Source: Amphiura filiformis
Taxonomy: Eukaryota > Echinodermata > Ophiuroidea > Amphilepidida > Amphiuridae
Direction: 5' to 3'
Length of the DNA: 64,000 nucleotides
NCBI RefSeq assembly: GCF_039555335.1
Contig: NC_092628.1
Location: forward strand, 71,949,706-72,013,705
Position numbers and translations under genes: made by a program. The notes below the pieces were generated by a model. The model was not told the DNA's origin, ran no database searches, and saw only the letters and a program-made list of their open reading frames with translations. Shown here one piece after another: positions 1 through 64,000 of the stretch (its first letter is position 1; each line of letters begins with the position of its first letter).

Positions 1-641
1 ACCGCAGCACTGCACGTAATCCACCCGTACTGCGGTACTGACACTAACATATTTTTATTTTTAGAAAATAAATGCATATATCAATAAACATCAAAGAAAT
101 CTAAATATATACCGAATAAGAGATGAAATAATGTTTTAAGTAAAGTTGAAAATGGTTTGATTAAAAAAATAAACGAATTCAAAGGTCGACCCTAATTATA
201 CTGTGTGTGTCTCTTTTTTGCGTATTTATCGGGTCTCAAAAGTATGCCTCGAATAAATCGTACTTTTTGCAAGCCAAAAGGTCCTTCTCACAAGCCGATG
301 ATATTTTGATGTAGAAAAGACACTAATTCAACTTTTAATACCAAATTGAAGTATAGGCCACCTCAAAATGTCATTTTATTTGCCCCCTTTTGATGTATAA
401 GTTTCGATGTTTTACGCGCAATATCCGTGAAACAGCATAGCATTTCCTATACAAATTGCACAGCAGACATCACGGCACGAACCGCGCGTGCGTATCGGCA
501 GCTGTGCACCCTGCCACCCAGTGTGTCTTGGTTGCTACTTATGTTGAACCGATAGCCTTATTTTTATTAAATTTTAAAATATAAACCCCAGTATTTTTTT
601 TGAGGATTTTTATATTTTTGGTTCACCATGTTATCTTTTGA
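1..641. other. AT-rich flank, no gene recognised
   Basis: No exon, repeat family or TIR matching the 3' side of the RAG1-N-like gene was seen. It probably holds promoter or 5' intronic sequence of that gene, but no promoter motif stands out. Confidence 0.4.
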
Positions 642-1117
642 TTTTCACATCGATGCCGTCTCAAAGTTGTGCGGATATGTGGCTGCCGGCTACTCAAAGC
701 TAAGGAAGCTTACAAAAGGGAGTGTGTGCCTGTCCCAGTTGACAGCTACCGTAAACAGATTGATGCGATATGGGGTGTCAACGTGTGGAAAGATACATCA
801 AATAGCCCTCACATATCTGCCATAGGTGTGCCAGGTCCCTGAGACATCAAGACTCAGGCAGCAGAGTCTTAAACAGACAGAAAGCACTCCCCCATATAAA
901 CTGGGAATCATTATCCCACAGCAGAACAGGTACATGCACTGTGTGTAGGAACTTCATAAAACAACAAAAGGGGGGGAATGCAAATTGGCCATGTCAAGAG
1001 AGAACAGATAATAATCCAACGTCAAGTTCGCCTCTGTTATTGCCATACTCATTGGAAGAGGACAATATTTTTACTAAGCATATTTCATTACAACAAGAAC
1101 TTACAATCCAACCTTCA
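642..1117 (+). pseudogene. Frameshifted N-terminal zinc-binding segment of the RAG1-N-like gene
   Basis: From 642 one frame reads through RICGC, CVPVPV, a GVNVWKD stretch and NSPH, then runs into a stop near 839. Another frame takes over at about 815 with ICHRCARSLRH, then GTCTVCRNF, and runs unbroken into the RING exon. The spacing of CxxC-type pairs (first Cys pair, a basic PVxVDSYRKQ-like block, CHRC, a Trp-containing linker, CTVC) follows the Cys-rich region N-terminal of the RAG1 RING. The two frames would join if one AT of the ATAT at 813-816 were absent, so a 2-base slippage insertion (or an assembly error) is likely. No in-frame ATG precedes 642 after the stop at 639-641; an ATG at 628 lies in a third frame. 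The start may be spliced in from upstream or be lost. Confidence 0.6.
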
Positions 1118-4100
1118 ATGGATATTATTGGCCGAAGCAGTGAAGAGGCTTCAATATTCACCTGTGTATTTTGTTTATGTATTGTGTCTCAACCAGTCGA
1201 ATCGCCATGTCATCATAATTTTTGTTCGTCATGTCTAAGTCAATATTTTCAGTATCACAAATTAATCAATGTCCCTTGTCCTATATGTTCTCAACAAATT
1301 CCATTTAATTACGTCAAATCAAGTCCAAACTATATATTGGTACCACTGCCTCATCTGACTGTTACATGTTCGTTATGTGGAGCTACATCCGAACTAATAA
1401 ATTTACAAGATCATCATTGTGCTCCAAAGCCACGTACCATTGTTTGTCCATGTCAACAATGCCGCCAAGCAACGCCATCACAAAGTAGACCTCTACAAAG
1501 AAATATAACATCACCTACACTTCAAAAAGCAACCTCAATTCTATCCAAAATGGCAGCACACCATGAAGCAGGCAAGCCACTACCCATCGAAGTTGAACGC
1601 ATGGCAGACAAATGGCTCCACAAAAAGATCCAAGCATCGAAAAGTAACACTGCCATGATAAGAACTGGTGGGAGGGTACGTCAACTCACATTTAGATTTT
1701 TTTAAACTAAAAATGTAGAAAATTATAATATTTTATACAATAAGTAAATTTCGCAAAGAACTAAGTACGGTACGGTACCAAAAATTAATATACTGTAGCA
1801 CCACAGACTAAACGTAAAACATAAAATTGCTATTTCTTTAAATATTTTTTTTAAATAATTTTTTTTTTCTATGCACCTTTCAGCCAGCAAAAATACAAAA
1901 GATAACCGACTCCAGGAAACCATCGACAGAAGTGACGAAAGCATACCAAAAGCAACGAACCAAGCAGATTGATGAATTCCGCCAAACAATTTCTCTAAAA
2001 CAGGGACAAATCCATATACTGCATGATACCAAAACCCTTGAACCTAGGCTTGATGTTGACTCCACACTAGCCCTTCAACGGCAAATGCATTCAACATGGG
2101 AGGGCATGGATGTTTTAAGAAGGTATTTGTAACATATGATTTGAATAGTACATGTAATGATGATGTACATGTAAATGTCCTGAAAAAAAATATAATGTAA
2201 CACAATGACTACAATAAGTAGAGCAATTGTTAAATGAAAATATTTAAACCATTTAATAAGAAAAGTAATAAAAATTGTTATGATATTTTATCACTAGAAA
2301 TAATTACCTGGCACCTTGCTATTAAATTTGAATCTAGAGTATGCAAAAAAAATAAAAAAAAAAAAAAAAACCAAAAAAATAATGAAGAAAACATTTCCAA
2401 CTGTATTTATGTAGTCCCTATCCCAAACCAAAACCTTGTTCACTTTCTGCAATCAGCTGATCTTTATTATGATCTTGTCAAAACAAATCATCTGGGCACA
2501 TGTGAATGCATGTGTTATGTGTACATGAGTGCTTGTCAAAACAAATACATCCTGCAGTTAGCTTAGTGCGCTTTGTAGCTCCTCCCCATGCTTGAAGTTC
2601 AGCTTGTTACCATGGTGAGAACAGAGACACACCAACCATGCACTAGTGCTAATCAAAACAAATGCATGTACTCTCATTGTATAGCTCCTCCCATAAGTCC
2701 TGCTTGCACGCCAAGTGACACGTGGGCCATAATTCAAGTATAATTTGTTGCACAGATTACTTCAATAGCTTTTGCTGGCCAGTATTGGTTTTAGTCAATG
2801 AAACTGAGCAAAAGAAAGTGACCATTTTAGATTCTGGGATTTCTGGAAATTAAAAAAACCACATTATACCGTACCAATATATCCTAAAATTTTGATTTCG
2901 CAGTAATTAAAAGCAAGATGGTCTATAGAGCCTACTATACAATTGTAATTAAAATGCTATTTTTTTCAGCATCATGATCATAATAATTATTGTAACAATA
3001 TGTAATTACTCGCTCATGAATATTTCAATGTTTATATAGGTACATGGAATCAATCGACGTTCATCTGGCATCAGAACGCCAGATGAGAAGGAGGAGAGAT
3101 GAGTTGTTAAATGATCCGATTGAAGGGAGAATGATTCCACTAGTTTTTCCGTGTGACAGTGCTGATGGTTCAGATGGCTATATAACCAAACCAACCCCCT
3201 TTGTCTATTTAAAGAACCTGCCTGAACTTGTGGTTGAGTTTTTAGAGCGTCACCTTAAGTAAGTTTGATCCCTGCAGTTGACCAAAAAAAAATTTTGAAT
3301 TTAAAATAAATCTTACATGCAACCCATAGTCAAAAATAAATAAACCATTTCATATACATATATTACTTATTCAATCTCCCCCTTACCATCCCCATTTTCT
3401 AGGTTTTTATTATTTGTTTTTATTAATTTAATTTTTTTTTTTTTCCTTTGCTGACCTTTTTGAGTTTCAAATGTCTTCATGAACTAAAATACTCATATCC
3501 CCAAATTCTCAATTAATAATTGCTACAAGGAAAAAAAAACTGTTATAACAAACAACATACAAAAACACTTGGTGGCCACCCATTGCCATGTAAGCAGCAC
3601 AAGCTGTGAAATGTCTTGTTTGCTGTAACACACACTAGATTATTTATTTTTAAGACATATTTTTAATTTATTTTTCATTCTTTGTTTTGTCTGTTTCAGA
3701 CTTGGAAATCTCACCACTCATGGAGGAATGATCCCAGATAATGAGATATGGATAAAGGTGTGTGTATGTTTTGTATTAAAATAGCTTTAAAATATTGTGT
3801 TTTGGGTAATTGGTGAGATGTGACACTGAACCCCTGTTCTACTTGAATGTGAAAACTTTGAATTTCTTTGTTTTTGTTTACATTTTTAAATGAATTCTAT
3901 CAACTAGATAAACTCAATATTTTCCATTATAGCTTGGAGGAGACAAAGGCGGTTCTTCTATGAAAATGTTCCTGCAGGTAGTCAACATACCAAAGCCCAA
4001 TTCAGCGGAAAATACGATTGTCTTTGCTGCATTCAACGGAGGCGACTCCATGACCAACATGGACATTACAATGGAGCAATTCTTGCCACAAATAGATCAA

Positions 4101-5435
4101 TTGAAGAATATGATCTGGAGGTATGGTTAATATTTTTTTTTTTTTTAAAGTTTATCAAATTACAAGCATTAAAATGAAATTGACATTAGGCGATTAAAAA
4201 AAACAAAAAAACTGTTTTATGGGCAGGCAGACTTTTGAAGGCCGGTCATGATTATTTTATATTTTTTTAATATCACAAAAAGCTTGAAAAAAAAATTAAT
4301 AAAGATAATATTTGCAAAAATAAAAAATATGTTTACGTCAAAAATCAATAGATCTTGGACAAAAAAAACCCTAATAACCAGCTGATTTTACATGATTTCA
4401 GCAAATTGAAAAAGAAATCCCAAGACACAAAAGCTGGGCTGGTCTGGATCCTAAAACAGGTTTTTTGGGTTTTTTTCTCAACTTATCTTATATTAAATAG
4501 CTATTTGCCAGAAACAGCTTTAAAATGAATTTCCTGTGTCTTATTTTCTTTTTCTTACAGAGGCTACAAATTCAAGTTGTCTTTTTTCGGTGACTGTGAG
4601 CTCATATGCAGAGTCTATGGCATTCTCTCTTGTAATGGTGTGTATTTTATAAAAAATTGTAATGAAAATAACACAAATGGTATATAGTTCTCTATTTCAA
4701 TTAATAATAGATTAAAATTATACTTTTTTTCCCCTTCATAATCATTGCAGTCACGTAAGACATTTTGTTTGTTCATCTGTTTTTAAATTTTATAGCTGTA
4801 TGTGCATGCCCGTATTGTGAGGAATCCAAGACTGGTTGGCAGACGCCATTGCAAGACCGGGAGCCAGCACCACTGCGCACCCTGGAGAGTATTAACCAGA
4901 ATTATCTGCAATACCAAGCGGATGGGTGTAGGAAGGAAAGGTCCAAAATAGTGAGCAAGAGTGTTGTGAGACCTCCTATGTTCCCAATTGAGCCCCAAGA
5001 TGTGAGTCTGTGTAAAATATCATGAATAGGCCTATATTGTTCCACAAAGCATTAACCAGAGAGGTGTGTCCAAAATGGTCAAAAATACCTTATTCTACAA
5101 AATCAGGGTGTCCACTTCCTTTTCACTCCATTATTAAAATCAGAATTTTAGAGTGTCCAAATTGAAAACAGGGCATCCAAATGACACCTGGACACCTTTC
5201 TGGCTATAAATGCCTTGTTGTTCTCTACAACTACGTAATACTATGGTACTTTGTAAATTCCCTTCCAGTCGCTGTAGAAAAAAAATATGGTTTTCTTCTT
5301 CCTTTTCTTTGTTGACAGATCAATGTGCCGTCCTTACACATTGGGCTTGGTGTATTTAAGAAAATGTATGACATGCTGGAAGTTGACGCTAACAACATCG
5401 ACTCCAAGATTTATAAGCATCGTGTTGGGGATATA

Positions 5436-5466
<31 letters not shown>

Positions 5467-7481
5467 TGATAGCGACTAAACAACACAGCAATTTTGACCA
5501 AGCCATCATGAGAAGAATCAGTGAAAAGGATCGTGTCAAAGAGACCATAGAAAAGAAGAAAGAACAAGTGGAGGACATGTTTGACGATATCCCCTTAGCT
5601 TCCATCAAGAAGAAAAGACAGAAGAAAGATGTTGCAAACATGTTGGGAGCCATTGGGACAGTAAGGCAAGAGATTAATGAACTGGTACGTTTGCTTTTTT
5701 GATGGTATTCTATAGGCCTAAAAAATGTTTGATTGGCGTAACAAGAAAAATTACTTGTAAAGCTGCAAATTGCATTTGATAAAGGCTTTTTAAATTTTTT
5801 TACTTTTTTTAATTAAATACAATTTTTTTTCTTTGCCAATTTTTTTTTAAAAGGCCTAAATTTAGGGTCAGTTGGGTTGTAAACACCAATCAAACAATTT
5901 TTTAGGCCGCTTTGTTATTTTCTGCTTTGCTATATTTTTTAATTACATTTTCTCTTTCAGAAATTTACAAAATGTTACATATTTTTGCCCGTTACAATTA
6001 CAGGAAGAACAACTGGAGAACAATGAATTTCGGTTTAGAAGTGGGCCTATTGTAGCTGCACTTGACAGGACCCTGGATAAACATGGGATTTCTAGACAGG
6101 CATACCATGGCAAAGCTTTCAATGGTAACCACGTCAAGAAAGGTTGCAAGGTAACAGATTTTTTGTTGCACAAATTTTTTTTTTCAGATTTGGTAATACT
6201 AATGATTATTTTTTTTTGTCCAACCCACAAAAAGGATATATTTTTTTTAATTTTTTTTTTAACATAAATGTCATCAGAATAAACCAAAACAACACATAAA
6301 AACATGCATGCCTACTTACCACTGCTTGCTTGTTGGGGATATATCACCAGCCATAGAGCCATAATTTCCTGGGTATTTGTACATGTATGGCCTATACTTT
6401 ACCCGGATACTTCAGCACATGACACAGATTTCTGCTACATATTTCCAAGGGTATAATTCCAATATGGTATGATTCATATCTACATCTGCCACAAGATGAT
6501 AATTGAACATTGCACTTGTACATCTTTTATTCCTTAAATCCAGAATGACGTTTTCATGGATCTGGTGGAAACTCCTTCAGAAATGCTACAGCAACTAGGC
6601 ACTGACAACATGCCACTAGCTGTTACCAAAGATGCACAAAACATCAAAACAAGATACAGTGAACTATTTTCTAAGTATGCTGAAGTTCACAACAGGATAA
6701 ACCATGGAAGACATATGACAGAAGAGGAGATTGATGAGGCTGGTGTGTAAATAAACTGATTTTTATTATATTTCAATGATTACCATCAGCTGATGGGTGT
6801 GTGGGTGGGGGTGTGTGTTGGGGTTGTATGTGCAATAAGCATGCATGATATAGTGTTATATGTGATGCCTTGAAATAACACAACTTAAAACAGGTTGTCC
6901 TGTATAAATAGTATAAATAGTCAAATAACTGTTTTACATGTAGTTTACTATGTTCTTCAATATTCTTGGCAAATCACATTGTGTTATTTTTGGTTTTATG
7001 GTTTGTTTGTTTGTCTGTATGTTTGTTTGTTTGTTATGCTTGTTTTCAGCCTATATCCGTGTGGGTCTTTATTGATTTCCTTTTTTACTTTAATTCTTTT
7101 GAAGTCTGAAGGTGAAGTTGAAATAAGTAATGTACATTGTATGATATGAATTGTCTTGCAGAAGTGGCTGTTCGTGAGTTCATGGAATCTTATCGAAGAA
7201 TTCTGCCAAACTGTCAAATCTCCCTGAAGCTGCATTTTCTAGAAGATCATGCGATTCCACAAATGAGACGCTTGAAGGCCGGTCTTGGAAAAATGAATGA
7301 GCAGGGTGGCGAAAATGTTCACTCAAAGCAGAACAAATCTGAACAGTCCAGCGCAAACCTCAAAAAGCAGCCTCTCCGCCATCTGATGACTGTGATGACA
7401 AACTCGCTGACAGCAGCTCTCCCTGATATCCAATCTAAAATGAGATACAGAAAGAAGAGAAAAATTAATGTTGAAGAATGA
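1118..7481 (+). CDS. RING / RAG1-N-terminus-like protein with transposase-like C-terminal domain (11 exons)
   Basis: Exons by GT-AG sites and phase: 1118-1675, 1884-2122, 3040-3258, 3700-3757, 3933-4120, 4561-4637, 4796-5001, 5319-5684, 6004-6150, 6544-6742, 7162-7481. They sum to 2577 nt, 858 aa plus TGA, with no internal stop. Exon 1 has a C3HC4 RING (CVFC, CHHNFCSSC, CPIC) followed by a Cys2-His2/Cys finger (CSLC..DHHC), the same order as the RING and ZFA of RAG1. Later exons carry LGGDKGG, FFGDCEL, a CACPYC knuckle, LHIGLGVFKK, and near the C-terminus FLEDH and NEQGGE. The spaced D, D, E are a candidate DDE triad (codons near 3942, 4592, 7242), which is inference. The chosen ATG is the first in the RING frame; similarity continues upstream (see 642-1117), so the true start is probably further 5'. 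Best recalled relatives are N-RAG-TP-like proteins of invertebrates. It may be a host gene derived from a transposon or an old element. RING and splice structure are sure; enzymatic function is not. Confidence 0.8.
5436..5465 (+). repeat. GAT trinucleotide repeat in coding exon 8 (poly-Asp)
   Basis: A run of GAT codons encodes ten consecutive Asp residues inside the eighth exon of the RAG1-N-like gene. The frame stays open on both sides, followed by a Lys/Glu-rich, probably coiled or disordered insert, so the tract is tolerated as an acidic linker. Confidence 0.9.
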
Positions 7482-7580
7482 GTGTGAAAGACTGTGTAAT
7501 AGGATTGCAAATTGTATCAATGATGTGACCATGTCACAAGTCAAGTCACAAGGTGGAGTGACTAGAGTATTGTATAGGGA

Positions 7581-7768
7581 AGCACCGTTAGATTCTCGGG
7601 GGGGGTGGGAGTTTGGGTCTAGCACTTGGGCATTTTGTTTACCACCGCCGAAGATTTTTTTTTCACCGCCTTTGGGCAACTACATTTTTTTTCAACCTTT
7701 TAAATGTATACCTTTATACAGAGTTGGGTGGAGTAAAACTCCCCCCCCCCCCCTAAATCGAATGGTGC
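7581..7768. mobile_element. MITE-like element with G-run termini
   Basis: The left end AGCACCGTTAGATT plus a G run is an imperfect inverted match to the C run plus AATCGAATGGTGCA on the right. It lies about 100 bp downstream of the RAG1-N-like stop codon and has no coding capacity. Confidence 0.45.
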
Positions 7769-7865
7769 ACCCCTAAGCCAAGTCATTTACAAATTATCTC
7801 AAGATTGCTGATGAAGTCCATGACTTTCCATGATGATAAAATCTAGAGTCAACCTTTAAATTTAA

Positions 7866-8091
7866 TACCGTAAAACCCCGTCTACAAGCATATAGAGTGC
7901 TTCTGATGAAAACTACATTAATCCAGGCGCCATTATGGAATATGAGCAAATAAATTACGGATCCAAGCATATACAAACAAGTATTATTTTAAGACCAATC
8001 TATTGTATTGGTATATTTACGCTGGCTTCAAATTAATTTAGCTTAAATAATAAAAAACACTATGTATGCTTATAGACGGGATTTTACGGTA
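7866..8091. mobile_element. MITE with ~30-bp terminal inverted repeats, TA-flanked
   Basis: Starts TACCGTAAAACCCCGTCT and ends with the near-perfect complement AGACGGGATTTTACGGTA. The outermost TA could be the target duplication, which would fit a Tc1/mariner-type non-autonomous element. No coding capacity. Confidence 0.75.
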
Positions 8092-8784
8092 TATAACTTA
8101 AAACAGTATTATGTGTTACACTACATGAAAAGCATTTGGTATGGCACATGGAGTTAGTCTGAATATGAGATGGAGTTAGTCTGAATATGAGGTGCACTGG
8201 TGCACACATAAGCCCTTTCGCAGACTTGGAATTTGCAAAATTCACCTGTCGATACAACTAAGTGTGGTGCAAAATAGTAAATGATAGGGCCTACCTATCA
8301 TACCACATTTGTAAGTGACTTTATGTGTTAATTGTCTGGGAGGGCATTTCAAATTGCTCACAACTTTCAAAATGCAGCACTTGCACTCCAAGGTAAATAA
8401 TTAATTTGAAGGCAGGGTGCACACATGGTCTGATGTTTGTTTGTTTTTTTTTTTTTTTGGGGGGGAGGTGACCGTGCTGACCTGTCTAAATAAACTATAA
8501 AACACCTGTCGACCACCATGATGTGCCACCCTCCCCCTCCAAAAAAATGGAGAAAATGATTTTGAACCAGTCAACCCAAATAAATTTGGTTAAAGACCAC
8601 CCTATTATCTAGCCCATAATGCTCATTATTGGTTTCACACATCGCTATTCCAAAATTAACTGAACATTTTTAGCCGATTCATCGTTAGTCTCAATATGAA
8701 ACCTTGTACGGGTTCAATAAGGTGCTTGTCCAAATATGAATTTACTGCATAGTGATTAGTGAAATCGTTTGACTTAAATATCTT

Positions 8785-8982
8785 CAGAGGCGGCACCAGG
8801 ATTTTTTTTGAGGGGCATTAGGGGGGCAAAGTGAATTTCAGGGGGGCAAAATCAATGAATTTTGCGCAAAATTATTACCACGAAAAGTGGACATCTTCAT
8901 AATTTTAGGTTTTTTCTGGGGCAACGGGGGAGAGTTCTGACGGGGGGCATTTTCCCCATCCCTCCAGTCAGCGCCGCCACTG
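8785..8982. mobile_element. hAT-type MITE with 8-bp target site duplication
   Basis: The ends CAGAGGCGGC and GCGCCGCCACTG are inverted repeats, and the element is flanked on both sides by AATATCTT (8777-8784 and 8983-8990), an exact 8-bp duplication as made by hAT transposases. The inside is G-run-rich and non-coding. Confidence 0.85.
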
Positions 8983-9467
8983 AATATCTTTCAGATTAAG
9001 ATTATTTTTATGATAGCGAAATGAAATTAAAAATTTGAATAAACACTCCAAAGTGTCACTTTAAAAGATTTACCTTGTCAAACTAACCTTGCTACAGTTT
9101 GTCCACATAGAATTACAAACCAAATCTGTGGCATCGTGGGTCGATGCTTTGCGTCACACATGAACGCGACCCAACAGTGTGGTGCGCTCGGCAAGTACAA
9201 ATTGCGCACCAGTTGGCCCGCCAAAGAAGCATTGCACTGAAATAAATATTCTCATACCTCCAGTTTCCGAGGTCTATTTATTTTGTACTTCTATGTGGAC
9301 AGACTGTATGTATTAAAACAAGGATAACAATTAAATAGGCCTGTTTTAGGGCCTAACCTAAGCATTTTGGTTCAATTTTCACTGATGTACATTTTTTTAT
9401 TGTTTTGCTTGGTTGCATTTCCCCAGGCTGACTTGTTGGTATTTTTTTAAATATGGATGTACATGTA

Positions 9468-9730
9468 CATATGATGCGATCAAGCAAAATCAGTTGGAAC
9501 TTGATTCAATTTTCAGTTTTGTACAGGATAGTAAAAAACATTTACAAAGCTGCATTTTCTAGAAAATTGCATTGAAATTGACCAACCAGTTCAAACGATA
9601 TTTTTTTATGAGCAATTAAAGAGTTTCAAAAACAAAGAGGAAACAAAATGAATATTTCCTTTGTTTGGCTATATCTCAAAATCTATATTTCCAAGTTCCG
9701 ACTGATTTTTCTTGATCGCATCACATATAT
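9468..9730. mobile_element. Palindromic MITE, GATCAAG-TIR family, copy 1
   Basis: The left end GATGCGATCAAGCAAAATCA is mirrored by TGATTTTTCTTGATCGCATC on the right. The same termini appear at 25681-25938, and one end at about 32289, so this is a dispersed family. No coding capacity. Confidence 0.7.
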
Positions 9731-11220
9731 GAAATTCAAAATATTTATTTTAAAAATATTTATTGTTATTGAATTGAATAATATATTAAATAAAAATTAT
9801 AAATTTATTGCAATACACAGAGTAGCTGTCTTAGAATTCTTTTTCCAATGTGATTAAAAATGTTGTATACAATTTGTAATCATATTTTTTATTTTAGTAA
9901 AATTCCCTTTGAACCTTATTTTGAAAATAGAAGTTGGCAAAAATGTATTGCACTATAAAACAATGCTGTACATGTATGCACAATGCACATACAGTGAACA
10001 TGTCATGTGTACACCAACCAAAGCAAACAATTCAGGTGGCCAATGTAGCAAAACTTTCAGCATATCAACGTAGACAGATTTGGAATGGCCAAAATAAAGT
10101 TATGTACAGCTTTCTTGTTTTTTCACTGAACCTTGATTTTTTTTTTATCAGTGTAAAATACACTTTCTGAAAATAGGAAAGACCTCTTTTTTTATCTTGC
10201 TCAATTGACAACAATCCCCTATAGATATAATCTGTTACTAACAATTTCAAAAACCCAATAAACACACGATATAATTCACCTAAACGTGCTTGTAAAAATC
10301 AAGTGTCGAGGATGGCGAATGAACGTGATTATTGGGTTATTGCAAACAACACGCTATTTTTGTGTGGCCGACATCGCGACATCCAGACGGTACATGCATG
10401 GGGAAAATACCTTCGGTTCATGAACCGCTTTCAGTCATGAAACATTGCATTAGCATGGAAAATTAAGACAGTATTTAAAACAATATTTTCTTACCTTTTT
10501 TCCCGATTAATTTCCACAGTATTTTCCTGTAGTAAAGCTCCCAGAATCCTAAAAGGTCAATTTCAGTTCTGCGGCATGATCAAATTCACTGGCTATGCGT
10601 GTGTGTGACTTGCGCTGGCTGATACTGATATGACCCCGGCCATCTCCACGGTTGTTGTTGTGCATGTGTGGCGTTTTGAAGCGATAAGAAGCTCCACTTT
10701 CTTGTCTCTTTTCGGCCATAAATTCGAGTGGCCTACAAATGAATTTTGCTTGAGCTTAACAATTCAAGTGTCTTGAACGTTTTTCTGGTACTGGATGTCC
10801 TGGTAACTTTTATAAATAAAGATATTGGTGTTGAAAGACGACACGTCGGTAACTGAGTCCATGTGCATGGAACGGGTCACGGCGGATCGAAATTAAAAGT
10901 TCATTGAATCGCACTTTTCAAAAGCTTATTTTCACACGTTTCGAAGTTCCAAAATTCGTCCAAACTTCGCGTAGGGGTCATACATTGTCTTATACACTGT
11001 AGAATATCCTTCTTTTCAATAATTGGTCGCTAGTTTTACTGTAAACGAGCGTAAAGAGCAGACGTTTTTGGAGCAGGTCAAAATCAGCATCTGCATGGTT
11101 CACCGCGTGGGTCAATGCACTCGCCGAACTCACGGTACAGCGTGCGGACACAGTATTTACCTGGCGCGTCTTCGCCGTAGGGGGGCGCTATCCATATTAA
11201 TTAATGGATCTGCCGTGTAG

Positions 11221-12109
11221 GGTGAGATGAGAGTGATTGCTGACAACACATGACCACACAGCATTACAATGGTCTTTAATTGAACTTAGGATATCCATAT
11301 GAGTGCATTGAGGAGTCATTGGTAATCTAGGGTGAGATGAGAGTGATTGCTGACAACACATGACCACACAGCATTACAATGGTCTTTAATTGAACTTAGG
11401 ATATCCATATGAGTGCATTGAGGAGTCATTGGTAATCTAGGGTGAGATGAGAGTGATTGCTGACAACACATGACCACACAGCATTACAATGGTCTTTAAT
11501 TGAACTTAGGATATCCATATGAGTGCATTGAGGAGTCAATGGTAATCTAGGGTGAGATGAGAGTGATTGCTGACAACACATGACCACACAGCATTACAAT
11601 GGTCTTTAATTGAACTTAGGATATCCATATGAGTGCATTGAGGAGTCATTGGCAATCTAGGGTGAGATGAGAGTGATTGCTGACAACACATGACCACACA
11701 GCATTACAATGGTCTTTAATTGAACTTGAGATATCCATATGAGTGCATTGAGGAGTCATTGGCAATCTAGGGTGAGATGAGAGTGATCCCTGACAACACA
11801 TGACCACACAGCATTACAATGGTCTTTAATTGAACTTGAGATATCCATATGAGTGCATTGAGGAGTCATTGGCAATCTAGGGTGAGATGAGAGTGATTGC
11901 TGACAACACATGACCACACAGCATTACAATGGTCTTTAATTGAACTTGAGATATCCATATGAGTGCATTGAGGAGTCAATAGCAATCTAGGGTGAGATGA
12001 GAGTGATTGCTGACAACACATGACCACACAGCATTACAATGGTCTTTAATTGAACTTGAGATATCCATATGAGTGCATTGAGGAGTCAATAGCAATCTAG
12101 GGTGAGATG
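11221..12109. repeat. 110-bp satellite array, left block
   Basis: Eight full units of exactly 110 bp begin at 11221, 11331, 11441, 11551, 11661, 11771, 11881 and 11991. Each starts GGTGAGATGAGAGTGATTGC. A ninth starts at 12101 and is cut by an inserted element after 9 bases. Early units carry CTTAGGATATCC; later units carry CTTGAGATATCC and change GGTAATC to AGCAATC, a directional drift along the array. Confidence 0.97.
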
Positions 12110-14397
12110 CAGTGTTCGATTTTCATCTATTTTTTTGTGTAGCAAAAATTGCTACTCACTTTCAGATTTGAGTAGCAATTCCAAAATTTTGAGTAGCAGT
12201 TTGTTTTCACCATATTTTATCGATTTTTTTGTATTTCTTGTCTTCTCACAAATTACTCAATCCCGGTACTCAATGCTTAAAAAAATAGACAAAAATCAAG
12301 CACTGCATGGATACCATCTTTAGGCCCCTATTGGAAAAGAGAAAGACCTCACCTTCTGGGAAAATCCACCTTATTCTAGTTAATCATTGCCCTTCCCATC
12401 CATGGATCTGATGTTTTGAAATTGCAACAATAATTTACACATACCACACCCATGCATGGAAAACTGTTACATTTGTTAAGCTTAATATTACTGGGTAATT
12501 TTGTCATTTGGAAGGAAATTTACTAGATGATGTGAAACTTTACCATATAATGCGCCGGTTAACATAGTAGAGAGGCAACGTCCCAGGCAACGTTATATGC
12601 AATTGCAATTGCAGACCGAATGTGGTTCAAAATTCGGCACCTAAACTTCCTAAGCTGATTATCATGTGCCCTTTCTAAACGCAAATTTTCCTAAAAAGTC
12701 CTACATTTTTGAGTAGAGGAAACTCACTTATTTACTAGCTGAAGCATTAAAATAATGTGAGGAATCTATGAAATCCTAAAAATCTTGTGTAGTTTTGGAA
12801 GATTGTCACCAAGGACACACGATATTTCCGTCTCACCACTGAACTATACACCCATATAAACATTGCTACTTCTATGATGTCATAAATGAATATGCATGTT
12901 TTTTGTTATCTGGTAATACATGGAAGCATGGAGCTATTAAATAGATGGAGAAGAAATAGATTACGTAACGCATTGAAACCTTGTGCCGATTTGAAATCTG
13001 ACAAGCTATTCATCGAAAGGTACCTTTTGTTTTGGGACAAAGGGCTTCCGCCATTAAATCGGTAAGCTGACCCGACAGTGTATTAACGCTTTACCTAGCA
13101 GGCTACTGTCAATAAGTGATCAAACGAAAGCGCGTGAAAGCGGCGTCTGGAACGAAAAAGTACCTTTTGTTATAATAACACACAAGGATGTGATTGAGTA
13201 GCCGTAAGCACAAAAAGCACACATTAGCCGCTGAGTACAGTTCGTGATCACCCCACTGACTTCAGGTGCTTCATTTAAATAAATTGAATGCGCTTGCTGA
13301 ATGATTACACATCAAGCATTCAAGGCTGCCATTTATGTCTATAGTACTGTATAATGGTAATAGCTATACGTATACATGTTACAAATAATAAGTATACCGG
13401 TATAGGCCTATATAAAAGTTGTTTCACAAATTGACATTTTATTTTATTTTAAGAAGGAGAATGTCATAAACAGTGGCGTACTGAAGGGGGGGGCAGCTCT
13501 TCTGTGAGAGGTCTTGGGAAGGGATGAGGGAGGAAGAGGTGAAAGAGGGATATGAAGAACGAGAGGGGGTTTGGAGGAAGAGAGAAAGAGGAAGAAATGA
13601 AGAGAAATAAATAAATAGAAGTAAATAAATAGAAAGGTAAGGTAAGAAAAATGATAGGAATGAGAGGGGACAAAATGTAAGAGGGGATGGAGAAGGGAAG
13701 GGAGATAAGAAGAGGGAGTGATACTTCAAGGAAAGAATCAGTACAGAGAAAAGAAAAAGGAATGACAAAATGTAGGCATTATAATAATTATTATAGAAAC
13801 TAAACACAGCCCCCACATAGGCCTAACGCTAACAGCACTATAGGCAGCCATTCGATGATGTCAATGCCTTTATGCGTTACGTATTTAAAACGCCCAGTCA
13901 GATGTATTTTACACCTGCCAAGCACAAGTCACCCAATTTTGAAAATTGGACGTTGAATGTACACTCTCATGAATATTGATTGGCAACATTTTCCAATATG
14001 TCAGCGCTCAAATCGGACACAATAGAACAATAGACCATTCAGTGCGTTGCATGGAAGTATGTAACACAACCATGACACAACATGTCATTTGCATAAAATT
14101 TGCATATAAGGGAGGATACTGTATTTCGTTTAATGGCGTAAACATCACGATTTGGGGACTTTTGGGTCATATTTTTGTGGATGATTTTCTTGGAAATGGA
14201 ATTTATGGAGACATTTTTGACTTCGACAAATGGTAACTTGCAAATGATGGTATATCAGCGTGGTTCACGGTCGCAAGTAGGCATTTTCCCCGATTTTTTT
14301 GGATCGCATTTTTTTGCTACTGGTCTGTGTAGTTGAGTAGCAGTTTGTAGAAAATGACTCGCATTTTGCGATGCGAATCCAGGTAAATCGAACACTG
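12110..14397. mobile_element. hAT-type non-autonomous element (2,288 bp) inserted in the satellite
   Basis: It begins CAGTGTTCGATTT and ends AAATCGAACACTG, a perfect 13-bp TIR. The satellite bases GTGAGATG are present on both sides (12102-12109 and 14398-14405), an exact 8-bp target duplication. Both subterminal regions carry several GAGTAGCA / TGCTACT motifs, typical of transposase-binding subterminal repeats. No transposase ORF is visible, so it is non-autonomous. It contains a purine-rich tract at about 13480-13750. Confidence 0.92.
13480..13750. repeat. Purine-rich (G/A) tract
   Basis: The plus strand is almost wholly A and G over roughly 270 bases inside the hAT-type element. The long Ser/Leu/Phe-rich minus-strand ORF across it is only the complement of this tract. 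Confidence 0.8.
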
Positions 14398-14676
14398 GTG
14401 AGATGAGAGTGATTGCTGACAACACATGACCACACAGCATTACAATGGTCTTTAATTGAACTTGAGATATCCATATGAGTGCATTGAGGAGTCAATAGCA
14501 ATCTAGGGTGAGATGAGAGTGATTGCTGACAACACATGACCACACAGCATTACAATGGTCTTTAATTGAACTTGAGATATCCATATGAGTGCATTGAGGA
14601 GTCAATAGCAATCTAGGGTGAGATGAGAGTGATTGCTGACAACACATGACCACACAGCATTACAATGGTCTTTAAT
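14398..14676. repeat. 110-bp satellite array, right block
   Basis: The satellite resumes after the hAT-type element with units starting at about 14398, 14507 and 14617, the last ending within the unit at CTTTAAT. These units carry the late-array variants (CTTGAGATATCC, AGCAATC), as do the last units before the element. Confidence 0.96.
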
Positions 14677-14971
14677 CAAAATAGTCAATTCTTGATCATC
14701 GTAGCTATCAAGCACACTTTAATAACACATTCTCAACCTACCATTGACCTAGCCTAGTAGCAGCTGTATTCAAAGACTGTGATTGGTCAGTTCTCAAACA
14801 CTCTGTCACATTTAGTCCAAGTCTACAGCTTATAGTCATTACATTGCACACGCTATGCAAATATCTGTGCGTACCGAGTAGGCTCATATGATCGATAGTA
14901 TAATGGCATTCTTAAACTGCTCATTGTATGGTGCTCTAAAATAGCCGTTTTTGTATATATTTCAATTTCAG

Positions 14972-17900
14972 GTGATCTTCATGGCAACTTTCGCGACTTA
15001 GTGTGTTTTGAGAAGGCTCTATGGAGGATGGGTCCATTACTCACACCATGTTCATTTTTGTTTCTAGGTGATTATGTAGACAGAGGAGAATATGGTGTAG
15101 AGGTAAGTAAAAACTTTCAAGGAAATGTGTGAAGAGGTGGCTATGGTTTTATAGTAAATGCTGTAAACCTTTGACGAGATCATACTTTTGTGATGCTGAA
15201 AAGGTGGAAAAACCCAAGTATGACATGTAAATCAGGGACACGACAACAGCAGATTGCATCAGCAGCTAATAAGAGACAAGTGTGTTTAATAAAGTGTATA
15301 TGCAATGTACGCTGTAAAGTAAGATCTCGACAAAGGTTTTCAACAATTTACTGTCAATGCATTCATTATGTTAATAAATCTATTTAGTACCTTTTAATCA
15401 TTCCTATAATTATGTCAGTTCTAGTAATCCAAATTTATAAAAAAGGAAAAACATGAAATGATGCGAGGCAATACATCAAAGTTAATTTAATCAGCAGCAA
15501 CTAGGAGTTGATTATGAGGCTTTAGTTACTATACCTTTTAATAAAAATGTGTACCCACTGTTCATGTAATACTTATGCGGTATGTTCAAATATGTAGCTG
15601 AGAAACTGATTTCGGTTAATAACCAAAGCATGATTATACTACACATTAATTCATAATGTACAGGCTTGCACCTGTTACATGTAATAAGAGAAAAATGTTA
15701 ATGTATGTGTTTGTAATGTGATAAAAAAAAACAGAAAGAAAGAAATTAAATGAAATATTATAAATGAAAGACGCAAAAATGTACAGTGATTTAATTGAAA
15801 TTAATAGGTACTCAACAATCTAATGAATCATGTCTTTTTTCAGGTTGTAGCCTATTTATTGTCACAGAAGTTGTTAGCTCCAGAGAAATTCTTCCTGATT
15901 CGTGGTAATCATGAGTTACGCTCCGTCCAGAAGATGTTCCACTTTGAAGCGTGAGTGTCTTATATTTCATGTTTATTTTTGCTGTTCTTTTATTCTAGGA
16001 ATTTGCATAGCTGTTGCAAAAACATTTTTATTTACAAGGTGTGAAGTTCAGTTGGAAATATAACCTCTAGTATTCAGCTTTAAGTTTGCTCATTTATGCA
16101 ATAAAAATCACACTATATTTATATGTTAATTTTTCGGTGTGCAGCTCTATTTAGAGTACTCTTCAGAAGGTTCCCAAACCATGATGTAAAGTATAGCAAA
16201 ATGTGTGCTAGACAATGAAATTATGATCCATTTCACTCATCTTTTAATATGAAGCTCAGTAAGTCTGAAAATCAATTGTAACTTACGACACATCATAAAA
16301 TCCATTTCACTAACATGACTTATGATCGGTACCCTTCATAAGTAATGGGGATTTACTACAGGGACCTTTGTAAAGTTAAGCCTAGTAAAAGGGTATTCAT
16401 ACCTTGAGAATGGTTACTTGAGATACGAAGGGTTACAGGTTAAGTGAAATGGACCCTTTGTTTTTGTCTAGCATGCAATCTTGTTAATTTACATTAATAA
16501 CCATATGAATAGTACCCTGCATAGTGCAACACATGGAAAACTCAACCTGAATAGTATTACAGAGGTATGCCGTGACATGACTAATATTGTCAGAAAGTAG
16601 TGCCATTGTGTGGTTAGGCCATATATAATTTGGTGTAATATTTCTTATATGATGTTGAAATGTTAGTGTAACGATGATGTTGTATCTTTTTTTTCCAGTG
16701 AATGCTTGAAGAAGTTTGGCAAGACAATAGGTCATCAGATTTGGGAGGCTGTGAACAGTTGCTTTGATGTGATGCCATTAGCTGCAGTAGTAGATAACAA
16801 GGTAGGTAAATGTAATGTAGTGCAATGCAATGTAATGCAATACAATGCAATGTAATGTAATGTAATGCAGTGCAATACAATGTAATGTATGAGGTGTGTG
16901 TCTGTTTGTGCATGCATATTGCATAATCACCCCAAGCGAAAGAAAAAAAAGGCACTGATTTCTAGTGCACTGCGCACAGGCACAATGCCTAGATGTTGAT
17001 CCACAAGCCTCAGCACACTTTACAGGTTGTCGCTGATTACTATGGCCCCACATCAGTCCATAAACAATTAAACAATAACTCAGGGACTTAGCAGCTTAGG
17101 AGTGCACACCACAGAGAACTAAAGTATGTTTTCAAAACAAGCAACTGTTGACCCATCCAACCACATGCTGTCCATGTTCGTTTTTCTAGAAATGCCATAA
17201 AAATGTATCATCCATGATTTGCACCTGAAAAGTATGTGTGTGGGTTTATAAACACCTGCAAACGATAACTAATACATAAGAAATATCTGTGTAAAGTGAA
17301 CACACATTTATGTTTACTGGACAGTGCTACTATAGATTGGAAACAGCATAGACGTGCATTATAAACTGCTATGGCAGTTGGCAGTACAGGGTCAGTCAGC
17401 ACTTGAATAGTGAAAACTTCAAGAGTCCATGGTATGGTATATGAAATTTTAAATGTTTGTGTCCGCAGTTGGATAGTGAAACTGCAAGTGGTGTATCACA
17501 GTCCACAGTTGTTGGTGTTTGTACATGGGGTGTGGGTGTGCCGTCAAACACAGACGTGTTTATGAAAATTGACATTTCAACCATGATCGTTACATCAACC
17601 AGGGACCTTCCCTGTTAGGTCAAGATGTGCAATTGACTGCAAACATCCTAAAATGCATTTGATAGTGAGTTCTCTATTGTTGATATTAAAATCAGTCCCC
17701 ACTTGATAGGTTAAAATCCAACAAAATTGTGTATAATTTGTAAAACAGGATCAACATCCCTGATTGGGTGCAGAAAATCAGAAAAAATGTGACTCTGTTT
17801 TCCCGGCCCTGTACAGTGTACCGGTATGCCTATAAACGCATGTAGGGGTGTGTGTGCATATGTCTTAATGTGTTGTAAACAATAATAGTAATAATAAATA

Positions 17901-20900
17901 AGCCCTTGATATAGCAACCTATACCTGAGAGCCCTTTACAGATACAAGACATAAAATCCATGTTATATATAAACTACATGCTGCTGTGTATAATCCCTTT
18001 GAATGAACACATTAGCAATCTTTAACTTGAATAGTAAAATGTAGTTATAGATCAAGAAGTTGCAATTATTGTGACCAAGCAAATCTGTATGTGTTTGTTA
18101 TGTTTCAGATATTCTGTACACATGGAGGTATACCAAACCCCAAAACAGGATGTACAACTCTAAGAGATATCAATAAAATTCCAGTACCATTGACAGATCC
18201 AGAGACTCAGAGTCCACTAGCCTGGCAGCTAATGTGGAGTGATCCTGTCAAGTGAGTAAGCTTCGTACGATATTATCAATAAGTTAACATATAAGTGCCA
18301 ACATCAGTCGTCATTGAAGACCAGTGGATGCTGATCACAGGCCACCAACCTCCACAATTTAAGTTGTGAGAACTTTGTTTAAATTTGTACTTTCTCGATA
18401 AGTTAACTTTAGTTTTATCATAATACTATTTGCAGAGTGTCTGTCCGCGTGTGCGTGGAGCTATCGCGTGCTCGCAGAGCGCCATTGCGGCATATTAACG
18501 GGCGTGTGCGCGTAGTACCGACAGTGAAGTGCGCGCATTGGAAAGCATTACAGTGTGCATGTGACGTAACAGGTGCATCTCATTGGACCAATAGGCCTGT
18601 TTTCAACACATATTTAAATACGGAACGTGTGCATAGACCTACTGCAGCAGAACATGACTATTTCCGGGGTCCTCCAGAATGGTTAACACAAAAATAATCA
18701 TTATGGTAAGGCCTATAACCCGTTATATTAGTCCTTATTGCGTTCGCATTTCTCCCGATTGATTTCATTACTTTAGTAACGGCCTTTTCAGGGTCCTCCA
18801 ATGTAGGGGCTTGGGGCTTGGAATTGGCGAACGATGAGTTTCCATATTTATATGGGTACCGAAGTAAGCGTCACAGTTACAAAATAGAGTTGTGCATGTC
18901 ATGTTGTGTCTTGATCACTGAGAGACGTAGGCCTATGTCATAGTAGTTTAAAAGGTCAGGGCAGGTATATGGGTAACGGGTAGTTTGGTAATTAGGCCTA
19001 TTACGAGAACCACCTAACCCGAGAACCGCGAAATCTAGTCTAATATAACTGAGAGAGGTCTGATTATGAAAAAAGGCACAAAAATGTACTCATTTCCAGT
19101 TGAAAACTAGTGTATTAGTCTGCGCCCAAGTGGCTGGTTGCTGGAAGCACTTGCTTGGGGCGTGAGAGGTCCTGAGAACAAAACTCATCAGGTCCTTATA
19201 TCTTGTGGTTAATTGATGAGACTCATGATCACAAGGTTAAGGGTTCAAGGCACATCACAGCCAATGTGTTTTGTTCTTGGGCAAGGCACTTAATCCTGTT
19301 TACTTAACCCAGGTGACATATAATTATGAACTAAATTGTGAATTGGTACCAGCTTAAAGCTGGGAAACTTAACATTCGTTGTGTGGGAGGGTTAATGGAC
19401 ATCAATATATCATCAACATATTACCTTGTTTTGCCGTGACACACACAACATTTTGGGGTCCACCCTATAACTAAATTGGTGCGTCTATAAAGGTCAGCGA
19501 TGACCTGGTGCAAGCATACTATGGTGCAGCACTGTGATGGCAAAAACTATCACATGGAGAGGCTGATAATGAAAATGATAAATGGCAATCAACTAATGAA
19601 CTGACTGGAATTGGTGTATGAGAGATATAAAAAAGTATAATTGATCAAGTTCCAAGTTAATAAACAAACATCCACCTTGTTTTATACTTCAGATCAGACT
19701 TATTGACGATAGAACAAGAAGAAGAATTAATAGACAATGGTGGCTATATCTTCAACACGAGGAGAGGCACAGCTCACATGTTCAGCTGTGATGCATTGGA
19801 AAGGTTTCTCAAAGACCACAATTTGTCGCATGTTGTACGAGCACATGAAGTTCAACAAGCTGGCTTTCAGGTGAGATGAAAATATTGATGATCATAGCTG
19901 TGTGAAAATATTGGCTTGGTTGGTCCACTTGCTGTTGTGCTTTCATGAAGTTCTAGTGAGAACTTGATGTCATTCGCCAGATTCTAACCATGTGTATTGC
20001 GGAGGTACTTCATGAAATGTTCAGAGTTCATTGACTTATAATTATGGCAAATATGTGACCAAAATCAGTGCACATGCACAACACAGATGTATATTGAGCA
20101 TTAGATAGCTCGAGATGTGCATTAAGCGCTCCACAGACTCCGAGTATTAGACGTACAATATTGTGTGTAACATATCTCGTTATTTAATCTATTGCCATTC
20201 TATTTCCAGTAATGTTTGTTCTAACGAATGTTTGATGACCTAAAAATCGATAATATGTTACATATAATATCTAGTAGAAATATATTATCGATTTTACGTC
20301 ATCAAACATTCATTAGAACTTAAACATTACTGGAAATAGAATGGCAATAGATTAAACAACGTAGATATGTTACATACAATATTTTATGTACAATAAAAAG
20401 TCTGAATACTGCTTTATGATTGAGCCACACACATGTCAAGCATTCAACACATAGTATGAAATATAATGAAAATGCCAGCAATGTTTTTTATATGACATTA
20501 CTTGTATCATATCTGTAAACAGTAGATTAAGGTACACCTGCCCTACATGCTTAATGTGGGTGTAATGCAGAGCTTCAAGAGACATGGATCATAAAAACAA
20601 GAATGAATATCATATCAGAAACTTATAAATTTACACAGGTGGAAAACATAACACAGACATGCTTACAAGCCAGGAATTAGTACACATTACAGAGAATGGG
20701 TTCTTGAGTAACTTGGAATAATTGCTGTTATTAGTGCCATTTGAAGTACACATTAAATTATCAACAATGATCTCATTATTTTCTTTTCTCTACTTTTCCC
20801 ATTATCTTTACAGGTACAACAGAAAGGTCAGTTACTGACAGTGTTCTCATCATCTCATTACTGCGGTGGTTCAAATGAAGCAGCATGCATTCTGGCTGAT

Positions 20901-20939
20901 AGGCATAAACTACGTACGATACGATTAGACACGACATGA
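14972..20939 (+). CDS. PPP-family serine/threonine protein phosphatase, catalytic part (six exons, 5' end not found)
   Basis: Exons: 14972-15102, 15844-15950, 16699-16801, 18109-18251, 19693-19870, 20814-20939 (TGA 20937-20939), all with GT-AG borders and matching phases. They give 261 residues. The metal-dependent PPP signatures come in order: GDLHGNF at the first exon, GDYVDRG, RGNHE (15901-15915), FCTHGG (His codon 18121), VRAHE (about 19835-19849) and SSSHYCGG in the last exon, so all metal ligands and the catalytic residues are present. The product should remove phosphate from Ser/Thr. Compared with PP1/PP2A, the usual SAPNYC loop is [12 protein letters not shown], and the segment after GDLHG reads [13 protein letters not shown], so this is not a canonical subfamily member. 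About 50 N-terminal residues of the domain, the start codon and any N-terminal extension are missing upstream. The introns hold several repeats. Family assignment is firm; the subfamily is unknown. Confidence 0.93.
16203..16474. mobile_element. Intronic MITE-like inverted repeat
   Basis: The left end TGCTAGACAA with CCATTTCACT is matched in inverted order by AGTGAAATGG and TTGTCTAGCA on the right, within an intron of the phosphatase gene. Imperfect, non-coding. Confidence 0.55.
16808..16892. repeat. Pentanucleotide microsatellite (TGTAA/TGCAA)n
   Basis: A run of degenerate 5-base units (AATGT, AATGC) begins right after the exon ending at 16801, inside the phosphatase intron. Minus-strand ORFs through it encode only a repetitive His/Ile/Leu pattern and are not genes. 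Confidence 0.9.
18430..18700. other. CpG-rich patch inside a phosphatase intron
   Basis: This stretch is clearly richer in GC and CpG than its surroundings and contains GTGACGTAAC (a CRE/ATF-like core) and ATTGGACCAAT (paired CCAAT boxes). It also gives an 86-codon ORF that I do not recognise. It could be an internal promoter, an enhancer or a repeat fragment. Confidence 0.3.
19185..19330 (+). mobile_element. tRNA-derived SINE fragment (probable)
   Basis: An A-box-like GTGGTTAATTGATGAG is followed by a B-box-like GGTTCAAGGC, then by TTCTTGGGCAAGGCACTTAA, a body motif I recall from invertebrate SINEs. It lies in a phosphatase intron. Confidence 0.5.
20153..20391. mobile_element. Foldback element, arms ~100 bp
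   Basis: The left arm (GTACAATATTGTGTGTAACA, then a stretch with CTATTGCCATTCTATTTCCA) is repeated inverted on the right almost base for base, ending near TTTTATGTAC. It is non-coding and lies in the last phosphatase intron. Confidence 0.85.
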
Positions 20940-21264
20940 CACGTCAGTATGGTTATCACAAGGGCAATGTGCAGTAGTAACTCTTAAGGGCTGAAGAACA
21001 CACAAGAATACAGTTTTTAGATTTAATATATTGGCTTCATATGTACATAGGGTCATTAGCATTCTAATGATCTTTTTAGCGTTTCCTTATTATTAGGCAA
21101 AATCAAAGAAAACTTTTGTGTTAGCCTCATCAGTCAGACCATCTCAATATCAAAATATATTTGGAAAGAATAATTTTTCCCTTAAAATGAGCACTGGTTG
21201 ACAATGTTGCTATAAAAAAATCCTGATTTTGGGTAGTTTTAATGATATATTATTACCGTACTGA

Positions 21265-21331
21265 CTCGAGTATAGTCCCACCCCATTTTTAGGTCAACAT
21301 TTTTCAAAATTGGGGGTGGGACTATACTCGA
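21265..21331. repeat. Short hairpin, CTCGAGTATAGTCCCACCCC arms
   Basis: The left 20 bases are repeated inverted as GGGGTGGGACTATACTCG, separated by about 25 bases. Probably a small MITE remnant downstream of the phosphatase gene. Confidence 0.6.
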
Positions 21332-21438
21332 ATTTCAAATTTCAAACATTTTACATGGCTTGATCAGCAAATGAGGTGCTGAAATTTCATGATGTGATCC
21401 AATTAGCCAATCAGGAACCACCTCCAAATTAAGGCAGT

Positions 21439-22036
21439 GCAATTGAATACCTGAGTGGAAGAAGGGCCCAACTCCATCAAAACTGTTTTTGAGATATTAA
21501 AGAAAAAACTATATATTTGGAAAAGTTTTATAGACAGAATGTTTTCATCTTCAGGGGATCTTTACTACATGAACATACAATATTACATACATTTGAAATT
21601 ATATTTGATGTTTCCATGGCAACGGTACAGGTCTTAATACGAGCTGGAGTTGGGCCCTTCTTCCAGTAATATACTTCAAGTGCCAGTTCCGTAGGCAGGT
21701 GTGTTATAAATAGCTACAGAAATTTGGAAATTATCCATTAATTGTACAAGTAGAAGCATGTAATATGTTAGCAAGAAAGTTTATTGTAGTTGAAAGCAGA
21801 TTTCATGGATGAACAAAATTCTTCTATTTGTGGAAGAAGGGCCCAACTCCGTGGAGTTGGGCCTTTCTTCCATAAAAACAATGATTAAGTGTATGTGGAA
21901 GATTATTTAGAGAGTGGATTTTGGCTCATCTTTCACACACAAGGAAGAACAGTCTGCTGGCAATAAAATGCTGGGTCTAACTCATTTTTGTAAAAAATTG
22001 GAGTTGGGCCCTTCTTCCACTCAGGTATTCAATTGC
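21439..22036. mobile_element. Non-autonomous element with perfect 37-bp TIRs and five copies of a 19-bp motif
   Basis: The left end GCAATTGAATACCTGAGTGG continues into GGAAGAAGGGCCCAACTCC; the right end is its exact inverted copy over 37 bp. The same 19-bp motif recurs inside at 21646-21664 (inverted), 21832-21850 (direct) and 21853-21871 (inverted, one mismatch), the last two forming a central hairpin. Regular spacing suggests protein-binding sites. ORFs inside are short and unrecognised. Confidence 0.85.
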
Positions 22037-22397
22037 TACTGTGATAAAAAAAGTACCGAAATACTTCTGTCAAAGCAGCCAACAATTATTTCCCCCTTAT
22101 GTGCTTCTGACTGTCAACCATGCCAACGCACTTGTGATTGGTTAGTATTGTATACAAGGTTGTGCGTTCGCGTTGTTGTTTGCAATATGTGATATACAAT
22201 CGCGGTCGGATCATGTATAGCTGTTGAAAGCTGATGAAAGCTGTGTTCATGATATTGAAATTTCTAGTATAAGTCCTGTGATTCTGAAAAAAACCATTTT
22301 GGTTAGCATGACGAGCACAAAATGAAATGAGCATTTTCAGTGTCTGATCCTTATCATTTTTTGAGTAGTGAAGTTCAGCATTAAAAATCCCAACATT

Positions 22398-22660
22398 GGG
22401 CTATTCCATTTAAAATCCAAACTCCCCCTGTGGAAGATTTTGGAAATATCTTCCACAGGGGGAGTATGATTTTCAAAGGGAATGAACACATTAGCAGCTC
22501 CATTTGAAACTCACCCATCCCTCAGTGGAAGATTCAGGGTGAATGAAATTGAAATGGAGCTGCCTAATGTGTTCATTTCATTTGAAAAACATACTCCCTC
22601 TGTGGAAGATATTTCCAAAATCTTCCACAGGGGGAGTTTGGATTTTAAATGGAATAGCCC
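22398..22660. mobile_element. Palindromic MITE, GGGCTATTCC family, copy 1
   Basis: It starts GGGCTATTCCATTTAAAATC and ends with the complement GATTTTAAATGGAATAGCCC, and is flanked by ATT on both sides. Internal arms (CCCCCTGTGGAAGAT and complements) fold back as well. Related copies lie at 32864, 42050 and 45941. Confidence 0.88.
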
Positions 22661-23020
22661 ATTCTTTCGGTTTCAGAATAAAATATCAATTATATAAATG
22701 AAAGAACAAAACAAAAAATGACGTCAAGCACAAAGATGTAAAGTGTTCATTTTTATAGTATATCAAATGTGATAAGTAGGTAATTAATACTTGATACAAG
22801 ATGTACAAGTAAATAATGAAGAAAATGTTTTGAAGTATGTAGGAAAGGCAGCTGATTTTGTATGGATTTAACCAGGACATTTACTACTTAGTCTGTGAAT
22901 TGAGAGTTTAAATTTATTTTCAAGTCGTTCCATATATATTTAATTTCATTACAAAGTGACTTTGTTACTCTATATCCATTCCAAGGGATGTGCAAAGGGG
23001 CAAACAATCAATGTCTACCA

Positions 23021-23414
23021 TGTAGGCCCATGAAAGTCAATTCCGAGTTTATCATCACTTTTTTTTTCCAGGTTGGTGAGGCGGACTTTTTCATTTTTCA
23101 TTATTTCATCAGATTTCATTATTGACCTAAAGTGCGTGTTGATTTAAAGCAAAATGGAAATAAATACGACAAAGAAATTTTCACGAAAGGTAGGGACTAG
23201 AAAAGAGCCTGGTTTTGCTTCCAAGTTATGAATTTATATGTTTTACAAACAAAAATATATGTTTCCAATTGCTAAAACTGGTGAAAACACTGATACTTTG
23301 AAAATAATGAATTATTTTGGCATTTTTGAAAATTTGACGCAGTTGTTTTTGGTGTCCAAATAGTGATTCGGGCGGGGGACGATAAACTTGGAATCGACTT
23401 TTCACGCGCCTACA
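23021..23414. mobile_element. MITE with ~35-bp imperfect TIRs
   Basis: The left end TGTAGGCCCATGAAAGTCAA with CCGAGTTTATC is matched inverted by GATAAACTTGGAATCGACTT with GCGCCTACA on the right. Non-coding. Confidence 0.7.
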
Positions 23415-25224
23415 TAATAATGGTTCAGCATTGAGTACAAATTCACATTCATTGTCTTTCTACACTTCTCATTTGAATGGATTATACAAGTAACTAATGG
23501 AGCAATCACTATTTACACTGGGGGTGGGGGATTTTAGGGGGATGCAAATTGTTTTGATTGATTTGAGGGGGACATGAAATTTTGACCTTAATATTGGAGG
23601 ACATGAAATTATATACAAGGAATAGAGGAATCAAGGGGGACATGAAATTTTTCCTTTGATATGAGGGGGATGCGAAATTTTTGTGCGAAAATATATAAAT
23701 CCTCTGCCCCCCCCCCTTGGGTGTAAATAGTGATCCCTAAGGACATCTTGTATTTCTTTGACTTGCAGTGAATGTTACAGTATTATTATGTTGTGTGTAT
23801 AATTGTTTATATATACAATTTTATATGATTAGCTTAGTGTCATCAAATATATGTCCTGTATGTATTGGCAATAACTGACTTTTTCCAACGTTAAAGATGA
23901 CCACTTTGTGTACCTTCAGCTGATTAGGTGTACAACATTAATCCATGTATCGGCTTAAAATTTGCTACATGGATTCTGTGAGTAATGAATAGAACATGAT
24001 TTATGTGCGTGTGTGTGGGGGTGGTTGGTATCTTAATGTTTTAGACACTAGCCCTTTGGGCCAGTAATTCTCTAATTTCTAGAGTTGTATGTGTAATTTA
24101 AACAAGAAGGGATGAAACTTATGCTGCAGTTTTTCAAGACAACTCATGTCTCCCATAACTCATATCTTCATGAGATGCTAACAGTATACTATCAATTTAA
24201 TTTTCACAATAGAGTTGTGTAAAATACATGTAATAATCTCTACCAATATTGGCCATCACTATGGTAGCATAGTAGCATATACAAGGAACATCATAATGTG
24301 ATTGTGATCCGCTCTAACAAAACCAGGAACATTTTTGATGTTTCATGATTTCAATAAAAATGTAAGCACTAGAAAATAAGCTTTAAAATGATACCAACAT
24401 TATATAAATAGCATCAATACTTTTCAAGATATGGATAATTTTGTAAATGATACCTTGATATTTTTGCCAAATTGCTATTCTGAGTAATGGGCAATTGGTG
24501 TCCTGCCTTACACAGGATTGAATAGGGATTACCATAGTTCAACTGTTATTTATTGATTAAATAAACCTCTTTTTAATAAGTAATTTCAAGGATTTTAAAG
24601 TCCACTTAGTCCCACAGTCAAATACCATGAAATTTAGAATTCCAAAATGTCATCTTTAAAGGCCTATAACTCGAAAACATGCCTGGCGACTTGTTCCCGG
24701 TTTTATTGGAGCTGGTCACATATACTGCTTGTATTCAAACCCATCATACAATCATGATGTAGTCTAGGACTTACTTGAGATGGGTTACAGATTTTTTGGT
24801 AAAATTTGTCCCTGAAGGTACACCAAGAACTTTGTTAAGTAAGTTTTTATTGTGGAGTAAAAATTAGCATATAAATTAATGTCAGTCAGAGGCTGGTCCT
24901 CTAGGTAAACATACAATATGCAAAATGTAAAGTTTTTAGAATTGTCTGTATATTAATTGTCAGGTGGTAATATAGAAGATTCTCTAAAATTGTTTTCACA
25001 TTGACTGGGAATTCAGTTTAGTTTAATAAAAAGATATAGAGAAGTGATCGGGTACAATATTAAATGAAGAAGAGGAGCTAAGAAAAGTATTTAATAGCGG
25101 CCCATACTGTCGCTTTCTGTGTTGTATTGTGGGCATGATCCTTGACCACACAACAGCATGTTTTCATGGTTCTGACCAGCCCACAAGCAAAGATATTGGT
25201 AATTGGGATCGCAGTCCATCATAA
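23415..25224. other. Intergenic, no gene; short GGGGGACATGAAATT motif repeated
   Basis: No exon was recognised. At about 23560-23690 a GGGGGACATGAAATT-like motif recurs four times with drift beside a C run. The rest is AT-rich without visible structure. Confidence 0.4.
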
Positions 25225-25296
25225 GGCTGGATAGCTCAGATGGTAGAGTACTTGCAACACAATCCAGAGGTTGCTGGTTCGAATACAGCTTCAGCC
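25225..25296 (+). tRNA. tRNA-like sequence, probably a tRNA pseudogene or SINE head
   Basis: The 72 bases fit a tRNA outline: acceptor arms GGCTGGA and TTCAGCC pair over 7 bp with one G-T, D-arm GCTC/GAGT, A-box TAGCTCAGATGG, B-box GGTTCGAATAC, T-stem GCTGG/ACAGC with one mismatch. The anticodon stem does not pair well and T33 is not in place, so no anticodon is assigned and it is probably not functional. Confidence 0.5.
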
Positions 25297-25680
25297 AGCT
25301 TATCTTAGCTCCCCTTTTTTCATTTCATACAAAATAGATGTTATTAAGTTTGCCAAGATTCCTATTACCAGATAAGTGTATGCACAACCTGTCGATAGTG
25401 GGCAAGACGGGTAAGATGGCCTGACAGCCCTTGCATACCTGTGGTAAAATGAATTCTGATAAACCATTTAATAAGTTATTATATTGTCTTCTCAATGTTT
25501 AACGGGATGATTGGAAAATAGCACCAGTTGGTAATCTTGGACATTACAGTTAATGGTCAGTATGTTTATTGTGATTTTGATTTGTCTTGCTTAAAACATG
25601 AATATTAATTTTGCACATTTTTTATCTTTGTTAAAGATCCTTTCCTGTAAAGTCTTTAGCACATCCTGTACACAACCCAT

Positions 25681-25938
25681 ATGTGATGTGATCAAGCAAA
25701 ATCAGTCGGAAGTCGGAAATATTGATTTTGAGATATAGCCAAATAAAGGAAGTATTTCCTCTTGTTATTTTGTTTTGGAAACTCCTCACATCTTTTGAAC
25801 TGGTTGTCCAAATTCAAATTCAGTTGGGTTTTTCTGCAAAATGTAGCTTTGCAAATGTTGTTTACAATCTTGTAAGAAACTGAAAATTGAATATGTCCGA
25901 TGTTCAGACTAATTTTTGTTTGATCACACCACATATAT
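25681..25938. mobile_element. Palindromic MITE, GATCAAG-TIR family, copy 2
   Basis: The left end GATGTGATCAAGCAAAATCA and the right end TTTTTGTTTGATCACACCAC are inverted repeats and match the termini of the element at 9468. The 88-codon minus-strand ORF across it is an element shadow. Confidence 0.75.
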
Positions 25939-26217
25939 GGGATTATATAATACCTCATCTAAAGATTCCCGCCATCTGATTGGTTAAAAGCGCGGGCATA
26001 GTTTTGACTATGCCCGCAAAAGTAATTATTCCCCGGGAATAGTTCTGCTTGTGCTTTGTTCCCAGCGTAAAAATGATATTACGCACACGTTAATGTTTTT
26101 GCGCACTATAATTATGCGGAAATCTCGGATTGTAATCTGTGCCGTTTGCATTGAAATTTTTCTTCCCAAAATCGATGCTTTTAACCAAACAGATGACAAG
26201 AATCTTTAGATTTGGTA

Positions 26218-26396
26218 TATAATACAAATATTGACTGCTTTTTATTCGGGGCATGGTTAAAATAATAGGCCCGCTGTGATCTCAAAACCATGACTATGCC
26301 CCTCAGCTATGCCTCGGGCATAGTCATGGTTTTGAGATCACAGCGGGCCTATTATTTTAACCATGCCCCTTATAGCAGTCAATATTTGTATAATAT
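26218..26396. mobile_element. Near-perfect 180-bp palindrome (foldback MITE)
   Basis: The arms of about 85 bp are almost exact inverted copies: CAAATATTGACTGCT..GGGGCATGGTTAAAATAATA on the left and its complement on the right, meeting around 26305. A smaller hairpin with GCGGGCATAG / CTATGCCCGC sits just upstream at about 25995-26028. Non-coding. Confidence 0.88.
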
Positions 26397-27205
26397 TCCC
26401 TTCCCTGTACATCCAAGGTGGCCACCATGGCATGAGCTTCCATCTTGGATGTGCAGTAAAGGTGAATTTAAAACCTGTTTATGATTAATGAGGAATGATC
26501 ATTTGAAATGTTTATGATTTTTCCCTCACTCACTTATCCAATGTGGTCACCATGGTGCCATTGCCTCATTTATGTGTTGTGAGCAGGAAGTTTGATGTTC
26601 TGTTAGCCCTGTAAGCAAAGGCTCTTATAGTCCACGTCTTAGAAGGTTAATAGATGTTTCATTGAAGTTTAGTTCATATTGTTTATTTTGCATAAAGATC
26701 AAACATTTGTACCATTATAAGAGTATATCAAAGTTCTTTGTTAAGTATTATTTCATTACTGTCAAGTGTCAAGTTTCGCTACATGTACATCATAGTATAA
26801 TTTGTTTTAAATATATTGAATATATTCAACTGGATTGTTTCTAAGTATATTATATGTTTGAAACTATATTGAATTCAAATAGCTGACAGCAAGGTAAAAA
26901 AGAGGAAGCGAGGCTGGAAATCTGAAGAAGCGTTTATTGTTTCCTGAATTATTCCCAATTCCAGAAAAATACAGAATTTCTTGGGATTTAAAAAATTTAT
27001 TCTGTTTTGCCAAATAAAACACAGCTAAATCCTAATCCTTTAGCTAGCTCTATCTGAATGTTCAAACTTGTGCCAAGTCTTTGAATTTTATGACTGCAAT
27101 GGTAAGAAATCATGCAAAACTGCATGTTTTTGGCCCATTTTCCCTCAAATTGCAAAACTATTAAAATTTGACTTTTTTTTGCCAGTTAGAACTAAGTAAA
27201 TAATT

Positions 27206-27530
27206 AAAGGGGCATTTCATGATCCACAGCCTCATCCTCCACTTTTCTCAAAAATTGAGATTTTTATACCACTGGAAACCTCTGATTACATAATGATTAT
27301 GTACATAATTTTTGCAGATTAATTTGTTTAGCAATAATATCGTCAAATTTGAATTACATTCTGGTACACTAGAACGAAATTTCAACACAGTGGCCTATAT
27401 GTGTGTAATACACATAATCATGCATAACTGGCAAATGCAAAATCTGAATCAACTGAAATTTTGGGAATAAAACTTTTTTCGTGGATATCTACTGAAAAAT
27501 GTCACAAAAAAGGATGCTAGGATCAGAAAA
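27206..27530 (+). repeat. Dispersed repeat, GGGGCATTTC family, copy A
   Basis: Begins AAAGGGGCATTTCATGATCC and ends near AAGGATGCTAGGATC. The same sequence recurs at 43816-44150 (same strand) and 59040-59310 (opposite strand), with many substitutions. Non-coding. Confidence 0.85.
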
Positions 27531-27978
27531 TACTTATTTAGCTATGTTTCATTTGGCAAAACAGGATATTTTTGTTACAGATTTATTTTAAATGGTTGAA
27601 ATGTGATGAGGCTAACATTTGTCATCGCACAAATAAATTTAATTCTGTGTATTTACTTGTAGCATTTCATATCCTGGCCCACATGAGTATGTCGTCTGCT
27701 TTTATCTTAAACAAAAGATGATTTTGATGATGTAACCTTAATTATTACACCTCATAAATATTCATGAGCAAATCATGCCAGTTTATTGGTCAATCGCATT
27801 TCACGATCCATTTCACTGTGTGATAGTTTTCCCTATCTACATGACAACCTCATCCCCATAGCCAAAGTTTGGTGTAATAAAACAAATACTACATGTTTAT
27901 ATCAGGGAAATAGGCAACTATTTTTTCCTCGGTCCTGACTACAGGCCTATCACCCCACAACATCTGGGTTTGGCTTAA

Positions 27979-28337
27979 GGGGGTACTACACCCCTGGCCA
28001 ATTTTATGCCAATTTTTGCATTTTTCTCAAAATTATAGCACATGGTGACAAGTAAGATATGTATATTATAGGGGCAAGGACTACAACTACTGTACTGAAA
28101 ATTCAGCAACTCAAAGCAAGCAAAGCAAGTAGTTCTTGATTTATTTATCAAATATTGGTTTTCCCTCATTTTTGACTGTAACCCCACAACTGTGGTCTGT
28201 GCTGAAATAAAATTTACAGTGCAGTAGTTGTAGTCCTTGCCCCTATAATATACATATCTTACTTGTCCCCAATGCGCTATAATTTTAAAGAAAAATGCAA
28301 AAATAGGTACAAATTTGGGCAGGGGTGTAGTACCCCC
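27979..28337. mobile_element. Palindromic MITE flanked by TTAA (piggyBac-like)
   Basis: TTAA at 27975-27978 and 28338-28341 flanks inverted ends GGGGGTACTACACCCCTG / CAGGGGTGTAGTACCCCC. Inner arms (GGGGCAAGGACTACAACTAC and complement) also pair. TTAA duplication is the piggyBac hallmark; the family call is inference from that. Confidence 0.82.
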
Positions 28338-28693
28338 TTAATAGGCCCATAGGCAGTACCTGGGGGAAAAGTTGTCTATTTCCCTCTATAACCATATAGT
28401 ATTTGTATACTACGTTACCAGTTTTAAACCTGATTATTAATGTAGCAAACATGTAGCTGTGCCTTGATTGGTAGCATTATGCCTCTATAAAAATGGTGTA
28501 TGTGAATAGAGTAAAATGTATTTTTTTACCCATCCCATGTTTTGTTATATAAAGTCGCATTGTTTATATTACCTAAATAGACATTATATTCTGTATGAAA
28601 TATTGTGTACTTAAATGGGTATAACATGTTACAAATGATGTTGAATAAATTTTATACATTTACTTGTAGATTGAATGTTTTCTGTTTTCTTAA

Positions 28694-28894
28694 GGGGTGG
28701 GGTATTCACAGTATTTTTTGTGGGAATGAGAGCACATCAGACATATCGAATTGCATTCTGAATACGAAGAATGTCCTTCTGATATCAAATAATTTTGATT
28801 TTTTTTAAATTCACGATCCCTCGTATTCAGAATGCAATTCGATATGTCTGATGTACTCTCATGAAAATGTCGCTAAACGCTAATATCAGATCCC
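28694..28894. mobile_element. Palindromic MITE flanked by TTAA, second family
   Basis: TTAA at 28690-28693 and 28895-28898 flanks a palindrome whose strongest arms are GCACATCAGACATATCGAAT and its complement. The termini (GGGGTGGGG / GATCCC) are less well matched than the arms. Confidence 0.7.
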
Positions 28895-29397
28895 TTAAGG
28901 GTAGACGAGGTATTGTTGGTCAAAGCAAAAAAAAAAATGATTTTCATTTTCTACATGTAAATCAATATTGAAAAATAACACTTTGATGTTTTGCAAAAAT
29001 TTATTCTACAAATCATATACTTTGAAAACTTGCTTGATTTATTGTTAAGGAGTTATGTAGATTTTACAAAAGTGTTGTTGTTTCAGCCCTCTTTACAACA
29101 TAACTCAAGAACCACAGGACCTAAAAAGTATATCTGTGATATTTGACTTCTTCTACACACTTGCTATGAAACGATCAATGCAATTTATTGCCAAAGCTCA
29201 CTACCAATCGCAAGATACTTTGAACTACCAAATTGCTACAGTTTAGTTGCTCACTGTAAGTTGTGCTTTCCCTTCATTGCAACTGTAATTATGACAAGTT
29301 CAACAAGCAGGAACTCAATCACTGTGGGGAACACTCACATGAGACCTATGACAATGCAGAATGCACATTAACTGGGTTCAAAATTAAAAAAAAAAAA

Positions 29398-29890
29398 GGT
29401 CATATCTTAAAATCCTGTCCATAAAATGAACCAAAATTGCACATAGGATTACTTCAATACTCTACTCTAAACACTAGTCAGTTACCAAACAGTTGTCCAA
29501 CTGACACAACAGCAAAATGCACTGACATGGAACAGCTTCCTGGACCACATTCACAGCCCAATAATTGGCACCCAACACAAGAAATCTGTGAGTAAGTGGA
29601 ATAGTGTGGAACTAGACCTGTTTCTTGAAGAAAGTGTGTGAAAAGCAGAAGCAGCCCATTCCACACTATTCCACTTACTCTAATGTAAGGATCTTGTACG
29701 CATTCTCACAGATTTCTTTTGCTGGGTGCCAATTATTTGCCTGTGAATGTGGTCCAGGAAGCTGTTCCGTGTCAGTGCATTTTGCTGTTGTGTCGGTTGA
29801 CAACTGCTTGGCTACTGACCGGTGTTTAGAGTAGAGTAATCCTGTGCGTAATTTTGGTTCATTTTTATGGACAGGATTTAGGATGTGACC
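29398..29890. mobile_element. ~490-bp foldback element
   Basis: It starts GGTCATATCTTAAAATCCTG and ends CAGGATTTAGGATGTGACC. The two arms of about 220 bp are inverted copies with scattered differences and meet near 29635. The two ORFs of 62 and 69 codons are the same arm read in opposite orientations and are not genes. Confidence 0.88.
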
Positions 29891-30490
29891 TTGTGAAAAG
29901 TGATAAGTTTCTTTTTGAGCTCAGTTTATTTTTTTGAGATATCCTGAAGTGCATTCCCAGAAAACGTTTAAATGTCAGTTTTATATAAAGGGTATAAAAC
30001 ACAGGCTATAAAACATTTTAATAACCTTTTGGATAACATTTCAGAAAACTTGTAAAACATTCTAACATAATGTTGTTAAGTATTGGTAATATGAAAGTCA
30101 ATATTGTGCCGCAGCTGATGCAGACCTATTCAATTCCAACAAGACAGATTTGTGAACAAAGTAGAGAGTTTTTGGAGTATGTTACTTGTGTCAGGTTGTG
30201 GCTTGCATTTTGATTTTGTTTGAACAATTACAACTTAAAGTGAGAAGTAGTATTTACATAATGAAAATTTTGCAAAAATTCAACAATTTTCCTAGGTTTA
30301 CAAGATAAATGAAATACTGTTAGACAATACCAAGAATCACTACAGCACACTGGACTATATGTGCAATATTTGTATTCTTCAGAAATATTTACACACATTT
30401 GTTTTGATTTTTGAGTAAATGGAAAGGAGTCACAGATGGACAGATGTACATAATAATTATGTGCTCCAAAAACTCTTTATCTTGTATGAG

Positions 30491-30798
30491 TACCATATTC
30501 ATTCTACATGTAATAAGCACCCAGGGCGCTTAACAAAGTCATTTTGGGTGGGCGCTTATTTTTTACCTGGTCGGCTGGTTTACCTAATTTTTTCAAAAGG
30601 GGCGTTTATTAAAGACAAATTTATGTATGTTATAAAATGTATTGCAAGTTTACACATGATTTCTAGTCCTCCAGCTATTTCACTGTTTCGATGTCTATCC
30701 GTCACTTCAACATTGATGGTACGTACCCTTTAGCAAATTGAAAATACCCTGGGTGGGCGCTTATTGGGGCATGGGCGCTTATTGGAATGAATACGGTA
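30491..30798. mobile_element. MITE with repeated GGGCGCTTATT motif
   Basis: The ends TACCATATTCATTC and GAATGAATACGGTA are inverted repeats. GGGCGCTTATT or its complement occurs about six times near the two ends. Non-coding. Confidence 0.7.
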
Positions 30799-31461
30799 CT
30801 ATGCTGCTCGTGAGTTGTATACTGTCCAACTCTCCAATATGGAGTCAAATGGGCAGATTTTGTGACCTTTGCTATGGTTTCTTGATAGTCTTGATTACTT
30901 AGTTACTGCTGCTTTGAAGCAGTCTGGTTTCGTGAATGTTGATTAAAATATGGTGGTAACGTTTATTTGGTTTATATAAGGCAAAAATTATTCAGCTTTT
31001 TTTACTGCATGCGTCAATGAAGTCCCCTACTCAATGCTCACGTAAATTCACATTTAAGCGTCTGCTAGTCACACATTACGCAATGCGCAACAAGCAATTC
31101 TATATCAATACACAGTGTTTTGAAAACACTGTGAACTGTTTTGATTCCTATTTTTTCGCCTTATATAAGCTAAACAAACTTAAGAGTTCCTGTCACGGAT
31201 TGTTTTCGGTACAAATGAGTTCTTGTAGCAATCTCTGATGTTTTGAATATAAATCAGGATGATGATGCCATGGCTGGCATTGGACAGGTTGCTCTTTATG
31301 GGGTTGCGAGAAAAGCTAGGTACAATTTAGAAAGTTGTCCAAGTTTGATGGTAACTCAGTAGTCTGCTTACAGCAGGCGCAGGCACAGATCCAGGTTTTT
31401 GGCTTGTTTCATAATTGGTTGCATACCTGATTCATGGTAGCCATTTGAGGGGGGGGGTTGG

Positions 31462-31737
31462 GGTGCTCAAGGCAGTCAATCCAAGGCAACATAATAAATT
31501 GTTTACATAAATGGATGAATGAAAAGAGGGGGTGTGCTCAAGGCAGTCAATCCAAGGCAACATAATAAATTGTTTACATAAATGGATGAATGAAAAGAGG
31601 GGGTGTACTCAAGGCAGTCACTCCAATAATAAATTGTTTACATAAATGGATGAATGAAAAGAGGGGGGGGTGTGTAATCAAGGCAGTCAATCCAAGGCAA
31701 CATAATAAATTGTTTACATAAATGGATGAATGAAAAG
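31462..31737. repeat. ~71-bp tandem repeat, about four units
   Basis: Units read GTGCTCAAGGCAGTCAATCC, then CATAATAAATTGTTTACATA, then a GAATGAAAAGAGGGGG end. The third unit lacks about 8 bases after the CAGTC. It lies just 3' of the first cyclotransferase-like gene. Confidence 0.93.
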
Positions 31738-31814
31738 GCACAGAAACAAAAGTAGGTTTCAATGGATTTTGGTTCAACTTTGGAATGTGGATCTTTTTCA
31801 AATTTGAATAAAAA

Positions 31815-31820
31815 TTTATT
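31815..31820 (-). terminator. Poly(A) signal AATAAA for GGACT-like copy 1
   Basis: TTTATT on the plus strand gives AATAAA on the minus strand, about 57 bases after the stop of copy 1. Position fits a short 3' UTR. Confidence 0.5.
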
Positions 31821-31876
31821 TTGAGGTGAAATGTTACACTGCAATGAATAACAATTTCATGATTTGTAAATAAGGC

Positions 31877-33765
31877 TCATTGCTTAACAGATTTGTTCAT
31901 ATAATCTTTCAAGTCCTCTATGCTCATGTCTACTTTTTCCAGTGGTACGTGTGCATGGTTTGGATTTCCATAAGCATCATACTTCTCATTGAATGTTAAA
32001 TCCAACAATTCATCTTTGTAATTCTGCAATGCATAAAAGTAACATTCTTGGATGGCGCTGTTAGACTTTCCACTGGTGTCAGCTTTGTTGACAACTGTTT
32101 CCATGGTAACTGTTATGCATATTCTTTGGTAAGTATTTTCTAATTCATCTAAGAAATGTAGCATCTCTTCATCAACTCTGTAAACCTCACCCAAAATATG
32201 CTGTTTTAGAAAGAAAAATACCAGAAATAATTGCTGCATGAAAGAACAAACAATACTACTGGGGTGAAAAATGTCCTATGAAAGTGGTAATGTGACACGA
32301 TCAAGGGAAATGAGTCGGATGTCGCTAATATTGATTTTCAGATATTGCCAAAGAAAGTGTTCAAATTCTTTTGTTTTATATTGTTTTCAGCGATTGATAA
32401 ATTGACGTACCTTCGCAACGAAAAGTCATATCAACATGGGGTTTTCAGTTTCCTGAAACATATGTAAACTCATTTTGGACCAGGGTCGACATGTAACCCA
32501 TTCCCAAAATTTTGGACAAATAAGGCCTACCATTAATTAATTTTGGTTAATAGAAGTTGAATATCGGTCTTAAAATGCTCTTTTAAAACAATTGCGCGCG
32601 GAGCGCGCGAAATTTTGGACAAATAAGGCCTACCACTAACTAATATCTGTCTTAAAATGTTCTTTTAATTGATTTTGTGCTGAAATGCGTGCAAAGCGCC
32701 AAAATTTTGACTTTTATTGCTTGGAGGCGCAGAATCGATGCAGAATTGGTCAATTTGGCGCCCCCTAAGGGTAGCGCCCGGGGCATGTTGCCCCCCCTAG
32801 TTACGCCACTGATCTCGGGTTTGGTCATCTCCAATAAAGGTTATAAAAGGTTATACCTATAACGGGCTATTCCATTTAAAATCCACACTACCTGTGTGGA
32901 AGAATTTGGAAATATCGTCCACAGGGGGAGTATGAATTTTAAATAGGATTAGCACATTAACCAACTCTATTTGAAACTCACCCTCCCTCGATCTGTGGAA
33001 GATTCAGGTTGAATCTTTTCCACAGGAGTGTATAATTGCAGGCCCCATGATACGCTATCCTGCTTTGTTACCAAAGTCGTCATACAGACTCATGAATGCC
33101 TACTAGACAGCATCATACAATTACATAAACTTACCAAAAAAGAAGAGAAGAACATGCAAAGAAAGAACCAATCTAAATATTCATGACATTTTAATAAAAA
33201 GACATTTCACAGTTCACACAAGAAATTGATAAAATGGGGTAGGGATAGCTGGGATCATTAAATAATGCTGTGGTACTCAAATTACACATTTGGACAGGGG
33301 TGTGCGCTGAACTCAGAAACTCCTACCCATGGATTTTTTGGGGGGTGCTGATTTTGAAAAATTGGACTTTTTCCAGGGGGGGCAATTTTGTGAAAAGTGT
33401 ACTTTCTTCCCAAAATTTGGACCTTTTTTGACCAAAAAAAGCGTAAAACCCAGATTTGTTTTGCTCGTTACGCTCTCAAATTCTTAAATTTTGAGACTTT
33501 TTATACACATTTGCAAATTTGGGGAGGTGATGTGGCCGCACCCTCCCTGCGTACGGGCCAGATTATAATAATTACTTACATGTCCAACTCCAGGTTTATC
33601 AAGCACAAAAGGAATATTGAACTTGGTAGCTACCACCAAAGGCCATTTCTCGACGGTCTTAGCTTTCCCAACAAATGTGGCATGACCTTTTTCTGACTTG
33701 GTCATCAGCTCATGAAAGGGCTGGCCATTCTGAAGGGTGCCATACGTAAATACCAGATGGCTCAT
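31877..33765 (-). CDS. Gamma-glutamylaminecyclotransferase-like protein, copy 1 (two exons)
   Basis: Exon 1 is 33765-33580 (ATG at 33765) and exon 2 is 32200-31877, joined in phase 0 over a GTAAGT...CAG intron, giving 169 residues. The YGTLQNGQP loop at residues 8-16 is the family's substrate-binding YGxxxxG motif; KWPLV, NIPFVLDKPG and GEVYRVDEEML follow as in GGACT/AIG2-like proteins. The acidic residue in FLDELE corresponds to the catalytic Glu. Known family members release 5-oxoproline from gamma-glutamylamine crosslink fragments in the cytosol; this activity is inferred here. Against copy 2 it lacks three residues immediately after the catalytic Glu and five in a later loop, so activity may differ. 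The intron holds MITE fragments absent from copy 2. The ORF extends upstream of exon 2 into intron and should not be read as coding there. Confidence 0.9.
32289..32360. mobile_element. Single end of a GATCAAG-family MITE
   Basis: GACACGATCAAGGGAAATGA and the following TTGATTTTCAGATATTGCCA match the left end of the element at 25681. No opposite end was seen, so it is a truncated copy within the copy 1 intron. Confidence 0.5.
32864..33035. mobile_element. GGGCTATTCC-family MITE, truncated copy
   Basis: The left end GGGCTATTCCATTTAAAATC and the inner GGAAATATCGTCCACAGGGG are as in the element at 22398, but the right terminal repeat is missing. In the copy 1 intron. Confidence 0.78.
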
Positions 33766-34002
33766 CTTGAGTTTGCAGTTTGTTATTTGTAGACTTTACA
33801 TATGCCACATAAGCTTACTGATACTAGCTGTAGGCCTATACATGTGACACATTGTACATAAGATGAGTCCCGGGCTATAGTATGCAGAGAGTTGCCACTC
33901 TAGTCAAGGCTGGCTGTTGGCATGGTAAGTTTTCAATTGATAGTTCATATGTGGCAAATTGCGGAGGTTCTATAAAATGGCTTTAGCTTTTAGGTTTGTC
34001 AC

Positions 34003-35026
34003 ATGAACTACATGATTGTATGTAAATGGGTCATATTACATTATCATCATGTTGTTAGGATGACATTATGTGACCTCAAAAGCATAGCTTGTAAAAAGGC
34101 CCAGTCCATTGGGCTTCATGCTAGGATGGCTTTCATACACTTCTTTTTTCTTTTCTTTTTTTGCCCCAAAAGGTCACAATGTTGTCTAAATGTCAATTAT
34201 CAAATGTAAAATATTTTTTGGCACACATTTGCATCAATTAGGTCTTCATTTTGCAAAAGTTTCTCACTTCTCAGAGGGCACATCTTCCCTCAGACGTATG
34301 TGGCACAACCATGGCACGATGGCCGCTTTGTGGCCATCCTTCACACTTTATACATTTTTTTGTATTTTATTTATCAAATGAGTATGAATCAATTTACATA
34401 TTGTATAATATTAGGAACTATAAGCATACACCTAATGCTTTATAAAATGATAGGTGAAGAAACCAGGATATTCGTAGGTAACATGAACGATTTAACAATA
34501 TCTATATTGAGTTTAGAGGTTCAAATTTTGCCATTATGTTTATGAATGAATAAATTGGTAGTTTTTAGATCTTTTTCAGATGGTACGTCCAAATGAATAA
34601 ATGTTATTACCTTAGATCAAACATTTTTGATGCTTTTAGCAAGATTTCGAACACTTCATTTTAATATACAAGTAGTTAAACAGCAAATTTACATAATAAA
34701 TAATTGTGGAATGAATCCGTATATGGGTAATAATATTGTCCGGGGTACCGCTTAAAGTTTTTGACAATTAATTTCCATTGGTAGGGACACTTCATTACAC
34801 ATGTCATGTATTATGCTGTATTCGTAAGTAACATTTCAGTATTTGTGGGTAAGAATTAGACTTTTGGTGGATATCGCAATCAAATCTTCATTTTATAAAG
34901 CACTTTGAATGTATTATTTTCTTTATGTGCATTTATTGATACTAGAGACCCTATCATGTATTAAATAATGTCGGTTCACAGCGGTTGAATGAGGATTGAT
35001 GTAAGAAACAAAGGCACTAAAGTGAC
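34003..35026. other. Spacer between the two cyclotransferase-like genes
   Basis: No exon seen. About 33880-34150 resembles 37940-38225 upstream of copy 2 (CAAGGCTGG, AAGGCCCAGT, ATGGCTTT), so it belongs to the duplicated unit. The part near 34210-34330 resembles the repeat at 36700-37080. Confidence 0.5.
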
Positions 35027-35213
35027 TTTAATTGACTAGTGACTTCCCCTCCAACATGAACTTCTACTTCGACCTTGCTCTTTGCAGCGCTGATTTCCAT
35101 GCCAAGTCGCCTTGCACTGTCATCTAGCCTTCTTGTGAGGTCACTTAGTTCTTCAGGTTGTCCTGCCAAGAGGTCGATATCATCAGCGAATCGCAAGTTG
35201 GTAACCCTTCGCC
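35027..35213 (-). pseudogene. Non-LTR retrotransposon reverse transcriptase fragment
   Basis: Read on the minus strand, one open frame gives RRVTNLRFADDIDLLAG, holding the reverse transcriptase catalytic FADD motif, then a Glu/Arg-rich helix and LGMEISAAKSK, the typical downstream block of LINE reverse transcriptases. Only about 60 residues remain with no start or flanking domains, so it is a dead fragment, between the two cyclotransferase-like genes. Confidence 0.85.
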
Positions 35214-35415
35214 CTAATAAAGTTGTCTGAATTCAATGCATTTCAGTATTGGATATCAAAGTTTGTATCAATGGGGCATTTATTAGTGATTTCCATTTTT
35301 TAAAGATATATCTAGTGCTATGAAAAAATTGTAGGCCTATTCGTAGGTAATGTAACAAAATACCACTCAAACAATTATTACATAAAAATCATAATTATGT
35401 ACAAATATGTGAACA

Positions 35416-35901
35416 AGAGCGATAACCGCACCATAGCTGAACCATGTGGCTTCGACAGTATATTGTGGTAGGCCTATACCACTGTCACCCGGAGTCTGTA
35501 ATGGCCCTTAATGACCTTAAATGAATTTTAAAATATTTTCAACATGACCCTTTAATGACCCTAAATAAATTGTAAAATGTTTTAAACATGTTTAGAATGT
35601 CATAAGGATCATTGCATTTAAATTTAAGCTCAATCGGAGCATTTTTGGTTAAAATGACCTTTTTTGACCCCTGTGACCCCTGGATGACCTCTGACATTTG
35701 GAAATATTTTTATTATATTCTTTATGTTTTCCTCTTTCACATGACACCACTCATGGCGTCATACCTTCGTGGCATTTAGAGATATGTCCATTTCAGACCA
35801 AATGGTTAGTCAGTTAGCTAGTAAGCTAGTAAGCTAGTAACTTAGTAAGCTAGTAACATTCACTCATATAGGCTAATACCATTTCATGGTTCAGCAAAAA
35901 T
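35416..35901 (+). repeat. Dispersed repeat with internal minisatellite, copy 1
   Basis: Begins AGAGCGATAACCGCACCATA, contains TGACCTTAAATGAATTTTAA units, and ends with a TAAGCTAG simple repeat and CATGGTTCAGCAAAAA. The same start and end bound 62342-63100, which holds more internal units. Non-coding, transposition mechanism unknown. Confidence 0.85.
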
Positions 35902-36010
35902 TGAACAGGCAATCCTTGAATACACACCTTTCAGGAAATCAATTTAGATTCAATCCAATGACTGCTTTTCATACTGATGCAGATGTTTTTAAAAATACTT
36001 GAAGAATTAT

Positions 36011-36016
36011 TTTATT
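36011..36016 (-). terminator. Poly(A) signal AATAAA for GGACT-like copy 2
   Basis: TTTATT on the plus strand is AATAAA on the minus strand, about 23 bases past the copy 2 stop. It implies a very short 3' UTR. Confidence 0.45.
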
Positions 36017-36038
36017 TAATAATTTGTGCTACTAAGGC

Positions 36039-37757
36039 TCATTGCTTCAATACAGATTTTATCAAATAATCTTTTTGTTCATCCAGGGTCATGTCTATTT
36101 TTGCCAGTGGTGTGTGTTCATGGTTTGGATTTCCATAAGCATCATACTTTTCATAGAATGTTAAATCCAACAATTCATCTTTGAAATTCTGCACCACATA
36201 AAAATAACATTCTTGGATGGTGCTGTTGTCCTTTGTATCCATAGACTTTCCACTAGTGTCAGCTTTGTTGACAACTGTTTCCATGGTGACTGGTATGCGT
36301 ATTCTTTGATAAAATGTTGGATGACCCTCAAATTCATCCAAGATATGTAGCATCTCTTCATCAACTCTGTAAACCTCACCCAAAATATGCTGTTTTTGAA
36401 AGAAAAATAACCACAGAATTAATTGTTGCAAGAAAGAACAAACACAAGACACACTACTAGTACTAGGATGCATGTCCTATAAAGTGACAATTTTTGGGTG
36501 ACTAATTATTGCAAACATTTACTTGTTTTTAATTCATTGATTTAGCATGTCTACATGCACATGTAAACGTCCCACCCAGGGGCGCGTCACATTTTGTCAC
36601 CAAAGTCAGAACTGCTGAGCAGTGCTTTAGTAATTGCAAGTCTCAAGTCTTATTTGCAAATTGAGTTCGGGCCCTTTTTTGCTTAAATTAGCAATGATAG
36701 AAATAGTGTAAAATAATGCACCAAATGGCTTCAATTGGACCTCCATTTTGCAAAATTTTCCAACTTCTGAGGGGGCGACATTCCCTGCATATGGATAAAT
36801 AAGTGTCCGTTCTAGCTTCTGATTTGGACACCACTTTATGTTTAACACAATAATAGTGAAAACGTGTCCACAAATGGCTTCAATTGCACCTTCATTTCAC
36901 ACATTTTCGGCTTTTTCAAACTAAAATTTTACACAATAATAGTGCCAAAATGGTCCACCAAATGGCTTCAATTGGGTCTTTCATTTTCCAAATGTTTAAA
37001 AAAACTTATGAGGGGGCACATCACCCTCAGACACCACCTGCTTAGTGTGATGCGATGGCCACTTCCCGGCCATTTCTTCCATTCTCTTTTCATTTGAGCC
37101 TCCGGTATTTTACCATCAGGGATCCACCCTTGCATGGTGATCTGTCCCCATCCACCCTACCTCCCACTTCATGGCAGCACATACAGGGACTTAGCTAGGA
37201 TTTTGATGTTGCCCGTCGTTTTGAACAACAGTGCCTGTCGAAAATGGTCAAAATCGCCCAAAACGACATAAAAAAGTGTAAAATGGTCCAAAATTGCCAC
37301 TTTTTTGCCCGTCTCAAATGACAAAAAAGACGGGCCGCTAGCTAAGTCCCTGAGCGCATACCTGCCAAGAATGTGCAATATTAATGCTTAAAATGTGCCA
37401 AAATTTGGTTCATGTTTAGACTGAAATGTACAGGCTAAAGGAAGAAGCATAACAGGTTTTATTCCCTTATCTGTTTTTTTACACCACTGGAACATGCGAG
37501 GAATATTATTTTCCAAACTTGTTTTTAGTATAAATTTCCAATATTCAAGGACAAATATAATTACTTACATGTCCAACTCCAGGTTTATCAAGCACAAAAG
37601 GAACATTGAACTTAGTAGCTATCACCAAAGGCCATTTCTCTACAGTCTTGGCTTCCCCAACAAATGTGGCATGACCTTTTTCTGACTTGGTTATGTAGTG
37701 CTCATGATAGGGCTGGCCATTCTGAAGTGTGCCATATGCAAAAACCAGGTGGCTCAT
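36039..37757 (-). CDS. Gamma-glutamylaminecyclotransferase-like protein, copy 2 (two exons)
   Basis: Exon 1 is 37757-37569 and exon 2 is 36389-36039, phase 0 with GTAAGT...CAG borders, giving 179 residues. The start is placed at MSHLVFAYGT, matching copy 1; an in-frame ATG eight codons upstream (37781) exists but is not shared. YGTLQNGQP, KWPLV, NVPFVLDKPG, GEVYRVDEEML and the catalytic region ILDEFEGHPTFYQR are all present, the last agreeing with the usual D-x-F/L-E signature better than copy 1. The predicted role is intramolecular cyclisation of gamma-glutamylamines to 5-oxoproline plus free amine. Gene structure, upstream sequence and 3' end resemble copy 1, so the pair arose by tandem duplication of roughly 2.3 kb. 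Family call firm, substrate inferred. Confidence 0.92.
36660..37080. repeat. Degenerate ~120-bp repeat in the copy 2 intron
   Basis: AATGGCTTCAATTG followed by ACCT/GTCTTTCATTTT and a GAGGGGGC block recurs at about 36725, 36870 and 36960, and once more near 34215. Not coding. Confidence 0.6.
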
Positions 37758-38363
37758 ATTGTTGAATTTCAAGTAGTTCAAGAGTATTACAGCTATGTTA
37801 TTTGTACATGTAGACTACACATATGCCGGAACATAGATGATAAGCTTAAGTTACTGATATGGTGTACATACATACATACATTGTACATGTACAGTATGTT
37901 ACATGGGATATGAATGATTTTACAGCATTTATTTTTTCATATTATGCAGAGATTTGCCACTCCAGTCAAGGCTGGTTAATTGTGGATTCATTTGACCATT
38001 ATCATGATAATATATTAGTACAATAACCATGTAGGAAGTTGCCAGGTCCTAAGCCTACCCAGGTAAGTCTATTGAATGGCTTGTGGCTTCATGGCTGACA
38101 CAACTATGCAAACGAGGTCATATTAAATGTCATCATGTTCAATGTCATATGATATGACCTTAAAAGCAAAGCCTTTAAAAGGCCCAGTGCATAGGGCTAC
38201 ATACATGCTAGAATGGCTTTTTTTTGTTTTGGCCTGAAGATCATGCTGTTGTCAAAATGTCAATAAAATTCATTTTTGTAAAATATTATTAAATAACATT
38301 TATGTTAAAATGTATTGCAACCAAGCTGTCAAAAAAAACCACACTTTTAAATGTTATTAAAAT

Positions 38364-38709
38364 CAGGGCCGGATTTACCATAGGGCCAGATGGGCCCGGG
38401 GCCCCCAAAATTGCCCTGTACAGTGTGCATCTTCCATTTTAGCCGAAAACACCATGTTTTGGGCCATAATATCTTACAAAATTGCAAAATTTGTGCGCTT
38501 CGCACGCACTAGCCTTTAATGTAGCAAATTTCAGCTTCAATTTAGGCTAAAATAGCCTTACTGACATTTTTTTCGCGCGCTTCGCACGCTAATGTCCTTC
38601 TAAAATTTAAAAACTTGGCCACTTGAGTGCACATGCCTTCCTCGCAGTGTGTTTGGGCCTCCAAATTTTGGCCTGGCCCAGGGCCCCCCAAAAAGTAAAT
38701 CCGGCCCTG
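38364..38709. mobile_element. hAT-type MITE with 8-bp target site duplication
   Basis: The ends CAGGGCCGGATTTAC and GTAAATCCGGCCCTG are perfect inverted repeats. ATTAAAAT flanks the element on both sides (38356-38363 and 38710-38717). GC-rich ends, AT-rich centre, no coding capacity. Confidence 0.93.
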
Positions 38710-38717
38710 ATTAAAAT

Positions 38718-41300
38718 GTTTTACTTTTATATAACCTGCATTTGAATGCTTTCTGTAAAATGTTTGCATGGTTGTAAATGTATATATTAAATTTGTTGTG
38801 TTTGGATTTGAAAATGATTATTTTGCATTTTTTAATTCCAAAAACAGGTTCTCCACTGAATTCCACTTTTGAAAGGTTTTTGTTCTTGGGAAAAACAACT
38901 TTATTTTTCATCATTGTTGGTCACCAAAACCAGAGCTTGAATATTTGTCTTATCTTCTACCCAATGCGCTACTTCCGAGGCAAAATTATTCATCCAAAAG
39001 CATTTAATGACACTACATTTTATCTGAGTGTATGGTTTCAAGCTGGTTAAGTTTTGTTCTAACAAGTCAAAGTAACTGTAAAAGAGATTCAACACACAAC
39101 TGCAAATGTTATATATTAGGTAGATTTATTGTATAAATACATTTTTTCACAAGTAATTGTCATATACATACCCACACAAATGTTTTGTCACTGTCTGCAA
39201 ATAGTGATTCTATCAGCAGTATATAAGCCATTAAGAACATGAATTCACATCACAGCAGTTATAGTCATCAACCTATTGAAGGGGAAGGGGCAACCATCTC
39301 TGGACCTGTTGCAAAGAATGCACAGGCTGTACAAGTTGGGTTTAGGTCATCATTGCCTCTGATTGATTGATTGGTTTTTATTCAATTTCTACATGGAATT
39401 TTTTTTTCTTTTTTACTTTTTTTTTGTTGAAGAAAAACTGAATTTGAAATAGTTGGAATCCCTTTCGAGAGTCAAAAGAAGTGAAAAGACCTTTAAAGTG
39501 AGGTTTCGACCTACATTAGGACAGGACCACAAGAAACTGAATCGCCTCACAGTAGCCGTATTCATGATCATGTTTGTTCTGTAACTATACTCATAGTAAA
39601 ATGCAACCTTCCACCTCAAATTGCACGGTCTAGTATCTATAATCTCTAAGATACTGGTATGAGTCTTAATGAAGTCTTATGATCTTGATTTTATTTATTT
39701 TCTAAGATATGTGGATAGGATAGAAAGAGAAAAGATGAGAGATCAAAGGTGACCTTCTTCCCCTCCACTCACCTCAACATTTTATGATCTATCTCTTTTA
39801 ATTTGTGTTATGATGAATCTGGTTATGTCTTAAACACCTCAAAAATTAATTGGATAATATGTATCTATAACAAACGGTTATTACCATATCTTGTATTTTA
39901 CTTCAAAGACCATCAATCTAGCATTGTTAATGCTAAATTTCATTTGAATATTTTGCAAAATTTCATGCTTAACTTCATTTGAATATTAATGCTAAATTTC
40001 ATTTGAATAATCCTTATATACCTGCCCTTAAAAATGGAGTTAACAGTGCATGCTACTATTTCATGATACCAAGCCAGAGTTTTCAATATACAAGAACAAA
40101 ATTATGTACACTTTTTACATATGTGCATTCTATTCATTATACCTGGCATCTGATTGGTTTGTTTTAGAACTCAACTGCTGTGATGAAAATCATGTTCATG
40201 TAATGGCTGTATATATCATAGCACATTCAGAAAGACTATTGAGTGTACTGCACTTAACAACAAACTTCATCATACAAAAAACACAAATGGGTGAATTTTA
40301 GCGACAGGGGTACGTACCTAAATAGGAAACCCCAACCACTACAAAAATTGTGATTTGGGATATATGTACACCCTATATAGCTAAGACACAGACGGACAAA
40401 CACACAGAAATATCAAGGGAATGATAGTGGATTTATGGTCTTTCTCAGTGCTTCTCAAAAACAAAAAAATATGGTTCTACCCATATCAATCACTTTATAA
40501 AGGTGCATGTATATTGACTTGGGCCCAATGTACACATTGTCGAAGTTCTTGAATACAAAATGATCACTCAAAAACAAGGTGAGGTGGACAGCTTGACAGC
40601 TTTCATAGTTCAGCCCATTAGCAACACACGTCTTTATGCACTCCCAACATTAAAACAGATAGAAAAAACATGCAGTGCTTATTCTACAATTGTGGGATTT
40701 AATAAGCTCTAGAAACTTATTTGTAATGCAGTGTACTTTGGTCAACTCTGTCTGAGCTGAAATTGAAAAAGATATCGCAGCACATTGAGGTTAGAGCAGC
40801 GATAAAGTGATGCATGCATACATACATACACTGATGGCATGCACCAAAGATGGAGGGAAGCTGTGATTCTTATCTTCACTTCAGATCAGATCAAAGTATA
40901 CAGGTTAAGACATTCAAATTGTGCCCCATGTTATATCAACAAGAGTGCAAAATAGTCATTATATCATGCAAACATTAAAATTGGCTAACATACTTAGCTT
41001 GTACTTAATTTGATGTTTGGTTAAAGTACATGATTTAAGAATAGCTTGGGACAATGGCAAAACGCAGGGTATGACAAACAGGGTATGACAAACAGCGCTT
41101 GCTATCTAGCAATGCACAAGTTAGTTACCATCTACATTCCAACATTATGATGGAGGACACCTATGTTTCTATCTTAATTCATTTCAAGGTATGTCTCCAT
41201 GTTGCCTCTCATCTCATGTTACTTTTATGAATGGCAAGTTAGAGGATCTAGGAATCAAACCAACTTCAATGTCATGCTGCAAAACTATGGCATGATCTTC
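38718..41300. other. Intergenic, no gene recognised
   Basis: AT-rich sequence with chance ORFs below 95 codons, none with a recognisable domain or splice context. No strong repeat structure seen. Confidence 0.35.
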
Positions 41301-41319
41301 ATCCCGATTAAAAACAACA

Positions 41320-41625
41320 ACTTGTGGACTTTGCAGCTTCAAGAGTGCACACCTTGGACATTCCACAATTGACCTTCGCAACCAGGATCAGCTCCCCGAG
41401 TTTCGTACGGGTTACAACAAGACAATTAGCTTCAAGTTCCATGTCCAGGGGAATTTTAAGCTTACACGATTTCTCTACAAGAGCCAGGGTTTGAACCCGC
41501 AACCTCACTTGCCATAGTCCAAAGCAAACATATTGTTGTCCAGATATAGTCTCCATTTAGCGAAACCCATTTTAAGATTTTAAGTCAACGTCTTATCGAT
41601 TGAGCTGATTAGCTATGTAATTGTC
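41320..41625 (-). mobile_element. tRNA-derived SINE (probable), minus strand
   Basis: On the minus strand an A-box-like AGCTCAATCGATAAGACG is followed, after an expanded spacer, by the B-box GGTTCAAACCC and a unique body (CCCCTGGACATGGAACTTGA). The 82-codon ORF here is a shadow of this element. Confidence 0.5.
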
Positions 41626-42049
41626 AATTCTTTGGCCTCACTCAATTGAAGCTTATTTAGGATTATTCCTTCATGAAATCTGATGGTTAATGTATCATTC
41701 TTACTGCATTTATACTAACGTATACATAAAATTTACAGAATTGTACAAATTGTAAAAGTATTTTGCACATTGTTTAAAAGGGATCCTTGCAAATTAGTGC
41801 CTTAGCATTTAAGGGGCTACCCTGCCTAAAAAAATATCAAATAATAAATTCATTATTTGAAGTTTTGGTGGGTACAATATTCTTGCACAAAGTCTGAAGC
41901 AATATCATTACATGTTTCATGTGCATGAATGCAATACAAAAAGTTGTGTGGATGCAATTGACCAGTTGATGCAGTGTGATTGCTTCATTATAGTTATGCT
42001 TTATGGGATGTATACTTAAAATAAAACCCAATGCATAGACAGCACATTA

Positions 42050-42227
42050 GGCCATCTCAGTTGAAATACATACACCCCCTATGGAAGACATGACTAATCT
42101 CCCACACAGGGAGTGTAGATTTCAAATGGATTCATCCATTCAGGTAACCCTATTTGAAATTCACTCTGTGTGGAAACTGAAGGTCATGTGTTTTATAAGG
42201 GGTGAATGGATTCAACTGGAATAACCC
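42050..42227. mobile_element. GGGCTATTCC-family MITE, diverged copy
   Basis: Ends CATCTCAGTTGAAATACATA and ACTGGAATAACCC are imperfect inverted repeats related to the copies at 22398 and 45941, with inner CACACAGGGAGTGTAGATTT. Confidence 0.7.
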
Positions 42228-42810
42228 ATTCCATTACACAAACACTATGTTTCATCTCACTTCCGTTCTAAAAATAACATTATTTTACACAAAAAATAAA
42301 TCAAAATATATTGATACATTTCTTTCTGTCTGCATTTTTAAGAAAACACTGTCTGCTATGTCACAAAATACAAAAACAATCCATGGATTATATACATTTC
42401 CTTAAAAGGAAACAAAAAGGGATGGTTCATTTCTAGAACTACACAACATGGGTGTAAATAAATAGCACACTATTTCCTTCACCAGAAATATATAATACAT
42501 CACAAAGGCATAATATCAGCTGAGCATTGTGGAAGATAAAATGATGTGTAGTGGATTACAAAACAATCTCATTTTCCAGACTCAATGTCCTGTGATCCAC
42601 ACAAAGAGATACAATGGCCATGTTACTTAAATTACAAAGAATACTTTCAATCATTCATTTGATATCGTAACAAAAACAAATCAGGTTCATTTCCTTGTAC
42701 AGCTAACTATAAATGATACCCTCATCTCATGGATACACTGTCTAAAGCACTGTCCATCATGAGAGCATGGTACTATATTTCTACACACTACTGAAACTAG
42801 GAATATACAC

Positions 42811-43064
42811 TTTGATCAGCTCGTAATCGGCGGACCTTATAACATTGTGGATAAATATCAAAATATTTGATTTTGAAAATGTTCTTGTGACATCTCGCCA
42901 GAAGCATCATAAATTATTAATTTAAGTTCTATACTTGGTCTACTTTCCTTCAAACACACAAAATATAGACCAGACAGGTCAACCAATAGCACTCTTAACG
43001 TGGGTCTACTTTTTGGCATAGTGATAAAAGCCTAACATTTCCCGCCTATTACGAGCTGATCAAA
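42811..43064. mobile_element. MITE with TTTGATCAGCTCGTAAT termini
   Basis: TTTGATCAGCTCGTAATCGG on the left is matched inverted by ATTACGAGCTGATCAAA on the right with one mismatch in the inner part. Non-coding. Confidence 0.82.
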
Positions 43065-43815
43065 CTATAGATACAAAGCAGCGTAGGGAACAAACCAAAA
43101 GTTTGATGTCGTCCTATAACAGTGCTTTCGTAAGAAGACCAACTCACTCCCTCCCTTTTTCTAACTTAAGTTTGAAATGTTGAAAATTCCAACCTGAAAC
43201 GTCAAACTTGGCTGATATTTTAACTAGGTATTTAATTTACTTGTTTTGGCTGTTTTTCAAAACTGACTTTCATGGCAGACAAATATTGGATCATACACTT
43301 GACATTTTCCTTTCCTGTACTACTGTTGCCGTTTTCAATTCTTGGACAAAAGTGTAAGTGCTGAGCGATATATGCCAATGCGCATATTCTGCAGAAGCTC
43401 CGACCTTTGGTAACAACATTGCGTAGCTTGATTGGTTTTATATGTTTTTGAGTCATGCGTTCATTTTTTGAGTTGTGCGTAGTTGACAACAACATCTGCG
43501 CGAGGAATGCTTGTGGACGCACTCTTTGCTTTCAAATTGTACAGGTTGTGTCCGAGAATTCAATGCACCAACAGTACATTATTAAATAAGGAATCACTAG
43601 GAATTTAGTAATCTAGTTTACAATATTGGCAGTGTAAATCTACTTAGGTGTATACAAATTGAGAAGTGATTTTTTTTTCTAACCCCAAAAATCAAACAAA
43701 TATTTATTTATTGGAGAAAAGTTTATGTTACAGCAACCACATTAACACCATTAGCACTTAAGTTCATGGATAGGTTTACATTTCATGAAAATATTCAGCT
43801 ATTGCATCTTTTTTA

Positions 43816-44150
43816 AAGGGGCATTTCGTGATCCACAGCCTCATCCCCCCACTTTTCCCAAAAAAAGTTGAGATTTTTACACCACTGGATACCTCTGGCT
43901 GCATAATGTTTATGTACCAAATATTTCTTGCAGATTAATTTGTTTAGCAAAAAATATCGCAAATTTGAATTTCGTTCTGGTGCACCAGAACGAAATTACA
44001 ACACATTGTCTATGGAGCAGTGTAATACACATAATCATGCATAACTCGCAAAAGCATAAAATCGGAATCAACTGAAATTTTGGAAATAAGCTTTTTTGTG
44101 GATATCTACTGAAAAATGTCATAAAAAGAGGATGCTAGGATCTCGAAATC
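43816..44150 (+). repeat. Dispersed repeat, GGGGCATTTC family, copy B
   Basis: AAAGGGGCATTTCGTGATCC to GAGGATGCTAGGATC, a diverged copy of 27206-27530 in the same orientation. Confidence 0.85.
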
Positions 44151-45550
44151 CTCCTTTAAGTCTTCTCAATTTTTGAGGGGCAGTGGCACTTTATACAAAA
44201 TATTATTTAAGTCTAGTAGTTGTATTGGTTCATTTTATTTTATATCTAATTGGAAGATTTGTTATAGGAAAAGACTTTGTCCACTTCTGCATACATTATA
44301 AAAATTGTGTTAATTTATATCCAAGTTTCTTGTTCATTTATTCCACGAAACATCCACAATTATGAGAGCATGTTAAACCAAACTGAATGCTAACATTTAA
44401 TACTAATAGATTTACCTATATCCAAACATTTTTCTCAAACAGCTCGACAAACACTACTTGGTAGCAGCAACACTGAAGTTAAGTAAATGTTGTTCTCAAC
44501 TACGGAACAGGTATGCATTGTGTAAAATACAAAAATAAGATCACCACAAGTAAAACCTTCAGTACCGAGTGAACTGCCATGAGAACTGCTATGTTCAGAA
44601 CTAATATTGAAGCAATGGGCTATTTATTTTACTGAGAACAATATATGATGCAACAGCATTAACAAGACCAGTTTGTGTGGATAATTTAATTATGATTGTT
44701 CATTTAGTCTGTACATCATTTTAAGTATAGTGCTTAAATTTGGTGGTAATATTTTGTGAATTATGAAGAATTGGCTTAATGAGTGGATCGCAATGCCCAC
44801 TGAATTGTGAGTGTAAGGCTGTATAAAATTAATCTTTGGGTTTTCGTCCCTGCCCGCATCCGTCTCCTGGAGTTGATCCATATTTTGTCCCTCATTGTTT
44901 TACACAACTTCATTGATAAAGGACAACTGCTTGGGAAGCCTAATTTGAGTTGGAAAAATACTCCCGTCCTCACCAATTCATGAAATTCCTCTGGATGAGG
45001 AACCCAAAATTTAATTTTATAGCATCAACCCCCTATTCAGATGCTCCTTGGGTTACACCAGAAGTATCAGACAGCATTGAGGCAGTGCTCCACTTATGCT
45101 GAATTCCCCCAAAGTCAGTGCAGGTGAAAATAGGTCACCATATTGCAGAATCAACAGTGTTTGACAGGTTACAGTAACATTCTTGCAAAACTAACACACT
45201 GTAATTTAAAAGCAAATTTCCCCAAGACCTATTAAATACAGTACTGTGCAATAGGTAGCAACTTCACAAGAAAAATGCAATTTAAATTTCACATTACACC
45301 ATTGCACCACAATTGCATTAAAGTATAAAAAGGCGTTTTTGTTTTGTTTTTCAAAACAAACAATGCGGTTCTAAACTATTTTTCTATTTCCAAAACAAAG
45401 GAGTTAAAAAATCTTGGCATCAATTATATATTATACTTGTCCAAAGAAAATGATAAACCTCACTAGGCCATCATCAGAACTTTAATGCTAAAACCAATTA
45501 CTTCATATCCTTTTTAAATTGTATCATTTTCCAAAACAATCATTTTAACA

Positions 45551-45809
45551 TGTGACACGATCTGCTCCATGGGGCCTAAGGAGGCATTTTTGAACATTGA
45601 GTTACCGGTACTATAATTATTACCTTATACAAACATTAGTATATCATTATATTGAAATCACCAAAGGTCTAGCATACTTGGTTCTAAAGTTCCCAAGTTT
45701 TGTGATGTGTATTTTCTTATGTATTTTATTATCTTTTACTCCATATGTTTGCCTTTATCTCAATTTCAAATTTGCCACCTTTGGTCCCCATGGACCAGAT
45801 TGTGTCACA
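45551..45809. mobile_element. MITE, TGTGACACGATCTG family, copy 1
   Basis: TGTGACACGATCTGCTCCAT on the left and ATGGACCAGATTGTGTCACA on the right are inverted repeats. A second copy lies at 56539-56758. Confidence 0.8.
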
Positions 45810-45940
45810 TATAATAAAGTACAAATGAATGAGGCTTTCATCAGACCTAGAAATGTATCTCACATTATACACACTCAACACAAATAAATAATAAAAGATA
45901 CTTTTTGACAACTAAAAATCAAAAACCATAAGTGACCAAT

Positions 45941-46126
45941 GGGCTAATCCAGTTGAAATCCATACACTCCCTATGAAAGACATAACCCTAATCCCCCACA
46001 CAGGGAGTGTGACTTTCAAATGGGTGTACCTGAATGGATGACTCCATTTGAAATTCACACCCACTGTATGAGAGACTAAGGTAATGTCTTCCATAGGGGG
46101 TGTATTGATTTAAACTGGAATAGCAC
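45941..46126. mobile_element. GGGCTATTCC-family MITE, copy
   Basis: GGGCTAATCCAGTTGAAATC and AAACTGGAATAGCAC are imperfect inverted ends; internal CACACAGGGAGTGTGACTTT as in the 42050 copy. Confidence 0.78.
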
Positions 46127-46967
46127 AAATCATGACAAAATCAGGCAAAAGTTTGCAAATCTAATATTGCAGCTGTATTGTTCATGCATTAGTATAAAGA
46201 TTAATTTGATGCCTAGTTAAGTGCACTGTTTTGCCCTTGGAAAAAAAACACATTTTTGTTGAACATTCTCTAATGTACTATTGTTTTGAGCAATATCACA
46301 AGTGTCTTGGTGACTTTTGCCTGGTTTTGGCATGGAGGGTCACAATCATCAGTGGGCAATTCCTTACATCTCAGATTCACAATTTGTATGTACATATTTA
46401 CATTTTTCTCCTTTGGTGAAGTGATGACAATTACATGATCTGAAATAGTGTATTTGTGCACGTATGTGTGGAAGTGATTGCAAGGGGTTAATCCTCTAGA
46501 TTAATTCATTCAAAATTGACATGAGTTTTTTTGGTTTTTGAAATGCAAGTTTTGCACATCAAACAAATTCAAACACAAAACCAAAATGGCCAATACAGTC
46601 TCAGTTACAAACGATGAAATATCTTAACAATTTGCAGCAAATGTTCTTCAAAGACTACATGTACTTCAACCACATTTTTATTGAGTTTCAATCTTTGGAT
46701 AACGTATCTTCCAATTGTGGTTCAGGTGACAGCACTCTCAAAACAGGAGCCCGTAATAGGTAGCACTTGGCATATACCATTTTTAATATACAAAAGGAAA
46801 CATATAATATGCCAAAAATCTTGCAACACAATTTGACCGCCTATTGATATACTGCAGACGTACAAGTACTATTTCTGTTTAATTCCTGTCCACTGGAATA
46901 TAACACTAGCATTTATTTGAAGTTTTTATGTCACAAACGCATATCATATTTGGTCTGTTTTCCATTA

Positions 46968-47182
46968 GGGCTCATATTGAAATTCCCTTACACAGGAAGG
47001 TGTGCGCCATCCTGCAGCTTTCCTGTGCTAGCCTTCTTTTGTTAAAATCCTGGGCAGGGTGTATCACTGATGCATATAATCCATCCGTTCTATGACCGAG
47101 CTTTCCTGAGGCGCGCGCTTAGCGAGGGGAATCCTGCCTTCTTTCTGTGTGAAAACGTGGTAGGGTATTTCAATATGAGCCC
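46968..47182. mobile_element. PIF/Harbinger-like MITE with TTA duplication
   Basis: GGGCTCATATTGAAATTCCC on the left and TATTTCAATATGAGCCC on the right are inverted repeats, each flanked by TTA. A 3-bp TTA duplication is typical of PIF/Harbinger; the class is inferred from that alone. Confidence 0.78.
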
Positions 47183-47697
47183 TTACCATGATTACCGCAC
47201 TTTATTATTATAAAGAATTGCAAATCATTTTGTGTAGATAACCTAGCCATCTATCCAAACTTTTAACATGTATGCTTACCATATAAACAGTTAAGTCCAA
47301 TTGCTGCATTTAATCAACTTAGTACATCAAGATATTCCATAACAACATGAATGTTTCTTTTATAAAACAAATTCAAAAACCAAAGGATGCATGTTGTATG
47401 ATAATATGATCAGACAAAACAATAACATTTGAAACATGATTGCAACTCTTTCCCATCCTGACATTACATTATCTAAATTAAATAACATTATAGCTTATAG
47501 CAGACTTATGCAGTATAAATAGCAACAAATACATTGAATAATGCTCCTGTTTTGACCATTTCATTTTTCCTAAACCAAGTACTCAACGATCTACTCAAAG
47601 ATCTACTCTTTACTCAGTTTTGGAAAATAAAAACAATTTTATAGTTCTGCAAACCAGATCAATCTGTTCAAGACATTTGTATCTTTTATATTCGCCC

Positions 47698-47877
47698 GCA
47701 GAGATAAACTCCAAACGTTGCGCATGATGTCACCTGTCACTCAAAGCAGTTACGTGCTATGATTGACTGTCTTGCCCATCTGGGTCCTTATATGTGAGGC
47801 AGGCATCCTTTTAGTGCAATAACTTGCCATCCACCCCAAGAATGACGTCAGACGCAACATTCCAAGTTTATCTCTGC
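47698..47877. mobile_element. MITE with GCAGAGATAAACT termini
   Basis: GCAGAGATAAACTCCAAACG with TTGCG is matched inverted by CGCAACATTCCAAGTTTATCTCTGC (one or two mismatches). Non-coding. Confidence 0.78.
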
Positions 47878-48373
47878 AGGTGATAATAGTGTGCTTCCAA
47901 TGACAAAATGGCTGTACTGTTACCAACATGGTGTAATGTTATCCAGGCTGTTTCTACCAAGAGCCTGTTACCTGTATGCTTAGCAGTATGCATCACCATA
48001 ACCTAAAAGTGCCATGTTGATTGGATATGACAGTAATGAGCAGTTCCTACTTTGCTGGATAACAGGTAGACCTAAATATTCTCAGTAGAAACACACTACT
48101 ACAAAACAGCATTGGTGAAATCAATATCAAGTCTGCCGCTTCTTGATCAGTTTATCACTAACTCCATCACCACTCGATCACTGGAACAAATAAGGAATTC
48201 ACCACTTTGATATAGAAATCATTATAGTGGATATGTTGGTGGATAGAATGGCCGAATAACAATGAGAGAGGCTCACTATTATATTCAGTGATATTACCGG
48301 CGAATAATAAATAACAAATATCAAATTTATAACGTTCACAGCAGCCCATATGGTAGTTTGAGGGGTGCATGTG

Positions 48374-51300
48374 TTATACAGACACCTCGTAACTCATGAC
48401 AGGAGTTCTCTCATCTCTATAGGTCTCACCTGACCTTGAATGATCATCTCGATAGGTCTCTCCTGCTGACCTTGAATGATTATGCACAGAGTTTTTAGCG
48501 TTAGCTGAAACGTGATTGCTATTTTCCCCTTTATGTTTCCTATGACCGCCATTGGCAGTGCTTCTCTGGTGAGTTTTCTTGTGGCGTCTGCCTCTTCACT
48601 CATTTTGAGGGCGGTGACAAATGATATGGGCCTGCGTATACGGGGTGCCTCGGTGTTGGCATTCCCCGGTGGCAAATGATTACCAGTGCTGATCTGCGGT
48701 GCTGATACCGTATGGTTGCCAGTACTTGCTAACATTGAATTACTATGATTACTAATATTTCCTGTGCTACCCACTTGTATCGGCGTATGATTACCGGTAC
48801 TATTAGTGTTATTTGCGTAATGTCTATGGCTGCTGCCACCATTTGTTTGTTTACTATGCGGATTGGCATCTCCTGCTCGCCTTTGTATATGTGCTGAAGT
48901 GTTTATACCACCATTACCTTGCAGTGGACTGCTTAGACTGCCTTGTGAATTGCTCATTGAATCCCATTCGGCTCTTGGCGGCATCTGTCGCCGTGACGAC
49001 GGACTATTTATCATCTCCATACTGCCCTGAGATGGCGACGCGGATTTACTCTCACCTAAACCTTGGTCATGTCGGCTGTATTTGGTACGCCTTGCCGAGT
49101 GAGGGGAAGGTGTTCTCCTCATTTCTGGCGTCTGTCTGGCATTCTCTTGAAGCTGGAAGAAATTGAGATGTGATCCAGAGTTCGACCTTGGAGGAGGTGG
49201 AGGATCAGCTTCACAATCATCACCTTGGCTCTCTTCTGCTATGCTCCTCACCTCAGCTGCTCGCTGTTGGTGATAGTTGGTATGGTTATAACCCAGAGAT
49301 AGAGGCACCTGTAAATTAACAACAAAAATCAACAAGAAATTAATATCATTGTAATTATGGCCACTTCTTGTCTACTAATAGTTGATTCAAGAACATTATA
49401 TGTACTACATACAACACTTAAATGATCAAAGCAAACAGGTATTATTAATCTACTTTTATTGGGAAAGCACAATCTCACAAAATTAAGAAAGTATCCATAA
49501 ATCACTGATGATGGATAATGATCAGATCTAATTTGGCACTCTCCTCATGGGAGGAGATTTGCTGTAAACAGCATCTTACATAACACAAAATTCAAAACCA
49601 CAAGACTTGTTGTTGCAAGTTAACATTGGTGACTAGGCATACACATGTTTACGGTGTAAATAACATAACATTGGTTATAGAAGTCTACACCATGAGTTCA
49701 TACACCAATTGTACCTTTGATCAAGAATAGTGTTGAAAAGAAGTTACCTTACCCATGCAAGAAACACAATGTGTTTTACATGTTGCAAACAGTAACATGA
49801 GTATGTGTAAGTTAAACAGTTTACAGCACCGGGTGAAGTGTTTTTAGCAAGACTATAGAATAAAGGGTTGCTGTCTACAAGGGTTTGGGGTTTAGGGTAG
49901 GGTTACCATTTTAGGAAAAGAATTAAGTGTTGGGATTAGCTATACATGTAGTGTGTCTCGTCTCAAGGTGAGAGTAACGCTATGTTGGACTTCGCACTGG
50001 CAGTTTCGAATCATGTGCACTAACCTAACCTAATTGCGATTTGTTAGTGTAATTGGGTTAGCATGTGCGATTCAAAACTGCCATTGCCAAGTCCAACATG
50101 GCGTTACTCTTAACTTGAGACGAGACACAATATAGGTTACCATTTTAGGATAAGAATCAGGTTTAGGGTCAGGATCAGTGCTGGGATTAGCAGAATGATA
50201 AGGATCAGATATTTGCTTTTGAGATTGAAGAGTTACGGTTTTTCATGTTTTAAGCTGCCTTCAGGGTGACCTATGTGGGTGCAGTGCAGCTATGTGTTGG
50301 TTATGTAAGTGCATGTTAACAAAGGATCACCCGTAAGGTCCTGCAAATGAAATATTAAGCATCAGTACATAGGCGTAGTATTTTGTAGAAGCGTTCTCAG
50401 AATAGACACTGGAGTTTATTACCTTAAAGAGAAGAATACATATAAGCTTAGAGTGCCAAGCCATAATAATTATGACATGCAATATACAGGAAATAAATTT
50501 GATTAATTTGAATATAATGAGAAAGTTATATTTACATGGATTAACAGTATGATTATGTGGATGTTTATTTACAAACATTAATACACATAAAATAGTTAAG
50601 TTACACTTAATTTGTGTAATTTTTTCACCGGTGGTATGTTGTTATTCTTAAATATTAAGCCATGCTTGGCAAGTCTAACTCTATGAAATAGCTATTTGAT
50701 GCTAATGAAGTTTATTGGCTTTTGTTCAAACAAAGCCTCCCCCTCGATATAAATTGAAAATAAATGCAATTTGAGGAAGAATTTAGCAGACCTGAACTTT
50801 ATTCTTCTTTAACCACTACCCATAAGGGTCTAACCTTCATGTAGGCATGTATAGACAAAATTAGCCTATTGTCAAGACTGGGATTGGACAGAGCTCTCTA
50901 TTCTGCAAGCTGTAAAAGTATGGTCTTGATACTAGGCTAACTCTGAGTATGCTTGCATGAAGATAATACATCATAAGACAAATGGCTACTCCAGAATACA
51001 TCAGCTTCAGATGTGACCATAGTTTGGTTAGTATCCAATTCCAAGATGGGATAAATGTACAAGTTAATACTCCATTATATGTTTCCATGATTTGTTTTGC
51101 AAGTATGATTACTGATTTATAAGCATGGATATATTAAATGTAAGCAACCAGTAGTGGACCATGACATGAGTGAGTGCTCATAGAATGATCATACAATGGT
51201 ATAGCCAGGATTTATATATATGATAGGGAGGCAGTTACTGATAATGAAATTAACCCACAACATCTATAAAGGAGCCACAGAATTATGATGCAAACCGGTA

Positions 51301-54300
51301 AGAATTTTCCACCACAGATTTAGATTGTCAGGGATAGATTTTTTGATCTTGTCACTATCTTATACCTCAAGAAGAGAACTTTGGGAGTATATGCCAATAT
51401 ATAGTTAAATGTTCAGGAAATGTGCTCTATAGTACTGTGACAAGCTTACTACATGTACACAAGTACATACCAACCTATGCATATAGCATACCATATCAAT
51501 GTGAAAGCAGCACATGTCCCATATTATTTCTCAAGACACCTGACAACCATACATAATATGTCACTTCATGGTGTCACATGCAAGTTAAATAGGTATATTT
51601 TCCCATGACTGACAAAGCTGATATGTAATGGGAGGGAGGGAAAGTCTTTTGAAATATCTGTGCCTCCCACTCACACTGGCTACACCATTGGTTGATCAGG
51701 AATCAATGGGGGCCCACCCTGATTGGCAGATATGGAGCCCAATCATCCTCCTCCTCCATTTCCACATGTTTCTTTGGCTCCTCCTCCTCCTCCTCACTGA
51801 TGTCATCAATAGAAGTCTCCAAAACAGGGAAGTAAGTTGTCTTCTCAACAAGATCATTACAGGACCACTATAAAATACGAGTCAGAAATGTTTATTACAA
51901 GTCCAAGGCCAGTGATATTCGGAACATAGTGATTTATAAAATGTCCTTAAAATACATTTCACAAAATTTCATTTCTGGATAACACAAAATATTTTGAAGT
52001 TTGGTGAGGACCCAATCAACAGGAAAATGGTACTTTACATACGAGTACAACAATTACCCACTCCGATCCTGTCTAGTTGATATAATGATGAAATATGGTA
52101 TTTCAAAATATAACCTGTAATGTATGTATACAACATGATCTAAAAAGTAGTATAGATCTATAATCATGGAAAAAAATTGTTGGCACCCGGGGTTGACAAA
52201 AAATAATTTCAACTGCATGTCATACCAGTAATACGAAGGCAAGCGATACAGGTCTGTCATGAATTTGAGTAGACAACTCTCCCCTGTATCACACCCTTGC
52301 CACTTCCCATCTTTCATTGTTGGAGGGTCTTATGGACCTGATGACAATGTGGCTTTGCCCAACATTGAACTGTGGGAGTGGGGGAGGAGACTTATCAAAA
52401 GGCAGTCAAAGTGTGCCAACATGTTTTTCCATGATTGTAATGTTTTATTCTTCATTTGTCAACTGTGTACTGATGCCTTGTGACCTTTATGTAGTGCACA
52501 ATTTATCTCCTCAATGACGCTCAATAAATGTATAAGTTAACACGACGATTGTTACTGATTTTTAAGTACAGACTATTTGCCCATTCTGTCAGCCGGCTAG
52601 CAATTATACAGAGACAGCAATCACTAAATATCAACAATGTTTGTTTTTATATATCACAAATATCAACTATGCAAAGCAGACAGTCCCTTGAGAAGGATTT
52701 GGTTCAGGAAATTACACAAATTGGCAAAATACATTCATTTCCCTTTTGGACTTAACAACAGTATCTTGTGGTAGAACAAACATATCAACCATCATCAAAT
52801 ACTGACTGCTAAACAGACGGTTAACACAACAACTGCTAGATTTTATTTCATTTTTCATTTCCGTCTTCTTTATGAATTCTAAATGTTAGGTTATTGCATT
52901 CAATCAAGTCATATTTGATGGAGGTATTAAATCATAATATTTGAAGCCATTTATCTTACAGAAATATAAAAGGATTTCACCCAGTAAGAATCTTCAGAAC
53001 CACAACCAACTTAAAATGATGTAAATTTGAATTCATGTGACTAGGCTTGCAAGCTGTTCACAACCATAAACAACATACACAATATGAATGATGTACATGA
53101 ACCCAGCTTATTGACACAGATTACAGTATTAGCACAAGGCACAGACATATTTATTTATCACAAGTTATATATTCTATACCTAATCTTGGGCTCATGTAAT
53201 TTTCTATAAAGGTTTAAAGGGGCATCAGATTTTTTCCTATTCTATCTTATATTGAGACCTACCATTAAAACAATAGGTTTCCAAATTTTGAGCAGATTTG
53301 ACATGAGAAGCAAAAATGTGTTCAACAACGCCCCCATACCATAGGAGAGTATATACTTTTAGATGTAGTTATCACAATTCATCACATTTTTGTACACACC
53401 ATCTAAACGAAACATATATTTAGAGTGTTAAATTTTACTGGGGTAATTGGTAAAATACAAATTTTCTTTCAATACCAAAATTTCAGTTTTGATGAAGAAA
53501 AATTGGGGGCTGTTGATCGGGTCACACCAATAACAGTGGGAAGTTATAAGGGCGACTTCAAAAAAATGACTCCTTTCAGTTTCCACCCTATATTTGTAAA
53601 TTGAAATGATTTTTAGAGCAGGTAATTATTCTTAAATATGAGTTATGATGCCCACCTTTCATTACCAGAAGATTTTTTCTATGGCTGCTTCAGAAAAAAA
53701 ATATGAGAATTTTTGATGCCAAAAATGGTCAGGAGAGTAACGTTTTTTGTGGACATTGAAATTCAACATGAAATTTCTGTAAGCTATAGCAAAAGTAAGA
53801 CCTATTCAATTTGATTCCTGATATTTGTTCCAGTAACATGTACCCTTATATTATAATTTTACCAAATATCTGTGTAAGTACCAAAAAATGTGTCATCTAC
53901 CAATGAAGTCAACATTTTCAAAAAAGGGGGTCAAATTCTAATTTAGCAACAAAATCACTCAAGAAAGAATAATAATCAACAACTGAAAATTCCAGTTTCC
54001 ATATTTTGAATAGGTGTTCTGTTACCTTTCATTCAATGCTAAATTGATGTTTGTAAATTACATTTTCTTATCATAAATTTTGACAATGTTATTGCTGATG
54101 AAATTGAGCAATCACCTTGCCTAAGTACCTTAACAGGCCCTATGTTTAGCCACATATTTGTACTTTTTATAACTAATTTATGTATAATTAATATATTTAT
54201 GATTGTCAGCATTACTTTAACATCCCTAACAGTTATTTTTTTAAACAATTTCAAATGTTTGTGATCATCAAGAGTTGCTAGTATCTACCACTCTTGGTGT

Positions 54301-57300
54301 GTCAGGAGGGTAACACAAAGTGAACAAAGTACATTGTGTGTCTTGGTGTTGAACTATCTTAGAAATGAATGAAGCATTAGCTCCATATTTTCAGAATGGT
54401 TAAAACAAGACTATGTTGACATTTTAAAGGCAAGTTTACATGGTGTTACTGATATTTGTTTTGAATTATCATTAAAATATTAAAAACTTGAGATAAATTC
54501 TTGCAGAAGGGACAAAAAATTTCAAAGACACCCATAATAATTGTTGTCGAATGAGCTTTTTTATGTTTCATATTATGTTGGACAATCTAAATGCTTGATT
54601 TCTAAACAAGACAAGTATTTTGATATCCACAGAATAGCAATTTCCTATCAAAGTTGGCACGTCAGGAGTGTAACACCAATGTACAAATATGGTATAAATA
54701 CATTTTGGATCCTGCAGTGCCTTGTCATGCATTATGCTATGAACTTGAAACTTTTGGAATAGTTTCTGACAGGTATTGTTTATAATGTAGGTATGTTAAA
54801 CAGTTTAACTACAGTTAATTTTTTTGAGAATGAAAACTTCTGCCCCTCAAGTGAGTAAAAATCAGTGTTTTTAATATGAAAAATGATACTTTTTCAGTTT
54901 TTGATGGTAAAGATATACTTTAAAGGGCTTGTTTGTCTTTAACCATGTCACAGATTACCTCTAAATGTTACAGTAGTGTTGATAACCATTATTTTAGATA
55001 CCTAAAAAACAAATAAAGTTTTATGTGACTTTTCTTACAAAGTGGGTATATTCTGTAGTACATGTGCCATAAAAATAAATAGATGCTTTCAGACTGTCCC
55101 TCAATTGTTTCACAAACTTTAACATACTAACTTCAAAGTAGCACACAAAAATCACTTGGAGAGCGAATATGAATTTTCGGACAAAATGTCCCACTTTGGA
55201 GTCTTTTTTTTTTAAGTCGCCCATAATCTAATAAAGGTACATATGGACAATACCTACAAATCAGAAGGCCCTTTGAGCTGAGAGGCACCACAACCTACAA
55301 GGATATACTGTAATACCATGTTATTGTCAGTATGTAGTAATTGTAGCATTATGACCTTTGTGGAAGCAAAATGAGTCTGATGACTTTGATATTGATTCTG
55401 TGATATGGCCAGAACGTTTATGCAATTTTTGGCAATTCTTGTATTTATTTATTTTGTTTCTTGGAAGCAACAGAATAATTTCAGTAATCTTGAGTTAAAT
55501 CCCAGAAATTATTAAATCTCAGGAACCCTGAATCTAGATTTTCAATGGTTTCCATTACATTGTTTACTTGTAAAATTGATATTCAGATGAAATGAGAGAA
55601 AAAAAAGATCTTGCCCAACTTGAAAAACTCATTTTGTTTTATGGCATCACATTACATAGACAACTACATTTCATGAAATTAATACACCACAAATTTCAAG
55701 GACTATTTCTCTTAATTGACTTGATTTAAATCAAGCACACACCTAAACCTGTCTATTTCATATCTGTTTTTATAGTTTTCAGCACAGTTCTTCAGCGGTC
55801 TGCCAATTTGGCGCATATGGTGTATACGGAAGTGGGGTTCTGATTGGCTAATTGAATCGCGTCAGCATCACATCGGCACCTCATTCCCTGGTCAAGCTGC
55901 GTAGCATCGCGTGACCTAGTTCTTTTTACGCGGTAATCACAGAGCAGACCGCTGAATTAATTTGCTGAATAGTATAGTGTACAACTTTTCAGACTATAAT
56001 ATGTAATCACCTGTGGGACACCTCTTGTCAGGAAATAGTATTTAAACATTCATGAGCAAAATGTGACATTATCACAAAGGTTTTGTTTGCCCTATATGTA
56101 TGTCATGTATGTCTCTATGCAAATAACACTAGCCCAAAAGACTAAAATGATTCAATTATTCATAACAGAAATGCAAAAATATGTTGTTGTAAACATGGAG
56201 ATGGAGAGAGTGAGAATGTAAACAATGTCAGAAAGTGAATACTGTGAACTGTTATATTTCCGCTGTATTAATTTTTTTGCGATTTGAACTTTTTGGAGCA
56301 GTTTTGAGTTTTCTTAAGATTTCTGATACAAACATGTACAGTTACCTGTTAAAGACCATGGATACAAAATATATTTGCGGGCTTTTAAATTTGCAGTTCT
56401 GAATTTAACTATGAAAACTTTTATGAAATTTCCTTATAAAATTTCCCACTATACAGAATTTTCTTGCAAATTCCTTGAATGGAACATTTTCACATACAAT
56501 GAAATTTGCAGATAACTTCCAAGTTTATTTCTTTAAATTGTGACACGATCTGGCCCATAGGGGCCAAAGGAGGTATTTTTATTATTACATACAATAGGCT
56601 ATCATTTACTGAAAACACCAACGGTCTAGCATAATTGGTTCTAAAGTTTTTGATGTCTATTTTCTTATGTATTTTATTGTTTTTTTACTCCATATTTTTG
56701 CCTTTATCTCAGTTTCAAATTTGCTGCCTTTGGCCCCCATGGATCAGATTGTGTCACAATTGGTCTTCATTGTACCAGCCGACTGCTCTGTTTCCAATAT
56801 ATTCTAATACTTGTCTGAAGTAGTTTCCATGACGATTACCTGCCATCCTGATTTCTGCATGTTTGTGCATGCTTGTTGTTAAATTGCTTACCCTAACATT
56901 GGCTACTCCACCCAGTTCAGTCCCCCATATATGGCTTGTGTTATAACTCACACTACACAATTAAAATCGGCTAAATGGGTCTGTACAATTACCTACATCT
57001 CATCCACAATATAGGCCTATGTGAAATATACTATTTAGGAAACTATTTTTTTTTGTCTAATTTTAAATCCCAATTATGTCAAATTAATGCAGCAATTATT
57101 TAAAATATAAAACAATTTGAGGAGTCTTGCTTTTGACATTTTTTTAAGCTTTTTAAGAAACAAATTCTACTTTCATTCAATATGCTGGGAGAGTTCAACT
57201 TCTGTTTCGCCATACCATAAGTCAATCTCAATTAAACAACATATACAATCGTTGTTAAGAAAAAGGCCATATTCATGTGTGTAATCTGTTACTCAAACTG

Positions 57301-60300
57301 ATTTCCCAACTTGGATAAATCAAAATTGCTTTAAATTGAAGACTTGCAATGACTATGTATGAGAGGTATCCCTTGTTTGACCTATATGTATACTATTTCA
57401 CAAGCATTTATCCTCCTGCAGCCACCCAGACAACCTTATTTAAGGACAGTGTGAAACATTACCCGTCCCTTGTGGATATGGAGTATGGTCAAACAAATTA
57501 AGTAGCAGGTTGGCAAAATTGACTTTGAAATACAGTCCAACTGTCATTCTGGCTAGTATTTGATTAGTTTTAGTATCATATAAATGCTAATATATATTTT
57601 GTTGAGTTTCCTGAATGATAAAGATTGGAAAATAGGTAAGGAATCGACTGAATATAAAAATCTCAAATTGGCTGTACAACAAGTGCTCAGTTTTACCACA
57701 TGATATGCCTAGTATTCCCACTCGAGCATTAAACCGGAAATGACAAACAAAAGTGAGGTGTTGTTCCCAAATTTTATGAAAATTTTGCTGAATATTATTG
57801 ATGAAAACAAGAGATAAAGATGACTTGCAAGGTTCCCCTGGTGTATTTAAATCACACGTATCGCACAATGACAGCTTAAACATAAATGGGTCAAATCAAC
57901 AGGTAAATATGCATTGTCTGTACACGAATATTTTCAGCTGTAGCTCAGTCTTCTATTTGCCTCAAGTCACATGTATACAATGTAAATATAATCATACCAA
58001 AAACTAATTACCCCCTCCTTTATTATGAGATAATAACTCAAAATCTATGCATCAAATCTTAAAACTGAAATAGCAAAAGGAATCCCAGTTTCGTTCTGCA
58101 AATTATGATGCCTCATTTGTCTTAATAGCCCAAAAGTTTTTGCAATGGTGACCATTTGAATGAAAAAGATGCCTATTCAAAAGTTGCACCAAACCCATAG
58201 AACGTCGCTTTTGTTGCTAGAGTGTCTGGTCGTCACTGGTCACGGATCATCCTTGACCAGTCATGTATAGAATGTAATGGTACACTGGGTTGAGTAGCTT
58301 TTTAGTGCAACTTCTGAAAATGCATCTTTTTTTATTCAAAGAGTCACCATGGCTACAAATGTTGAGCTATCAAGACAAATGAGGTATCAAAATTTGCAGA
58401 ATTAACCTGGGTTTGTGTTTGCTATTTCAGGTTTTAAATTTGATGCATAGATTTTGAGTTTTGTCTCGTAATAAAGGGGGAGGGGGGTAATAACTTTTTA
58501 TATTACACAATTTCATGGATACACAGTGGAATTCTAAAATACCCTACACATTGTGTGTTTTACAGGTTGATGAGAGGTTGGGGATAGGATTTGTTACTGG
58601 TTAGGGTTAGGATATGGGTTAGGATAAGGGTTATTCTGATTAGGGTTAGGATATGGGTTAGAATTAGGTATCAAACCTGGTTCTAAGAGTATTCTGACAG
58701 AGTGTGGTGGATTTCTTCCCATAACATACCCTACATAATTATGCAATGCATGTTTCAAGTGAAATGATTGGACTGGAAGAAATGAGGTACGTCTCAGATT
58801 ACCATTGTCTACAACTATGACTTATATCAACAAAGGCATAATTTGCCATACATTGATAATGTGAAAGAAAAATGTAATGGGTCAGTGTCTCGTATATGTA
58901 TATAATAGTTGATGTTTTTGGAAAGTGATACTGATGTGTTGTCCAGCACTGGTTACACCAACATGATCCCAAGTCAATAATGATCCCAACTATGATATAA
59001 TCATGATAATGATTGTGAGTATCAAAAGAACATTTTGTGATTCTAGCATCCTCCTTCTATGGTATATTTATTTCAGTAGATATCCACAAACAAAAAAAAG
59101 CTTGTGATTTTGCATTTGCAAGTCATGCATGATGTGCATCACATAGGCTCCATAAGCCACTGTGTTGTATATTTCATTCTATTAACAGAATCTGCAAGTA
59201 TGTTTTTGAACACAAATATTATTTGGCCAGAGCAGTTTCCAATTGTATAAAAATCTCAACCTTTTAGAAAAGTGAAGGATTAGGCTGTTGATCATGAAAT
59301 GCCCCTTTAAGCATGAGAGATATACAAAACTGATGTCATTAAGTAGGTATGTCACTGCTCAACCTAGAATCACATAACATTGACTACATCCAACAAGTTT
59401 CTTGTCAAGAGGTTCTGATCAGTAAGCACTGAGATCAATAATCCGACCTTGAGGCACGCAATTTATTTTGAAGCTACCTATGTATATGACTGTCATGCAT
59501 TAACCATCAAACGCAACTGAGGGGATTTACTCGTGGTCATGGTAGCATTTTGACCATATAAATTCAAAATTTTCTGTTTCTTTCATACTGATAAAGATCC
59601 ACTTGCATTATTCATGATCAAGTTACTATTGCTATGTGACTCTTTTGTATACTCCCTGTCAAAAAAAAAATGTGACAGATGAAAGCATGCCATACTTTAA
59701 TTAGATATAATGAGCCCATTTGAAACAAGACATTCCACTTCAACAGGGCCCCTATTGTCTTATGTTACTGTCTCAAAATAAATCAAAATGCGAAGTGTCA
59801 GTACAGGTCAGTAGAGCATAAATGCTGTACGTCTTGTTACAAAGTCTATGTAACTTATATGAATAGACATGTATAGAGTGGTGACAACATTCAGTTTTTT
59901 TTGACAGGAAGTAGAGTTTCATCTTTCATTTCTACATGGTCTTGTCTTTCTCAGTATGATTTCTTTTTGCATAATATAAACAGCTAAACAGAACAAAGAT
60001 ACAAATCCACCTGTACACTCACCTTGGAGTTGCTATTGGGATGTGATACAACCTTAGTTGTTCCATCCGTCATGTCTACATGTACTTGACTTTGTGATAC
60101 CATGTTGTTTTCTGTATGATTGGTTGGCATGTACAGAGCTGCTAATGTGATGGTTCTGTTTCTATAGCCGATATATCTGTCAAAAACGATAAAATAATTG
60201 GTTAACATTACATTAATAAGGCATTAACATAGACTGTCTTACATCATGATTTGCTCTAATATGAACAATACTGCAGCAATTCCAAATTTATTAACATGTA

Positions 60301-60411
60301 AAATTGACAATATTCCAGTTAGTGCTGCAAAAAATGCTTCCAAAAACAAAATGTAGATACTATAATTTAGTTCAAATTCAAATTGGTGGTCTTCATCTAA
60401 TTTGATCCTAG
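48374..60411 (-). CDS. Multi-pass membrane protein with long Ser/Asn/His-rich tail, 3' exons only
   Basis: Minus-strand exons: 60411-60243, 60176-60023, probably 51867-51703 (to its donor near 51723), and 49308-48374. Phases agree: the first ends with AT of a codon completed by the A of the second, across a 66-bp intron; the second ends in phase 0 after SNSK, matching the next exons. The first exon encodes two hydrophobic stretches (IYILFLEAFFAALTGILSI and FGIAAVLFILEQIM), i.e. membrane helices, followed by IGYRNRTI and a hydrophilic tail. The tail has a PPPPP run, RRTPSPHS-type basic Ser/Pro sites and imperfect STGNH repeats. Near the C-terminus the best frame appears to shift (see finding at 48374-48620). 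Upstream exons need to end in phase 1 and were not found. I do not recognise the family; a receptor-, channel- or tetraspan-type protein is possible. Confidence 0.6.
49953..50128. mobile_element. Foldback element in the membrane protein intron
   Basis: GTGTCTCGTCTCAAGGTGAG on the left is matched by CTTGAGACGAGACAC on the right, and inner arms (GTTGGACTTCGCACTGGCAG and complement) pair too. Non-coding. Confidence 0.82.
50200..51700. other. Intron sequence, no feature recognised
   Basis: AT-rich, no exon, TIR pair or tandem repeat seen; short ORFs only. Confidence 0.35.
51703..51867 (-). CDS. Candidate acidic internal exon of the minus-strand membrane protein gene
   Basis: After a TTTTATAG acceptor the minus strand reads WSCNDLVEKTTYFPVLETS, then an acidic run (six Glu), KKHVEMEEEDDWAPYLPIR, and then either a GTGGGC donor in phase 0 at about 51723 or a TGA at 51703. 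Phase 0 on both sides fits the neighbours at 60023 and 49308. The composition looks like real coding sequence, not chance. The weak points are a short polypyrimidine tract and a non-ideal donor; it could be an alternative terminal exon. Confidence 0.45.
   Translation of the reverse strand, partial: WSCNDLVEKTTYFPVLETSIDDISEEEEEEPKKHVEMEEEDDWAPYLPIRVGPH
52000..55790. other. Intron sequence with a thrice-repeated GTCAGGAG-GTAAC motif
   Basis: No exon recognised. From about 53216 to 54930 the sequence looks like an old repeat: GTCAGGAGNGTAAC occurs near 53728, 54302 and 54661, and the block starts and ends with AAAGGGGC/AAAGGGC. No termini could be defined. Confidence 0.35.
55791..55956. mobile_element. 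MITE with TTCAGCGGTCTGC termini
   Basis: TTCAGCGGTCTGC and GCAGACCGCTGAA are perfect 13-bp inverted repeats 140 bp apart; the interior is GC-richer than its surroundings and non-coding. Confidence 0.72.
56539..56758. mobile_element. MITE, TGTGACACGATCTG family, copy 2
   Basis: TGTGACACGATCTGGCCCAT and ATGGATCAGATTGTGTCACA are inverted ends, matching the element at 45551 inside as well (GGTCTAGCATA, TCTTATGTATTTTATT). Confidence 0.85.
58008..58490. mobile_element. ~480-bp foldback element with TTACCCCCTCC termini
   Basis: TTACCCCCTCCTTTATTATG on the left and TAATAAAGGGGGAGGGGGGTAA (ends) on the right pair, and the arms of about 220 bp are inverted copies meeting near 58250. Non-coding, in the membrane protein intron. 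Confidence 0.86.
58598..58672 (+). repeat. Degenerate TTAGGG-like repeat
   Basis: GGTTAGGGTTAGGATATGGG recurs with variation over about 70 bases. It is telomere-like but degenerate, and internal in an intron. Confidence 0.6.
59040..59310 (-). repeat. Dispersed repeat, GGGGCATTTC family, copy C
   Basis: Inverted relative to 27206-27530 and 43816-44150; ends with ATCATGAAATGCCCCTTTAA. Confidence 0.82.
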
Positions 60412-62341
60412 CTGAATGTTTGCAGCAACATGTTGCTTCAATCAAAAGGTCATAGCACTTTAAAAGAAAGTTGGCAAACAAGTGTATATCTCTGCTTTTG
60501 TAGCAAATATAAATTTAATATTTTTATATGCTGTTGGACCAGTGTCATATCTTGACAGAATATTCAACCTATTAGTGCCTACAAGTGCCTCTGTTAAAAT
60601 ACTACTTCTTTAGCAGCATGGATACTACTTCTTTAATTTAGTATTCTACCTGATTTGCCCTCCCTACTTAGGACCCCTAAGAACAATTATGATGTGCATC
60701 AGTTTAAGGAAAATAAATATAAATGTACAAAAGCACCCCATTTTACTACATCTAGCATGAAAAAAGAGAATAACAAAGGATAGCTGAATCACAGCACAAT
60801 CATCGCTCCATAGAGTTGCAATGGCAATGACATTAAGGGGTATTATTTATATCTTCTAGATACATGGTTTTTGTAAAAAATGTCCAGTTCAACTATCCTT
60901 TCAATAGCCATTATAAAGCAACCCCTTCTAATACGGTCAAATACAATACTTGACAGTCAGTCTACATACTATAGCGTCTGTATTCCATGTCTCAAGTAGG
61001 GAACTAACTGCATGTTTATCTACAATTTCTATTCACATACATATGATAAAAGCAGGAAACCTCAAATGTACAATATCCTCTTCATAATTGGTTACCATAC
61101 ATATGCAACACCTCTCCCTAGACCATAACATCCTCCTCGTATACAACGTAATGGATATTTCTGTGCTGTATGAATTTTCACACCATTATGTGCAATTCTG
61201 AGCCAGTAAGGAACTATGTGTGGGTACACAATGTTGCATATATTGAACATTTTAAAATCCAAAATAAGTGTACTTTAAAACTAATATTTCTTAGCTCAAA
61301 ATTAAATAATAATAATACAACAAAAAATTTAAACAAATTATATCGCAAGATCAGAATATCCCTTTCACCCAAAGGCTATGCGGGCTGTAAGTCAAGTGTC
61401 ATCTTTATTATGATACACCCAGTTGCTGGGAAATGCTGACTTGTATGCAACCAAATTATAAAAGATACTGTGAAATAAGTACGATTCATCTATCTCATAA
61501 CATTTACTTAATTTCACAACGAACAATATTTCACGCATTGGATTAACAGTCATGCTACTAGCTGCATAATAAGCCAATAAATTGCACATGAAAAAAATGT
61601 CTTTGAATCACGGCTGAAGTATGTGCCAAAACTATACTGATAGTTAGTACATACATGCGTAGGCAATTGCTCATACATTGCACATTGCATATTGATTTGT
61701 GAATACAAACATTATATGCACATTGCATGTACTGTGAGAGTTAAATTTGTGTTTAACTCTATCATTATCAATTCATAATGTCAAAAGGTCTGCTTCTTTA
61801 GAAATGATCTAAGTATAGAAGGCGTAACCCCAGAGTTAGAAGATGATGTGATTTCCTTTAGTGCTAATAATAACCACTGATTTTTGGCACATTAAAGTTC
61901 TAGTTCTGCCAAAAATTGTAACAATCTTTTTAGAATGAGCAGCTAGAGTACAAGTTGTGTCACTTTTATGTCATAATAGTTATTACGTGGATTCTAATGA
62001 AACATATAATATTTATAAAAAAAGCTTTACAAAATTACATAATTGCACAGGTGTTTTCAATTGTAAATTTCATATTCCATAAATTATTTCTATCTTCTGT
62101 TCTACCATACACTGCACTATAAAAGTGATTCCTTTGAGTAAAATCTATTTAATCTTTTTTAAAAGAAATCATTTTAAATGTGGATGTCAGATAATGAAAG
62201 CAGCGAATTCTGTGACATTATCCTAGTGTCAGAAAATGAAATGGAAAAAATATCCTTGATAAGGATAAAAGTGACAGTTTGAAAGGTACAGAAGCAAATA
62301 AAATACACTTAGGACAATAAAACCCGAGGGTTACATTAACT
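60412..62341. other. Probable upstream intron of the membrane protein gene
   Basis: No exon ending in phase 1, as the downstream exon requires, was found. AT-rich with chance ORFs below 90 codons. Confidence 0.3.
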
Positions 62342-63100
62342 AGAGCGATAACCGCACCATAGCTGAACCATGTGGCTTCGGCAGTATATTATGGTAGGCC
62401 TATACCACTGTCATCATTGCATTTAAATTTCAGCTCAATTGAAGCATTTTGAAAACTTGACATTTGACCCCTTTATTGCCCCTTAATGACCTTAAATGAA
62501 TTTAAAAATATTTTAAACATGTTTAGAATGTCATAAGGATCATTGCGTTTAAATTTCAGCTCAATCGGACCATTTTGGAAAACTTGACCTTTGACCCCTT
62601 AATGACCTTAAATGAATTTTAAAATATTTTTTAAATGTTTACAATGTCATAAGGATCATTGCATTTAAATTTCAGCTCAATTGGAGCATTTTGACAACCT
62701 TGACCTTTGACCCCTTTATGACCCCTTAATGGCCTTAAATAAATTTTTAAATGTTTTAAACATGTTTAGAATGTCATAAGGATCATTGCATTTAAATTTA
62801 AGCTCAATCGGAGCATTTTCAGTTAAAATGACCTTTTTGACCCCTGTGACCCCTGGATGACCTCCGGACGTTTGGAAATATTTTTATTATATTCTTTATG
62901 TTTTCCTCTTTCATATGACACCACTCATGGGGTCATACCTTCGTGGCATTTAGAGATATGTCCATTTCAGACCAAATGGTTAGTCAGTAAGCTAGTAACT
63001 TAGTAAGTAAGCTAGTAAGTAAGCTAGTAAGTAAGCTAGTAAGTAAGCTAGTAACATTCACTCTTATAGGCTGATACCATTTCATGGTTCAGCAAAAATA
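62342..63100 (+). repeat. Dispersed repeat with internal minisatellite, copy 2
   Basis: Starts AGAGCGATAACCGCACCATA and ends CATGGTTCAGCAAAAA like copy 1 at 35416, but has about four internal units of roughly 90-130 bp (TGACCTTAAATGAATTT..., CATAAGGATCATTGC) and a longer TAAGTAAGCTAG tract at 62985-63055. Confidence 0.88.
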
Positions 63101-64000
63101 TGATATTCAAAAAGCGTAACTCAAAGCCCAGCGGCACAGTAGAGCCACATATGACCCTTAATTCTTGCTGTCTCTAGGTGAACATATGTATAGTGGGTTG
63201 TACATGGCGACAACCCACTATTGGCATGCTACATTTTATCTGATCAGAAGTGCAAAATTACATTTTTGTTTTTGCTAATTTTTAAGTGAGAATTACTTTT
63301 AAAAAATCTGTCTTCTTTCTTATAATAAAAATGTTAATTTGTTACATTTGGGGGGATTTTATGTGATTTCTGGATGTAAAAGAATATGGCTTTTGCAAGA
63401 ATAAACAAAACATGCATCTGATTTTGTTACATTGTAGACAGTGGCAGGGACTTTTACACACAAATCTGACAATTAGTTGCCACGCTGTGGACCTGACATT
63501 AAACCTATAATAGGGGGCTAATAAGCTAAATTATTTCTAAAGGTAGCACCCACTGGAATTTATAGGTCTTGTAACTAACGTCCACTTAAGCTCATGAAAT
63601 GTGGACCTGAAGTCTACTGTGAACATAGACACACCCCAGAGGATGATTTAAGGAAGCCCCATCATGCACTGTAAAAGCGTTATCACTAGAGTTTCACCTG
63701 CCACTTTACTTTTCAAATCCCATTGAACTCTGTGCAAAAGATGTTGTTTTAGAATTGCCCGTGTATCATTATTACTTGGTCGATTTCAGATCTAAAGTGA
63801 TGTATGCATGAAGGATAAATCACACCTTCTGTAGATAACATAAAATGTGAAATCGACCAACTTTTTAAAGGTGTTTTTATTGTAAATATATCTGTCCAAA
63901 TTCAAATTTAACCATGCACGTTTGTATGCAGTGGGCGGGCAGTGGTGTCATGTTCACTCACACAGCTATGCTAACCGCAAGACTTGCTGGGAAGTGCTTA
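63101..64000. other. Right edge; possible exon end at the boundary
   Basis: At 63950-64000 the minus strand has an open frame KHFPASLAVSIAV followed by a strong GTGAGTGAAC donor (phase 2). It might be an upstream exon of the membrane protein gene running off the window, but phase does not match the next known exon directly. Otherwise nothing recognised. Confidence 0.2.

Follow-up and report, generated by a model that had tools for sequence, protein, structure and literature searches.

A probable Chapaev-type transposase gene with a RAG1-type N-terminus in the brittle star Amphiura filiformis

Introduction

RAG1 is the enzyme that shuffles antibody genes. In the brittle star Amphiura filiformis, an earlier note had described a multi-exon gene that joins a RAG1-type N-terminus to a transposase-like domain said to be unlike that of RAG1, which raises the question of what kind of element this gene belongs to and what it can say about the origin of RAG1. 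We analyzed the gene in a 64-kb window, by which we mean the whole stretch of DNA under study. Very probably the locus encodes the transposase of a Chapaev-type DNA transposon (Pfam DUF1280), and as such it is one more member of a group already described: the order Chapa, RING and transposase has been published for Chapaev, with the RING following Chapa in two subgroups (PMC4411706). We do not claim here that echinoderm Chapaevs were undescribed.

Results

The gene comprises 11 exons, with GT-AG boundaries at all 10 introns, and its spliced frame runs from 806 to 7481 without an internal stop, encoding 962 aa. The exons, all on the forward strand, are as follows.

Exon 1, 628..1675, + strand: Chapa zinc domain, RING, C2HC finger, start of the linker (628 being the likely start codon)
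Exon 2, 1884..2122, + strand: splice sites, open frame
Exon 3, 3040..3258, + strand: splice sites, open frame
Exon 4, 3700..3757, + strand: splice sites, open frame
Exon 5, 3933..4120, + strand: LGGDKGG with the presumed first catalytic Asp (codon 3942); another conserved Asp (codon 4044)
Exon 6, 4561..4637, + strand: FFGDCEL with the presumed second catalytic Asp (codon 4592)
Exon 7, 4796..5001, + strand: CPYC zinc pair, codons 4807 and 4816
Exon 8, 5319..5684, + strand: LHIGLG, then the bulk of a long helical stretch
Exon 9, 6004..6150, + strand: end of the helical stretch, QAYHGKAFNGNHV
Exon 10, 6544..6742, + strand: splice sites, open frame
Exon 11, 7162..7481, + strand: HFLEDH zinc pair (codons 7233 and 7248), NEQGGE, stop

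The presumed catalytic Glu within NEQGGE of exon 11 is codon 7299 or 7311. A small extra exon at about 4401-4459 is open but was rejected, as the frame into exon 6 would be lost (judged by eye) and the exon is absent from the NCBI protein. That protein, a 714-aa A. filiformis model beginning at 1550, downstream of the RING, is identical to our product from codon 1550 onward, and tblastn with Asterias proteins P0004 and P0005 matched 806-1675 at E values of 6e-44 and 8e-44. The same domain order recurs in two starfish proteins, 1025 and 989 aa long; together with the identity of the NCBI protein, this argues that the locus is not a product of chance.

The gene had previously been placed from 642 onward. 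The motifs described there are all present, but 642 is simply where a stop-to-stop frame begins, and the sequence points to 628, in frame 604, as the likely true start codon: from 628 this frame reads MLSFDFHIDAVSKLC, compared by eye with MTMSFKFHQEGLSKLC in Asterias. The first zinc domain is split over frames 604, 642 and 806, with two frame changes. Using a profile built from four relatives, with all rows from the window excluded, we searched 2967 six-frame segments, finding frame 642-839 at E 4.3e-7 and frame 806-1702 at E 1.4e-9, the next segment lying at 1.3; frame 604 by itself reached a nonsignificant E of 8.7 in the same set. Because the Chapa exon shifts frame twice, the copy as sequenced would not yield a full-length protein, and either decay or an assembly error may account for the two changes.

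The N-terminal region consists of the following features.

Chapa domain, first half, 642..839, + strand: first Cys pair onward; profile E 4.3e-7; no Pfam match when taken alone
Chapa domain, second half, 806..976, + strand: CHRC, H, CTVC, then KGG; profile E 1.4e-9, and alignment
C3HC4 RING finger, 1163..1294, + strand: Pfam zf-C3HC4, E 4e-4, 20.6 bits, narrowly below the cut-off of 21
CxxC...HxxC finger (CSLC...DHHC), 1367..1420, + strand: beyond the RING, at the same position in Asterias P0004 and P0005
GGRPAK motif, 1667..1892, + strand: spans the exon 1/exon 2 junction, with intron 1676-1883 inside

The Cys pairs of the Chapa domain are RICGC at 672 (frame 642), CHRC at 818 and CTVC at 935, with one additional Cys in frame 604 directly upstream of RICGC. 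GGRPAK lies at approximately the position of the nonamer-binding region in RAG1, which carries GGRPR at the corresponding place, and GRPA is invariant in all three alignment rows. The zf-C3HC4 match is somewhat stronger in Asterias P0004 (25.7 bits, above the cut-off) and weaker in P0005 (18.1 bits, below it). Taken alone, the RING matches TRIM, TRAF and RAG1 RINGs in the PDB, with TRIM30 among the best scores, as would be expected if a generic TRIM/TRAF-type RING gene had come by chance to adjoin an unrelated open reading frame. When the zinc domain was searched without the RING, however, RAG1 was the only significant PDB match, and the same fusion is present in the starfish proteins, so that we give chance joining a negligible probability. 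The claim that the N-terminus is of RAG1 type rather than a generic RING therefore holds.

The reach of this match varies with the query. The strong N-terminal score depends on the sponge and ENA rows in the profile; an echinoderm-only N-terminal profile that includes the RING reached RAG1 solely via the RING, where TRIM30 scored ahead of it, and its 35 matches at 1e-4 did not include full-length mouse RAG1. In Pfam, neither of the window's two Chapa pieces individually matched RAG1, and the starfish proteins matched it at 0.00031 and 0.00034, both under the cut-off, closely followed by zf-AD, a zinc domain of insect type, at 0.001 and 0.026 (also under the cut-off). In the structural model of P0004, mean pLDDT is at most 65 in each ten-residue block before about residue 430, and we therefore make no claim about the Chapa fold, the RING fold or the nonamer-binding region.

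For the C-terminal part, Pfam assigned the product to DUF1280 (PF06918) at E 1.7e-17 and 64.3 bits, against a cut-off of 25, and found the same domain in all eight relatives scanned. DUF1280 corresponds to Chapaev (PMC3985635), which others group with RAG1 and Transib. The core shows the conserved order D, D, CxxC, HxxxxH, E, with motif residues D288, C307xxC310, H633xxxxH638 and E655 or E659 in the product; D, CxxC, HxxxxH and E are all present in six of the 12 alignment rows, the others being fragments (P0010, P0011 and P0012), a row without the CxxC columns (P0007), or rows that diverge or stop early (P0002 and P0009). With its predicted fold, this motif order supports the proposal that the C-terminal part is an RNase H-type DDE transposase.

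The description of this part as non-RAG1 fared differently at the two levels of comparison: it stands for sequence, where likeness to RAG1 was absent, and fails for predicted structure, where models indicate a RAG1/Transib-type core fold. In one profile search RAG1 appeared at E 1.1, behind two keratin matches at 0.6 that we took as noise; a second profile search returned nothing for RAG1 at E 0.01; and a search to E 10 gave three matches, RAG1 not among them, the best being cellobiohydrolases at E 0.29, again noise. We accordingly dropped the sequence link between the core and RAG1 as evidence; the link is visible by structure alone. RAG1 was the best structural match of the core model, at 13-16% identity in the structural alignments, and most RAG1 rows align from residue 459 or later, with three mouse rows starting at 422, 424 and 454; across the stretch that would correspond to the nonamer-binding domain, model confidence is low.

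These results bear on two further readings. The earlier note had proposed that the locus belongs to the donor lineage of the RAG1 N-terminus, a lineage in which that N-terminus was joined to an unrelated catalytic domain. Sequence profiles do find the N-terminal zinc domain and not the core, so the two halves are unequally similar to RAG1, but the predicted core fold contradicts the word "unrelated", and we regard this proposal as very unlikely. Even less probable is that the locus is a RAGL gene proper, that is, orthologous to vertebrate RAG1 and accompanied by a RAG2-like partner. The overall domain order is the same and RAG1 is the best structural match, but profile searches do not connect the core with RAG1, and it falls in DUF1280 instead. 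The core of echinoderm TransibSU/RAGL is reported to be more than 30% identical to RAG1 across about 600 aa (PMC4411706) and should therefore be detectable by profile. We looked by eye rather than systematically through 18 open frames, each at least 75 aa long, between 7500 and 20000 and noticed no Kelch or RAG2-like sequence there.

We then considered whether the gene still belongs to a mobile element. An alternative that we consider improbable, while giving it more weight than the readings above, is that a Chapaev transposase was domesticated here as a host gene, with the C-terminal 714 aa retained as a functional protein and Chapa and the RING no longer translated. Exons 2-11 are intact with GT-AG introns, the catalytic motifs are preserved, and the NCBI model starts at 1550, beyond the RING, all of which would suit such a gene; immediately before that annotated start, however, exon 1 has an open RING and C2HC finger. 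The product forms a cluster of one sequence, which also fits domestication and leaves recent copies in A. filiformis without support. A tblastn search with the 12 relatives (E at most 0.01) gave matches confined to 806-7478, with no second copy within the 64-kb window. Against domestication, the only other A. filiformis protein among the 12 relatives is 51% identical and none comes from another brittle star, so that no conserved ortholog is in evidence. Two starfish clusters at 90% identity have 20 and 5 members, as for mobile elements, although their rows list one contig and isoforms may inflate these counts.

Terminal repeats, the lack of which would also favor domestication, were not found. 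The 5' flank in the window comprises the 627 bases ahead of the start codon. A search for inverted pairs between a left arm (1-1100) and a right arm (7300-16000), with simple sequence excluded, yielded 12 pairs. The best of these, the 13-bp perfect pair 503-515/8411-8423, was rejected as the element ends, a length of at least 13 having been reached in 38 of 200 first-order Markov simulations of both flanks. At the outer ends of this pair no target-site duplication was seen among 3-5-bp flank matches; the single diagonal match of that length, TGCA at 509/8417, sits within the arms. Among the 25 longest of 216 inverted pairs from a general repeat finder, most were A/T-rich, with no convincing pairing of the gene flanks.

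Discussion

We favor the Chapaev-type transposase as the identity of this locus. Its protein would follow the order seen in RAG1: the multi-zinc Chapa domain comes first, then the RING and the C2HC finger, and a GGRP-containing linker leads into the core, itself probably a DDE RNase H domain broken by a zinc-binding helical insert. By analogy with RAG1, the Chapa-RING part may serve in dimerization, ubiquitin transfer or partner binding. The core would recognize and pair two element ends, two Asp and one Glu would hold metal ions, and an active element would be excised and inserted elsewhere.

The N-terminal half of RAG1 has been attributed either to fusion with a separate N-RAG-TP element (PMC8355894) or to descent from a single transposon that already carried it (PMC4411706). 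Tentatively, echinoderm Chapaevs may have the RAG1 architecture end to end, with a zinc domain that, as judged by profiles, is nearer to that of RAG1 than the core is. If so, this would fit an ancient common transposon already equipped with zinc domain, RING, finger and core, in which case RAG1 never arose by fusion; alternatively, it would fit Chapaev-like and RAGL-like elements having exchanged their N-termini at a later time. The locus and its starfish relatives supply both halves, making the origin of RAG1 testable by comparing trees of each half, and we see the locus as a useful extra relative for such work rather than a new kind of element.

Compared with vertebrate RAG1, the core is 13-16% identical in structural alignments and invisible to profiles, a long helical stretch separates the zinc pairs, the nonamer-binding domain has no clear match, and no RAG2 was seen in the 18 frames inspected by eye. 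HzTransib and BbRAGL (ProtoRAG) are matched here through structure only. Canonical Transib is described as having no identifiable domain beyond its core (PMC4411706), and Aplysia N-RAG-TP is said to consist wholly of sequence like the RAG1 N-terminus (PMC8355894). Relative to Chapaev (PF06918; subgroups with Chapa and RING), the present gene differs in coming from a brittle star, in its ten introns, in the two frame changes of its Chapa exon and in that terminal repeats were not found, whereas the DUF1280 core, the succession of Chapa and RING, and the motif order are alike, the Repbase entries (Kapitonov and Jurka, cited in PMC4411706) being likened by their description.

Gene structure and N-terminal domain order

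The gene comprises 11 exons in the window, and all 10 introns have GT-AG borders. Its spliced frame, starting at 806, is open for 962 aa, and from codon 1550 on the product is identical to a 714-aa protein of the brittle star Amphiura filiformis, which identifies that species as the source of the window. NCBI labels the protein "uncharacterized"; the exon 1 zinc domains are absent from the NCBI model.

Exons of the window gene
about 628-1675, 1884-2122, 3040-3258, 3700-3757 (+): exons 1-4
3933-4120, 4561-4637, 4796-5001, 5319-5684 (+): exons 5-8
6004-6150, 6544-6742, 7162-7481 (+): exons 9-11

Two proteins of the starfish Asterias amurensis, P0004 (1025 aa) and P0005 (989 aa), each carry the N-terminal domain order of the window gene within a single protein: a first domain running from CxxC through HPxxLCxxC, H and CxxC to KGG or QGG, then a RING, then a CxxC...HxxC finger. 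In the window, three frames (604, 642 and 806) share this first zinc domain. Searching 2967 six-frame segments with a profile of four relatives that left the window row out, we recovered frames 642-839 (E = 4.3e-7) and 806-1702 (E = 1.4e-9; next-best segment, 1.3). Frame 604 scored only 8.7 and was assigned to the domain solely through its resemblance to the Asterias start. The A. filiformis genome paper, which describes a nanopore assembly, gives 0.00068 errors per base at the polished flye stage (PMC11310086); if the window stems from that assembly, one could expect about two errors of any kind in a coding sequence of 3 kb, and true decay is an equally possible cause of the frame changes.

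RAG1 similarity of the zinc domain

Taken alone, the RING matched TRIM, TRAF and RAG1 alike. When the entire N-terminus was profiled from echinoderm rows only (P0004, P0005 and the window from 806), the profile reached RAG1 via the RING only (E = 5.6e-8, ranked after TRIM30), with full-length mouse RAG1 absent among its 35 matches at 1e-4. We therefore removed the RING and searched the zinc domain alone. With the same three rows, the top match was a 137-residue RAG1 chain (21wb_A, E = 4.8e-5), followed by full-length mouse RAG1 at 0.012 and, beyond RAG1, 0.31 at best; adding ENA and sponge relatives and omitting the window row gave RAG1 at 1.2e-10 and 1.4e-8 (next, 0.17). With the RING included, a five-row profile ranked full-length mouse RAG1 first (5.3e-13, colinear across 258 columns), many RING proteins scoring below it. 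The Pfam RAG1 importin-binding family, which covers the same region as the zinc domain (cut-off 23.3 bits), matched the sponge relative above cut-off (25.5 bits) and the starfish relatives below it (20.9 and 20.7 bits), where zf-AD, at 19.7 and 15.2 bits against a cut-off of 28, was not far behind. A Pfam scan of the window's own two Chapa pieces (the N-terminal multi-zinc domain) returned no RAG1 match. The matches are therefore not confined to generic RINGs, the outcome named in the earlier note as refuting a RAG1-type N-terminus. This link to RAG1 nevertheless runs via the relatives, not via the window sequence by itself.

Core motifs and proposed activity

Core motifs were counted in a 12-row protein alignment of relatives (P0001 numbering; P0010, P0011 and P0012 are fragments). 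D218 (GGD) is present in 11 of 12 rows, the remaining row not extending to that position, D252 in all 12 and D288 (GD) in 10, P0009 diverging there. We take D218 and D288 to correspond to RAG1 D600 and D708, pairing them by motif order and RAG1 residue numbering, not coordinates. C307xxC310 occurs in 9/12 rows (its columns are missing from P0007) and H633xxxxH638 in 7/12 (P0002 diverges); between these zinc pairs lies a long helical stretch, at about 376-500. E655 or E659, within N/GEQGGE and present in 7/12 rows, is the candidate catalytic Glu. Separately, a 12-copy GAT repeat in exon 8 (5436-5470) encodes an acidic run of ten Asp; the corresponding position of Asterias P0005 also holds an acidic run.

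The window gene is most likely a Chapaev transposase, the main rival being a domesticated C-terminal gene. In this copy, the frame of the first domain is broken, an inverted-pair search of flanks 1-1100 and 7300-16000 revealed no element ends, and the product clusters with no other sequence, the species having yielded a single paralogous protein (51%). By analogy with RAG1 and Transib, a Chapaev transposase would pair two element ends, which would be cut and the element pasted in elsewhere, while the RING and Chapa parts might provide dimerisation, ubiquitin transfer or partner contacts.

Other features of the window

11218-12109: tandem repeat, 110-bp unit, 8.1 copies
14397-14676: second array, about 2.3 kb downstream, with 2.5 copies of an almost identical unit
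14899-15132 (+): open frame that by eye looks like a PPP-type serine/threonine phosphatase exon
31880-32275 (-) and 36042-36476 (-): adjacent gamma-glutamylcyclotransferase (GGACT, AIG2-like) exon copies, Pfam E = 1.4e-7 and 3.9e-10
35544-35856 and 62475-63030: related repeat blocks, 27 kb between, parts 77-94% identical, containing a AGTAAGCT-like tandem stretch

The 110-bp arrays are possibly the interior of a repeat-bearing mobile element, and the two related blocks are probably copies of a single mobile element. The GGACT exons, 85% identical in DNA across 183 bases, probably reflect local gene duplication.

Relation to RAG1 and known Chapaev transposases

In profile searches, the zinc domain reaches RAG1 and the core does not. 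Because high scores of cysteine-rich domains may come from their ligands alone, this contrast between sequence matches is a lead, with fusion or exchange both possible. The gene is an ophiuroid instance of the Chapa-RING-transposase arrangement of Chapaev already set out in PMC4411706 (2015). The present analysis adds to it a comparison of structures, a test of the zinc domain with the RING removed, and the contrast that profiles reach RAG1 from the zinc domain but not from the core.
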